Of a stretch of 43,106 nucleotides of DNA, positions 1 to 43,106 are shown piece by piece. How positions within the stretch are numbered: the stretch's first letter is position 1; every line of letters starts with the position of its first letter. The translations under genes were made by a program, and so were the position numbers. The notes under the pieces were generated by a model that had not been told where the DNA came from, made no database searches, and worked only from the letters and a program-made list of their open reading frames with translations. The stretch comes from a virus. The stretch spans positions 1 to 43,106 of the IMG/VR virus record IMGVR_UViG_3300020351_000003. One strand, 5' to 3'.

Positions 1-1
1 G

Positions 2-661
2 AATGTTTTTAGTTTTTGTAATATTTTTAAAACATCAGTATTTTTTGAAATTTTTGATTCTATTGTTTCTATACTTAGTGGTTCTGCAGCTGCAAAAACA
101 ATAGCTTCAACTTCTCTCTCTATTTCAGTCATTTTTAAAGGAAAATTTAAAAAGGTTGGTGATAGAATTCCACAAAGCTTACAAACTATCGCATCATGGG
201 CATTCATGACTAAGGGTAGTGCTCCTTTACAAGCAGCTAGACAATTAGTTCAGATGACTGACTTTATGGGCAGGTATGTAATGATGGAACATGCTATGCA
301 TGTTAAAGGACAAGATTTTAGCACGGCAATGCATGATGCACTTACCGCTTTTGTATTGTTTGATGAAGCGTTGATTCCTGTACTGGAAGCTCTTGACGTT
401 ATCGGAGCTACTGCATTCCTTTCGTACTACTTACGTAATACTAGAGCATCTAGACAATTACTAAAAACTAGTCCTACAGCTGTAGGTGTTTCTGCTGTAA
501 TCCAGGAGATTACAGGAGTACCTACTTTAGCTAATATAAATAGCTCTTGGCTAGGTGGTCAATTTTCACCTAATGTATTTCAGACTTTTAATTTAGTTGA
601 CGAAGCTGATAATGTAACTGGGTATGAAACTATTATGGATGTAGCTAAGTGGGTAAATTAG
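2..661 (+). CDS. C-terminal end of a large, probably virion, protein (5' truncated)
   Basis: The frame is open from base 2 with no stop, so the gene begins before the window; 219 residues are visible. An internal ATG at 206 is not a convincing start because the open frame runs well past it upstream. The sequence is rich in Ala, Ser and hydrophobic residues, with helical stretches (for example around DALTAFVLFDEALIPVLEAL). No catalytic motif is visible. Its strand, opposite to the replication genes, and its position at the end of a plus-strand unit suggest the C-terminus of a large internal virion or other structural protein. That is inference from context only. It converges on the next gene with a 4-base overlap. 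Confidence 0.6.
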   Translation, partial: NVFSFCNIFKTSVFFEIFDSIVSILSGSAAAKTIASTSLSISVIFKGKFKKVGDRIPQSLQTIASWAFMTKGSAPLQAARQLVQMTDFMGRYVMMEHAMHVKGQDFSTAMHDALTAFVLFDEALIPVLEALDVIGATAFLSYYLRNTRASRQLLKTSPTAVGVSAVIQEITGVPTLANINSSWLGGQFSPNVFQTFNLVDEADNVTGYETIMDVAKWVN

Positions 662-822
662 AATCTAGAATCTTCTTCTGGCGGTTCCCACAATAATACT
701 CTAATAACAAAGTACAGTACTATTCCTCCTATTACTACTATAGCTACTGGTAATAATAGGAGACTAGCAAGTAAAACTATAACAGCTACTATCGTATATA
801 AAATACTTTTTAAGTGCGTCAT
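658..822 (-). CDS. Small membrane protein (54 aa)
   Basis: ATG at 820-822 overlaps the stop of the upstream minus-strand gene as ATGA, so translation is probably coupled. After a short N-terminus (MTHLKSILY) come about 33 almost purely hydrophobic residues (Ile, Val, Leu, Ala), containing a Pro and a Gly-Gly, enough for one long or two short membrane helices. The C-terminus is acidic (WEPPEEDSRF). The stop codon lies inside the 3' end of the converging plus-strand gene. The family is not recognised; a holin-like or small inner-membrane phage protein would fit the topology but nothing proves it. Confidence 0.65.
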   Translation of the reverse strand: MTHLKSILYTIVAVIVLLASLLLLPVAIVVIGGIVLYFVIRVLLWEPPEEDSRF

Positions 823-1289
823 GAGAACAGGGAATCTAACTTAGTTAGATCTTCCGTTTTTGGAATTTCTGTGTCTATGACTTTTTCACCGCTTTCGGGT
901 GCTTTGTCTAGTCGCTCTGCTTCTAGTTCTTTAGATGCTGCAGCTAAACCCTCTTCTGCTAATTTTTGAATCCGATCTTTCCTGATAGTATCTTCTTTTA
1001 CTTTTGTTTCAATAGAGTCCTCAATAGAAACTTTTCCTTTAACTGCCCCCTTTTCTTCTGGAGTTAGTCTACGTCCAAGTCTCCTTTCTTCTTCATGTAA
1101 TGCCATTTCTTCGGGAGATCTACGTCTTCCATTTCTACGGCCATACTCCCATTTAGATCTACTATTAGTAGGAGCTTCTACGGGTATAGAAACTCCTTCT
1201 TCAATTAGTGAATTTAAACCAGCTGATTGTTTTTTCTTTAGTGCTTCTCTTACTATAGATTCAATATCTATATCTATTTCTATTTTCAT
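819..1289 (-). CDS. Hypothetical charged protein (156 aa)
   Basis: A very polar protein rich in Glu, Lys and Arg. The N-terminus alternates acidic and hydrophobic residues (MKIEIDIDIESIV). A basic patch (YGRRNGRRRS) follows at about residues 49-58, then long Glu/Lys helical stretches that could form coiled coil. Start ATG at 1287-1289 has GGAGGA just upstream. It ends in ATGA overlap with the small membrane protein. No known domain is recognised. It is probably the promoter-distal end of the left-arm transcript. Confidence 0.65.
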   Translation of the reverse strand: MKIEIDIDIESIVREALKKKQSAGLNSLIEEGVSIPVEAPTNSRSKWEYGRRNGRRRSPEEMALHEEERRLGRRLTPEEKGAVKGKVSIEDSIETKVKEDTIRKDRIQKLAEEGLAAASKELEAERLDKAPESGEKVIDTEIPKTEDLTKLDSLFS

Positions 1290-1298
1290 TCTTCCTCC

Positions 1299-1883
1299 TT
1301 AATCATGAGATCCGAATTCAACCCATCCTGTTATAATATACTTTGTTCCTGATAACGGTGGGTTGCCTCGATGTACATGTGTGTATGTTGCTGGAAATAA
1401 AATAAATCTGTTTTTTATAGCTTTGATTCTTACACTTTGGTGTAAAAATTCCGTTTCTCCTCCTTCTTCTACATCATTTAAAAATAATGAAAAGACTACG
1501 AACCTATCACGAGTTGCTGCTGACATCATTTCAGTATGCCATGCATGATAGCCTTGGCCTTTTTCAGTTTTTTGAATCTTTAAATCAAAAATTGCATGTT
1601 TTTGAAATTGTTTAATAATCGGATATGCCTCAACATATTGTGGATAACAGTCATTCCAAAATACTTTATGAAAATCAACAATTCCTAGTGAGCTAATATC
1701 CAAATCATTTCCATATAAACTCGTTACGAGACTTTGATGTTGATCTTGTACAAATTCAAGTGTGTTTCGATCAATCATTTTTAGCTTATCGAAATACTGG
1801 ATATAATTATCACAAAGCTGATCTGAAAAATAATTATCAAATATTCCTATATGATTTTTTATAGTAAATGATTTTTCTTTCAT
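1299..1883 (-). CDS. 2OG-Fe(II) oxygenase, prolyl 4-hydroxylase-like
   Basis: 194 aa. The double-stranded beta-helix signature is visible: WHTE at residues 115-118 gives His116 and Glu118 as an HxE variant of the usual HxD metal pair. A distal His lies in the YTHVHRG segment (169 or 171). Lys181 in SGTKYIITG sits where the 2-oxoglutarate-binding Arg/Lys is expected. The segment LFLNDVEEGGETEF matches the usual 'L..L....GGET.F' pattern of phage P4H-type proteins. Such enzymes use 2-oxoglutarate, O2 and Fe(II) to hydroxylate a protein or small substrate; the substrate is unknown. It overlaps the resolvase gene by 4 bases. It is the only such enzyme inside the replication arm. Confidence 0.85.
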   Translation of the reverse strand: MKEKSFTIKNHIGIFDNYFSDQLCDNYIQYFDKLKMIDRNTLEFVQDQHQSLVTSLYGNDLDISSLGIVDFHKVFWNDCYPQYVEAYPIIKQFQKHAIFDLKIQKTEKGQGYHAWHTEMMSAATRDRFVVFSLFLNDVEEGGETEFLHQSVRIKAIKNRFILFPATYTHVHRGNPPLSGTKYIITGWVEFGSHD

Positions 1884-2353
1884 AATCGTCTATGTCTTAA
1901 TCCATAATAGGCAATCATTAATGCATCGGCTCTGCCATCTAATAGACCACCTCTCTTACCATATAGTTCAGCGTTAGGGTATAAGCCTTTAGCTATCTTA
2001 GCTACGTCTTTTTTGATAGCTTTACCTTTGACAGTTACTCCTATGTATTTTTGCCATATTTTAGGTGTAACTGTTCTCGGAAAAGTTCCTGTAAGTAACT
2101 CTCCAATCGTAAGTACGGTTCCAAAATTTCTACCAAATCCAAAATTAGATTTAGCTGACATACCATACATAGAATGTACGTCTTCTACCCATACTCTACA
2201 TTTCTTTTCTACTAATTTTAGGTCATTTAGCCAGTGCCATATGTACCAAACTTCATTATTCTTTAAATTAAGTAGAGCAACGCTGTCTGGATTCGCAGAA
2301 TCCAGTACAGCGATTGCTCCATTAGTACCTGGGTCTATCCCTACAACTAACAT
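1880..2353 (-). CDS. RuvC-like Holliday junction resolvase
   Basis: 157 aa with the RNase H-fold resolvase layout. GIDPGTNGAIAVLD near residue 5 carries the first catalytic Asp. VWVEDVHSM carries the second acidic residue. A C-terminal DGRADALMIAYYGL carries the last acidic pair. Length and motif order match the RuvC-type resolvases of phages, which cut branched DNA before packaging. It starts at the last base of the ssDNA-binding protein gene, so the two are co-expressed. Assignment to the fold is firm; cleavage specificity is inferred from the family. Confidence 0.88.
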   Translation of the reverse strand: MLVVGIDPGTNGAIAVLDSANPDSVALLNLKNNEVWYIWHWLNDLKLVEKKCRVWVEDVHSMYGMSAKSNFGFGRNFGTVLTIGELLTGTFPRTVTPKIWQKYIGVTVKGKAIKKDVAKIAKGLYPNAELYGKRGGLLDGRADALMIAYYGLRHRRL

Positions 2354-3084
2354 CAGTTAGCAAATAGTGAATCTGCTGGGTCTGTGGGTGTACTACCCAT
2401 AATACTTGCAGCAGAATTACTACCTTTAGGCGTATTAGTTGCTTTATTAATAACTGAGCCTGTATTCTTTTCAGCCCATTTATCAAACTTAACTGCTTCA
2501 GTCTTATTAATAATTTCTTCAGCAGTTTTGCCATCTTTGTTACCAAAGAACTTGCATTCATTTACAGTCCGGGTCTGTCCACTTGGTTCATATTTTCCAG
2601 TAGACTCATTCTTCACTTGCCTATTTTCTATAACTTGATGAACAGCTACTTTAACTGGCTTATTAACTAGCCCCATTAGTACTGGTCGTTCGGCAGGTGC
2701 CTCCTGTTTTTTCTCCGAGTCCCAAACTTTAACAGTCTTTTTCTCAGCAGAATCCATGCATTTTGCTAATGGATCTCCTGAAACTGCTACGCACATAGAA
2801 TTAGCAATTGAGTATCCTGGAAGTGGATAATCTTTACCATCTTTTGTGTAGTAGGTTTTGTTCCCTTTAGCTTTTCCTGATTTAATCCAGAAGGCTTCTC
2901 TTAGCTCCTTACCTTCTGAATTTTCCAGAATAATATTAAAACTTACGGCTTCAGATGCAGACTGATTAAGATAAACCATTTTAACAGTTGCATCATATAC
3001 ACCAGATTCCCATGCAAATCCGCCTCCACCTACACGTTCTATGGATTGCGTTTCCACATTTTTTGGTAGTTCCCATTCACTCAT
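2353..3084 (-). CDS. Phage single-stranded DNA-binding protein
   Basis: 243 aa. The N-terminal half has the beta-rich pattern of phage SSB families (FAWESGVYDATVKMVYLNQS, VSFNIILEN). It has a flexible Thr/Asn/Ser-rich linker and ends with DPADSLFAN, a short acidic tail with an aromatic residue as used by SSBs to recruit partners. Its neighbours are a resolvase, a Sak4-like ATPase and a primase-helicase, as expected for a replication and recombination ssDNA coat protein. The OB-fold assignment is by pattern and context, not by an invariant motif. Confidence 0.75.
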   Translation of the reverse strand: MSEWELPKNVETQSIERVGGGGFAWESGVYDATVKMVYLNQSASEAVSFNIILENSEGKELREAFWIKSGKAKGNKTYYTKDGKDYPLPGYSIANSMCVAVSGDPLAKCMDSAEKKTVKVWDSEKKQEAPAERPVLMGLVNKPVKVAVHQVIENRQVKNESTGKYEPSGQTRTVNECKFFGNKDGKTAEEIINKTEAVKFDKWAEKNTGSVINKATNTPKGSNSAASIMGSTPTDPADSLFAN

Positions 3085-3146
3085 AATTTATGTCCTTAGT
3101 TTAAAGTGATTGATTGAGCTTATGCTCCCTTCTTAAAACACCATGG

Positions 3147-3386
3147 CTAGTGGCGATTCTTTAATTCTTCTTGTTTTTCTAGGTATTCGTCTAGTACTTT
3201 TGTAAACTCTTTAACAGACATACCTGGTTTTCTATTTAGAGTTTCTGCGGCAATTTCTTGTACTACTCCAATTCCCATTTTAGTAGCTACATAAACCATA
3301 TCATCTATTAATTTGATTCTTGACGCATCTATAGTAATGGTATCTCGTTTATTGTCTATAATTGTGTCATTTCCTGGATGGCTCAT
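3147..3386 (-). CDS. Hypothetical small protein (79 aa)
   Basis: A short protein between the ssDNA-binding protein and the Sak4-like gene, with GGAG 5 bases before its ATG. It has an N-terminal polar segment, then helical regions (IKLIDDMVYVATKMGIGVVQEIAAETL and a Glu/Lys-rich end). The layout looks like a small helical accessory factor. No family is recognised. Its placement in the recombination cluster suggests a partner of the ATPase or SSB, but this is only positional. Confidence 0.6.
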   Translation of the reverse strand: MSHPGNDTIIDNKRDTITIDASRIKLIDDMVYVATKMGIGVVQEIAAETLNRKPGMSVKEFTKVLDEYLEKQEELKNRH

Positions 3387-3394
3387 AGTTCTCC

Positions 3395-4129
3395 TTATTT
3401 GTAATGTTCATGAAGTTTATTAATTACATTTTGTAAATTATTATCTATATATGTTTCTTTTGTAGTCCACATATCTCTAGGAGATCGGATCCGTTCATGT
3501 ATTGAGTCTTTAGTTATTCTAGTTTGAAATACATATTTAAATCCTAAGTCTTTCTCTTCATCAGTAACTTTATATAATGGAGAGTTAGCATTCTTATCAT
3601 CTAACTTTTCTAAAGATAGTTTCTTTGTGGATATAACCGTAGTAAAGAAACTTTCTATACCGATATTTTTTAAAGCCCCTTTAACCATAACTTTGGTTTC
3701 GGTAACGTGTTCGGCTTCGTTTAACACATCTGAACTGTGTGCTAGAAATACTACATTTTTAGTAGACTTAGCTACTATTTGAGACATTAATATTCTCATA
3801 TACTGATAGTAATCTCCCCATGACTGTTGCCTATTTGTAGATGGTACTATTTTAGTACTTTCATACATATCCATAAGATACGTAAGACTATCAATTACTA
3901 TCGTATGTATGTTTTTTAACTTTTCATTTTTTTCCGCTTCTTTAAAAGCTTCATATACTTGAGCGGGATCAGTAACAATGTATTCTTTAAATTTGCTTTT
4001 AAATGGTAACTTTTTTCCATTTTCACAATTTAAATACATAACTCCTTCAGGTTTATCTAAGTCTATCAAGCTAGCACTTTTGCCTGAAGCAGATTTGCCT
4101 GATACTAGTAATAAATGGTTATTAATCAT
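3395..4129 (-). CDS. Sak4-like RecA-fold ATPase (single-strand annealing/recombinase)
   Basis: 244 aa. Walker A is GKSASGKS near residue 11. The Walker B-like strand is IHTIVIDSLTYLMDMY, followed by a Gln/Ser-rich segment (TNRQQSWGDYYQYM) and a sensor strand NVVFLAHSSD. This is the layout of the small phage P-loop proteins of the Sak4/AAA_24 group, which are RecA-core-only recombinases acting with the phage SSB. The SSB lies two genes downstream, as is common for this family. The start overlaps the preceding gene by 4 bases. Function as a recombinase is inferred from the family. Confidence 0.82.
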   Translation of the reverse strand: MINNHLLLVSGKSASGKSASLIDLDKPEGVMYLNCENGKKLPFKSKFKEYIVTDPAQVYEAFKEAEKNEKLKNIHTIVIDSLTYLMDMYESTKIVPSTNRQQSWGDYYQYMRILMSQIVAKSTKNVVFLAHSSDVLNEAEHVTETKVMVKGALKNIGIESFFTTVISTKKLSLEKLDDKNANSPLYKVTDEEKDLGFKYVFQTRITKDSIHERIRSPRDMWTTKETYIDNNLQNVINKLHEHYK

Positions 4130-4749
4130 TTTTTCTCCTTCTCTTCAAGTAAGACTCGTTTAAGTACTTCTAATGCTGCTATACCATCTTTGCCTCCTAG
4201 TGGTAAGCTTTTATTATTCTGTTGTATATGTTGTAATTGTGCTTGAAATGTAGACGGTCGGCTCATAATTTCCCGTCCTTTTAGATTTAACAATAAAGCG
4301 TCACGTTTCTTTTTATCAGTTGGAGATAATTCTGTAGAGCTTACGCAATTCTTAATCATATGAGCATCTTTTCGCTCATTAGTATTACTTTTATCTCTAT
4401 TTCTTTCGCCCTTAACTATCATTTCTGCACTAGTTAGTCTTCGTAAGCCCACATTCTTAACAGCAGTAAGCAGTATACTGTGTTGTGCAAAACAATATTT
4501 TCTAGCTTCTTCTAAATATTTTTTCTTATTACCGGGTTTACTACCTCGTGTGTCCCCACCTGCTAATGTATCTATTACTGCTCTATCCCATACTCTATGT
4601 GGGAATCGCTTTGCATCTTCGGCTGAAATAGGTTTAAGATTCTGAATATGACTTATTAATGCCTGTGTTTGTGGTGCATGTAATATACTAGGCATTCTAG
4701 TTATTACTTCTACTTTAGGTTCCTTCTTATTCTTATATTTTTTTCTCAT
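4126..4749 (-). CDS. Hypothetical protein in replication cluster (207 aa)
   Basis: A basic, Lys/Arg/Asn-rich protein (MRKKYKNKKEPK at the start, many NERKD/KKKRD stretches later) with no recognised motif. It sits between the primase-helicase and the Sak4-like ATPase and overlaps the latter by 4 bases. The composition suggests nucleic-acid contact. A helicase loader or recombination accessory role would fit the position but cannot be shown from the sequence. Confidence 0.6.
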   Translation of the reverse strand: MRKKYKNKKEPKVEVITRMPSILHAPQTQALISHIQNLKPISAEDAKRFPHRVWDRAVIDTLAGGDTRGSKPGNKKKYLEEARKYCFAQHSILLTAVKNVGLRRLTSAEMIVKGERNRDKSNTNERKDAHMIKNCVSSTELSPTDKKKRDALLLNLKGREIMSRPSTFQAQLQHIQQNNKSLPLGGKDGIAALEVLKRVLLEEKEKK

Positions 4750-4771
4750 TTTTGTGCCCCTTCGGTAAAGT

Positions 4772-6931
4772 TTAAATTGCCCTCCTTTTTGTGAATTCTT
4801 TAGAAATGGATTTAATTGTACTATTCCTAAATTGTTCTTCTGGTAAAGGATTATCTAATCTACTATTAAATGCTTCTAACTTTTCTACGATATCTCCTAA
4901 TGGTAATTTTGCATCAATGAGTACCATTCCGTATCTATACAAGTGATTAGCTCTATTGCCTGTTGAGGTATGATTGTAAAACCATCTCTCAATATTATTA
5001 ACCCCATCTGTTGTAATTTGAGCCCTTGTTTCATCGGCTCTTTTAGTTTCTGGGATAAACATTGTGGCGTCAAGAACGCTTCCTTGGTTATATTCATAAA
5101 CTCCAGGAAAAGAAGCCCATTTTCTAGCTATGTCTTTGGCTCCTTCATCAACTGGAAAAGGTAACCATTCAAACACATTTATCATAAATTTAGAGTAGTC
5201 CCCTGGAGACAATTTAAGCCTGTGAGACAAGGGTAAAATAAGTCTAAATCTATTTATTTCAGATGTATGTCTCTTAGTTGTTGACATTAGAAATGTATAA
5301 TCTTCCAACAACACCTTAACCGTAGACATAGAAACATCCCCATCACAATCCAGAATAAGTAAATCAAATCCTGCTATGACATTTTCAGTAGTTCTATGTC
5401 CATTTACAAATCCATGAGCAGCATAATGATAGCCATCTGCTGTAGTCAATTTATGTAATAAGTCAAATGGCGGATAGTCTGTTTTGTAGTTATAAGCTAA
5501 TTCTTTACTAATACTTACTGTCAATTTATTAAGATCTGTCTCGGCTAGAGTTTCGCCAATAAAGAACTCAATTTCGTCTAATGTTCGCTTTTTGATTATG
5601 ATATTATTCCTATATCCAAAGGATGTAGCCAATGTCATTAGGTCTTTCCTCTGTAGCTCTGTGCCTTTATAAAATGGCAATTCTTCCATTAATTCATGCT
5701 GAGTTACCTCATTATCACAATCAGCTAAATAATGAGCTAAACGCTCATATGAGCCTTGTTTTCGCATTAATGTATGAAAGGCTTCTCCAGAGTCTTCAAC
5801 TAGGCTAATAGCATAATCTAAGTGATCTTGAGTAATTTCCGTACTATTGTCGGTAAACGCATATGCTCCAGCTAGTTTGTTAGCTTTGTAATACCGATGT
5901 ATCATTTCAGCCTTATGGATGGCCATATGATCTTTCATATCGTCTGCGAGTTCTTCGCATTTCATTTGATATTCAATTAGATAGATCGAATTTTCTTCAG
6001 ACATGCGTAAAATAGGATTAAAAGGCCTTTTTGCAAAATCTGTAAAGGTTCTTTGTATATCTAGCATTTCTTTCGCTAAATTTTCGTCTACCATCATTTT
6101 ATACCGTTCTTGTGCAGATGCGTACTTAGTCCTATGATTATCTATAGTGTATCCGTACAGTAATCTACGACCGTATCCTGTTTCTAAGAATTGTTTAAAT
6201 TCTTCTTCTATTCGTCCACCATCTAATAATTTAGTAGGTGTACCAAACATCATTAGATTAGTAGGTGTATTACCAGGTAATTCCTCTGATCTAATATTCT
6301 CACTCGTATTTTTTGTGAGTTTTTGTTTAACTAGTCCTACATCGTATAACTCTAAAAATACATTTAATACATCTACATTTGCAGACAAGTTTGATCCAAC
6401 TTCGTCTAGTTCTAGATTCATGGATCCTGCTGAAGCAAGTAATAATTTTTCTCGCATTTGTTTAACAGCTGGAGAAGTTCCGCTATCAAAGCTAAATGCC
6501 AATTCTCCTAATCTTTCAAAGTGGGCTTGAAATTTAGCTAATTGCGTATTGTATTCTTCTTCTAGTGGAACTAAACTTTGTCCAGTATTAATTCGCCATT
6601 CCGCTCTTTCTTGAGCTAATGTCTGCATATTTTCTTCGGCTTTTCTAGGAAAAATAGTATTTAGGAATTCTTTTTTAAAATGTGCTACGAATTCACGTTC
6701 TAGAATATTAGTTGAATGCCCTTTACCTGTTCCTGATACCATTAAGTTTAATACATAAGTGTTAACTGGAATGACGTCTCGGTCATTTGTTAAAATATTA
6801 CATCTCATCATTGATGCTACTTTGGATAAATAATAAGCTGTTAATACTCTAAAGAAATGACGGTTATCATTATTAACTTTTCGAGCTAAGATATTGACTA
6901 TTTTTTCGGAAAACGGATGATATTTTTTCAT
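4772..6931 (-). CDS. Primase-helicase-like replication protein
   Basis: 719 aa with two regions. The N-terminal half has a P-loop-like segment (VSGTGKGHS near residue 70) and a downstream LELDEVGSNL strand, as in DUF3987-type phage helicase domains. The C-terminal part (about residues 520-640) has LLILDCDGDVSM followed by a Thr/Arg segment and RFRLILPLSH. These are the acidic and basic motifs of archaeo-eukaryotic-type primases. The fused layout suggests a self-contained primase-helicase for the phage fork, working with the polymerase, SSB and ligase. The P-loop is atypical (Gly after the Lys), so helicase activity is less sure than the primase fold. Confidence 0.7.
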   Translation of the reverse strand: MKKYHPFSEKIVNILARKVNNDNRHFFRVLTAYYLSKVASMMRCNILTNDRDVIPVNTYVLNLMVSGTGKGHSTNILEREFVAHFKKEFLNTIFPRKAEENMQTLAQERAEWRINTGQSLVPLEEEYNTQLAKFQAHFERLGELAFSFDSGTSPAVKQMREKLLLASAGSMNLELDEVGSNLSANVDVLNVFLELYDVGLVKQKLTKNTSENIRSEELPGNTPTNLMMFGTPTKLLDGGRIEEEFKQFLETGYGRRLLYGYTIDNHRTKYASAQERYKMMVDENLAKEMLDIQRTFTDFAKRPFNPILRMSEENSIYLIEYQMKCEELADDMKDHMAIHKAEMIHRYYKANKLAGAYAFTDNSTEITQDHLDYAISLVEDSGEAFHTLMRKQGSYERLAHYLADCDNEVTQHELMEELPFYKGTELQRKDLMTLATSFGYRNNIIIKKRTLDEIEFFIGETLAETDLNKLTVSISKELAYNYKTDYPPFDLLHKLTTADGYHYAAHGFVNGHRTTENVIAGFDLLILDCDGDVSMSTVKVLLEDYTFLMSTTKRHTSEINRFRLILPLSHRLKLSPGDYSKFMINVFEWLPFPVDEGAKDIARKWASFPGVYEYNQGSVLDATMFIPETKRADETRAQITTDGVNNIERWFYNHTSTGNRANHLYRYGMVLIDAKLPLGDIVEKLEAFNSRLDNPLPEEQFRNSTIKSISKEFTKRRAI

Positions 6932-7230
6932 TCATGTTTTCCTTTCCCCTTAGCAATTGCATCTCTACTGCACATCTGAGCGATAGAGAAATAATTTCTA
7001 CCATCTGGATAATTATCGAGTGTAGACGGATTCCAAACAGATCTAACCATTTTTAACGCTGCCATCTTTAATGCATATAGGTGGGCTTTATTTTCCCAAG
7101 GAGATTCTTTTGCGTAATTATCTAAGGCTGTACATATTTTTGCCCAAGTATTAAAACAATCTAAAGGTGGCCCATATTTTTCTTCTCTATTTTTTATTAT
7201 CTGGTCGTCTGTCATTTCATTATCTTTCAT
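6928..7230 (-). CDS. DUF6378-like small phage protein
   Basis: 100 aa from the ATG at 7228-7230, chosen because AAGGAG lies 7 bases upstream; a longer in-frame start adds only seven residues. The pattern of REEKYGPP near the start, a helix with AHLYALKMAALKMVR, NPSTLDNYPDG and YFSIAQ resembles the DUF6378/MazG-like phage helical proteins (K..R..NP...D...D...Y). The role of that family is unknown. It overlaps the primase-helicase start by 4 bases and the upstream gene by 11, so the three are translated together. Confidence 0.6.
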   Translation of the reverse strand: MKDNEMTDDQIIKNREEKYGPPLDCFNTWAKICTALDNYAKESPWENKAHLYALKMAALKMVRSVWNPSTLDNYPDGRNYFSIAQMCSRDAIAKGKGKHE

Positions 7231-7402
7231 CTTTAGTCTCCTTGAAATCAATATTTGCTACTGTTTCTGTTACTTCTTCTAAAAAATGAATAGCTACTGA
7301 GAGTTGTACATCTTCTTCTTCAGCAGCTTCTACATCTCTTTCTTGTAAATTTTGTAAGTAGCTTTTTACATATTCTAATTGTTGTTGATTACTTAGTGGC
7401 AT
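7220..7402 (-). CDS. Hypothetical small acidic protein (60 aa)
   Basis: Start ATG at 7400-7402 shares one base with the stop of the upstream gene (TGATG). AGGAGG lies 6 bases before it, a better spacing than the alternative GTG one codon earlier. The protein is Gln/Glu-rich and predicted helical (YVKSYLQNLQERDVEAAEEEDVQLSVAIHFLEEV). No family is recognised. Its tight packing between two conserved genes supports it being real. Confidence 0.55.
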   Translation of the reverse strand: MPLSNQQQLEYVKSYLQNLQERDVEAAEEEDVQLSVAIHFLEEVTETVANIDFKETKDER

Positions 7403-7851
7403 CACCTACCTCCTTTCTTCCAATAACCATAGACGCACCTTGTTCCGTTTCTCGATGGATCACAAAGATCATTAATAACTCCATTAATCATTGTTGTGTA
7501 ATGTTTGGAGACAGCAACAATGAGTCTGCCTTTTGGCAACTCATCAGGTTTGAGGTGTACTTTGCAACCAGACCCAATCTGCATTGTTGGAGTCCACTTA
7601 AAACCTATTGAAGCCATATAGTCCTTGAACCATTTTCGGCTCGTACTTATGCCATTTCTAGCGGTTCGGGTACGCTTCTTTGTATCATGCTTAGATTTGC
7701 GTTGAGTAGAATTACCATGTGCCATAGCTTCATAGACCTCTTGGTATGGTAACTCACTTGCGATTGCGATTGCCCTGGTAACACAATCGCCAGCCGTTCC
7801 TTTGTAGCCAGATTGTTTTCGTCCTCCATCGTTGTAAACAAATTTCATCAC
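7402..7851 (-). CDS. Papain-like fold phage protein (putative cysteine peptidase or relative)
   Basis: 149 aa. GDCVTRAIAIASELPYQEVY at about residues 21-40 places a Cys at the start of a helix. KHYTTMINGVINDLCDPSRNG supplies a His on a strand followed by Asn/Asp. This Cys-His-Asn/Asp order is that of small papain-like folds (NlpC/P60 or C39 relatives), and the same pattern recurs in many phage hypothetical proteins. Whether it is active is not shown, and the target is unknown. The gene begins with two consecutive Met codons and shares a base with the next gene. Confidence 0.6.
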   Translation of the reverse strand: MMKFVYNDGGRKQSGYKGTAGDCVTRAIAIASELPYQEVYEAMAHGNSTQRKSKHDTKKRTRTARNGISTSRKWFKDYMASIGFKWTPTMQIGSGCKVHLKPDELPKGRLIVAVSKHYTTMINGVINDLCDPSRNGTRCVYGYWKKGGR

Positions 7852-8046
7852 TCACCTCCTCTTATATGATTTAATATTAGCTATATCTGCATCAGCTAAT
7901 TCAATTCCATATTCTTCATAAAAATTTTCTTTAACTTGTTTGATTAAATCTTCTTTTGATGTCGCCAAAAGACCATCGCAAGTAAAAAATTCACCCATCC
8001 AATTTAGTTGTATTTCATATGAATATTCTTTCTGTTTACCTGCCAT
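7852..8046 (-). CDS. Hypothetical small protein (64 aa)
   Basis: A short protein with GGAGG 6 bases before ATG, overlapping the upstream gene by 11 bases. It reads MAGKQKEYSYEIQLNWMGEFFTCDG and then a helical, acidic segment ending KSYKRR. A strand-strand-helix layout is likely. No family is recognised. Confidence 0.55.
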   Translation of the reverse strand: MAGKQKEYSYEIQLNWMGEFFTCDGLLATSKEDLIKQVKENFYEEYGIELADADIANIKSYKRR

Positions 8047-8497
8047 TACTCACCTCCTCTTCCTTTATTTCTTTAGTAACTAAAGTTACTTGATTGACAT
8101 TAGATACAACATCGGCAATAGCATTTTTACTAGCTGTATCTTGTTTCGAAATCCAGACAGGGGAATTAATTGTAAAAGCATTTCCTATCTGAAAGGAACT
8201 ATTTTTAATAATTGATTCACACATTGTAAGAAATTCTGCAACAGTTATCGGAGTACTTAAAGGTTCAAATGCCAAATCTTCTGAATATCCATGATAGCTA
8301 TGAGGATTAGCTGGGTATCTATCCTCATACCCATGGTAGACGGAAGAAATAATAACTGGTAAACCAGTTCTTTCTTTCCTTAACGCTTTTATTAAACTAC
8401 CCAACGTCATTTGATATTCTGCTCTATGTTTCTTTCTTTCAGGAATAACACCTTTTGTTATTTCTTTGATTTCATTATCAATCTCGTCTTTATCCAT
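8036..8497 (-). CDS. Conserved phage protein of unknown function (SYxGYxxDLAF type)
   Basis: 153 aa from the ATG at 8495-8497, which has AGGAG 8 bases upstream. An in-frame start further upstream would run through the tRNA gene and is rejected. The core MTLGSLIKALRKE, then a HSYHGYSEDLAFEP segment, then ITVAEFLTMCESII and a Trp-containing strand (SPVWIS) matches a widespread phage hypothetical family I know only by this pattern. No catalytic role is known. It directly follows the tRNA gene. Confidence 0.62.
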   Translation of the reverse strand: MDKDEIDNEIKEITKGVIPERKKHRAEYQMTLGSLIKALRKERTGLPVIISSVYHGYEDRYPANPHSYHGYSEDLAFEPLSTPITVAEFLTMCESIIKNSSFQIGNAFTINSPVWISKQDTASKNAIADVVSNVNQVTLVTKEIKEEEVSNGR

Positions 8498-8517
8498 AGC
8501 AATTCTCCTATAAAGTA

Positions 8518-8591
8518 TGCCCTTGGGAGGGATCGAACCTCCACGCACCGATTCTACGACTCAGTTGCTCTGCCATTTGAGCTACAAGGGC
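8518..8591 (-). tRNA. tRNA, probably Thr(CGU)-like, with a 9-nt anticodon loop
   Basis: The minus strand folds as a tRNA: acceptor GCCCTTG (8585-8591) pairs perfectly with CAAGGGC (8519-8525), discriminator A at 8518. The D stem is GCTC/GAGC with an 8-nt loop; the T stem is GGAGG/CCTCC with loop TTCGATC. The anticodon stem ACTGA/TCGGT (one G-U pair) encloses GTCGTAGAA, nine nucleotides instead of seven. Reading U33 then CGU gives Thr, and G1-C72, C2-G71 and A73 agree with Thr identity elements. The loop makes isotype and function uncertain. CCA is not encoded. There is no long variable arm, so Leu, Ser and Tyr are unlikely. Confidence 0.75.
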
Positions 8592-8598
8592 AGATTAA

Positions 8599-8805
8599 CT
8601 AACTCTCTGATCGACCTAGGCCATATTTTTGTTGTATTATTCTACGAGCTTTTTCAGGTAAGTGATTCGGCTTGGGTTCTAACTTATCAGGACACTCAAA
8701 TACTTCGTTAAATAACTTGTCTACTTCTTTTACATACTCTTTTTGTGATAAATTCTTAATAGTTATATCTGAAACTAATCTTTTAAATCTCATAATTTCG
8801 ATCAT
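8599..8805 (-). CDS. Hypothetical small protein (68 aa)
   Basis: Start chosen at the ATG at 8803-8805 with GAGGTGAGG just upstream; an in-frame ATG nine codons earlier lacks such a site. The protein is basic and helical (IMRFKRLVSDITIKNLSQKEYVKEVDKLFNEVF, then ARRIIQQKYGLGRSES). No family is recognised. It directly precedes the tRNA in the transcript. Confidence 0.55.
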   Translation of the reverse strand: MIEIMRFKRLVSDITIKNLSQKEYVKEVDKLFNEVFECPDKLEPKPNHLPEKARRIIQQKYGLGRSES

Positions 8806-8891
8806 AGCCTCACCTCTAAAATTAAGACGCACCTACGTCTGCGTAAGTGTTGGCACTAAACTTCATGGTTATGTATAGAACACTATCAAAG

Positions 8892-9260
8892 CTAGGACGT
8901 AGATACGCCTTTTTTTCGTTGATATCTCTCCCATGAGGACTTTCTTTGTGAAACTCTATAGCATTGGTGGCCGCAGTACTTAGCGCACTTATTAGATTTT
9001 ACTACTTCTTTATGGCAAACAATACATTTAATATTGTATTTTTTAGTAATTTTATGAGTTCGTTTAATCCAAGGCCGTAAACCCTTTTTTTCATAGGGTT
9101 TTGATTCTTTGGTAATCATGTTATCCCAATGTTTTCTTTCAGTCGGAGACAAATACCAATCTTCTTTATTTGTTTCATTGTATAACTCTAGGGCTTTTTC
9201 CTTTGGAATTTCTTCCTTTAATACTCCATCTGGTGAGTAAATTCTAATTCCACTAATCAT
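8892..9260 (-). CDS. Zinc-ribbon-like protein
   Basis: 122 aa. The N-terminus IRIYSPDGVLKEEIPKEKALELYNE is followed by a basic middle and a Cys cluster CIVC...CAKYCGHQC at about residues 79-100. This gives two CxxC/CxxxC-type pairs fit for one zinc ion. Such small zinc proteins in phages usually bind DNA or a polymerase subunit, but no specific family is recognised. It overlaps the nuclease gene by 4 bases. Its N-terminal pattern resembles that of the zinc protein at 26074-26274. Confidence 0.65.
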   Translation of the reverse strand: MISGIRIYSPDGVLKEEIPKEKALELYNETNKEDWYLSPTERKHWDNMITKESKPYEKKGLRPWIKRTHKITKKYNIKCIVCHKEVVKSNKCAKYCGHQCYRVSQRKSSWERYQRKKGVSTS

Positions 9261-10246
9261 AAATGTAACCTCCCACTCATTTGCATATCTTTTGCTTGGC
9301 TACATACTTCTACCACTGAGCAATAACGACATGCTTTGACTTCTCCTGGAACTGTTCGAATCATACCTACATCTCCATCCTGAGATTTTCGTTGTAATGC
9401 TTCGTCCATTGTTGCGAAGTTTTTAGTTGATCTATCTGTCTTAGCTGGATTTTTATAATATTTAAATACTTCATCAGTTGCCCATAATTCTTCATCAGTA
9501 CATTCAGGAAAAATGCTGGAATTTTGGGGCTGATCTAGTAGTGCTTCAACTCGTTGTAATTTGCTACTGATCCAGTTTTCTGTTTCTTGAACACTCCATA
9601 ATGGATAAGATTTATGGGCTGTCCTAAATGGAGGATAGTCCTTTGTTTCTCTAGCTTTAGATGGTGACCAATCCGTAAAAATATAATTAATATTAATAAT
9701 ATCTTCTGTAATTTTATCTGGATTAAGCCATTTATAAATACTGCCTTGTTTAACATATTTATCTCTATCACTATCATAAATATACTTCCAAACCGTAGCA
9801 GATTTATAATCATTTACAGTTCCTGCTAATACTAAATCAAATTGACCAGAAATAATAAATCCATCTATTTCTTTTTCTACTCTTTGTTCTACGTATATTG
9901 GCATATCTCCAGGTTTTACTTCTGTAGGATTTATTTTTACGTTTCTTACAGCACTGTCTCCTGCACCTAATGTTCTTAAAGCTTCTCTTACCGTATCTTC
10001 ATTTTTCCATGCTGCTTCACAAGCAGAATGTATAGCAGATCCCATACGAGCTGCACCCATGTCGGCAATATCTACGGTTTTATTTAGATCTTTATGTTGC
10101 ATAGAGAGCACTAGTTCACGCAAAGGTTTTAATAAACTAGTAGCACTAATAGCATTAGGCCTATCATCATAAGCATATGTATCGTTCAATAAAAATACTG
10201 CTAATGGTAATGTAAGATTATTCTTATTTGTATATTTAAATGCCAT
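9257..10246 (-). CDS. PD-(D/E)XK nuclease, RecB/Cas4-like
   Basis: 329 aa. Motif order fits the RecB-type nuclease core: AIHSACEAAW (His of motif I), then ISGQFDLVLAGTVNDYKSA, where Asp in GQFD and D-Y-K form the metal-binding D...(D/E)XK site. A Q/Y motif region follows (YVKQGSIYKWL). Near the C-terminus CRYCSVVEVC provides three Cys of a possible iron-sulfur or zinc site, as in Cas4/AddB-like exonucleases. It likely processes DNA ends for recombination or degrades host DNA. It lies next to the SF1 helicase gene group, which fits end resection. Confidence 0.82.
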   Translation of the reverse strand: MAFKYTNKNNLTLPLAVFLLNDTYAYDDRPNAISATSLLKPLRELVLSMQHKDLNKTVDIADMGAARMGSAIHSACEAAWKNEDTVREALRTLGAGDSAVRNVKINPTEVKPGDMPIYVEQRVEKEIDGFIISGQFDLVLAGTVNDYKSATVWKYIYDSDRDKYVKQGSIYKWLNPDKITEDIININYIFTDWSPSKARETKDYPPFRTAHKSYPLWSVQETENWISSKLQRVEALLDQPQNSSIFPECTDEELWATDEVFKYYKNPAKTDRSTKNFATMDEALQRKSQDGDVGMIRTVPGEVKACRYCSVVEVCSQAKDMQMSGRLHL

Positions 10247-10249
10247 TAA

Positions 10250-10480
10250 CTATCTCCTCTTAAGTGGAAATGCGGTTGCAAATTTTAGTATTATTTTATC
10301 TATTACTCTAATTTCTGCATCGTAACCACCATCCTCATCATCACCATATTCTTTGATGTGTTGGACTAAATTACTATGTAGCTTCTCTAATGCTTCTTGT
10401 ATAAATAATGATTCTCCTTTTGTGAAAGTTAAGGTTACTTTATTTTTTGAGTTATCAATGCTACCGTATGTCATTGCCAT
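10250..10480 (-). CDS. Hypothetical small protein (76 aa)
   Basis: A short protein with a strand-rich start (KVTLTFTKGESLFIQEALEKL) and an acidic loop DDEDGGYDAE before a helical end. It overlaps the upstream gene by 20 bases and lies 3 bases before the nuclease start. No family is recognised. Confidence 0.55.
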   Translation of the reverse strand: MAMTYGSIDNSKNKVTLTFTKGESLFIQEALEKLHSNLVQHIKEYGDDEDGGYDAEIRVIDKIILKFATAFPLKRR

Positions 10481-10775
10481 TTAGTAGTTTCTCCGTTTTA
10501 AGTTCTTTAAGTTTTTGCTCATAGTCACTTCCTTTAGGTAATGGTACTAACTCAATAAGATTACAGTTAGCATATTCATGTTTATTTACTCCGCCAAATA
10601 GCTTACTATATCTACGATATACGCATTCTTCCTCTGGTACTTTATACCATCTAGGTAGCCATTCAGCTTCAACTTGTTCACTGCCTATACACAAGTATTT
10701 AATATTATCACCTAAATATCTTCCATAATACGGTGGTTCCCAATCGTCTGGAAGCATACTTTTAACGTATCCCAT
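10461..10775 (-). CDS. Hypothetical protein (104 aa)
   Basis: A Trp/Tyr-rich small protein (DDWEPPYYGRYLGDN, EAEWLPRWYKVPEE), probably a compact beta fold. It ends with a charged helix (DYEQKLKELKTEKL). It is located between the helicase and the nuclease. No family is recognised. Confidence 0.55.
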   Translation of the reverse strand: MGYVKSMLPDDWEPPYYGRYLGDNIKYLCIGSEQVEAEWLPRWYKVPEEECVYRRYSKLFGGVNKHEYANCNLIELVPLPKGSDYEQKLKELKTEKLLNGNDIR

Positions 10776-10783
10776 GACTTCTC

Positions 10784-12079
10784 CTAACTATTGATATATA
10801 CATTAGTAGTTGCTCTAGTCAGAGCTACATAAAATAATCGTGCTCGTGTAGCTGGATTCCTACATTTATTTATATTTAATCTATCTATAAAAACAGCTGG
10901 AAATGTGCCTCCTTGAGCTTTATGGGTAGTACCAGCAAACGGTGGTCTTAGATCTGCTAATGAATTTTTTAGTTTATAAAAATTAACCCAATTGTCTTTG
11001 GTTTTATGCTTAATCGCTATATCTTTATACTTTTTAAGGATTGTATCTGCAGCAGATTTGGATACAGGACTGAATACTTTCTTCATATCTGTTTTTGAAT
11101 ACGTATTAAATTCACCTTTTACTGTAACTATGTATCCAGGAATTTCGCACTGTTCTGCTTGTATGTAGTCGCATACATGAACTGTTTCGTTATTTGTCAG
11201 TATAGTTCTGTTCCCTTCCATAACAACACTATTAGCAATTAATCGTTCTCCTTTATAAAAAGGTTCTAGGTTTTCTTCTAGAAAATATGCCGCTTTACGT
11301 ATCATGCTATTGTAATTAATTGCTGAATCATTTGTATATGTACATAAAGGAACATCTACATCTGTTCCTGCTGTATAGTCCATATATTTTTCTACAAACT
11401 TAGTTACAAATTGTTTATGAGGTAATATATGAATTCCTTCTCCTTGCGAATTTAAACAAGTTTCTAATATAGGTTCTGGTGCTTCATTTTCCAAGAACTT
11501 TCGGTATTCTGTAGCTTTACTAAGAATTGGGTTTCCTCCAGCTTGCCTGTGTACTTGTTTTAATGGGAATGTAGTTAAAGATCCATCAAATATGCTACAC
11601 CTATCAACTGGTGGTGGTAATTGAAACGGATCTCCAACAAACAGCATTTTTAGATTTCTATGCTGTACTATATCTACAATTGCTTCTAAAAATTTGTTAC
11701 CAATCATGGACGCCTCATCTATTATAACAATAGATTCAAATGGTATTTCACATATGCCTACTTTTGTAAGATCTTCTCGGCCAGATTTTCCTACGCTAGG
11801 GCGTAATTTAAATAGTCCATGTCCCGTATATACAGTTTCTCCTACTACCTGTTCTAATACATGTGCAGCCCTATGAGTTGTTGCACATAATGAAATTTTA
11901 ATTAAAGGATCTATACCTCTTAATCTTTCGATAACTTCACCAATTACTGTAGTTTTGCCAGTACCTGCCGCTCCTGTTAATACATTAATGATAGGTGACT
12001 TATTTACTGACTTACTTGTGAATGAACTACATATGTTATCAATTGCTGTTATTTGATCCTGGGTAAATTGAAAAGACAC
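10784..12079 (-). CDS. SF1B DNA helicase, RecD2/Dda-like
   Basis: 431 aa. Walker A is NVLTGAAGTGKTTVIGEV near residue 37; motif Ia is SLCATTHRAAHVL. Walker B is SIVIIDEASMI; motif III is MLFVGDPFQLPPP. Motif V is GTTHKAQGGTFPAVFID and motif VI is LFYVALTRATTNVYI. The full set identifies a 5'-3' SF1B helicase of the Dda/RecD type with no long N-terminal extension. It probably works at the replication fork or in recombination with the neighbouring nuclease. The start codon is GTG with AAGGAG 7 bases upstream. Confidence 0.9.
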   Translation of the reverse strand: MSFQFTQDQITAIDNICSSFTSKSVNKSPIINVLTGAAGTGKTTVIGEVIERLRGIDPLIKISLCATTHRAAHVLEQVVGETVYTGHGLFKLRPSVGKSGREDLTKVGICEIPFESIVIIDEASMIGNKFLEAIVDIVQHRNLKMLFVGDPFQLPPPVDRCSIFDGSLTTFPLKQVHRQAGGNPILSKATEYRKFLENEAPEPILETCLNSQGEGIHILPHKQFVTKFVEKYMDYTAGTDVDVPLCTYTNDSAINYNSMIRKAAYFLEENLEPFYKGERLIANSVVMEGNRTILTNNETVHVCDYIQAEQCEIPGYIVTVKGEFNTYSKTDMKKVFSPVSKSAADTILKKYKDIAIKHKTKDNWVNFYKLKNSLADLRPPFAGTTHKAQGGTFPAVFIDRLNINKCRNPATRARLFYVALTRATTNVYINS

Positions 12080-12091
12080 TTCTAATCTCCT

Positions 12092-12250
12092 TTATATAGA
12101 GTTCTTAATCTCAATAAGATGTATTGAAATCATTCCTACATGTTCTTTAATATCGTTTAGTTCGTCATTAAGTTCACTTAACTGTATTTCGAGTGCTGTA
12201 GTTAGCTGGGTAATAGCTGCAATTAACTGTTCGGCATCACTTTGGTGCAT
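12092..12250 (-). CDS. Small coiled-coil protein (52 aa)
   Basis: ATG at 12248-12250 lies inside the 3' end of the polymerase gene, with GAGGAG 8 bases upstream. The stop at 12092-12094 is just before the helicase ribosome binding site. The product is one continuous amphipathic helix: heptad-spaced Leu and Ile in LIAAITQLTTALEIQLSELN, then NDIKEHVGMISIHLIEIKNS. No family is recognised. The overlap, site and spacing all support a real gene; a polymerase or helicase accessory peptide is possible. Confidence 0.6.
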   Translation of the reverse strand: MHQSDAEQLIAAITQLTTALEIQLSELNDELNDIKEHVGMISIHLIEIKNSI

Positions 12251-14676
12251 GTTTCTATCTCCTCTATAGTTGCATTGTTATTTAGTGGAACTAAGGTATC
12301 CCAAGACTTTCCTATTTCTAGCGAAGCTTCCATAGGAACGTCTTTAGATCTAATAATTTCATCATTATTCCATTCCATTTCTTCAATTAGTACATCATTT
12401 AAAAATTTTATATATTTTGGTTCTTTTTGTACTAAAAAGTACCCTGCATCATGAATCATATTACACGGTAAAATATTCATACCGTAACCAGCTTGCTCTA
12501 TTCGTGTATTAGTCGCATTCATAGCTCTGTTAAGTAGCATTCCCCAAGATTGGGTTATTGCATTGTTAGCACTACGAGCTTCTTTATCTGCTTCATATGG
12601 AGTTCTGGAATTTCCTAGAATGCACTGAGATATAATTGGAGTTCTTAATTTTAATCCAAATGCACATTCTACGTATCCGTGCTTCTCCATAAATTTTTTA
12701 TTTTTTAAATTAAATTCATCAGATACTTTATAAAGGTCATGAAATGCTTTTTCTATTTCTTGAGCTTTCTCTTTGGAAAACCCGCATCTTTTATGAAGAG
12801 TATGCCAAGTACCCATATATTGCAGAGCGAATGTGGGAGCTTTAGAATCGAACCTTAGTTCTGGATACTTCTTTTTAATAGAGTTAATGCTATAAATATT
12901 ATTTGGATCTATGTCGGGCATTTGATCTGTAAAATATTTATACGCTCTCATAGAATGACCATCTAAACCTTCGGTGTAGACTTTAATCCTATTAGGATCT
13001 CCACTTAAGATAGAGCCTATTTTTTCTTCTAGTGCATCAAAATCAGCCCCTGCAAAGAGCCATCCTGGAGGAGCAACAATACAACTTTTTATTAACTTAC
13101 CCATGGCGCCATGAGCGGGAAGATTAGTTAGATTAGGCGAGTTACTAGCTAATCTCCCTGATTGTGTACCTCCTAATTTAAGATTGCCATGTAGGAAATC
13201 TTTTTCTTTCATAAATGCTTTAATAAATGTTCCATTAATTTTTGTTACTTCAGCCAACTTTTTTATAGATTCTAAAAGATCTAAAATACTACTATCGGTC
13301 GTATGATTAGTTAAGTCCGTAAGTATGTCCCCTCCTGTTGTTGGGGCACCTCCTTTAGTTTTATCTAATATTGGTAATTTTAAATAGTCAAATAATAAAC
13401 TACCTAGTTGACTATGACTACTTGGATTGAATTGTATGTCTGTGAAGTCATCAAAAGGTTTAATTAATTTTTTTAATTGGGAATTGGCTAATTCCCATGC
13501 TCGTGTTTGAAGTTCTTTATTAAATTTTTTTATATATTTATTTTCTTGTATTTGTTCTTGTAGTACTTTCGCTTTAGCCTGTAAAATATTATGTACTTCA
13601 TCTACACGATCTGAATCCATTGGTAATCCAACTAACATCATCTTTAGTAAAGTATATAAACTGGGTTTAAATATTTCTCTATATGGTCTAGAGTGTCGTT
13701 CTTTTTTATATTTTTCATAAACGTAGAACGTAGCCAAAGCATCTATTAAATTGTATTGTAAAATTTCTTGTTTTGTATGTTTAGCAACATCTGTAACGTC
13801 TAGAGAATATTTTCCTACATACTCTAAAGCTATATCTTTTAATCCAAGAGATACAGGAGTAGTAGCATTTTTAGCTAAGTACGCCATTACCATGGTGTCA
13901 TCAAAGTCTTTAAAGTACTGTAGTCCTTCCAGCATTCCTGCATAATCTGTTGCATTCTTCATCCATAAATTTCGTATAAGAATTTTGGCGTCAAACAATC
14001 CGTTATGGAATATCATACGGCCTGGATAAGTTTCTATAAATTTTTTCAGGTACCATGTTCCGTTAATAGATAGATCAATTGCTACTCCATCATGTTTAGT
14101 CCAAGCGAACGCAATAGATATAAGTTCAGTATCTAGTTCTAAGCCCGTAGTCTCTATGTCTACTGTTAGTAATGAATGTTGATATAAACTATCTAAAATT
14201 TCTCTGTCTTCTCCATAAGTAAATCCATATTCAGCTGAGTTAATCAAAACACTATTAGATGTTCCTGCAATGGCCTTAAGTCCTAAAGCTATTAATTGAG
14301 CATTTTCTGGTTGTTTAAATAAAGATTTATAATTTGGAACATATACGCAATCATAGTTGACGTATTTAGAAATAGCCCCTTTGAGAGTTGTGCCGTAATG
14401 CTCAGATATCTTGCTAGTTCGAGTAATAAATTTAAAATAACTACTGTCGGCAACAATTAACTTTGTGACGGTATCTGGTATTTTACTTCTTAATTTTATT
14501 AAATAGGCTTTAGCAGTTTTAGCGATTATTTTATTTGGAGTATTGTATAAGAGAGGAAGTACTAATACAGAACCTGGTAATATTCCTTCTTTTTTTAGAG
14601 GATCTAAGTAATAACTGCGAATGTCTTTAGTTTCTAATGCTGATTCTTTAATAAGTATTACTGTAGTGGTCGACAT
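12223..14676 (-). CDS. Family A DNA polymerase with 3'-5' exonuclease domain
   Basis: 817 aa from the ATG at 14674-14676 (GGGGAAA 5 bases upstream); a TTG five codons earlier is less likely. The proofreading domain starts with TVDIETTGLELDTELISIAFAW (Exo I, near residue 175). The polymerase domain has motif A GADFDALEEKIGS, a motif B segment RFDSKAPTFALQYMGT, and motif C IHDAGYF. In motif C the second acidic residue of the usual HDE is Ala, a variation seen in some phage enzymes. No 5'-nuclease domain is present. This is the replicative polymerase of the phage. It overlaps the upstream gene by 29 bases. Confidence 0.92.
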   Translation of the reverse strand: MSTTTVILIKESALETKDIRSYYLDPLKKEGILPGSVLVLPLLYNTPNKIIAKTAKAYLIKLRSKIPDTVTKLIVADSSYFKFITRTSKISEHYGTTLKGAISKYVNYDCVYVPNYKSLFKQPENAQLIALGLKAIAGTSNSVLINSAEYGFTYGEDREILDSLYQHSLLTVDIETTGLELDTELISIAFAWTKHDGVAIDLSINGTWYLKKFIETYPGRMIFHNGLFDAKILIRNLWMKNATDYAGMLEGLQYFKDFDDTMVMAYLAKNATTPVSLGLKDIALEYVGKYSLDVTDVAKHTKQEILQYNLIDALATFYVYEKYKKERHSRPYREIFKPSLYTLLKMMLVGLPMDSDRVDEVHNILQAKAKVLQEQIQENKYIKKFNKELQTRAWELANSQLKKLIKPFDDFTDIQFNPSSHSQLGSLLFDYLKLPILDKTKGGAPTTGGDILTDLTNHTTDSSILDLLESIKKLAEVTKINGTFIKAFMKEKDFLHGNLKLGGTQSGRLASNSPNLTNLPAHGAMGKLIKSCIVAPPGWLFAGADFDALEEKIGSILSGDPNRIKVYTEGLDGHSMRAYKYFTDQMPDIDPNNIYSINSIKKKYPELRFDSKAPTFALQYMGTWHTLHKRCGFSKEKAQEIEKAFHDLYKVSDEFNLKNKKFMEKHGYVECAFGLKLRTPIISQCILGNSRTPYEADKEARSANNAITQSWGMLLNRAMNATNTRIEQAGYGMNILPCNMIHDAGYFLVQKEPKYIKFLNDVLIEEMEWNNDEIIRSKDVPMEASLEIGKSWDTLVPLNNNATIEEIETCTKVMPNS

Positions 14677-15769
14677 AAATAGTTTCCCCAATTGGTGCGG
14701 GTTGATGATTAGAATTACATATCCATAAAATTGGGTAATTTACTGGATTTAGATCATCTTCACCAAATAGATCCGTAAAATAGATTAAAGCTTGTGTTGG
14801 ATGCTCTTCGACATAATCTAATACAGGTTGAAAACTTGTTCCTCCCCCTCCAGCAAATTCTAATTCCATAATATCTGTATTTTGGTCTACGTTATGTATT
14901 TGATGAATCTGTGAGTCACAATCAATAATTGTCATCTGTTCAGGATTAAATACTTGTTGTATTCCTTTAATCTCACTGAGCATTTCTTGAAGTTCGTTAT
15001 CTTCAATGCTACCACTGGTATCAATAGCAAATGTTAGATGTCCTAAACCATTACTGTGTAAACTAGGCATATAGTCTGTACTGTATCTGCGATTTCGTCT
15101 TTGCCAGGAATACTCTTCTTTAATGCGTCTATCTAAAAATTTTTGTAATAGTACTTGCCAAGGTAGTTTAGGATTTATTAATTCATCTACGATCCTCAGT
15201 ATTTCATCTGGAATTTCGTCCCTACTTCGTCCTGCCATTTGTGATTGAGTACGGGCTTTAACAATAATATTGGTAACGTCAGAATGTCTGCTAAGGCACT
15301 CCTTTTCGTCTCCATCGTCTTCCCGTAGATCTAACATTAGTTCTCCTGGATCAAATTCCTTTTCTTCCTTAATAAGATCATCGTAAACTTTTTCTGTAGT
15401 CCATTCTTCATCATATTTTTTGTTTAGTAATCCTCCAGTAGGTATGTCAAATCCTGCTTTTGTAAGCATGTGATTAATAATATAGTCACCTGCACAATTC
15501 CAAATCAAAGGGTCTTTATTTCCTCTTCTAGCTAAATGCTGAAAAGCTACATGCCAACATTCATGAGCTACTAAGCCAGCAAATTGTACAGTAGTCTGTT
15601 TTTCAATAAATTCTGGATTATAACGAATAGTAGTTCCACTAACGTCAGCTGTTTTACATTGATCTGTAATTACGTGCTTCATGCTTAAAGCAATTGTAGA
15701 TATGAATGCTGACCTAGTCATTAACTCTATTTTCGCTTTAAGTAACTTACCTTCTAAATCTGTAGACAT
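14648..15769 (-). CDS. Metallopeptidase-like plus VWA-domain protein (DUF2201 type)
   Basis: 373 aa. The N-terminal half carries VAHECWHVAFQH, an HExxH zinc site, in the setting typical of DUF2201 putative metallopeptidases. The C-terminal half is a von Willebrand A fold with the MIDAS motif DTSGS (TFAIDTSGSIEDN) and later GGGGTSFQP and YFTDLFGE supplying the Thr and Asp ligands. Such proteins occur with MoxR-type AAA ATPases, where the pair acts as a remodelling chaperone. A MoxR-like ATPase is two genes upstream here. The substrate in this phage is unknown. Its start shares one base with the end of the ligase gene. Confidence 0.82.
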   Translation of the reverse strand: MSTDLEGKLLKAKIELMTRSAFISTIALSMKHVITDQCKTADVSGTTIRYNPEFIEKQTTVQFAGLVAHECWHVAFQHLARRGNKDPLIWNCAGDYIINHMLTKAGFDIPTGGLLNKKYDEEWTTEKVYDDLIKEEKEFDPGELMLDLREDDGDEKECLSRHSDVTNIIVKARTQSQMAGRSRDEIPDEILRIVDELINPKLPWQVLLQKFLDRRIKEEYSWQRRNRRYSTDYMPSLHSNGLGHLTFAIDTSGSIEDNELQEMLSEIKGIQQVFNPEQMTIIDCDSQIHQIHNVDQNTDIMELEFAGGGGTSFQPVLDYVEEHPTQALIYFTDLFGEDDLNPVNYPILWICNSNHQPAPIGETIYVDHYSNTY

Positions 15770-16668
15770 TACATGTCCTCCGGGATTCTCATTCCTATGT
15801 ATACTGGATGTCTTGGAGCTTCCTTAACACCAATATCAAAGTATTTGTACTTAACAGTTTGGCCTATTAAATCTTCTTTATGTTCCCACAATTGATTTCT
15901 TACGTTATCACTAAAACCTGTTCCAATGTTGAATTGAACTCCGCTATATACATCCTTGACTACAAGTGCTCCTAGAGTACCTTTAGGACTTTTATTAGCT
16001 TTATGAGATGAACGTTGACCTCTTCCTAATTCGTTAACCTTCTTCTCATTATTATTTTTCATTTGTTCTTCCATAGCAAGGATCCTTGCTTCTGAATCAT
16101 TAAATCGTTTTACTTTAATTAAGCCACCTTCTTTAGCTGTAGATCTGCCGTGCTTATACAAAGCACTTGGATCTCTTAGGATTACTCCTTCATACCCAAC
16201 TGATAAACAATCCGTTTCATAATCCTGTAACTGTCCCATGTTCGTAACAGTTTCATAACTGAGTATATTAGTAAATCCTGTTTGTTGTGGGCATAATTGA
16301 TGAACTATGTCCATACGATCTGCATAAGGCATAGTCGGGTAGAGAAATGTATCAAATACCCAAAATGTAAACTTAAACTCTTTGTTTTCGCTCATAACTT
16401 TACTACAGGTGTTGCGGTAAACATCACCATCTGTAGGAGCACCTACAATTAATTCTCCATCTAAACCAGTCAATTCTTTTCGTCCTAGTAACGATTGAAC
16501 GTGCTTGTTACGAATTGGTTTCAATGATCTAGATAAAGCCACTCCATCTTGTATCATACAACGAATACCATCTAATTTTGGTGATGCATGTAGCTTTCCA
16601 AATTTTTTAAATAGTTCTCTAAGCTGATCGTCTGTAGCTTTTCCTGCTAACATTGGTTTTAAATTCAT
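15769..16668 (-). CDS. ATP-dependent DNA ligase
   Basis: 299 aa. The nucleotidyltransferase motif I is ASPKLDGIRC with the adenylated Lys. LDGELIVGAP is motif III, EGVILRDP is motif IV and GGLIKVKRF is motif V. A C-terminal OB-fold-like region (SGVQFNIGTGFSDNVR...) completes the compact two-domain architecture of small phage ligases. It seals nicks in lagging-strand synthesis and repair. It lies between the VWA-type gene and the MoxR-type ATPase. Confidence 0.9.
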   Translation of the reverse strand: MNLKPMLAGKATDDQLRELFKKFGKLHASPKLDGIRCMIQDGVALSRSLKPIRNKHVQSLLGRKELTGLDGELIVGAPTDGDVYRNTCSKVMSENKEFKFTFWVFDTFLYPTMPYADRMDIVHQLCPQQTGFTNILSYETVTNMGQLQDYETDCLSVGYEGVILRDPSALYKHGRSTAKEGGLIKVKRFNDSEARILAMEEQMKNNNEKKVNELGRGQRSSHKANKSPKGTLGALVVKDVYSGVQFNIGTGFSDNVRNQLWEHKEDLIGQTVKYKYFDIGVKEAPRHPVYIGMRIPEDM

Positions 16669-16679
16669 GTTGCCTCCTT

Positions 16680-17726
16680 TTAGGTATCGAATAATTCGCT
16701 AGCGTATTCTGCTTTCCATTCTTTAATAACTGGGTGATCTTTTAATTCAGGACTTCTTTTATAAATGTCTCTTAGAGTAATTACTTGAAACTCAGTAGAT
16801 AATTTTTTATTTGCTATAATTATTTTATCAATAGTATCAATATTACAATTATGAGCTAATAACGTAGTGACTGCGTATTTTTCACTTGGTTCTTTTGGAA
16901 CTTTCCATCCTGTTTTTGGATCCTTTAGTATTTGTTCAATTGTAGGCAAAGATTGATAAATTTCTGCAAATGTAGCTAATTCTACTGCCGCACCCTCTCC
17001 AACAGTACCTGCTAATCGTATCTTGTTAATTTGATCTATAGATGTTTCTCCTGAAATTACTTTAGATGCAAATTCCCAGGTACGTGGACACGGAAACGTT
17101 AATTCATTTGTTGATGGATCAAATTTATGTAAAATCTCAGGTTTGAACTTAATTAATGAAATAATTCTATGATCTATATTATTTTTGTTAGCCCAGTCAA
17201 TCCATACGTTATGATCAATTCTCATACGATAATGATGTAATCTAGACGTAGTAGCTGTGCTTTGTGTATTTACAATTGCTCTATCTGTAGTTAAATTTCC
17301 TGCTGCGGCTATTAAACATCTGTCATGAAGTTTATGTTTATATACTTCACGATCTAAAATTAATTTATATGCTGCTGCCTCCGTTTGCTTAGTTCCTGAA
17401 TTAAACTCATCCAGAAATAACAACCAACCTTCATATCCTTCTGGTATTGAATCTGTTGTAATTGGAAAATATTCTGGAATGTGAAAAGTCATCCTTTTTA
17501 AAACTGGATTATTTACATCATCAATAGTGCCTGGGTATCCTTGCATATCTACTGGTTCACATTGAGATATTCTAAAATCAATTACTTTGAGTTTAAATAG
17601 CTTGGCAATATCACGAATAATGTCAGATTTGCCCATCCCTGGACTAGAAGCTACCATAGGAGTTTGACCTATTCGAAAATCTCTAATTAGGGCTTCTCTT
17701 AATTCAACTGCATTCACCTCAAACAT
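16680..17726 (-). CDS. MoxR-type AAA+ ATPase
   Basis: 348 aa. Walker A is ASSPGMGKSDIIRDIA near residue 27. Walker B is WLLFLDEFNSG, and sensor I lies in CLIAAAGNLTTDRA. The CPRTWEFASKVI segment is typical of the helical lid of phage MoxR/CbbQ-like ATPases. In bacteria these ATPases act with VWA-domain partners to insert cofactors or remodel complexes. The VWA protein two genes downstream is the likely partner. The role in phage growth is not known. The start overlaps the stop of the upstream gene by one base. Confidence 0.85.
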   Translation of the reverse strand: MFEVNAVELREALIRDFRIGQTPMVASSPGMGKSDIIRDIAKLFKLKVIDFRISQCEPVDMQGYPGTIDDVNNPVLKRMTFHIPEYFPITTDSIPEGYEGWLLFLDEFNSGTKQTEAAAYKLILDREVYKHKLHDRCLIAAAGNLTTDRAIVNTQSTATTSRLHHYRMRIDHNVWIDWANKNNIDHRIISLIKFKPEILHKFDPSTNELTFPCPRTWEFASKVISGETSIDQINKIRLAGTVGEGAAVELATFAEIYQSLPTIEQILKDPKTGWKVPKEPSEKYAVTTLLAHNCNIDTIDKIIIANKKLSTEFQVITLRDIYKRSPELKDHPVIKEWKAEYASELFDT

Positions 17727-18337
17727 TAACTGTCCTCCAATAAGTTAGTTGTTAATCGTTCGTTAAGACCATCTGGAACTGTTGGTAAATTTGGATCTTC
17801 TTCTGGCTGTTTCCTTTTTGCTCTCGGTGGCTCAACGGGCAAGTATTTATGAAACGGTTTCGGCCATACTTTTCGTAATTGTTGGGATCCAGTAAACTTG
17901 TTAGTAGTCTGACTAAGGTATTGAGACATTTCATGCTCTTCCCCATTTAATGCCAGCATATCTATACATAATTCTTCTGTTTCTGCTTTTAAATCAGTAT
18001 GTAAGTCTTGTTCTGCCGCATAGTAATGATCTGATACGGGATTAACTTCGTCTTTATTAAATTTACACTCCCATGCTTCATGAATTCTTTTATGATGGTC
18101 AACTTTTTCAGGGTTACACCCCCATGGATATGTCACTCTTACTTTATATTCTTTATGCCGAGTGACCATATCGTTTGGAAGTTCGTCTAAAAGATGTTTG
18201 TACTGGTTTAGCCAGATAAGCCTATTTCTCTCTGCTATATTTACCGATTTCTTGTGTAATTCCTCTTTTTTATTACCGTATAGATCTTTTAAAATTTTGT
18301 TTTTGATGTCATTTAATTCATGCCAACTTAATCTCAT
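17726..18337 (-). CDS. Hypothetical protein (203 aa)
   Basis: A helical N-terminus (ELNDIKNKILKDLYGNKKEELHKKSVNIAERNRLIWLNQY) is followed by a central Trp/His/Cys-containing part (YPWGCNPEKVDHHKRIHEAWECKF). The C-terminus is Pro-rich and disordered. I see a weak likeness to phage proteins tied to nucleotide modification, but not enough to name a family. It overlaps the MoxR-type gene by one base, so it could be a third member of the ATPase/VWA set. Confidence 0.6.
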   Translation of the reverse strand: MRLSWHELNDIKNKILKDLYGNKKEELHKKSVNIAERNRLIWLNQYKHLLDELPNDMVTRHKEYKVRVTYPWGCNPEKVDHHKRIHEAWECKFNKDEVNPVSDHYYAAEQDLHTDLKAETEELCIDMLALNGEEHEMSQYLSQTTNKFTGSQQLRKVWPKPFHKYLPVEPPRAKRKQPEEDPNLPTVPDGLNERLTTNLLEDS

Positions 18338-18531
18338 TTTGGTTCCTCCAGTAAATGTTCTAGTCTATATTCGTTAATTTGCTTCCTAACTTGGCAGATT
18401 GAACTATCATGTAAATCCGCCACATATTTAAGGTTTTCAGCAATGGGTAGACCATCTTTAGTACAAGTATTTCCTAATCTCCAATGCTGACAAGCCTTTA
18501 ATTCGCAGTATTTTACCACAAAATACGACAT
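18334..18531 (-). CDS. Hypothetical Cys-containing small protein (65 aa)
   Basis: A 65-residue protein with four Cys spread over the chain (YCELKACQHWRLGNTC and, later, SSICQV) that could bind zinc or form disulfides. It has GGAG 8 bases before ATG and ends in ATGA overlap with the next gene. It is the first gene after the RNA polymerase terminator, so it begins the next transcript. No family is recognised. Confidence 0.55.
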   Translation of the reverse strand: MSYFVVKYCELKACQHWRLGNTCTKDGLPIAENLKYVADLHDSSICQVRKQINEYRLEHLLEEPK

Positions 18532-18587
18532 TAAACTTCTCCTAGTTAATAGTTCACTATAGTTACTTTAGTACTATAATGTTAAGT

Positions 18588-18620
18588 ATAAAAAAAAATG
18601 ACCTCCCCTTTCGGGGAGAT
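18588..18620 (-). terminator. Rho-independent terminator after the RNA polymerase gene
   Basis: Read on the minus strand, ATCTCCCC-GAAA-GGGGAGGT forms an 8-bp stem with a stable GNRA tetraloop. The second pair is U-G on this strand but a mismatch on the other. A run of nine T follows after CA. It lies downstream of the RNA polymerase stop, separating that transcript from the MoxR/ligase/polymerase block. Confidence 0.85.
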
Positions 18621-18644
18621 CAATAAGGGTAGAATCCCCTTTAT

Positions 18645-18673
18645 GTTGTTCGAGAGGTGAGAGCTCGAACAAC
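18645..18673 (-). other. Perfect 10-bp hairpin downstream of the RNA polymerase stop
   Basis: GTTGTTCGAG (18645-18654) and CTCGAACAAC (18664-18673) are perfect complements around a 9-base loop. This lies between the polymerase stop codon and the terminator. A weaker AAGGG/CCCTT hairpin sits between the two. With no T tract it is not itself a terminator; mRNA 3'-end protection or an RNase site would fit. Confidence 0.6.
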
Positions 18674-18680
18674 CCAATGT

Positions 18681-20414
18681 TTAGGAGAGCATGTATTCAC
18701 TTTTTAAGATGTCTACATCTAAACTATTGTTATTTTTATGTACCTTTAATCCACCTTTACCTGTTAATTGTCTTAATATATTACCAAATAAGTCACTCTT
18801 AGCTATTTCAGCCATTATGGTCTTATAAGTTGTTGCTACTTCTTGTAAATGATTAGGATTAAATACAAAACAATCATGAACATGGCTTAATTGGAATTTA
18901 CACCTACGGATCATTTCCCGAGCTACATACCCATCAATAGAATGAATCACATTCGGGCATAGAGATCTGAAATCATTTGATTTAATCTGTTGATCCCATC
19001 GTAACGGTATAGCTCCATACTCAGAATCTCTATATGTAGCTGTAATAGAATCTACTACAGGTACATATACAGTATGACCATCTGGCATAATCCAAGAATG
19101 ATAGTCTTTGTTGTAGTTCCAGCATTGATTGATAGCTTTCATTACATGTTCTGCGCCTGGCAACAAGCCTTTTAGTACCTCATAGAATACTTGTAATTGT
19201 CTTGTTGAAAATAGTCGTTTAGGCGTTGCTTCAGAATTATAGAAGTAAGTCATTGTTGCGTATTTGACTGTTTTTCTATTAACCCGTTCTGAGAGCTCCT
19301 TATTCATCATTTTAGTGACCTCATTGTACAGGTCATACCTTTTATTAGGATTTATACAATTAACAAATTTGGCTGTTTCACGGCATCCTGAGATAACAGC
19401 CATAATTTGGATTCCTGAAGACGTGGCGTCTAAACTCATAACATATCCAGTGGGTTTACCTGCTATTGTATCATTTAATGCTCTTAAAGCTTTACGCCCT
19501 AAGATAGGTTCTTTCCACTTTATGTTCTCTATGTCTTGTTTAGCGACCCAATCGACTCTATCTTTCCAAGTCAAAGTATCTTTTCCTGCATGATTCGCAA
19601 TAGCTATGTATAAATTAGGAAGCTCAGTAATTACTTCTTTCTTATGCATAGATAAGAGTGCTTTACCATATTCATTTGTTTGTAAATTAAGATGGTAACC
19701 TGAAGAATAGCTTCTTCCCCTAGAATCATATCTCCATACGAAATAGAAGTGCTTTCCAATATATTCATCAATAACTTTTAAGAATTGAGCTTTATTGATT
19801 GAATGGTTGGTTTCTTTCTCAAATAGATATGTAGAGGGATCAATTTCCCAAGGAATAGATTGTAATTTATTAATAACATCATAAGCTAAAGGCTTATCAT
19901 GTCTATTAAGTCTACTTCCAAGAATCAAATGCTTATGTTCCCATACCCATCCTCCATTATGATTGTTTTTCCAATCATTTGGACGCTTTTTCATAGGTGG
20001 TAGAAACTGCAATTTATCTAATTTATGTTGAATATCCTCATTTAAAGTAAAGAGTGGAAATACATACCACTCGTTATTTATACGCCTTAATGTATATAAC
20101 CCACTGTCTACACATTCTTTAAGTAATAACCATCCCCAATCAAATGCATGAGGAGGTGACTTAATATCATTACTAAAACCCAATTGAATGGCTAAGGCTT
20201 GTATAGGTCTGGCTACTCTGTCTTTAAGAACTAAAGAAAAGAGCTTAATAAATATTTCTTTATCGTCTGTAGTTTTACTTGTACCTATGGAAGAAATAGC
20301 CCCAAGAATATTGGACTCCATCTCTTGCGGTATTTCATCTTGGATGGCTTCAATTATAATGTTATCAGTAAGTCTTGTAGACCATGTTGTTTCTAATGTA
20401 TATTGATCAGTCAT
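18681..20414 (-). CDS. T7-like single-subunit RNA polymerase, compact form
   Basis: 577 aa from the ATG at 20412-20414 (GAGGAGA 7 bases upstream). A longer in-frame reading would run into the upstream terminator and is rejected. It has FVWRYDSRGRSYSSG (the DxRGRxY motif), motif A SLDATSSGIQ with the catalytic Asp, motif B RKTVKYATMTYFYNS with the Lys and Tyr of the O helix, and motif C HVHDCFVF with the second Asp. T7 RNA polymerase is 883 aa; most of the N-terminal promoter-binding and RNA-release domain appears reduced. It transcribes phage genes from its own promoters. It sits alone between two terminators. Confidence 0.9.
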   Translation of the reverse strand: MTDQYTLETTWSTRLTDNIIIEAIQDEIPQEMESNILGAISSIGTSKTTDDKEIFIKLFSLVLKDRVARPIQALAIQLGFSNDIKSPPHAFDWGWLLLKECVDSGLYTLRRINNEWYVFPLFTLNEDIQHKLDKLQFLPPMKKRPNDWKNNHNGGWVWEHKHLILGSRLNRHDKPLAYDVINKLQSIPWEIDPSTYLFEKETNHSINKAQFLKVIDEYIGKHFYFVWRYDSRGRSYSSGYHLNLQTNEYGKALLSMHKKEVITELPNLYIAIANHAGKDTLTWKDRVDWVAKQDIENIKWKEPILGRKALRALNDTIAGKPTGYVMSLDATSSGIQIMAVISGCRETAKFVNCINPNKRYDLYNEVTKMMNKELSERVNRKTVKYATMTYFYNSEATPKRLFSTRQLQVFYEVLKGLLPGAEHVMKAINQCWNYNKDYHSWIMPDGHTVYVPVVDSITATYRDSEYGAIPLRWDQQIKSNDFRSLCPNVIHSIDGYVAREMIRRCKFQLSHVHDCFVFNPNHLQEVATTYKTIMAEIAKSDLFGNILRQLTGKGGLKVHKNNNSLDVDILKSEYMLS

Positions 20415-20438
20415 AAATCGCTCTCCTCGATTAGACAT

Positions 20439-20472
20439 TAAAAAAGCCCCCAAGACTGGCGTCTTGGGAGCT
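20439..20472 (-). terminator. Rho-independent terminator upstream of the RNA polymerase gene
   Basis: On the minus strand CCCAAGAC-GCCA-GTCTTGGG forms an 8-bp perfect stem, extended by AGC/GCT, followed by a run of T. It lies 22 bases after the stop of the 127-aa membrane protein gene and 25 bases before the RNA polymerase start. Polymerase expression therefore depends on read-through or antitermination, since little room is left for a separate promoter. Confidence 0.88.
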
Positions 20473-20494
20473 ATGGTTTAAACCTTATAGATTA

Positions 20495-20878
20495 TTATCT
20501 AAGGTTCATTTGTAAATCATAGTACTCGTTTGTTTCTTGAAGATATCCTTGTATTTTGACCGGGCCACCTTCAATTTCCTGAACAACAATAACTTCCATG
20601 TCATGTACATTTCCTTCTGAATCAGTAACTTGTATCTCTCCTCCAGGTATCAGTACCCCGCTGTCTTCAACAGTCTTTCTTGTATCATTTGTATTAAATG
20701 CATTAACTTTTATATCTTCTTGTGGGGAAAATACATTGCTGTATCCCGAGTTTAATTCAATAAACCCGTCCCAAGCATAAGCTTTTATAAAATGCCCACC
20801 AACATATACAACTGTAAGCAGTAGTGCTATCCATGCAAACAATCTTCCTGGTCTACTATCCATATCAAATAAATCCAT
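20495..20878 (-). CDS. Membrane-anchored hypothetical protein (127 aa)
   Basis: One transmembrane helix at about residues 13-33 (RLFAWIALLLTVVYVGGHFI) is preceded by a short cytoplasmic N-terminus. It is followed by a roughly 90-residue beta-rich domain (GGEIQVTDSEGNVHDMEVIVVQEIEGG). The topology suggests an inner-membrane protein with a periplasmic domain. The family is not recognised. It starts at the stop of the coiled-coil gene and is the last gene before a strong terminator. Confidence 0.65.
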   Translation of the reverse strand: MDLFDMDSRPGRLFAWIALLLTVVYVGGHFIKAYAWDGFIELNSGYSNVFSPQEDIKVNAFNTNDTRKTVEDSGVLIPGGEIQVTDSEGNVHDMEVIVVQEIEGGPVKIQGYLQETNEYYDLQMNLR

Positions 20879-21144
20879 TACTTATCCTCCTTATTTTCAT
20901 TAAAGAGTGCTTCGTTATAATTTTCAATGATTTCCTGTAGTTCTTCGTTACAAGCTTCTAACTTTTCTATCTTCTCCCGCAATGCACATATTTCAGCTTT
21001 TTTATCATGTAGTGCATTTTTCAATCTATTAATTTCTTTAATTGAATCAGGTGGAACATGTTCGTCAATAGCAAACAGATCTTTAATAACTGGCGCCATT
21101 CTTATAGATCTTTCAATGGTATTCAAACTCGGCAAAAATTTCAT
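20878..21144 (-). CDS. Coiled-coil hypothetical protein (88 aa)
   Basis: The second half is a clear coiled coil (SIKEINRLKNALHDKKAEIC, then LREKIEKLEACNEELQEIIENYN) with regular Leu/Ile spacing. The N-terminus is less ordered. It overlaps the membrane protein gene by one base and may be its partner. No family is recognised. Confidence 0.6.
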   Translation of the reverse strand: MKFLPSLNTIERSIRMAPVIKDLFAIDEHVPPDSIKEINRLKNALHDKKAEICALREKIEKLEACNEELQEIIENYNEALFNENKEDK

Positions 21145-21167
21145 TAGTCCTCCTTTTTGTTATTAGT

Positions 21168-21371
21168 TTATAACATTTCTGTTTCGGGTATTATAAGAGT
21201 CGGCTCTTCGTCATGTTCTAAAGCACCTTCTACAATAGCTTGATTTACAAATTCTTCTGCTTCTGCTTTAGAATTAAACACTACCATACGCCCAAAGGGA
21301 TCTCCCATTGCAACCAATTGTTCCATCCCATGTTCTTTAGAGGTTATGTTTTTTGCTAGAACCCACTTCAT
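21168..21371 (-). CDS. Hypothetical small protein (67 aa)
   Basis: A compact strand-helix-strand candidate: MKWVLAKNI, then MEQLVAMGDPFGRMVVFNSKAEAEEFVNQAIVEGA and an acidic tail. The layout resembles small SPOR- or ferredoxin-like folds, but that is weak. GAGG lies 7 bases before ATG. Its first 35 bases overlap the end of the upstream gene in another frame. Confidence 0.55.
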   Translation of the reverse strand: MKWVLAKNITSKEHGMEQLVAMGDPFGRMVVFNSKAEAEEFVNQAIVEGALEHDEEPTLIIPETEML

Positions 21372-21561
21372 TCTGACCTCCTCTACCCTGAAGAATTTTT
21401 ACGCATCCAAAACTAACAGGACTATGTTTGTCACCTGTAAGGCTATCTATAGCCCTGCCTCGTTCTTGAACGCATACTTGTTTACTGGGGTAATCCCCCA
21501 ATACTTTAATATAGTCAATCTGGTACGGTTGGTTAAATATTATCATTAGTAGTATCCACAT
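21337..21561 (-). CDS. Small exported or membrane protein (74 aa)
   Basis: The N-terminus MWILLMIIFNQ is hydrophobic and short. Two Cys follow (SKQVCVQERG and SFGCVKIL) that could pair in the periplasm. No clear ribosome binding site is seen; the ATG lies 5 bases after the stop of the upstream gene, so coupling is likely. It overlaps the next gene by 35 bases. The family is not recognised and the call is moderate. Confidence 0.45.
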   Translation of the reverse strand: MWILLMIIFNQPYQIDYIKVLGDYPSKQVCVQERGRAIDSLTGDKHSPVSFGCVKILQGRGGQNEVGSSKKHNL

Positions 21562-21566
21562 AGCAT

Positions 21567-21836
21567 CTATAGCCTATCACGTTTCTTGTACCATCGCCAT
21601 GGTTGTTGATGAGCACGAAACTCTTCAAGTTCTTCAGCCATCTTGTCTACCAATTCGTCTAGTTCTCCTAAACTTATTTTCCTGGCGTGGTTATTAATAG
21701 TCCACTCTCTTACGGCTAATATAAATTGTTCCAAGTACTGCATGTCATATGTTTTTGTATAGTTCTTTTGTTTATAAACAATTTTATCGTATTCTTTAAG
21801 AAGCTCTTCAAGTAAATTACAGAATTTGCTGTTCAT
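21567..21836 (-). CDS. Hypothetical helical protein (89 aa)
   Basis: A charged all-helical protein (NLLEELLKEYDKIVYKQKNY, ELDELVDKMAEELEEFRAHQ) ending with an aromatic-basic tail PWRWYKKRDRL. GGAGG lies 8 bases before the start. No family is recognised. Confidence 0.55.
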   Translation of the reverse strand: MNSKFCNLLEELLKEYDKIVYKQKNYTKTYDMQYLEQFILAVREWTINNHARKISLGELDELVDKMAEELEEFRAHQQPWRWYKKRDRL

Positions 21837-21844
21837 AATACCTC

Positions 21845-22030
21845 CTAGTCCATTGTTATACGAGATACTCTAGGCCTAAACTTGGGTTCTTCCGTTAAAT
21901 GGGACTCTATAAGATCATTATCCCCTTTATCATACAAAACATACAAGTGATCATGCCACTCTATCCAATGATCCATGTATTTTTCTTCAACCCATTTGCA
22001 TACATGATGGTCTAGATCTATTTTATACAT
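21845..22030 (-). CDS. Hypothetical His/Trp-rich small protein (61 aa)
   Basis: Start chosen at the ATG at 22028-22030, 9 bases after GGGAG. The same leader with the same spacing stands before the gene ending at 22507. An ATG three codons earlier overlaps the ribosome binding site. The protein is rich in His, Trp and Asp (LDHHVCKWVEEKYMDHWIEWHDHL). Metal binding is possible but unproven. No family is recognised. Confidence 0.5.
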   Translation of the reverse strand: MYKIDLDHHVCKWVEEKYMDHWIEWHDHLYVLYDKGDNDLIESHLTEEPKFRPRVSRITMD

Positions 22031-22167
22031 GCACACCATCTCCCTTAAAATTTAGAGACTAGAGCCCACTCTGCGTAGGCTCCAGACTCCAGGTAGCATC
22101 GGCAGGTCGGGATATTAGACACCTACACCCGCCACCTAAAAAGGTTAATAAAACCAATCATACCCGA
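22031..22167 (-). promoter_or_regulatory. Intergenic leader with hairpin, 137 bp
   Basis: No gene is seen here. On the minus strand a GAGCC/GGCTC hairpin (about 22070-22095) is followed by an AT-rich stretch and AAGGGAGATGGTGTGCA before the start. The last part is nearly identical to the leader at 22798-22830. This suggests a shared transcription start or translational control element. Confidence 0.4.
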
Positions 22168-22317
22168 TTAACAGTTATTAAATACATCGCATAACTTACC
22201 AAAGGGGTAATTATGGGTTGCTTCCCAAATATGTATTTCAGGTATCACATAACCTAGCATCCCTACACCGAATGCCATTAGTAAGAACAATAATATTAAT
22301 GATTTAGAGTGGCTCAT
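22168..22317 (-). CDS. Small single-pass membrane protein (49 aa)
   Basis: Start ATG at 22315-22317 overlaps the upstream stop as ATGA, with GGAGAG 6 bases upstream; a longer in-frame reading lacks such a site. MSHSKS is followed by about 20 hydrophobic residues (LILLFLLMAFGVGMLGYVIP). A short outer tail with two Cys (KLCDVFNNC) ends the protein. No family is recognised. Confidence 0.6.
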   Translation of the reverse strand: MSHSKSLILLFLLMAFGVGMLGYVIPEIHIWEATHNYPFGKLCDVFNNC

Positions 22318-22520
22318 GCTATTCTCTCCATAGTTATGCCCAAGTCCTGTAACCATAAGGCTTGGTAACAAGGGTTCTTAGTACAAGGTTCATTGGTATC
22401 TTTATGCATTGATACAATACCATTCACAACCGATTCACTCTTTTTCAAGTAGTGATTCTCTTCCCATTGTCTTATAGCTTCCGCTCTATGAATAGCTAAC
22501 TCCGCTTTATCTAGTAGCAT
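22314..22520 (-). CDS. Hypothetical small protein (68 aa)
   Basis: Helical N-terminus (LLDKAELAIHRAEAIRQWEENHYLKK), then a Cys pair (PCTKNPC) and an aromatic stretch. It overlaps its upstream neighbour by 14 bases and the next gene by 4, so it is part of a coupled set. No family is recognised. Confidence 0.55.
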   Translation of the reverse strand: MLLDKAELAIHRAEAIRQWEENHYLKKSESVVNGIVSMHKDTNEPCTKNPCYQALWLQDLGITMERIA

Positions 22521-22797
22521 TGCTATCCTCCTTTAGTTTACGTGCTTTGATCTTGTTAAGAAGTGCTTCATGCTCCTTGTCTGTTAATAACTCAGGTGGA
22601 ATACAGCTTAATTTAAATAGATCATCTTGCCAGCTTGATCCATCATCACCATTAGCTAGATCTTCAGGTTTTGTTACTTTCATTTTCATGCCCATATCAT
22701 CCTCCTTATTATCAAATATCCAGAATAACTGTGGTAAACCTAAACCTACTAGTAGTGCTACTGATACTATGATGAAGCCCATCTCTAATCCAGTCAT
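22507..22797 (-). CDS. Membrane protein with possible internal start (96 aa)
   Basis: One transmembrane helix at about residues 7-28 (GFIIVSVALLVGLGLPQLFWIF) is followed by a soluble acidic domain. At codons 31-34 the mRNA reads AAGGAGGATGAT immediately before an in-frame ATG (residue 35). The gene could therefore yield both a membrane form and a 62-residue soluble form beginning MGMKMKVTKPED. No family is recognised. Confidence 0.58.
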   Translation of the reverse strand: MTGLEMGFIIVSVALLVGLGLPQLFWIFDNKEDDMGMKMKVTKPEDLANGDDGSSWQDDLFKLSCIPPELLTDKEHEALLNKIKARKLKEDSNATR

Positions 22798-22883
22798 TGC
22801 ACACTATCTCCCTTTAATTAAAACTAAGACGTACTGACGGGCCAGGAGCCCGCCAATACGCTTGTTTGATCAAACAACTAATA
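22798..22883 (-). promoter_or_regulatory. Leader with palindrome and hairpin
   Basis: On the minus strand this gap holds a perfect 16-bp palindrome TTGTTTGATCAAACAA (22862-22877). It also has a GC-rich hairpin GCGGGC-TCCTG-GCCCGT and the leader AAGGGAGATAGTGTGCA shared with 22031-22050. The palindrome has the form of a dimeric repressor operator; no regulator can be assigned. Confidence 0.5.
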
Positions 22884-23327
22884 CTATTCGAACAGATCGT
22901 CTGGAAGTTCGTCCGTAACAGTATTCGCTTCTACTTTAAGAGCGAAATGTTGTTTAGCCAGTTTCTTAATCGCAGGCAACTCATCGGCACTGATCTTCTG
23001 CCCGCCATTGTTTATGAAGCCGAATGGTACTGTAGAACCATTAGACTCAAGGACTACGTACAACCCTTTACTGTCCTTAGATACCTTTTCTACTCGCATC
23101 TTAGGAGACAGGAGCAATTTAGCTATACCTGCTGGCTTCATTGACTTACCTGCATGTTTCCCTTTAACAGGAAACTGGATTTTAGGTTTAGGGTTGAAAC
23201 TGTAATACCCCTTTTTACCAATAGTATAGTAAACGTCGGTATAACCTGCGTTACTATTACTACTTTCAGTACCGTCTACTGTAAACGGTGCTGGTACTTC
23301 TTCCATTGCTTTACGCTTATTAGCCAT
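22884..23327 (-). CDS. Hypothetical protein with SSB-like acidic tail (147 aa)
   Basis: A basic N-terminus (MANKRKAMEE) is followed by a beta-rich middle with many Gly and aromatic residues (YTDVYYTIGKKGYYSFNPKPKIQFPVKGKH). The C-terminus TDELPDDLFE is an acidic tip with a penultimate Phe like that of ssDNA-binding proteins. An early ssDNA-binding or polymerase-binding role is possible. No domain is recognised with confidence. The ribosome binding site GGAGG lies 9 bases before ATG. Confidence 0.55.
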   Translation of the reverse strand: MANKRKAMEEVPAPFTVDGTESSNSNAGYTDVYYTIGKKGYYSFNPKPKIQFPVKGKHAGKSMKPAGIAKLLLSPKMRVEKVSKDSKGLYVVLESNGSTVPFGFINNGGQKISADELPAIKKLAKQHFALKVEANTVTDELPDDLFE

Positions 23328-23502
23328 GGTCTAAAACCTCCAGTAGGAGTTAGTAATATACAAAGAAGGTAAGCACTATGCTAAACCTCCCTTTGTTCGA
23401 AGAAATGTTTTGCAGGTGATGTATGAGTAGAGAAGAGGGTAGGAAGGAAACACAAGAAGTGTACATCTCTCTGCTCACTCTCTTACCGTGTAATGTGTTT
23501 TA

Positions 23503-23532
23503 CAAAAAGGAAGGAGCCCTCCGAAGAGGGCT
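23503..23532 (-). terminator. Probable rho-independent terminator after the first left-arm gene
   Basis: On the minus strand AGCCCTC-TTCG-GAGGGCT forms a perfect 7-bp stem with a UUCG tetraloop, followed by CCTTCCTTTTTGT. The tail is T-rich but interrupted, so termination may be partial. It lies 30 bases after the 89-aa gene. Confidence 0.65.
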
Positions 23533-23561
23533 GTTGAGGAAGGAGGATGATGTTGCCTGGA

Positions 23562-23831
23562 TCAGTAGCCTCGGATGAGACGTATTTGATTCTGCACTTC
23601 AGGAGGTGCAGAGGCAACCCGTTCGGAATGCTCGTCATGCTGGTCTAGCAGAACTTGGACTTGAACGCCCTTAGCGTATTGGTTGAGCGTCCAAAGCGAC
23701 CGATGCGAGAACTCTGCTGCCTGGCCGACAGCTTGGAAGGAATGGGAGATCCCATTGCCCATTGCCTGCATGGAAGACATCTCTTCTGGGACAGGTAACG
23801 ATTGTACAGCAACACGGTTGTTTCTAGCCAT
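23562..23831 (-). CDS. First left-arm gene, hypothetical (89 aa)
   Basis: The gene nearest the divergent control region, with AAGGAG 8 bases before ATG, so probably the first expressed on this strand. The protein is Gln/Met/Ser-rich with a helical middle (QAVGQAAEFSHRSLWTLNQYAKGVQVQVLLDQHDEH). Its DNA is visibly richer in G+C than the surroundings. It is followed by a partial terminator, like a separately controlled early gene. No family is recognised; a small host-takeover protein is a guess. Confidence 0.55.
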   Translation of the reverse strand: MARNNRVAVQSLPVPEEMSSMQAMGNGISHSFQAVGQAAEFSHRSLWTLNQYAKGVQVQVLLDQHDEHSERVASAPPEVQNQIRLIRGY

Positions 23832-24006
23832 AATGTTTCTCCTTATAAGGAATGTTAATAATAAACAACCCCGTGCTCGAAGAGTGGTTCTAATGTGTGG
23901 GAAAAAAGATAGTTATTGAACCTGGGGGGGAGTGGCTTTTAGGTTGCTGTTCCAGCAAGTTAGTATTGCACTCGTACCTAAAAATAAAATTTTTCCTATG
24001 GCTTTT

Positions 24007-24022
24007 TGTTTCACGTGAAACA
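24007..24022. promoter_or_regulatory. parS: Perfect parS-type ParB binding site
   Basis: TGTTTCACGTGAAACA is a perfect 16-bp palindrome and fits the bacterial chromosomal parS consensus TGTTNCACGTGAAACA in full. A chance match to such a site in 43 kb is very unlikely. No ParB or ParA gene is seen in the window, so host ParB is the expected binder. It lies in the divergent control region, 175 bp from the first left-arm start codon. Confidence 0.85.
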
Positions 24023-24032
24023 CTTGCCGTTT

Positions 24033-24078
24033 GCGTTCCGTAGAACCGAGGCCGTCAGGCCGTAGGTTCGAGGGACGC
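24033..24078. other. Three-tier nested hairpin
   Basis: Three nested stems: GCGTTCC/GGGACGC (7 bp with one G-T), GAACC/GGTTC (5 bp), and GGCC/GGCC around loop GTCA. The internal loops are GTA and GA on the left and GTA and GA on the right, giving a regular structure. It is GC-rich inside AT-rich DNA and starts 11 bp after the parS palindrome. A structured RNA or a cruciform at an origin would fit. Confidence 0.6.
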
Positions 24079-24094
24079 TATAATATATATTATA
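24079..24094. other. AT-only palindrome, possible DNA unwinding element
   Basis: TATAATATATATTATA is a perfect 16-bp palindrome of A and T only, continued by more AT-rich DNA to about 24110. It abuts the nested hairpin. Low stability here would suit strand opening; it also contains promoter-like TATAAT sequences. Confidence 0.45.
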
Positions 24095-24238
24095 TAAATT
24101 AAATAATAAGAGCCCTGGAGTTTACCTAAAATTAGAAAGGAGAAACATTTTAGAATTCCAGACGCTTCTTATTCTTAGAAGGGGAATGCCAAGGCCTAAC
24201 TTATTAGTTAAGAAGCACTTAGAGCTATTCTCAATACC

Positions 24239-24296
24239 GTTTAATCTCAGATCTGAGATTTAACTCCCTTGTTTACTCTCACATTTGAGATTAAAC
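24239..24296. promoter_or_regulatory. Paired operator-like inverted repeats
   Basis: AATCTCAGATCTGAGATT (24243-24260) is a perfect 18-bp palindrome. GTTTAATCTCA (24239-24249) is repeated in inverted form as TGAGATTAAAC (24286-24296). The two sites stand just upstream of the right-arm promoter. A dimeric repressor or activator is expected, but none can be assigned. Confidence 0.6.
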
Positions 24297-24305
24297 TGAA
24301 GTTAA

Positions 24306-24360
24306 GTATTGTATTTTGTCGTTTTTAAGTATAATATAAAGTCATTCTCAATAAGGAGGA
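24306..24360 (+). promoter_or_regulatory. Promoter and ribosome binding site for the right arm
   Basis: TATAAT at 24330-24335 is an exact -10 hexamer, with a weak -35 (about 24306-24313) at 16-18 bp. AAGGAGGAGG follows at 24353-24362, before the TTG start of the methyltransferase. The -10 is convincing; the -35 is poor, which fits dependence on an activator bound at the operators upstream. Confidence 0.5.
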
Positions 24361-24366
24361 GGCATA

Positions 24367-24951
24367 TTGAAAATATTAAATTTGTACTCTGGTTTAGGTG
24401 GGAATCGAAAGCTTTGGAAAAACGTACAAGTTACATCCGTAGAGAATTCAGAAGAGATAGCAAATGTATATAGGAACCTGTATCCACAAGATACGTTAGT
24501 TGTGGGTGATGCCCATCAGTATCTACTGGATCACTTCAAAGAATTTGACTTTATCTGGGCGAGTCCGCCTTGCCAGACACATTCCAGCTTTAGGCAGAAT
24601 ATATGTGTGAAGTATCGTGGGACGCCACCCGTGTATCCCGATATGCGATTATGGCAGGAAATAGTATTCTTGCAGGCAAATTGCGAAACTAAGTGGGTTG
24701 TAGAGAATGTTAAACCGTATTACACACCTTTAATTCCACCAACGGCAAATCTCGAGCGACACTATTTTTGGTCTAATTTCTCTATTTCTGATAAGAAATT
24801 TAGTGGCGTAAAGATAAGGACGGCTCAGATACCTGATTTACAAGTGTACCATGGCCTGGACTTATCTAATTACAGATTACCTAATAAAAGGCAAGTATTA
24901 CGGAATTGTGTGCATTATGACTTGGGAGACTATATTTTAAAGTGCTCCTAA
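24367..24951 (+). CDS. DNA (cytosine-5) methyltransferase-like protein
   Basis: 194 aa, TTG start at 24367 with AGGAGG upstream. Motif I is ILNLYSGLGGNRK, motif IV is WASPPCQTHSS with the catalytic Cys, and motif VI is WVVENVKPYY. The target recognition domain is very short, and the C-terminus ends soon after a conserved-looking block. This is the compact C5-MTase-like form common in phages, which may methylate phage DNA against host restriction. Target specificity cannot be read. It is the first gene of the right arm. Confidence 0.82.
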   Translation: MKILNLYSGLGGNRKLWKNVQVTSVENSEEIANVYRNLYPQDTLVVGDAHQYLLDHFKEFDFIWASPPCQTHSSFRQNICVKYRGTPPVYPDMRLWQEIVFLQANCETKWVVENVKPYYTPLIPPTANLERHYFWSNFSISDKKFSGVKIRTAQIPDLQVYHGLDLSNYRLPNKRQVLRNCVHYDLGDYILKCS

Positions 24952-24964
24952 TTGGAGGCTAATT

Positions 24965-25108
24965 ATGGACTGGAATAATTGCGAAGATCATTACAAACGT
25001 GAATCGAGGAAAAACGACAAAATGAAACCAATGGATACGAGAACGAAGATAATAGTCGCAATTTGGTTAATCTTTTTAGGTATAGTTATTTGGTTAGTTG
25101 GGAGATGA
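24965..25108 (+). CDS. Small tail-anchored membrane protein (47 aa)
   Basis: ATG at 24965 with GGAGG 6 bases upstream, 13 bases after the methyltransferase stop. The hydrophilic N-terminus (MDWNNCEDHYKRESRKNDK) is followed by a single C-terminal membrane helix (IIVAIWLIFLGIVIWLVG). The family is not recognised. Size, spacing and composition make it a plausible real gene. Confidence 0.62.
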   Translation: MDWNNCEDHYKRESRKNDKMKPMDTRTKIIVAIWLIFLGIVIWLVGR

Positions 25109-25117
25109 GTTCTAAAA

Positions 25118-25693
25118 ATGTTCTTAAGCCGTCAAATACACAAAATGAAAGCATCTAATCAACTCCATGAATATATCCATGTAGAACGCTCGACCATTCC
25201 AAAAGATATATGCGATTCTACCATATCCAAGCTAGATCATAACAAGTGGCAACCTCATGGATGGTCTGATTCGTCTGCAACAAACTACAATTCAAATGAT
25301 ACTAGGGAACTGGGTGTACAGCAATCCACTAGGGAAGAGAATAAAATCTTTTTACCTTATATGGTGAAAGCTGTAGAGAACTATCAACCGAACCTGATAA
25401 CACGATTCAGTCTAATACGATTCAATAGATACGCACAGGGTCAGATAATGCGTGAACATTTTGACCATATTTATTCATTGTTTGATGGTAGAGAAAAGGG
25501 AATCCCTGTATTGAGTTTAATCCTCAATCTGAATGACAACTATGAGGGAGCAGATCTATTATTTTGGGACGATTACCGTATATCATTGGGACTAGGAGAT
25601 ATAGTTATCTTTCCATCTATTTTTCTGTTTCCTCATAAGGTAAGTGAAACTATAAAAGGACAAAGATACTCTGCGGTATCTTGGGCATGGTGA
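25118..25693 (+). CDS. 2OG-Fe(II) oxygenase, prolyl 4-hydroxylase-like
   Basis: 191 aa. REHFDHIY gives the HxD metal pair His114 and Asp116. FPHKVSETIKGQRYS supplies the distal His173 and the 2-oxoglutarate-binding Arg183. The strand VLSLILNLNDNYEGADLLFW matches the P4H core ('L.LNL.D.YEGG.L.F'). It probably hydroxylates a protein side chain. ATG at 25127 or 25145 could also be used; the conserved part begins only near HEYIHVER. It lies between a small membrane gene and the repeat-rich region. Confidence 0.86.
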   Translation: MFLSRQIHKMKASNQLHEYIHVERSTIPKDICDSTISKLDHNKWQPHGWSDSSATNYNSNDTRELGVQQSTREENKIFLPYMVKAVENYQPNLITRFSLIRFNRYAQGQIMREHFDHIYSLFDGREKGIPVLSLILNLNDNYEGADLLFWDDYRISLGLGDIVIFPSIFLFPHKVSETIKGQRYSAVSWAW

Positions 25694-25696
25694 GAG

Positions 25697-26053
25697 ATGA
25701 GTTATAAAAATGCGCCGCACTCGCAATTAGGAGTAGTTCTCACCCGGGTAAGAACATCTCCCAAATTTAGAAATCTTGACACAAGTAACAAGAACGATAC
25801 TAGGGCTAAATTTAGGAGTGGTTTTAAAATTCCCATTTATTTGGGAACATTTAATTTTCCTAATTTTAAGAAGGCACTGCGGCAGCTGCGTAGCCTAAAT
25901 TTAGGAGATTTTACTCTTCGTAATAGTATGAAACTCCTAACTTGGTATGTACATACAAAAACTGTATGTGCACATGTATTTCCAAATTTAGGAATAAGGG
26001 GGGCGTGGAAAACCGAGAAAACCAAAAAAACCAAAAAAACCCATATTTATTAA
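25697..26053 (+). CDS. Doubtful ORF over a repeat-rich region (118 aa)
   Basis: An open frame exists but its sequence follows the palindromic DNA repeats beneath it. The C-terminus is a Lys/Thr repeat (KTEKTKKTKKT) translated from A-rich DNA. No ribosome binding site or domain is convincing. The start region repeats, with one mismatch, the 19 bases before the upstream oxygenase (GAGATGAGTT-TAAAAATG). I favour regulatory or origin DNA over a gene. Confidence 0.2.
   Translation: MSYKNAPHSQLGVVLTRVRTSPKFRNLDTSNKNDTRAKFRSGFKIPIYLGTFNFPNFKKALRQLRSLNLGDFTLRNSMKLLTWYVHTKTVCAHVFPNLGIRGAWKTEKTKKTKKTHIY
25719..25995. repeat. Iteron-like array of AAATTTAG palindromes
   Basis: Copies of a motif near CCTAAATTTAGGA occur at 25760-25772, 25805-25818, 25892-25907 and 25981-25994. 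Degenerate ones lie at about 25859-25872, 25933-25944 (inverted) and 25720-25730. Spacing is often about 45 bp. The stretch also holds a near-palindrome centred on ACCCGGGT (25736-25755) and a TTCCCA/TGGGAA hairpin. This density of binding-site-like repeats is typical of replication origins or multi-operator controls. Confidence 0.6.
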
Positions 26054-26073
26054 CTATTTAGAAAGGAGAATTT

Positions 26074-26274
26074 ATGTACCCAGTTAAAATATTTGATGGA
26101 GAGGGAAAGTTATTAAGAGTAGTTCAACCCGTATTTGACCCTCAGCAGAAACCTAATAGAAGGTTTTTGGCACATCCGTGTCCTAGTTGCGGGGAGAAAA
26201 CCTCGAATAAGAAGTATTGTAATGTTTGTGTAGGTAAAAGAAATGAGAAAACCCGCTCATCCAAACGTAAATAA
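26074..26274 (+). CDS. Small zinc-ribbon protein (66 aa)
   Basis: Start ATG with AAAGGAG 7 bases upstream. MYPVKIFDGEGKLLRVVQP is followed by CPSC at about residue 36 and CNVC at about 49, a treble-clef or ribbon zinc site. The tail is very basic (GKRNEKTRSSKRK). Likely a nucleic-acid-binding or RNA-polymerase-binding factor. The N-terminal pattern is like that of the zinc protein at 8892-9260. Confidence 0.68.
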   Translation: MYPVKIFDGEGKLLRVVQPVFDPQQKPNRRFLAHPCPSCGEKTSNKKYCNVCVGKRNEKTRSSKRK

Positions 26275-26284
26275 ACGGGTTTTC
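26247..26284. terminator. Weak terminator-like inverted repeat
   Basis: GAAAACCCG (26247-26255) and CGGGTTTTC (26276-26284) are perfect 9-base complements around a 20-base loop that contains the stop codon of the zinc protein. The T run is part of the stem. It could act as a partial terminator or stabilise the mRNA end; evidence is modest. Confidence 0.35.
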
Positions 26285-26310
26285 CCTGCTTCATCCCAAG
26301 GAGGTAGGAA

Positions 26311-26361
26311 ATGAGAAACACTAACAGCGTAGCACAAATGAGAGCACCACGGAATGTTTAA
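26311..26361 (+). CDS. Possible 16-aa leader peptide
   Basis: ATG at 26311 follows a strong GGAGGTAGGAA site and encodes MRNTNSVAQMRAPRNV. Its stop TAA (26359-26361) overlaps the beginning of the next gene, which itself has no good ribosome binding site. The arrangement suggests that ribosomes finishing this short peptide reinitiate at the winged-helix gene. Confidence 0.45.
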   Translation: MRNTNSVAQMRAPRNV

Positions 26362-26695
26362 TAAATTACAATTAGGGACTCAACCAGCAAATTTAATTGC
26401 TAACAGCAGGTTATCTTCTGATGCGGCACTAGTACTGCTTAAACTTATGTACCAGATTAACCGAGTAAATATGGTAATAGGGACGCCAAAGTTGATATCT
26501 AAAACAGTTGGAATAACCCTTCATGACTTTCATCGTGGCATGAGGGCTTTGAAAAAGGCAGATTTTGTTAGGAAATACACTAAAAAAGAGTATATGCTTA
26601 ATCCAGATGTATTGTTTAACGGTAATGATAAACAATACTATATTGTTAAACACATGTGGGATACTCAAACTAGCAGGGGATTAAGAAGTGAGTAA
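26354..26695 (+). CDS. Winged-helix protein, RepL-like
   Basis: 113 aa. A helix ALVLLKLMYQINRVNMV, then TPKLISKTVGITLHDFHRGMRALKKADFVRKY (helix-turn-helix), a basic wing, and EYMLNPDVLFNG. The last part closely follows the 'G.YMINP.+.F.G' end of plasmid RepL-type initiators and related regulators. It may bind the palindromic repeats just upstream and act in replication start or transcription control. Which of the two cannot be told from the sequence. It is probably translated by coupling to the leader peptide. Confidence 0.65.
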   Translation: MFNKLQLGTQPANLIANSRLSSDAALVLLKLMYQINRVNMVIGTPKLISKTVGITLHDFHRGMRALKKADFVRKYTKKEYMLNPDVLFNGNDKQYYIVKHMWDTQTSRGLRSE

Positions 26696-26999
26696 ATTAA
26701 TCAATATGGAAGCAGTGGATAGCAATTTATCGGGTACAGCTTATGCTCTTTTATTGCCTTTAACGTTGTTTTCTAACAAACAAAATGAAATAGACAGAAG
26801 AAAATTTACTCGTATGATAGATTGGATTAAAGACTACCGTACGTGGAATAAATATTGGAAGGAGCTTGAAGAACATGGGATCCTAGTGCAATTAGATAAA
26901 GATACCTGGTTGGTATCTCCTAATATTTGCTATTCGGAAGAAATGTCCCATAACACTTTAATTCATAGATGGAATGAGGTTCGTAATGCAATTAGCTAA
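26688..26999 (+). CDS. Second winged-helix protein (103 aa)
   Basis: GTG start overlapping the previous gene by 8 bases. NLSGTAYALLLPLTLFSNKQ is followed by RRKFTRMIDWIKDYRTWNKYWKELEEHGILVQLDKDTWLVSPNICY. This is the same helix / recognition helix / 'E.GI....W.++P' layout as its neighbour, so the two are likely diverged paralogues. The pair may act together. It overlaps the putative small terminase gene. Confidence 0.58.
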   Translation: MSKLINMEAVDSNLSGTAYALLLPLTLFSNKQNEIDRRKFTRMIDWIKDYRTWNKYWKELEEHGILVQLDKDTWLVSPNICYSEEMSHNTLIHRWNEVRNAIS

Positions 27000-27747
27000 T
27001 TTAAAAGATGTTGATACAGATTTAGAAACAACGGATTACTTAACTAAAGAGATGCTGGCGGGCGCCCTTCCTGATAAGCGTTTTCGTAAGCATATCTCTG
27101 ATAAAGTTGTTGATATTATTAATTCTGAGGCTGATAGTGAATTAAGACGGGTGTTTAGGGACAATGCATTAACGTACTCTTCCGTTTTATCAACTGGAAA
27201 GTACTCATTGGCGGCATATATAAATGCTGTAAAGTTCGTGTCCCTTAAATTAATGGGAGATAAATCATCTACTGCTTACAGTAAAGTATTCCCAGATCGT
27301 TATCAAAACTTGATAAATAAAGGTGCTTCGGCATCTTATATTGCTTCTTTTGCAGATAATTATAGTAAAACAGGATTAATAACGAAAATAATGGAACAAA
27401 CCATGGTGCCTACGCATATTTTAAATGCGGGCGTCTATCAAGAAGCTATTAATACACAAGCAGAATTAATGCGTACTGCTAAATCGGAATTAGTAAGGCA
27501 GAAAGCGGCTGAAAGTTTAATTAGCAATCTGGCCTCCCCAGCGGCTGCTAAAGTAGAAATAGATATTGGTTATAGTAATGACATAGTAGAAGATTTAAGA
27601 AATACAACTAAAGCACTTGCTCAACAGCAACTACGTATGATTATGAATGGCCAGGCAAGTGCTGGAGAAATTGCAAAAAGTGAGATTATTGTTAAACCAA
27701 AAGAACTTAAAGAAGCCACTTATGAGGTAGTTGAAGATGCTGACTAA
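26986..27747 (+). CDS. Putative small terminase subunit
   Basis: 253 aa from the ATG at 26986 (GAGG 6 bases upstream); another ATG four codons earlier is possible. The sequence is mostly helical with an N-terminal segment DYLTKEMLAGALPDKRFRKHISDKVVDII. A long helical middle follows, ending in TYEVVEDAD. It directly precedes and overlaps the large terminase gene, the usual place of the DNA-recognition subunit. No motif proves it; the call rests on position and helical content. Confidence 0.55.
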   Translation: MQLANLKDVDTDLETTDYLTKEMLAGALPDKRFRKHISDKVVDIINSEADSELRRVFRDNALTYSSVLSTGKYSLAAYINAVKFVSLKLMGDKSSTAYSKVFPDRYQNLINKGASASYIASFADNYSKTGLITKIMEQTMVPTHILNAGVYQEAINTQAELMRTAKSELVRQKAAESLISNLASPAAAKVEIDIGYSNDIVEDLRNTTKALAQQQLRMIMNGQASAGEIAKSEIIVKPKELKEATYEVVEDAD

Positions 27748-29335
27748 GAAAACAGTCGATGAATGGCTAAACGATTGCGAGTATGAAGATGATCCAAACT
27801 ATGTACCAAGTGAGTTTGCTTTAGAATTTGTTTCGTTTATTAAATTAGTTAATGGAGAAAAAGGGGAAGAAAATAAAACTCCTGTAATCCATTACAAAAT
27901 GTTGGACAAAATCGCAGGCAAAACCCAAAATACCGCTAATATGTGTGCTCGTGGCCTTGCCAAGACTACAATATTTGCTGAGTACCTATTTTTATACATT
28001 GCTGTATATGGATCTATTCCAGGATTTGGAAAAGTCGATTATGCATTATACCTTTCAGATAGTATTGAAAACGGGGTAAAGAAAATGCGACTTCGTATAG
28101 AGCGTAGGTGCGAACAAAGTGAATTTTTAAAATCATTTATAAAAGAATCTAGGTTTACGGATATACGTTGGTATTTTAAAAATATGGAAGGAAAGGAATT
28201 TGTTGTTACTGGGCATGGTGCAAAGACAGGTGTTCGTGGTACAGTTGAATTGAATACTCGGCCTCAATTAGCCGTACTTGATGATCTGTTAGGAGATGAA
28301 GATGCCCGTTCTGCGACTATTATTGAAAACGTTGAGAACACCGTCTACTCTGCCATTGACTATGCGTTGCATCCGAATAAACGTAAAGTTATTTGGTCTG
28401 GAACTCCGTTTAATGCTAAAGACCCTTTATACAAAGCTGTGGAATCTGGTGTCTGGCATGTAAATGTCTATCCTGTTTGTGAAAAGTTCCCGTGTAGTGA
28501 AGAGGAATTCAGGGGTGCTTGGGAGGATAGATTTAGCTACGAATATGTGAATACACAATATTTAAAAGCTAAAGGAGCAGGTAAACTAGATTCGTTTAAT
28601 CAAGAATTAATGCTAAGAATTACGAGTGAAGAAGACCGTCTCGTTAACGATTCCGATATAGTTTGGTATAAAAGAAACAACGTACTTAAAAATAGAGGAG
28701 CTTATAATTTTTACATTACTACGGATTTTGCTACATCTGATCGAGAACATGCCGACTTCAGCGTAATTAATGTTTGGGCTTTAAATAACAATGGAGATTG
28801 GATGTGGGTAGATGGATTTTGTAAACGGACGCTGATGAATGACACTATTGATGCGTTATTTCGTTTAGTTCAAGAATGGAAGCCTCAAGAAGTTGGTATT
28901 GAAACAACTGGGCAACAAGGCGGATTTATAAGTTGGATTCAAAATGAAATGGGTCATCGTAATAATTATTTTACGTTGTCGAAAGGAAAAAATAGTAATA
29001 CGATAGGTATTAGGCCGACTAAAGATAAAATGAGTCGTTTTCAACAAAATGCTGTACCATTATTTAAATCTAAGAAGATATGGCTACCAGAAGAATTAAT
29101 GGATAGTCCTGAATTAGAAGAGTTGCTTTTTGAGTTGTCTTTAGCTACTCTAAAGGGGTTTAAAAGTAAGCATGATGACCATATTGATACAATTAGTATG
29201 ATTGCTGAATTGAATGCTTGGCGACCAAATGAAGTATCTATTTCAGAAGAAGAAGAAGATAAATTACAAAGTTCTCCGATGTGGGGAGATGATAATATGA
29301 TTCCGCAACGGGGGGATAGTTCGTATTTTGTTTAA
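27737..29335 (+). CDS. Large terminase subunit (T7-like)
   Basis: 532 aa from the ATG at 27737 (GAGG 9 bases upstream). The ATPase part has a P-loop variant CARGLAKTTIFAEY near residue 85 and Walker B LAVLDDLLGDEDARS. The nuclease part has ITTDFATSDREHADFSV (first Asp), VGIETTGQQGG (Glu), and KHDDHIDTISM (last Asp pair). Motif order and length match the T7-type DNA maturase B family. It packages DNA through the portal, which is not in this window. The next gene is a head-tail adaptor rather than a portal. Confidence 0.92.
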   Translation: MLTKKTVDEWLNDCEYEDDPNYVPSEFALEFVSFIKLVNGEKGEENKTPVIHYKMLDKIAGKTQNTANMCARGLAKTTIFAEYLFLYIAVYGSIPGFGKVDYALYLSDSIENGVKKMRLRIERRCEQSEFLKSFIKESRFTDIRWYFKNMEGKEFVVTGHGAKTGVRGTVELNTRPQLAVLDDLLGDEDARSATIIENVENTVYSAIDYALHPNKRKVIWSGTPFNAKDPLYKAVESGVWHVNVYPVCEKFPCSEEEFRGAWEDRFSYEYVNTQYLKAKGAGKLDSFNQELMLRITSEEDRLVNDSDIVWYKRNNVLKNRGAYNFYITTDFATSDREHADFSVINVWALNNNGDWMWVDGFCKRTLMNDTIDALFRLVQEWKPQEVGIETTGQQGGFISWIQNEMGHRNNYFTLSKGKNSNTIGIRPTKDKMSRFQQNAVPLFKSKKIWLPEELMDSPELEELLFELSLATLKGFKSKHDDHIDTISMIAELNAWRPNEVSISEEEEDKLQSSPMWGDDNMIPQRGDSSYFV

Positions 29336-29384
29336 CCATCACGGCAAGGTAGTCCCTTCTCTTCCTACCGATGCTGTGCCTCCA

Positions 29385-29413
29385 GGGTAGGTCGGTTCGG
29401 CACCGACCTACCC
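29385..29413 (+). other. Strong 11-bp hairpin between terminase and adaptor genes
   Basis: GGGTAGGTCGG (29385-29395) and CCGACCTACCC (29403-29413) are perfect complements around loop TTCGGCA. There is no T tract, so it is not a classical terminator. It stands 17 bases before the adaptor start codon and would fold in the mRNA leader; RNase III processing or transcript stabilisation is possible. Confidence 0.65.
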
Positions 29414-29430
29414 GCCCTCTAGAGGTTATT

Positions 29431-30111
29431 ATGAAAGTTTCAGAATATATTGATTATTTAATTACTGGTGAATGCAGTAAGTTAGCTATTTCTGATGTTG
29501 GGGATATGGGAGCAAACCCCAGTCCAGTTCCAACTGCTGTTCAATCAGTAAATCAAAGTAAATTTATTAATTATGTAAATTTAGCTAATCTAGCATTACA
29601 TAAACGATTTCATTTACTAAAAAAAGATTATGAAATGGATCAACCTATGGATGGTGAAGAATATGCACTACCTTCTGATTTTCTTGTTCCTATTCATGCT
29701 TACTATGCTTCGGATTTTGAACCCGTAGCTGTTAAAGATGAGGATGTTAAATTAGTATCAGGAGTTGATCAACATGTAGCTATCCTGTTACCTGAACCGT
29801 TTAAAGCAGAAATTAAAGGAACAGATGCAGAAACGCCTAAACGGCAACAAATTATATTACGTTATGCAGCTGCACCGAAAACAGCTAAAAATACATATAC
29901 AGACTTAAAAATCAATCAAGTATACACAGAAGCTCTACTTAATTATGCGGCTTATAAAGCCCATGCCGCTATTAGTGGTATGATGAATGATGAAAATAAT
30001 ACTTATTTAATGCGATATGAATCTAGTTGTAAACAACTTATTAATTCAGGAATGTGGGGCAATAACGAAATTGAAGTTAATACAAAGCTAGAAGATAATG
30101 GATTTGTATAA
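29431..30111 (+). CDS. Head-tail adaptor protein, SU10-type
   Basis: 226 aa from the ATG at 29431 (GAGG 5 bases upstream); longer readings would translate the hairpin. The order fits phage adaptor proteins of SU10-like podoviruses: FINYVNLANLALHKRFHLL at the N-terminal helix, EEYALPSDFLVPIHAYY, a beta region, then INQVYTEALLNYAAYKAHAAI and a final helix. They form the ring below the portal. Identification is by pattern, without an invariant motif. Upstream is the terminase, downstream the tail genes. Confidence 0.7.
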   Translation: MKVSEYIDYLITGECSKLAISDVGDMGANPSPVPTAVQSVNQSKFINYVNLANLALHKRFHLLKKDYEMDQPMDGEEYALPSDFLVPIHAYYASDFEPVAVKDEDVKLVSGVDQHVAILLPEPFKAEIKGTDAETPKRQQIILRYAAAPKTAKNTYTDLKINQVYTEALLNYAAYKAHAAISGMMNDENNTYLMRYESSCKQLINSGMWGNNEIEVNTKLEDNGFV

Positions 30112-30116
30112 TTAGT

Positions 30117-30144
30117 TTGACATTTGACAGAACTAACGTATCTT
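30117..30144 (+). promoter_or_regulatory. Possible sigma70-type promoter before tail genes
   Basis: TTGACA (30117-30122) matches the -35 consensus exactly, and TATCTT (30139-30144) lies 16 bp downstream as a fair -10. It stands just after the adaptor gene and would drive the tail and modification genes. A second TTGACA overlaps at 30124-30129 with less good spacing. Confidence 0.4.
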
Positions 30145-30202
30145 ATAGTTGCGCAGGGTGCCTACGCTGAGAACAACCTCTTATGATATTTAGGAGTTAA
30201 CA

Positions 30203-30580
30203 ATGGCATACTATGATGAGATACAGGTAGTAGCTAATGATACAAAGCCAGAAGTAAACCTTACCTTAAAAGACGCCAATACCGCTGCAGCTGGCCTTAA
30301 TTTAGATCCTGATGATTCCTCCACTTGGGCTGCTATTGATATTAGTGATCCCACGATTCGAGTAAAATTCCGTGCATTAGGCGGGTCTAGTATTTTAGAT
30401 ACTATGACTTGTATAAAAATTGCGCCTTTTACTGATGGAAAATGCTATATGCCTTGGGGTGCAACTACTTTAGCAGTTGCCGCTGGGACATATGAAGGCG
30501 AAATTGAATTAACTTATTCAACTGGGGCTATTTGGACTCTATTTGATAGATTAAAGTTTAAAGTACGGGCGGATTTCTAA
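30203..30580 (+). CDS. Tail/baseplate protein with BppU-like Ig fold
   Basis: 125 aa, beta-rich. VNLTLKDANTAAAGLNLDPDD, IRVKFRALGGSSILDTM, GTYEGEIELTYSTG and a final DRLKFKVRADF follow the pattern of BppU N-terminal-like immunoglobulin domains used in phage tails. No enzyme motif is present. GGAG lies 8 bases before ATG. It overlaps the next gene by one base, so the two are co-translated. Confidence 0.65.
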   Translation: MAYYDEIQVVANDTKPEVNLTLKDANTAAAGLNLDPDDSSTWAAIDISDPTIRVKFRALGGSSILDTMTCIKIAPFTDGKCYMPWGATTLAVAAGTYEGEIELTYSTGAIWTLFDRLKFKVRADF

Positions 30581-31452
30581 TGAGTGCGCCCATAGGAAAA
30601 GCTGAAGTTCATAGTGCTCGTATTGCAGCGGAAGTTTTACTGGATTACGATAGTAAGAATAGAGAATTTAATCTTACAATTCCTTTAGCTGATGCACATG
30701 AATTTGTAATAGTAAAACCAGCATTAAGCGATGTCTTTGCATTGTTGGATGTTGCAGCAATACACCCACTTAAATCACCTACACATAGTATCACTGTTTC
30801 CGATACTGCCTCTAGTGTAATAGATAAAGCTATAGCAGATGGTTTTGCTTTAGATGATTCGGCATTAATAGATAAAGATTATGTTGGAACTAAAGGCAAT
30901 GTCGCTACGATGTCGGATATTCTTGGGCTGTTGTATGAACATCCTGTAGCTGATAGTTATAGCATGAGTGACGTAGTTGCCCAAACTTGGGATTACGTTA
31001 GAAACTTTAATGATACTATTGCAATAGGAGATGTTGAATTTAACCCACTGGGTACTCATTTACTTAACACAAGGGATTTAAATACGGGCAACTCCCTGTT
31101 TGAGTTATTAAAAGGTAACGATCAGGCGGATACTCTTGGGCCAGTTTCAGATGCAATAGCGTTAACGCCAGGTAAAAATTTTACAGATGCCTTTACATTT
31201 AGCGATACTGATGACTATAGCTTAGGTAAAGGTCTATCTGACACAATTGGTTTGACAGATTATCTGTACATAGACTTTAAAACTTTAACTGATTCATTAA
31301 GTCTAGCAGATACAATGGTCTACCATTATTATGACAACACTACTATAGCAGATAATGTGGCGACTATTTCTGATTCAATAAACGTAAGTCACATTTCTGG
31401 TGGGATCTTTAATGCAACAGGAGTACCGTTAAATAATATGACATTAAATTAG
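30580..31452 (+). CDS. Repetitive tail protein (290 aa)
   Basis: An N-terminal block is followed by many short repeats built around Ser-Asp/Thr-Asp and hydrophobic residues (ITVSDTASSVID, ATMSDILGLL, YSMSDVVAQ, DAIALTPGKNFTDAFTFSDTDD, TDSLSLADTMV). This is typical of extended beta structures in tail fibres. No chaperone or peptidase domain is seen. Likely a tail or baseplate fibre component; the exact role is unknown. Confidence 0.65.
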   Translation: MSAPIGKAEVHSARIAAEVLLDYDSKNREFNLTIPLADAHEFVIVKPALSDVFALLDVAAIHPLKSPTHSITVSDTASSVIDKAIADGFALDDSALIDKDYVGTKGNVATMSDILGLLYEHPVADSYSMSDVVAQTWDYVRNFNDTIAIGDVEFNPLGTHLLNTRDLNTGNSLFELLKGNDQADTLGPVSDAIALTPGKNFTDAFTFSDTDDYSLGKGLSDTIGLTDYLYIDFKTLTDSLSLADTMVYHYYDNTTIADNVATISDSINVSHISGGIFNATGVPLNNMTLN

Positions 31453-31463
31453 GAGCTTTAAAA

Positions 31464-31886
31464 ATGGTTAACGATAATTTAACATTAACAGGTGCACTAG
31501 TTATTTCGAAGAATGACGTAGTAGTGCAAAGAACAAAAAATTTAGTGGTAACGGCAGGTAAAAACTGGGTAGCTGATAGAATGAACGATGCTAATACAGT
31601 AATGACACATATGGCATTGGGTACTGGTACTAACGCAGCAGCCGTTGGAGATACTACGTTACAGACAGAAATTGACAGAAATGCTCTAACAAGCACTACT
31701 GTTTCAACTAATACAATTGCATATGGTTGTACTTGGGCAGCTGGCGATGGTACAGGTGCTATTACTGAAGCTGGTCTTTTCGATGCTGCTTCAGGTGGTG
31801 ACATGCTTGCACGTACTGTATTCTCAGTAGTTAATAAAGGCGCATCAGACTCAATTACTATTACGTGGACTATCACCATATCTTAA
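31464..31886 (+). CDS. Tail protein (140 aa)
   Basis: Beta-rich protein with MTHMALGTGTNAAAVGDTTLQTEIDR, a pattern often seen in small phage tail or fibre proteins ('GTG...A....T.L..E..R'). The end SDSITITWTITIS would close a beta sandwich. GGAG lies 10 bases before ATG. An antisense open frame over the same bases is a shadow. Likely a structural component near the tail tip. Confidence 0.65.
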   Translation: MVNDNLTLTGALVISKNDVVVQRTKNLVVTAGKNWVADRMNDANTVMTHMALGTGTNAAAVGDTTLQTEIDRNALTSTTVSTNTIAYGCTWAAGDGTGAITEAGLFDAASGGDMLARTVFSVVNKGASDSITITWTITIS

Positions 31887-31915
31887 TAACCTCTGTTACT
31901 TAAAGGAGTACAGCT

Positions 31916-32392
31916 ATGGGCGTAAAGTTTACGAATAATGCGTATACAACATTAGCCTCATCAATATCCGCTGGGGCGACTAGTTTTGATGTAGCTTCAG
32001 CAGCGACTTTTCCTACTTTAGGTGCGGGAGACTGGACATATGTATCCCTAACCGATGAAGTAGTTAAAGTTACGGCTATTTCGGGGACTACTTTTACATG
32101 TGATGCTGTAGCAGGCGGGCACTCTTCTGGTATTGCTGTTGAACTTAGAATGACAGCAGAATTATTAGAGGATTTTGCAGCTGATGATCAGTATTCAGAA
32201 ACAGTGGTTACTCCAACAGCAGGTCAGACTGATTTTAGTCATACGTATACAGTTGGACGGCTACATGTATTTATGAACGGTGTTAAACTATTAAACGGTG
32301 CTGGAAATGATTTTACCGCTACTAATGGTACTACTATAGTACTTGCAGCAGGGGCTACCACTGCCGATACAATGGAATTTATAAATTTTTAA
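31916..32392 (+). CDS. Tail fibre/baseplate protein (158 aa)
   Basis: The N-terminal half (NNAYTTLASSISAGATSFDVASAATFPTLGAGDWTYVSLTD) matches a common phage tail motif with 'A.T.F.V.....FP....G....V.L.D'. The second half (GQTDFSHTYTVGRLHVFMNGVKLLNG) matches the C-terminal module of many receptor-binding and fibre proteins ('V....VY.NGV.L'). Strong GGAG ahead of the start. It sits before the Cys-rich fibre. Confidence 0.7.
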   Translation: MGVKFTNNAYTTLASSISAGATSFDVASAATFPTLGAGDWTYVSLTDEVVKVTAISGTTFTCDAVAGGHSSGIAVELRMTAELLEDFAADDQYSETVVTPTAGQTDFSHTYTVGRLHVFMNGVKLLNGAGNDFTATNGTTIVLAAGATTADTMEFINF

Positions 32393-32404
32393 AAGGATAA
32401 AACA

Positions 32405-33151
32405 ATGAGCAAAGCTAGAGAACTCGCAAATTTATTAGAAGCAGACGGGGATGTTATCTCAGCTAGCTTAGATAATGTACCTGCTTCTGATTGGACGACA
32501 TTATTAAATAAGCCCTCTCATGCAGATACAGATACTACTGATGCGAGTAATATCGGGAGTGGGACATTGCCAAATGCTAGAATATCCGCATTACCAACTA
32601 GCCAATTAACAGGAGCTGCAACAGATATTGTTTCTCATGGGTTAGCTGCAAGTGCAACTACTGATACTACAGATGCAAGTAATATTGGTTCAGGTACATT
32701 ACCTAATGCTCGAATATCTTCTTTGCCAACAAGTCAGTTAACTGGCGCAGTAACGTCTATTGCATCACATGGTTTAGCCGCATCTGCTACGACAGATACC
32801 ACTGATGCAAGTAACATTAGCAGTGGTACGATACCAACCGCTCGCTTGGGTTCTGGTACTGCTGGTTCAGGAAATTATCTTCGAGGTGATGGAACTTGGA
32901 CAACCAATTGTACAAATCATAGTAATTGTACGACAAATGGAAATGGTATGGCTAATTGTGCTAATTGCTCAGGTACAGATAGTTTTGGTAATTGTACGAC
33001 AAATGGTAAAGCAAATTGTGCGAACTGTTCAGGAACAGTAAGTGCCATTAGTTCACAAGTTAGTCATAGTAATTTTGGGTATAATTTTTCTGCGTGTAAT
33101 CCTAGTATTGGTGTGGGAACCCGAGCATGTGACTGTGCTTGTAACTGTTAA
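32405..33151 (+). CDS. Tail fibre with Cys/Asn-rich C-terminal domain
   Basis: 248 aa. Residues 43-150 hold three copies of a 44-residue fibre repeat (TTDASNIGSGTLPNARI then LPTSQLTG), followed by NYLRGDGTW, as in many phage fibres. From residue 168 the sequence changes: 12 Cys in 81 residues (169, 175, 185, 188, 197, 205, 208, 231, 242, 244, 246, 248). Eight of these directly follow Asn, within two copies of an NCTTNG...NCANCSGT unit, and the end is ACDCACNC. A Cys-dense tip on a secreted or virion fibre is unusual. With a SPASM maturase and oxygenases downstream it is the likely substrate for modification (inference). Confidence 0.85.
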   Translation: MSKARELANLLEADGDVISASLDNVPASDWTTLLNKPSHADTDTTDASNIGSGTLPNARISALPTSQLTGAATDIVSHGLAASATTDTTDASNIGSGTLPNARISSLPTSQLTGAVTSIASHGLAASATTDTTDASNISSGTIPTARLGSGTAGSGNYLRGDGTWTTNCTNHSNCTTNGNGMANCANCSGTDSFGNCTTNGKANCANCSGTVSAISSQVSHSNFGYNFSACNPSIGVGTRACDCACNC

Positions 33152-33166
33152 TAGGAGAACCTAATA

Positions 33167-34135
33167 ATGTTTAAAAATATGTATGACAGTCTTTCTTGTG
33201 GGGTTCATCTAGAATTACTAGTCTATGATGATAAAGTATGCCTTAAAACATGGTCTGAAATTAGTGAAAATGAATTCAATCAAGTAAATGTTGTTAATGA
33301 CTACACTGTAACACGTAGCTTAACTTTTTCTGGTGGTAATCCAAAATATATGGAATTTGTGAATGAAGCTAGTGGTGTATACCATAAGTATTTACCAACA
33401 GGATATATTTTTGGGGAGATGATCGAAGGTGAGAAATTTATTCCTAATATGCCTGCTAGTATTAGAGATAATTATGATCATTTAACAGGAACATATTGGA
33501 GAAATCATTCATATGCTTTAATTGATCCCACTGATCCTTCTATTCATGCAAGTGAAAAAGATGATGTAGCATGTTGGGCAGTAGGCGTTAAAAGTGATGA
33601 TCATGTTGTTAACCCATTTTATAATACGTTAACAGATACATTTCAAACAAAAGCGCATCCATTAAGATCGTTAAGAAAGTATACTGCTCCTGTATCATTA
33701 ATGCTATATCAACCATTTAAAACAGATAAATTTACCGATTGTTCTATGACATTTAAATACAATAAAGGATCTGGATTTAGTACGAATATTTTAGATGGGT
33801 GGACAGCGGGAACAGGATATGATTATTTAGATCAGATGGGAGATGCATTTCCTAATTTTGAAGTAACTTCTGGTGGTGGCGATATTGATGCTGGAGATAC
33901 TGATACAGTGAATTTTAAAATGGTTGATAAAGACGGTACAACCATTGAAAAAGATTCAACTTTATATTTAGAATCAACAGGAGGGTATTTGCCTAAAACT
34001 AGAGTAGATGTTACAAACGGTTTAGGATCGTTTAAAGTTACAGCATTAGGCTTGGTAGCTGATGACACATTTAAAGTAAAAATGGGTTTTCGAAATTACA
34101 CGGGTGTAAAAGATGTTAATTATACGGTTAAATGA
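33167..34135 (+). CDS. Putative receptor-binding/tail protein (322 aa)
   Basis: The N-terminal two-thirds is a mixed region with aromatic and acidic residues (TGTYWRNHSYALIDPTDPSIHASEKDD) and no recognised family. Residues about 235-322 look like an immunoglobulin-like domain (GGDIDAGDTDTVNFKMVDKDG, then TTGGYLPK-type strands and FKVKMGFRNYTGVKD). It lies between the Cys-rich fibre and the first oxygenase, whose start overlaps its stop as ATGA. It may be a second adhesin or another substrate of the enzymes. Confidence 0.6.
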   Translation: MFKNMYDSLSCGVHLELLVYDDKVCLKTWSEISENEFNQVNVVNDYTVTRSLTFSGGNPKYMEFVNEASGVYHKYLPTGYIFGEMIEGEKFIPNMPASIRDNYDHLTGTYWRNHSYALIDPTDPSIHASEKDDVACWAVGVKSDDHVVNPFYNTLTDTFQTKAHPLRSLRKYTAPVSLMLYQPFKTDKFTDCSMTFKYNKGSGFSTNILDGWTAGTGYDYLDQMGDAFPNFEVTSGGGDIDAGDTDTVNFKMVDKDGTTIEKDSTLYLESTGGYLPKTRVDVTNGLGSFKVTALGLVADDTFKVKMGFRNYTGVKDVNYTVK

Positions 34136-34908
34136 ACAAACCCGAACATATAGCATATTATGAAAGTCTTACGGATGAGCCAGAGGATTCTGTTCAACAT
34201 CCCCTAGATCAATTTGCAAAAATTGAACAAAAATTTGCAACTCCGTTTCTTGAAAGCGATACTGAGCTTCCCTCTAAAATGCGTCAGGATCTTATTCAAG
34301 TTCTTGAAAAGAAAGAGACGGCTCTGTCTGCACTAAAAGAAAGTGATCCAGAATTTTATGGGATGGCGGAAGCTAAAGGCTTTTATGCTACAACTCATTA
34401 CAATCTATTTGAAAATCCTTCTGAGTACCCCTTTGCCGAACAATCCATCCTTGAATTTGAACAAATTGCTTGTCAGATGATTCGTTACTACATCCGTAAA
34501 GGATGGGGAGTTCGTCAGGCTAGTGAATTACGATTAGAAGGACGCTGTTTTGGGAATGTTCAAATTCCTGGAGCCAGAACATATCCTCATTATCATCAAT
34601 CTGTTGATGGTGTTCTTGTACATTACTTGTCTATTGGGGATGGGGATTTTATGAAAGGGGCTGAGACATCTCCTCGACATGGAACACATAAAGTTTTATT
34701 TATGGATCCCCGCCCAGCAATTAATTATCCTTATTGGGAAAAGGTACATGCAGTTACTCCTAGAGTTGGATTAACACTAATTCATCCTAACTACCTATGG
34801 CATGAAACAAATCCTTGGTTGGGACAAGGAACACGAGTGTGTATAGTTGTAAATTTTCGTGTAATGTCTCATGGGTATAATGAACTAAGCCAACCTTTAA
34901 GAGGATAG
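34132..34908 (+). CDS. 2OG-Fe(II) oxygenase-like enzyme, paralogue A1
   Basis: 258 aa. The core has YPHYHQSVDGVLVHYLSIG (His153, His155, Asp159) and LIHPNYLWHETNP (His218, His224), then TRVCIVVNF with Arg235. This reproduces the H...D...H...R order of double-stranded beta-helix oxygenases. The segment VLFMDPRPAINYPY is shared with two further genes downstream, which form a family. Its N-terminus has about 90 residues of its own. Likely acts on the tail fibre; the reaction (hydroxylation or other) is unknown. ATGA overlap with the previous gene. Confidence 0.72.
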   Translation: MNKPEHIAYYESLTDEPEDSVQHPLDQFAKIEQKFATPFLESDTELPSKMRQDLIQVLEKKETALSALKESDPEFYGMAEAKGFYATTHYNLFENPSEYPFAEQSILEFEQIACQMIRYYIRKGWGVRQASELRLEGRCFGNVQIPGARTYPHYHQSVDGVLVHYLSIGDGDFMKGAETSPRHGTHKVLFMDPRPAINYPYWEKVHAVTPRVGLTLIHPNYLWHETNPWLGQGTRVCIVVNFRVMSHGYNELSQPLRG

Positions 34909-34909
34909 C

Positions 34910-35497
34910 ATGTCATATTGTGTTCATGAACTGTTTTCTGTTCCTCTTATTCATCTCCAATTTAACCAACATCATAAATATACGAATCTTCCCATTATTA
35001 GGAAAAAGGACAAAAGACCAGCAAATTGGACTATGTCAGTTAATACTTCTTACCCTAATATTGTAAAAGATGATGAATTTATTAGTTTGCATACTGCTAA
35101 TGAATTAAAGCTTGATATTAGTAATGCAATTACTACTGCATTTAAAGATATTAATATTTCTACCAATTTTAATATATTTTCTTTTTGGTACAATATTTAT
35201 CATGAACATCAAGGACAAGAACCACACAATCATATTGGGAATGTAAATCCCTATTGGTGTGGGACATACTATAATAAAAATGCAACACCAACGATTTTTT
35301 ATAAAGAACAAGGTATACGTGATATTCATATCATGCCAGATTGGGACGAAAGTAAACTTAGATTATCATTTACACCCGTTTCAAAAATTGATATGAACGA
35401 GGGGGATATTCTTTTATTTCCCCCATATCTTACGCATTCAGTTCCTGAACAGGAACAGTATAGAGTTACTTTTTCATTTAACCTTATTAGGAAATAA
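34910..35497 (+). CDS. 2OG-Fe(II) oxygenase, 2OG-FeII_Oxy_5 type
   Basis: 195 aa. It begins with CVHELFSVPLIHLQF, the start typical of this phage family (PF13759). EPHNHIGNVNPYWCGTYYN carries His106 and His108, GDILLFPPYLTHSV carries the distal His176, and QYRVTFSFN carries Arg185. The pattern is that of putative 2OG oxygenases found in many marine phages. It lies one base after paralogue A1 and one before A2. Substrate unknown. Confidence 0.82.
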   Translation: MSYCVHELFSVPLIHLQFNQHHKYTNLPIIRKKDKRPANWTMSVNTSYPNIVKDDEFISLHTANELKLDISNAITTAFKDINISTNFNIFSFWYNIYHEHQGQEPHNHIGNVNPYWCGTYYNKNATPTIFYKEQGIRDIHIMPDWDESKLRLSFTPVSKIDMNEGDILLFPPYLTHSVPEQEQYRVTFSFNLIRK

Positions 35498-35498
35498 T

Positions 35499-36245
35499 AT
35501 GTTTGAATCAGGGCCAGGTAAAGACTTACAAGTCACACATGAGTGGCCTACTATTATTGGTACCGAAATAATTGAACTACCCCAGATAATGAAAGATGTT
35601 CTTGTTAAAGTAATTAAAAGACAAGATAGCGTTTTTACAGAGCATACATATAATAAAACAAATAAAACTACGGCTGAATTAGCCGCATTTGACGAAAAAA
35701 TCTATAATATATTTGACTATTCACGTTATGATACAGAAGGAGAAATAACGCAGATTAAAGCATTTGAAAAAATTATGTCAAAAGTAATTAGAACTTATGT
35801 TACTGAAGCATGGCAAGTAGACCCACATGTAGAAATTAATGTTCGAGGTTTTGGTAATGTTCAGAATACATTTGGAAGAAGAACAGCACCTCATTTTCAT
35901 CATGGTTGGGATGGTGTTTTAGCTCATTATGTAACAGTAGGTAATGAATATGAATCGGATGTTCCCATGACGCCTATGGATACACCGTATAGTGGGCAAT
36001 TGTTATTATTAGATACACGACCAAGTACATGCATTCCTGATGGTGATGTCAGAAATGATGTTGTACGTTTAAATCCTGTTAATGGATTAACTGTTATTCA
36101 CCCTGGTTATGTATGGCATGAAACTCATACACATACTCAAACTGGGGATCGAGTTCTTGTTGCAATCAATTTTCATATATGGAATCGTAATTTTGATGAA
36201 CTACCAACATCTTTGGACAACTCCTATAGGCCAAGTTCAAATTAA
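35499..36245 (+). CDS. 2OG-Fe(II) oxygenase-like enzyme, paralogue A2
   Basis: 248 aa. RTAPHFHHGWDGVLAHYVTVG (His132, His134, Asp138), LLLLDTRPSTCIPD, VIHPGYVWHETHTH (His201, His207) and DRVLVAINF (Arg218). It aligns along its length with paralogues A1 and A3, including the FDYSRYDTEGEITQIKAFEK and SKVIRTYVTEAW regions, so the three arose by tandem duplication. It follows the previous gene by one base. Confidence 0.75.
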   Translation: MFESGPGKDLQVTHEWPTIIGTEIIELPQIMKDVLVKVIKRQDSVFTEHTYNKTNKTTAELAAFDEKIYNIFDYSRYDTEGEITQIKAFEKIMSKVIRTYVTEAWQVDPHVEINVRGFGNVQNTFGRRTAPHFHHGWDGVLAHYVTVGNEYESDVPMTPMDTPYSGQLLLLDTRPSTCIPDGDVRNDVVRLNPVNGLTVIHPGYVWHETHTHTQTGDRVLVAINFHIWNRNFDELPTSLDNSYRPSSN

Positions 36246-36888
36246 TCTTGATGAAGATTTAAGAAGATCTTTGGTTCAATGTGTTGTTCAGAACTACATT
36301 CAACGAATGGACGCACAAGAACCTGTGCCTTCATTTATAGATTTATTTGATTATACGCAATATGCACATCAAGATAAGTTAGAGATATTTAAAGCTGTGC
36401 ATAGGTTTGAACTAATTATTAGTAAAATTATTAGAACCTACGCTAAACAAGCTTGGAATATATCTTCTGACATACCAATAAGTATGCATTGTACAAGCAA
36501 AATTCATCAGCCCTTTGAAATGAGAGTAGAACCGCATAGGCATAATAGTACAGATATTTGCATAATTCATTACTTAACTGCTGGAGGTGAGTTTCATTTA
36601 GATAATCATAATCCTCCTGAGCCATTAAATAATGACTATAGTGGGGATTTGCTAATATTAGATCCTAGGCCAAATATTACATATCCTTACAATGAAAAAG
36701 CAAAAACATTTAGACCCCAAACTGGGACAACTATAGTTCATCCTGGGTATGTTTGGCATGAAACCCACCAACATACCAAGGATGGGTTACGAATTTGTTT
36801 AATTGTTAATGCTGAAATAGATAGAGAATCCAAAGTACATCCATCTTTACAACAATTAATTAAACTACGTCCAGTGAGCCTCGTATGA
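36196..36888 (+). CDS. 2OG-Fe(II) oxygenase-like enzyme, paralogue A3
   Basis: 230 aa from the ATG at 36196. A longer in-frame reading would add 29 residues inside A2 with no similarity to the family. RVEPHRHNSTDICIIHYLTAG (His114, His116, Asp120), LLILDPRPNITYPY, VHPGYVWHETHQH (His182, His188) and LRICLIVNA (Arg199). Its sequence FIDLFDYTQYAHQDKLEIF matches A2. The start lies 50 bases inside A2, and the stop overlaps the radical SAM gene by 4 bases. The ribosome binding site is weak, so coupling is likely. Confidence 0.72.
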   Translation: MNYQHLWTTPIGQVQINLDEDLRRSLVQCVVQNYIQRMDAQEPVPSFIDLFDYTQYAHQDKLEIFKAVHRFELIISKIIRTYAKQAWNISSDIPISMHCTSKIHQPFEMRVEPHRHNSTDICIIHYLTAGGEFHLDNHNPPEPLNNDYSGDLLILDPRPNITYPYNEKAKTFRPQTGTTIVHPGYVWHETHQHTKDGLRICLIVNAEIDRESKVHPSLQQLIKLRPVSLV

Positions 36889-38255
36889 AATTTAAATTAT
36901 TATTAGAAAAAGCTGAAAAAGAATTAATTCTGATTTATGACAATATGACATCAGAATTAAGGTATGAAAATGGTGATATTGTTATTCCTCAAAATGAATT
37001 TGTGAATTGGGAACCTTTTTATAAGATGGATGCGGGTAAACGAAATCTTGTTAAAATTAAAATTCAGCTTGGATTAAAATGTAACTATTCTTGTACATAT
37101 TGTTCTCAGCGGTTTGTTCCAAGAAATCCTGGTGACAACCCCCAAACCTATGAATCTGTAGATTTGGATGCTATTAATACGTTTATTAAACGATTTGACA
37201 CAATTAGTATAGGTGAAACTATTCATTTTGAAATGTGGGGTGGGGAGCCATTTATGTATTTTGGCAGTATGAAGCATATTACTGAGCAACTTCATAAAAA
37301 ATTTCCACATGCTACGTTTAGCGTTATTACGAATGGATCTCTTTTAACTGATGAAATAGTGGAGTTTTTATTTAAGCACGGGTTTTCTGTCTCCCTTTCG
37401 CATGATGCGGTAGGTCAGGAGACTAGGGGACGTGATCCTTTAGATAATGCGGATTCAAAACGATTACTATTTAAATTACGTAATGCATTAGTTCCTCAAG
37501 GAAAATTTTCTGTTAACACGATGATTCATAAAGATAATGACTCCCGAGCGGATGTTCAAAAATGGATTAAAAATGTTTTTGGAGTAGTTCCTATTGGGGA
37601 AGCTGGAACAGTTGATGCTTATGACGAAGGTGGCACAGCAATGTCTTGGCAAACACCTGAAGAGCATATTGCGTATAGAAGAAAAGCTTTTAATGAAATT
37701 ATGAATGGAAAATTAAAACCTGTTCAAATGGACATTGTACCTCGAAAAATTGAAGGGTTTATTTCCACCCTAAAGCAACAGACCCCAGCTAGTTCCTTAA
37801 TGCAAAAATGCACAATGGATCGTCCTGATGTAATGGCAGTAGATCTCAGTGGAAATGTCACGACCTGTCAAAATGTAACAGCATCAAGTCAAAATATGGC
37901 AGGAATTTCCCATAAAATTGGGCATATGGATGATTTGGAAAGCGTCAATATAGCAACAGGAACACATTGGTCAGATCGGGAAGAATGCCCAAAATGCCCT
38001 GTACTTCATTTATGCCAAGGTGCTTGTTTATTCTTGCCTTCTGGCTCACAAGAATGGAAACTTTCCTGCGATAATTCATATTCCGATAATGTTGTCTGGT
38101 TAGCTGCTAGTTTATATGAGCTTACGGGGCATATCTTGTATCGTATTGAAAATGACGAATTACCTGAATATAGAAAAGACATATTTGGCTTTAATACAAC
38201 AAAATATGCTGTGGAGGATGAAAATAGTGCTAAGATATTAGCAGGTAAAGCATGA
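36885..38255 (+). CDS. Radical SAM protein with SPASM domain (peptide/protein maturase)
   Basis: 456 aa. The radical SAM cluster motif CNYSCTYC gives Cys66, Cys70 and Cys73. WGGEPF at 118-123 is the SAM-binding GGEP motif, and VITNGS follows at 147-152. The C-terminus is a complete SPASM domain: Cys309-X13-Gly323-X4-Cys328, then Cys368-X2-Cys371-X5-Cys377-X3-Cys381, then Cys395. These are all seven ligands for two auxiliary iron-sulfur clusters. SPASM enzymes modify peptides or proteins (thioether, C-C links, formylglycine). Here the likely substrate is the Cys-rich fibre (inference). ATGA overlap at both ends. Confidence 0.93.
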   Translation: MKFKLLLEKAEKELILIYDNMTSELRYENGDIVIPQNEFVNWEPFYKMDAGKRNLVKIKIQLGLKCNYSCTYCSQRFVPRNPGDNPQTYESVDLDAINTFIKRFDTISIGETIHFEMWGGEPFMYFGSMKHITEQLHKKFPHATFSVITNGSLLTDEIVEFLFKHGFSVSLSHDAVGQETRGRDPLDNADSKRLLFKLRNALVPQGKFSVNTMIHKDNDSRADVQKWIKNVFGVVPIGEAGTVDAYDEGGTAMSWQTPEEHIAYRRKAFNEIMNGKLKPVQMDIVPRKIEGFISTLKQQTPASSLMQKCTMDRPDVMAVDLSGNVTTCQNVTASSQNMAGISHKIGHMDDLESVNIATGTHWSDREECPKCPVLHLCQGACLFLPSGSQEWKLSCDNSYSDNVVWLAASLYELTGHILYRIENDELPEYRKDIFGFNTTKYAVEDENSAKILAGKA

Positions 38256-38329
38256 CGTTTAAACAAGTTGTGTACGCTATAGCTACAATGGGATTAATAA
38301 CTTGGTTGTTCGAGTTGGTAAATAAGTAA
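38252..38329 (+). CDS. Tiny membrane peptide (25 aa)
   Basis: ATG overlaps the radical SAM stop as ATGA. It encodes MTFKQVVYAIATMGLITW followed by LFELVNK, a single short hydrophobic helix with a basic end. The exact coupling suggests it is translated; small size keeps the call moderate. Function unknown. Confidence 0.45.
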   Translation: MTFKQVVYAIATMGLITWLFELVNK

Positions 38330-38347
38330 AGGGCAAGGTAATAATGA

Positions 38348-38671
38348 ATGGAAGGTATATTACATGATGCATGGGTGCTCTTTGTTGGTATCGGTTCTTG
38401 GATGGTTAATAAGTTAACTGCTAAACTAGATTCATTAGAAAAAGATAAAGCAGATGGGGAACAAATAAATGATGCGCTTAAAGGTTTAGGTGGTAAGGTG
38501 CATGGCTTAGAAAAGAAAATTGATAGTTTAGCTTTAACGGCAATTGAAAGATCAGAGTTTAAGTCAGATATAACATCTTTACATTTACGAATTAACGACA
38601 TAGAACAAAGAAAATCTGACAAGATACAAAAAGTAGATGTGAAGATGCGAACAGAAAACGGAGAGCATTAG
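38348..38671 (+). CDS. Membrane-anchored coiled-coil protein (possible inner spanin-like)
   Basis: 107 aa. A short N-terminal hydrophobic segment (ILHDAWVLFVGIGSWMV) is followed by a long coiled coil (LTAKLDSLEKDKADGEQIND, KVHGLEKKIDSLAL, ITSLHLRINDIEQRKSDKIQ). This is the layout of inner spanins but also of other phage membrane coiled coils. A lipoprotein is encoded 0.9 kb downstream, which would be the outer spanin partner. The role is inferred. Confidence 0.55.
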   Translation: MEGILHDAWVLFVGIGSWMVNKLTAKLDSLEKDKADGEQINDALKGLGGKVHGLEKKIDSLALTAIERSEFKSDITSLHLRINDIEQRKSDKIQKVDVKMRTENGEH

Positions 38672-38877
38672 TGGATAAATTAAATGAGATGTTAATTGGT
38701 GCTTTAGCCGTTGTAGGTAGTTTTGTTACTAAGAGAGTCTTTAGTAATCACGATAGTTTGAGTAATCGGATTTCTGCACTGGAAAAAACTGTTGTAACTA
38801 AAGATGATCTTATTCATATTGAACGCAATGTGGAGATGATACTCACACATTTAATTAATAAAGGAGATAAACCATGA
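38671..38877 (+). CDS. Small membrane coiled-coil protein (68 aa)
   Basis: GTG start at the last base of the previous gene. An N-terminal hydrophobic helix (EMLIGALAVVGSFVTKRV) precedes a short coiled coil (SLSNRISALEKTVVTKDDLI, then HIERNVEMILTHLI). It is a shortened version of its neighbour, probably related. Overlaps the next gene by 4 bases. Confidence 0.55.
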   Translation: MDKLNEMLIGALAVVGSFVTKRVFSNHDSLSNRISALEKTVVTKDDLIHIERNVEMILTHLINKGDKP

Positions 38878-39068
38878 TTAAAACAGTTATTGATTTCGTT
38901 GACAAAATGATGCCTGGTCACAAGACTTATGCAATAATGATAATTGGAATGGGAATGATGATTTGCCAAATGTTAGGTTATCATCACTTTGACCAAGAAG
39001 CTTGGGGAGTATTAGGCATTGGCGGTGCGGCTACTTGGAAGATGGGGCAAGATCGTAAGAAGAAGTGA
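38874..39068 (+). CDS. Holin-like small membrane protein (64 aa)
   Basis: Two hydrophobic segments (TYAIMIIGMGMMICQMLGY and WGVLGIGGAATWKMG) and a very basic C-terminus (GQDRKKK). This matches the topology of small holins and related phage membrane proteins. GGAG lies 9 bases before ATG. No endolysin is seen next to it, so the lysis role is tentative. Confidence 0.55.
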   Translation: MIKTVIDFVDKMMPGHKTYAIMIIGMGMMICQMLGYHHFDQEAWGVLGIGGAATWKMGQDRKKK

Positions 39069-39370
39069 ATGAGCTCGCTATTGCGATCTTACTCGTAATA
39101 CCGTCTCCTTATAAAATGGTAAACTGGACTGTAAATCAGGTTCCAACGCAGATTCAGTTAATACATAAATCTGGCTTAGAAGTGAGTTATAACGCATCGC
39201 CAGTATCTTGTTCATTTCGACCTAGAAATAATAGGGAAATGGTATTTAAATCTTCAGAAACAGCTTGTTATGCAGTATATGATTTAGGTAGCCCAACATT
39301 TATTAGACATCCAGATCATTGGTATCCAGTTGAGCCACAGAAATCTTTAAAAATGAATGTAGGAGATTAG
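39065..39370 (+). CDS. Hypothetical exported protein (101 aa)
   Basis: GTG start overlapping the previous stop as GTGA. A short hydrophobic N-terminus (LAIAILLVIPS) may be a weak signal sequence. The rest is beta-rich with two Cys (PVSCSFRPRNN and SETACYAVYD) that could form a disulfide. No family is recognised. Confidence 0.5.
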   Translation: MNELAIAILLVIPSPYKMVNWTVNQVPTQIQLIHKSGLEVSYNASPVSCSFRPRNNREMVFKSSETACYAVYDLGSPTFIRHPDHWYPVEPQKSLKMNVGD

Positions 39371-39371
39371 T

Positions 39372-39659
39372 ATGGATATAGCTGCAATGTTCGAAGGACA
39401 GGGGTGGTTTGAGATTGCTGGTCAGGTAGTCCTCATTTTCACTGCGATTACGGGGGCTTTACCTGACAAATTTGTTCAAAAAATCCCTATATTAAGTACT
39501 GTATGGCCTATATTTAATTGGCTTGCAGGTAATATTTTCAATAACATCAACCATCCTAAAGGTATGGCAGCATCTGCTGATGTTGAGAAAGAAATCGATG
39601 AAGCAAAAGCTAAAGTTAGGGCTCGTAGCGGTATGCCTGACGTTCTTGACGGGATGTAG
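39372..39659 (+). CDS. Hypothetical membrane protein (95 aa)
   Basis: Hydrophobic stretch at about residues 12-35 (WFEIAGQVVLIFTAITGALP) and a second amphipathic region (ILSTVWPIFNWLAGNIF). A helical, charged end follows (VEKEIDEAKAKVRARSG). The topology is compatible with a holin or a virion membrane protein. Its last 62 bases also encode the start of the next gene in another frame. Confidence 0.52.
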   Translation: MDIAAMFEGQGWFEIAGQVVLIFTAITGALPDKFVQKIPILSTVWPIFNWLAGNIFNNINHPKGMAASADVEKEIDEAKAKVRARSGMPDVLDGM

Positions 39660-39903
39660 CAGTATGGGAATCTTATCCGAGTTAGCGGCTCCTGTCGCTA
39701 ACTTCGGATTAGGTTTGTACAATGCTGATACTTATTACTCTAAAGAATGTGCTTGGTATGAAGAAGTTAGACTATCGCAAGATACGAAACAATGGCTACT
39801 TCAGAATAACCCTCCTCCAATTGTAAGTGAGGATTTAGCTCAAGTAGCTAAAAACAATGATATTTATAAGCAAGTTTGTGACCCTAAAGAACCAAAAGAT
39901 TGA
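39598..39903 (+). CDS. Lipoprotein, possible outer spanin (101 aa)
   Basis: Start ATG at 39598, inside the end of the previous gene. MKQKLKLGLVAVCLTFLTGC is a classical lipoprotein signal with lipobox LTGC and the lipidated Cys at residue 20, followed by SS (outer-membrane sorting). The mature part is about 80 residues with two more Cys (KECAWYEEV and KQVCDPKE). Outer spanins are short lipoproteins; the nested start resembles spanin gene layout, though its overlap partner is not the best coiled-coil candidate. Confidence 0.6.
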   Translation: MKQKLKLGLVAVCLTFLTGCSSMGILSELAAPVANFGLGLYNADTYYSKECAWYEEVRLSQDTKQWLLQNNPPPIVSEDLAQVAKNNDIYKQVCDPKEPKD

Positions 39904-39911
39904 GGTGATTT

Positions 39912-40103
39912 ATGGCTAAATCAATGAAATTAGGTGGTGGTGGGCGCTTTGCTAAATTAAAGAAAAATCTTGGGAAAAAGGGAGTTAAAAATCCTGCCGC
40001 ATTAGCAGCACATATTGGTAGAAAAAAGCACGGTGCTAAGAAAATGGCAGCAATGTCCGCAAAAGGTAGAAAAAGAGCTGCTAGTAAAAAATATAAAGGG
40101 TAA
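39912..40103 (+). CDS. Small highly basic protein (63 aa)
   Basis: About a third of the residues are Lys or Arg: KLKKNLGKKGVKNPAALAAHIGRKKHGAKKMAAM and a basic tail. The AALAAHIGRKKHG..KM pattern occurs in small phage structural or packaging-associated proteins. It probably binds DNA. GAGG lies 7 bases before ATG. Confidence 0.65.
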   Translation: MAKSMKLGGGGRFAKLKKNLGKKGVKNPAALAAHIGRKKHGAKKMAAMSAKGRKRAASKKYKG

Positions 40104-40112
40104 AATGTTTAC

Positions 40113-40766
40113 ATGGCAAAGAAATATAAAGGCGTATTTATAGCATGTGAACATAGTGGGACTATACGAGATAAGTGTATAGATAATGGAATTTTAGCAT
40201 TTTCTTGTGATCTACTACCAGGGGAAGGTACCCATACCAAATACCATCTACAAGGTGATGTATTTGAAGTATATAATGATTTACAAGAAATCGTGGATGT
40301 TAAAATTATGATAGCTCACCCTTCATGTCAATACTTGGCAAACAGCGGCGTCTCTTGGCTTGTTAAACCTGTAGCAGGTAAGCCTCATATAAAACAGGGA
40401 TCTGATAGGTATCAAGCAATGCTGAAAGCTTGCCAATTCTTTAATGATTTAAGAAATTTACCTATTAAATTTAAAGCACTAGAAAATCCTATACCTCATA
40501 AGTATGCTAAACAGTTCATTGGGAAATATGACATGTTAACGCAGCCTTATCATCATGGGCATGAAGAATCTAAAGCGACTTGTTTTTGGTTAGATAATTT
40601 ACCGCCTTTATTTAAAACTAAAGTAGTAGAACCTGTTAAAGGATCGGCATTGCATCACCTACCTCCTACTAAAGATCGGTGGAAAAAACGAAGTAAAACC
40701 TATGAGGGTATTAGTAATGCTGTTTTTGAACAATGGATTAATCCTGTTATGAAGGGAGTAGTATAA
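40113..40766 (+). CDS. Methyltransferase-like phage protein (217 aa)
   Basis: GVFIACEHSGTIRDKCIDNG is a Rossmann-type motif I as in phage C5-MTase-like proteins. IMIAHPSCQYLANSGVSWL occupies the place of the PPCQ catalytic loop, with Cys kept but the second Pro replaced by Ser. FKALENPIPHKYA corresponds to the ENP motif. The end (HHGHEESKATCFWLDNLPPL) is typical of this phage family. DNA methylation is probable but the changed loop leaves activity open. It starts 10 bases after the basic protein and overlaps the next gene by one base. Confidence 0.7.
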   Translation: MAKKYKGVFIACEHSGTIRDKCIDNGILAFSCDLLPGEGTHTKYHLQGDVFEVYNDLQEIVDVKIMIAHPSCQYLANSGVSWLVKPVAGKPHIKQGSDRYQAMLKACQFFNDLRNLPIKFKALENPIPHKYAKQFIGKYDMLTQPYHHGHEESKATCFWLDNLPPLFKTKVVEPVKGSALHHLPPTKDRWKKRSKTYEGISNAVFEQWINPVMKGVV

Positions 40767-41005
40767 TGCCTAATAAAAAGTTAAAGAAAAAATTTGCAGA
40801 AGCGGGAATGGATAGTATTAGGGATGTTACTAGAAACGATCCTTTTATTCCTAAAAATCCCGAAGCTTGGGCGGCAGAAGGTAGTAATCTCACAAAACCG
40901 TCTAAAGGATGGGCAGATTTGATAGAGAAAAAAGGAGCAGCAGCAGGTTATCAAGGAGCTAAAGGAAATAGGAAGAAGAAAAAGACTGCTAAAAAACCAT
41001 TCTAG
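40766..41005 (+). CDS. Hypothetical basic protein (79 aa)
   Basis: Lys-rich ends (MPNKKLKKKFAEAG and GNRKKKKTAKKPF) flank a Pro/Trp-containing middle (PFIPKNPEAWAAEGSNLTKPSKGWADLIEKKG). Probably a nucleic-acid-binding or virion protein. No family is recognised. Confidence 0.55.
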   Translation: MPNKKLKKKFAEAGMDSIRDVTRNDPFIPKNPEAWAAEGSNLTKPSKGWADLIEKKGAAAGYQGAKGNRKKKKTAKKPF

Positions 41006-41010
41006 TCGTA

Positions 41011-41208
41011 ATGGATATTTATAGAGTAAATAAAATTATGGAAATATCAAACATCTTGGAGCAACCAGCATTTACACCGCCCCCAAATCCTGCAGCTAGT
41101 CCTCCACCAATCGTGGAGAACCCAATAGCTAATAGCCAAGTTGCTACACCTGATGCTCTTGCACCAATTGAAGGGGATAAAGGGACTATTTTTACTGGAG
41201 TTGCTTAG
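41011..41208 (+). CDS. Pro/Ala-rich small protein (65 aa)
   Basis: After a short helical start (YRVNKIMEISNILEQPAF) the protein is Pro-rich and likely disordered (TPPPNPAASPPPIVENPI). A second ATG at 41038 is possible. No ribosome binding site is strong. It lies 5 bases after the previous stop. No family is recognised. Confidence 0.45.
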   Translation: MDIYRVNKIMEISNILEQPAFTPPPNPAASPPPIVENPIANSQVATPDALAPIEGDKGTIFTGVA

Positions 41209-41211
41209 GGA

Positions 41212-41388
41212 ATGAAGCAAATAAGGGAATTCATGTCCAATTTTTGTATGATTTTCCTAGTATCATTCATTATTAGCTTAATAGTGTATTTACTGTTAAT
41301 GCCAGAAGACAAGAAACCTAATACATTTAAGCAGATTACTCTAGATCACTTCTTAAATATACATAAGGATAGGGGCTATAAAAAATAA
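41212..41388 (+). CDS. Small membrane protein (58 aa)
   Basis: ATG at 41212, 3 bases after the previous stop. Residues 10-30 form a strong membrane helix (FCMIFLVSFIISLIVYLLLMP). The soluble tail TFKQITLDHFLNIHKDRGYKK is encoded partly by the 28-bp repeat that precedes the next oxygenase. No family is recognised; a real gene is likely from its hydrophobic profile and spacing. Confidence 0.58.
   Translation: MKQIREFMSNFCMIFLVSFIISLIVYLLLMPEDKKPNTFKQITLDHFLNIHKDRGYKK
41348..41375 (+). repeat. 28-bp repeat, copy 1, before an oxygenase gene
   Basis: Begins ACTTCTTAAATAT and ends with GATAGGGG; it matches copy 2 at 42020-42047 at 25 of 28 positions. Here it is read as coding for the small membrane protein. 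Copy 2 spans a stop codon, so it is conserved as DNA or RNA, not as protein. It ends 2 bases before the oxygenase reading frame begins. Possible phage promoter or translation signal. Confidence 0.6.
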
Positions 41389-42028
41389 CTTTTTTCACGA
41401 AATATTTTCTGTTCCTCTGTGGATAGGGAATTTTTATCGAAAAGAATCAAACGATAGAATTTTAGGTTTGGTCGAAGAGTTTAGAAGAGGAAATAAGAAC
41501 GCTGCCTTAGTAGGCAACGAATGGAATTACAAAACCATTACTGATAACAAAGATCTACAGGCCGAAACAGGCGTAACATCTTATGCCACCGCAAATTTAA
41601 CACAAATTCCCGATTGGTTTCCAACAGTTCTAGAATTGCAAGCGTGGTCGCATCAAATGATCTCTACTATCTGGGATGTAGATCGAATTATGGGTCAGAT
41701 GACAATTAGTAATATGTGGACTACTATTTATCCAGAAAAGTCTTTTGTTCCTGAACATACTCATAATGGAAGTATGATTTCAGGGGTCTACTATGCAAAA
41801 GCTCACGAAAATTGTGGGGATCTTGTTTTTCACGATCCAGCGTGGGTTGCAAAATCTATGGTACTAAACAGCGGAACTACTTTCCCAATTAAAGGCACTA
41901 AGCAAAAAGTAAGTCCCAAAACAGGAGATCTTATTTTGTTTCCTTCTTGGCTACCTCATTCAACTGAATTTAATGAGACAACTGAAGATAGAATAATAGT
42001 GAGCTTTAATTTTCAATTTACTTCTTAA
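41378..42028 (+). CDS. 2OG-Fe(II) oxygenase, 2OG-FeII_Oxy_5 type, apparent AUA start
   Basis: The family N-terminus FFHEIFSVPLWIGNFY is encoded from 41390, but the open frame upstream has no ATG, GTG, TTG or CTG before an in-frame stop. The best start is ATA at 41378 after AGGGG; a TTG at 41468 would lose the conserved start. The core is standard: VPEHTHNGSMISGVYYAKA (HxH), GDLVFHDP, GDLILFPSWLPHSTEF (distal His) and DRIIVSFNFQF (Arg). 216 aa in this reading. Substrate unknown. A sequence error in the start codon is the alternative. Confidence 0.8.
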   Translation: MKNNFFHEIFSVPLWIGNFYRKESNDRILGLVEEFRRGNKNAALVGNEWNYKTITDNKDLQAETGVTSYATANLTQIPDWFPTVLELQAWSHQMISTIWDVDRIMGQMTISNMWTTIYPEKSFVPEHTHNGSMISGVYYAKAHENCGDLVFHDPAWVAKSMVLNSGTTFPIKGTKQKVSPKTGDLILFPSWLPHSTEFNETTEDRIIVSFNFQFTS

Positions 42029-42047
42029 ATATCCATAAAGATAGGTG
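42020..42047 (+). repeat. 28-bp repeat, copy 2, before an oxygenase gene
   Basis: The second copy of the 41348-41375 element (three differences). It overlaps the stop codon of the upstream oxygenase and ends at the GTG start of the next one. The same placement before two related genes argues for a shared expression signal or for tandem duplication of the unit. Confidence 0.6.
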
Positions 42048-42605
42048 ATACAGCATAATACATTTGCAGAAACTGTAGGAATCTACAACGGTGAGCAATC
42101 TCTCGTAGGCTCTACTGTAACTTATATTTACCAGTTAAAACATAAGTACCCCGAATCCGATGGTTATTCTAACCACGGGGGCTGGCAAAAAGAGTTAGAC
42201 CTAGACCATCCAATAAAACATACTATTCTAAAGCAATTCAAAGAATACCTTAAATGGTATTGCGTAGAAGAACCTCGATGGATGGACTGTACCAGTTTAT
42301 TTTGTAATGTAAATCCACCAGGTTCATCTAATGTAATGCATCATCATAAAGTAGGGGAATTTAGTGGTGTATTGTGGTTACAAGCAGAAAGCAACTCTGG
42401 CGATATTGTGGTAATGAACCCATTTTATAATAGATTTATGAACACATGCATTAAGTCACTTGAAAGGGACTATAATGCCCTGTATATAACACCTGAACCA
42501 AATAAAGGGGCATTCTTTAATAGTAATTTAGTTCATTATGTTGATATCAATAGATCGCAAACAGATAGGATTTCAATAGGTTATAATATCGGAATTCACT
42601 ATTAA
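42045..42605 (+). CDS. 2OG-Fe(II) oxygenase-like protein (186 aa)
   Basis: GTG start at 42045 directly after an in-frame TAG; the following ATA aligns with the proposed ATA start of the upstream paralogue. SNVMHHHKVGEFSGVLWLQAES gives the metal-binding His cluster, GDIVVMNP the usual 'GD..+.DP' strand, GAFFNSNLVHYV the distal His, and TDRISIGYNIG the Arg. It fits the 2OG-FeII_Oxy_5 layout, though the acidic metal ligand is not obvious. It converges on the next gene with a 4-base overlap. Confidence 0.72.
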   Translation: MIQHNTFAETVGIYNGEQSLVGSTVTYIYQLKHKYPESDGYSNHGGWQKELDLDHPIKHTILKQFKEYLKWYCVEEPRWMDCTSLFCNVNPPGSSNVMHHHKVGEFSGVLWLQAESNSGDIVVMNPFYNRFMNTCIKSLERDYNALYITPEPNKGAFFNSNLVHYVDINRSQTDRISIGYNIGIHY

Positions 42606-43106
42606 TTCTGTAACCCCCATATTTGTATAGAAAATCTAGGAGTTGCAATATAAGGTGAAACTGTAGTAACTGTATGTAATTCAGCAGCTTCGTTAACAAC
42701 CATCATATTTTGTTTAGGGCATATTGCTTTAAAAATATAATCTGTTTTTTCTTCTTTGTCTTTCCAAATAAAAAATCCTCCACAATTAGCATCTATTGAA
42801 TTTAAATAAATAGTTGCACCGAAACTGTAGTGGGGATCATTATGAATATCAATATTACTCAATTTATTCCACATATAAAATTGATATACAATTTCTTTTG
42901 TATTTGATGGAAAATAGGTTTTATTCAGTGCATTATTTAATTGAATAGCTAAATTTTGAGGTATGTATGCTACTAGCACATCACCACAAGCACCCTTGTT
43001 TACTCCCTTCCATATGAATGTTGAAGAGCCCCAAACTCGTTCTCCTAACATAGAGTTTAATTGAGCACTACAGTCAAGGAGTAATTGTCGTGGTAATACA
43101 TCAGTG
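42602..43106 (-). CDS. 2OG-Fe(II) oxygenase-like protein (5' truncated by window edge)
   Basis: The frame stays open to the window edge; 168 codons including the stop are visible, so an internal ATG at 43049-43051 need not be the start. KLSNIDIHNDPHYSFGATIYLN gives the HxD pair, and CGGFFIWKD the following strand. AAELHTVTTVSP gives the distal His, and TPRFSIQIWGL the Arg. This is a prolyl-hydroxylase-like fold. It is on the minus strand, convergent with the preceding oxygenase, so it belongs to another transcript that enters from the right. Confidence 0.78.
   Translation of the reverse strand, partial: TDVLPRQLLLDCSAQLNSMLGERVWGSSTFIWKGVNKGACGDVLVAYIPQNLAIQLNNALNKTYFPSNTKEIVYQFYMWNKLSNIDIHNDPHYSFGATIYLNSIDANCGGFFIWKDKEEKTDYIFKAICPKQNMMVVNEAAELHTVTTVSPYIATPRFSIQIWGLQN

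Follow-up and report, generated by a model that had tools for sequence, protein, structure and literature searches.

The DNA at positions 32,405 to 38,255 of the window (the whole analysed stretch of 43,106 nucleotides, virus record IMGVR_UViG_3300020351_000003) most probably encodes a module for the maturation of a virion fibre, by which thioether cross-links and hydroxylations would be installed on the fibre protein; we assign this reading a probability of roughly 70%. We infer from gene association that the fibre is the substrate, as a characteristic C-terminal cysteine tail and one type of radical SAM-SPASM enzyme were found together in searches starting from either side.

Gene organization of the module

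Downstream of the fibre gene, the window carries an adhesin-like (accessory) gene, genes for four 2OG-type oxygenases, and one for a complete SPASM radical SAM enzyme, all tightly coupled (Table 1). From the fibre gene onward, the junctions consist of a 15-base gap, a 4-base ATGA overlap between the accessory gene and oxygenase 1, two 1-base gaps, an overlap between oxygenases 3 and 4 (50 bases with the start at ATG 36196, 137 bases with the first ATG at 36109), and a 4-base overlap between oxygenase 4 and the radical SAM gene. Both the gene order and the coupling by ATGA overlaps, 1-base gaps, and a 50-base overlap had been described in an initial annotation and were borne out, with the 50-base figure depending on the start at ATG 36196. 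Against named phages, neither a megablast search with the region nor a tblastn search with the fibre returned a match.

Table 1. Features of the proposed fibre maturation module in the window.
Feature	Position	Strand	Evidence
Proposed substrate, a 248-aa tail fibre / receptor-binding tip protein	32405..33151	+	ORF; weak match to phrog_2012 (minor tail protein, E 0.012); preceded directly by a gene with a phrog_8469 (tail fiber protein) match, 1.7e-16; homologous position in L006-L020
NC-rich segment (NCTNHSNCTTNGNGMANCANC...), residues about 168-211	32906..33037	+	Sequence; similar segments in L007, L017
C-terminal (CX)nC tail ACDCACNC, conserved hallmark	33125..33148	+	Sequence; like tails in nearly all enzyme loci and in blind pattern search
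322-aa accessory protein whose C-terminal domain is Ig/Big-like	33167..34135	+	91 homologous ORFs in loci; AlphaFold; structure matches; sub-threshold Pfam
2OG-Fe(II) oxygenase-like protein 1	34132..34908	+	PF13759 3.8e-8; phrog_81 2e-10
2OG-Fe(II) oxygenase-like protein 2	34910..35497	+	PF13759 1.7e-9; phrog_81 3.5e-24
2OG-Fe(II) oxygenase-like protein 3, below Pfam cut-off	35499..36245	+	PF13759 4.5e-4; phrog_81 6e-7; HxH...H pattern kept in local family alignment
2OG-Fe(II) oxygenase-like protein 4, starting at either 36109 or 36196	36196..36888	+	PF13759 4.8e-6; phrog_81 7.5e-14; in-frame start codons
456-aa radical SAM-SPASM enzyme; residues 66-73 form CX3CX2C and the seven SPASM Cys lie within 309-395	36885..38255	+	PF04055 3.9e-13; phrog_1802 7.4e-54; TIGR04085

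The second adhesin-like gene reported in the initial annotation is present and is a conserved component of the module rather than a chance neighbour, as 91 homologous ORFs occur across the enzyme loci. Its AlphaFold model (pLDDT 92.6) has a strand-rich Ig-like fold that matches Ig-type folds in the PDB and uncharacterised phage proteins in BFVD, and a sub-threshold Pfam match to Phage_tail_NK (8.2e-4) was also obtained. The accessory protein is probably a virion structural partner or a fibre assembly factor.

Fibre protein and its cysteine tail

The window fibre contains 12 Cys residues and eight NC pairs, in agreement with the count given for its tip in the initial annotation. The NC repeats noted there are present, and such repeats often precede the tail in related fibres, but the universal feature is a terminal (CX)nC tail (e.g., CACNC) that had been missed, in which X is mostly Asn, Ala, or Asp, and which forms the last eight residues of the window fibre. 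Among 52 non-redundant tail proteins, Asn precedes 167 of 238 body cysteines, compared with an Asn content of 9.5% of body residues. The pattern C.C.C was found within the last 14 residues of 109 of 6165 same-strand ORFs in the enzyme loci versus 5 of 6921 opposite-strand ORFs, and the tail codons vary synonymously (TGT 436, TGC 357; AAC 312, AAT 249). Chance or low-complexity cysteine runs were therefore rejected, since both codons are in use at each residue and the pattern is strand-specific.

The candidate substrate proteins span 72-891 aa, and several of them match phage tail fibre families; PHROG tail fiber or tail matches were obtained for the relatives in loci L092, L093, and L077, and seven further proteins had no match. 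The window protein is placed by its position among tail genes, after a tail fiber gene, and its own PHROG match is weak (Table 1). A bacteriocin-type phage RiPP was rejected because the substrates are fibre-sized, lie among tail genes, and in several cases match fibre families; the short precursor with a removable leader that characterizes sactipeptides and ranthipeptides was not seen among these fibre-sized candidates.

Radical SAM-SPASM enzyme and related systems

The window enzyme has a radical SAM domain with the CX3CX2C motif and a seven-Cys SPASM domain (TIGR04085, 32.3 bits versus a cut-off of 27), and all ten cluster-binding cysteines are essentially invariant, being present in 114-115 of 115 relatives. 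These relatives were recovered by an alignment-based scan; no relative was confirmed when viral_contigs was searched with the window enzyme as a single sequence. No cut-off of a known NCBIfam SPASM maturase was reached (PapB, QhpD, anSME, SCIFF, geopeptide, and others were tested); the best match was PapB (NF047865), with 65.7 bits versus a cut-off of 340. In the AlphaFold model (pLDDT 86.2), the nearest solved folds are anSME, CteB, ChlB, and TigE, with anSME (4k36) the nearest by Foldseek, and the N-terminus before the radical SAM core shows short strands only, an RRE-like winged helix not being visible. These sequence and fold neighbours (the PapB, QhpD, and anSME models and the CteB and ChlB structures) modify peptides and proteins.

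Among known systems, QhpD puts Cys-to-Asp/Glu thioether bridges into a protein subunit (PMC8172795). QhpD (TIGR03906, quinohemoprotein amine dehydrogenase gamma subunit) is likewise a SPASM radical SAM enzyme acting on a structural protein subunit, but the window enzyme, at 61.4 bits, falls far under the family cut-off of 453 bits, and the QhpD substrate is an enzyme subunit, whereas the candidate here is a fibre with a (CX)nC tail. The ranthipeptide maturases PapB and CteB (PDB 5wgg) also share a Cys-rich ribosomal substrate beside a SPASM enzyme and differ in the short leader precursor, not seen here, and in the RRE-like domain, not visible in the model of the window enzyme. PHROG 1802 (radical SAM domain-containing protein), which the window enzyme matches and which contains the protein of Achromobacter phage JWF, carries a generic annotation with no function and no link to fibres.

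Co-occurrence of the tail and the enzyme

The enzyme-first set comprised 118 loci from viral and bacterial contigs, forming 83 clusters at 90% identity, 72 of which had at least 3 kb of upstream sequence. A Cys-tail, Hint-Cys-tail, or Cys-rich CXC gene was found within 9 kb of the enzyme in 66 of these 72 non-redundant loci, and a degenerate tail was present in three of the six non-redundant loci lacking a Cys-tail gene. Loci L110 and L116 have the enzyme and no recognisable tail, with the accessory gene kept in L116.

The tail-first set consisted of 77 loci with a real CxCxCNC-stop ORF, found by a tail DNA pattern blind to the enzyme. In 57 of them, the enzyme lies beside the tail, always on the same strand and downstream, with a median gap of about 1.2 kb; in the remainder, the enzyme is elsewhere on the contig or the contig ends within 2.5 kb of the tail. 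The enzyme was present on the same strand in every contig with sufficient downstream sequence; all 11 tail-first contigs lacking it end within this distance.

Frequent separation of tail and enzyme, which the initial annotation had named as evidence against its proposal, was thus looked for in both directions, and neither was often found without the other. Its interpretation is partly supported: the proposal that the enzymes act on the fibre withstood this two-way check. The oxygenases proved to be optional. The association spans unrelated fibre scaffolds, siphovirus JWF, Burkholderia and Rhodobacteraceae genomes, and marine contigs. The occurrence of a Cys-tail fibre with the same SPASM enzyme, and often with oxygenases, in unrelated phages suggests chemical remodelling of the part of the particle that contacts the host. 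The literature searched, preprints being outside it, contained no account of phage fibres matured by a radical SAM enzyme.

Oxygenases and the Hint-type version

All four oxygenases of the module match phrog_81, and Pfam 2OG-FeII_Oxy_5 (PF13759) was clearly above the cut-off for those at 34132 and 34910, just over it at 36109, and below it at 35499. The HxH...H metal site is conserved across the 140 sequences of the local family alignment (H 96%, H 79%, and H 99%). Many phages carrying the module have one to five 2OG-type genes. Among loci with 3 kb of upstream sequence, the interval from tail to enzyme contains 2OG genes in 33 of 47 loci in which the tail ends at a stop codon (stop-type) versus none of 14 Hint-type loci. 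The oxygenases assigned to the modification system by the initial annotation are thus optional, none being encoded in this interval in 14 of 47 stop-type and 14 of 14 Hint-type loci. The Rhodobacteraceae genome loci, with an enzyme that shares only about 35% identity with that of the window, also have 2OG genes between tail and enzyme, and generic marine-phage oxygenase clutter was rejected because of this same placement. Two further PF13759 oxygenases are located outside the module in the window, at 41468 and 42045.

The Hint-type version, found in Achromobacter phage JWF, Burkholderia loci, and others, has a Hint domain in place of the stop codon at which the window fibre, having no such domain, ends. 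The Hint domain of the JWF fibre (PF05203, 3e-12, residues 308-344) begins with a Cys immediately behind the CXC run. In a quick tree of the enzyme, at least six switches of the Hint label fall on well-supported branches; the stop and Hint versions therefore look interchangeable.

Proposed mechanism and alternatives

We propose that the radical SAM enzyme acts on the cysteines of the tail and the NC sites before or during fibre assembly. The most likely chemistry would be the joining of Cys sulfur to carbons of neighbouring Asn, Ala, or Asp residues as thioether cross-links, within one chain or to another chain of the fibre trimer. Since the CXC cysteines would give very small rings within one chain, the thioethers would need to run between chains or skip residues. 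The oxygenases would hydroxylate residues of the same fibre, with Asn as the obvious candidate, and in the Hint-type version (JWF and the Burkholderia loci) self-cleavage by the Hint domain would leave the tail as a new C-terminus. The outcome would be a receptor-binding tip that is covalently locked or chemically unusual.

Counted against a cross-linking module were this ring-size constraint, the anSME fold as nearest neighbour, the RRE-like helix not visible in the model, loci L110 and L116, and the frequent absence of oxygenases. The enzyme might instead oxidise fibre cysteines in an anSME-like two-electron reaction to formylglycine or a similar carbonyl without any cross-link, giving a reactive tip that bonds groups on the host surface. 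The product of anSME is formylglycine, not a thioether, and this idea draws on the Foldseek result and an anaerobic sulfatase maturase model among the best NCBIfam matches (61 bits versus a cut-off of 349). The JWF homologue carries an anSME annotation, and the annotated genes around it include no sulfatase. Against the idea, the thioether formers PapB and QhpD score equal or higher, no sulfatase-type CxPxR/CxAxR motif occurs in the window tail or in the tail tips of related loci inspected, and repeated alternating cysteines would make an unusual target for an enzyme that oxidises single residues; we consider such oxidation unlikely.

We regard as similarly improbable a mainly metal-binding tip, in which the enzymes would tune ligands (e.g., by Asn/Asp hydroxylation) to mimic siderophores or load metal. 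The T4 gp37 fibre tip has iron-binding HxH motifs, which likewise are repeated alternating ligand residues near the tip, and the presence of iron in phage tails has been described together with the Ferrojan Horse idea (PMC11705849). In a fibre trimer, every second residue could point inward as in HxH. The window tail differs from the T4 tip in that it has Cys for His, lies at the extreme C-terminus, and is accompanied by a dedicated radical SAM enzyme. Such an enzyme would be needless for metal binding alone, and yet it is nearly universal. The Asp share of CXC X-residues (24% in stop-type loci without oxygenases versus 3% in those with them) hints that Asn pairs with oxygenases, although phylogeny confounds this difference and the share is 11% in Hint loci, which have no oxygenases between tail and enzyme. 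It is very improbable that enzymes and fibre merely co-travel in a variable host-recognition cassette, with host surface molecules or metabolites as the enzyme targets. Host-recognition regions of marine myophages do collect genes of unrelated kinds, among them 'radical SAM' cassettes and glycosyltransferases (PMC7029224), and the window has PF13759 oxygenases outside the module, but the link is to a specific C-terminal sequence feature rather than to fibres generally, and it holds in both search directions and across all the scaffolds and genomes named above.

Biological implications

Receptor-binding fibres determine the host cells of a phage, and their chemistry is normally taken directly from their sequence. 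Extending the cross-linking reading, it is an evenly balanced question whether a widespread, previously undescribed virion maturation exists, in which the C-terminal Cys tail of trimeric receptor-binding fibres is covalently cross-linked or otherwise remodelled by dedicated radical SAM enzymes with help from 2OG oxygenases, a self-processing Hint domain exposes the tail in some phages, and giant RiPP-like structural proteins are carried on the particles. If this is true, a post-translational maturation step would be common to phages that are unrelated to one another and infect marine, freshwater, and other bacteria, predicted structures of such fibre tips would be importantly wrong, and a class of large protein substrates would be added to radical SAM chemistry. 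Achromobacter phage JWF, as one cultured member, would make the question accessible to direct mass spectrometry.

Gene content and setting of the module

The initial annotation described 32405-38255 as a seven-gene module, and ORFs and profile matches agreed with this make-up: a fibre, an accessory protein, four 2OG-type oxygenases and, as the last gene product, a radical SAM-SPASM enzyme. The fibre (248 aa) had 12 cysteines, eight Asn-Cys pairs and the C-terminus ACDCACNC. Successive genes were separated by a 15-base gap, a 4-base overlap, two 1-base gaps, a 50-base overlap (if oxygenase 4 starts at ATG 36196) and a 4-base overlap. The four oxygenases of the module resembled 2OG-FeII_Oxy_5, one falling short of the Pfam cut-off. 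Tail fibre genes lay directly upstream of the fibre, and the 43106-base virus record also encodes a large terminase, a DNA polymerase and a protein matching N4-like RNA polymerase. The accessory gene had 91 homologous ORFs across loci, and its protein model was confident (pLDDT 92.6), with a C-terminal part resembling Ig/Big-type domains.

Features of the window and of other loci (L-numbers) found by enzyme or tail searches
Feature	Locus	Coordinates (strand)
Fibre	window	32405-33151
Accessory gene	window	33167-34135
Radical SAM-SPASM enzyme	window	36885-38255
2OG-FeII_Oxy_5 gene, 3-5 kb downstream, outside module	window	41468-42028 (+)
2OG-FeII_Oxy_5 gene, 3-5 kb downstream, outside module	window	42045-42605 (+)
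Sub-threshold 2OG-FeII_Oxy_3-like gene, 3-5 kb downstream, outside module	window	42602-43051 (-)
Enzyme homologue annotated as anaerobic sulfatase-maturating enzyme	L001 (JWF)	8944-10308
Two radical SAM enzyme copies	L079	1672-4015
Two radical SAM enzyme copies	L083	7713-11365
Two radical SAM enzyme copies	L134	
Enzyme homologue split into several short ORFs near tail ORF and Hint fibre	L121 (Halomonas sulfidaeris)	3340-12796
Three or four tandem fibre-tip genes before one enzyme	L017	3707-5884
Same arrangement	L018	4637-5998
Same arrangement	L022	6857-7728
Same arrangement	L035-L038	
Several 2OG-tail-2OG-enzyme modules in one cultured strain	L106, L114, L117, L122 (Thalassobacter stenotrophicus CECT 5294)	

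Co-occurrence of the Cys tail and the enzyme

An enzyme profile scan recovered 80 viral and 41 bacterial-genome loci, and nearly all of those with enough upstream DNA contained between one and four fibre-like genes with a CXCXC terminus. Clustering at 90% enzyme identity left 83 clusters; in 66 of the 72 loci with 3 kb or more of upstream DNA, a CXCXC-type tail gene lay within 9 kb of the enzyme. Three of the six exceptions had degenerate tails (L029, L072 and L081; ACNCAGGACDCG, WNCNCY and CSACACKK), L042 had only 3.6 kb of upstream DNA, and no recognisable tail was found in L110 and L116.

The viral collection was also scanned with two DNA patterns for CNC-stop tails, blind to the enzyme; some contigs were common to both searches, so the samples are not fully independent, while the selection rules are. 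A real CxCxCNC ORF was present in 77 of 82 new pattern loci, and the retrieved DNA included the enzyme in 57 of these, always downstream on the same strand (57/57; median gap, 1224 bases). Among the other 20, whole-contig search found the enzyme on eight contigs (in one case as a partial gene at the end of the contig), L201 shares its contig with the enzyme-bearing locus L032, and the remaining 11 contigs extend no more than about 2.5 kb past the tail. The fibre-enzyme pairing put forward in the initial annotation thus held in both directions, as neither Cys tail nor enzyme was commonly found without the other.

Residues between tail cysteines were mainly Asn (418), Ala (130) and Asp (45), with every other residue at 11 or fewer, and Asn preceded 167 of 238 cysteines upstream of the tail (background Asn, 9.5%). 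The scaffolds ahead of the tail differed widely: at 60% identity they fell into 52 groups, with proteins of 72-891 aa, and some matched named tail fibre families. Tandem fibre-tip genes each had their own Cys tail and are possibly alternative or heteromeric tips. Hosts belonged to Pseudomonadota, with further loci on MAG contigs assigned to Bacteroidota, Planctomycetota and Prosthecobacter, for which binning may be wrong.

Hint and stop forms of the tail

In Achromobacter phages JWF and 2-1, the enzyme was 42% identical to that of the window (tblastn). The JWF fibre carries NCNCDCNCNCSC, followed at once by a Hint domain (CFPAGT..), then by a 240 aa gene and the enzyme, with no annotated oxygenase between fibre and enzyme. 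The accessory gene of JWF-like loci differs from the window type (12 ORFs). No sulfatase was annotated in the 19 kb surrounding the JWF enzyme homologue.

The Hint label changed at least six times on well-supported branches of the enzyme tree, a quick tree, and Hint and stop look interchangeable at the end of the tail. Hint domains of the JWF type are able to cleave at their first Cys, so both forms would give a fibre with the Cys tail as its C-terminus. Such self-cleavage would account for the tail being either at the extreme C-terminus or immediately before Hint.

Oxygenase partners

Of 47 stop-type loci, 33 had oxygenase genes in the interval from tail to enzyme; none of the 14 Hint-type loci did. 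Asp made up 24% of the residues between tail cysteines in stop-type loci without oxygenases versus 3% in those with them, a difference that may be an effect of phylogeny. Hydroxylation of the fibre tip was also proposed in the initial annotation; that the oxygenases would hydroxylate its Asn residues is the weaker suggestion from these sequences. The T. stenotrophicus modules adjoin fibre-like genes.

Proposed role of the enzyme

All ten cluster-binding cysteines were kept in 114-115 of 115 relatives, and the enzyme should therefore be functional and carry two auxiliary clusters. The best curated relatives were PapB, geopeptide, QhpD and sulfatase maturases, with scores well under the family cut-offs; the enzyme model (pLDDT 86.2) was nearest in fold to anSME, CteB, ChlB and TigE, and no RRE-like domain was visible in it. 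The broken homologue in L121 looks like a decayed copy or an assembly error. QhpD is the best precedent: the thioethers it forms are in a protein subunit rather than a small precursor peptide (PMC8172795).

Because the enzyme pairs with one particular C-terminal feature, and does so in unrelated fibres, in different types of phage and in different hosts, we propose, with a probability of about 0.72 from sequence evidence, that these genes form a module for fibre maturation and that the SPASM enzyme acts on the Cys tail, most probably installing thioether cross-links. The conserved pairing could also be read as oxidation of the fibre cysteines by the enzyme, and the Cys tail itself as a metal site; we consider both less probable than cross-linking.

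Among the texts found in the PMC library, none connected the maturation of phage fibres with radical SAM enzymes. In the part of the pelagimyophage report dealing with the host-recognition region, the authors noted radical SAM cassettes in that region, with no tie to fibre modification (PMC7029224). The enzyme class is already known, as is the maturation of Cys-rich ribosomal substrates by SPASM enzymes; as far as searched, what is new is the substrate, its setting in the virion, the Hint alternative and the partnership with oxygenases.
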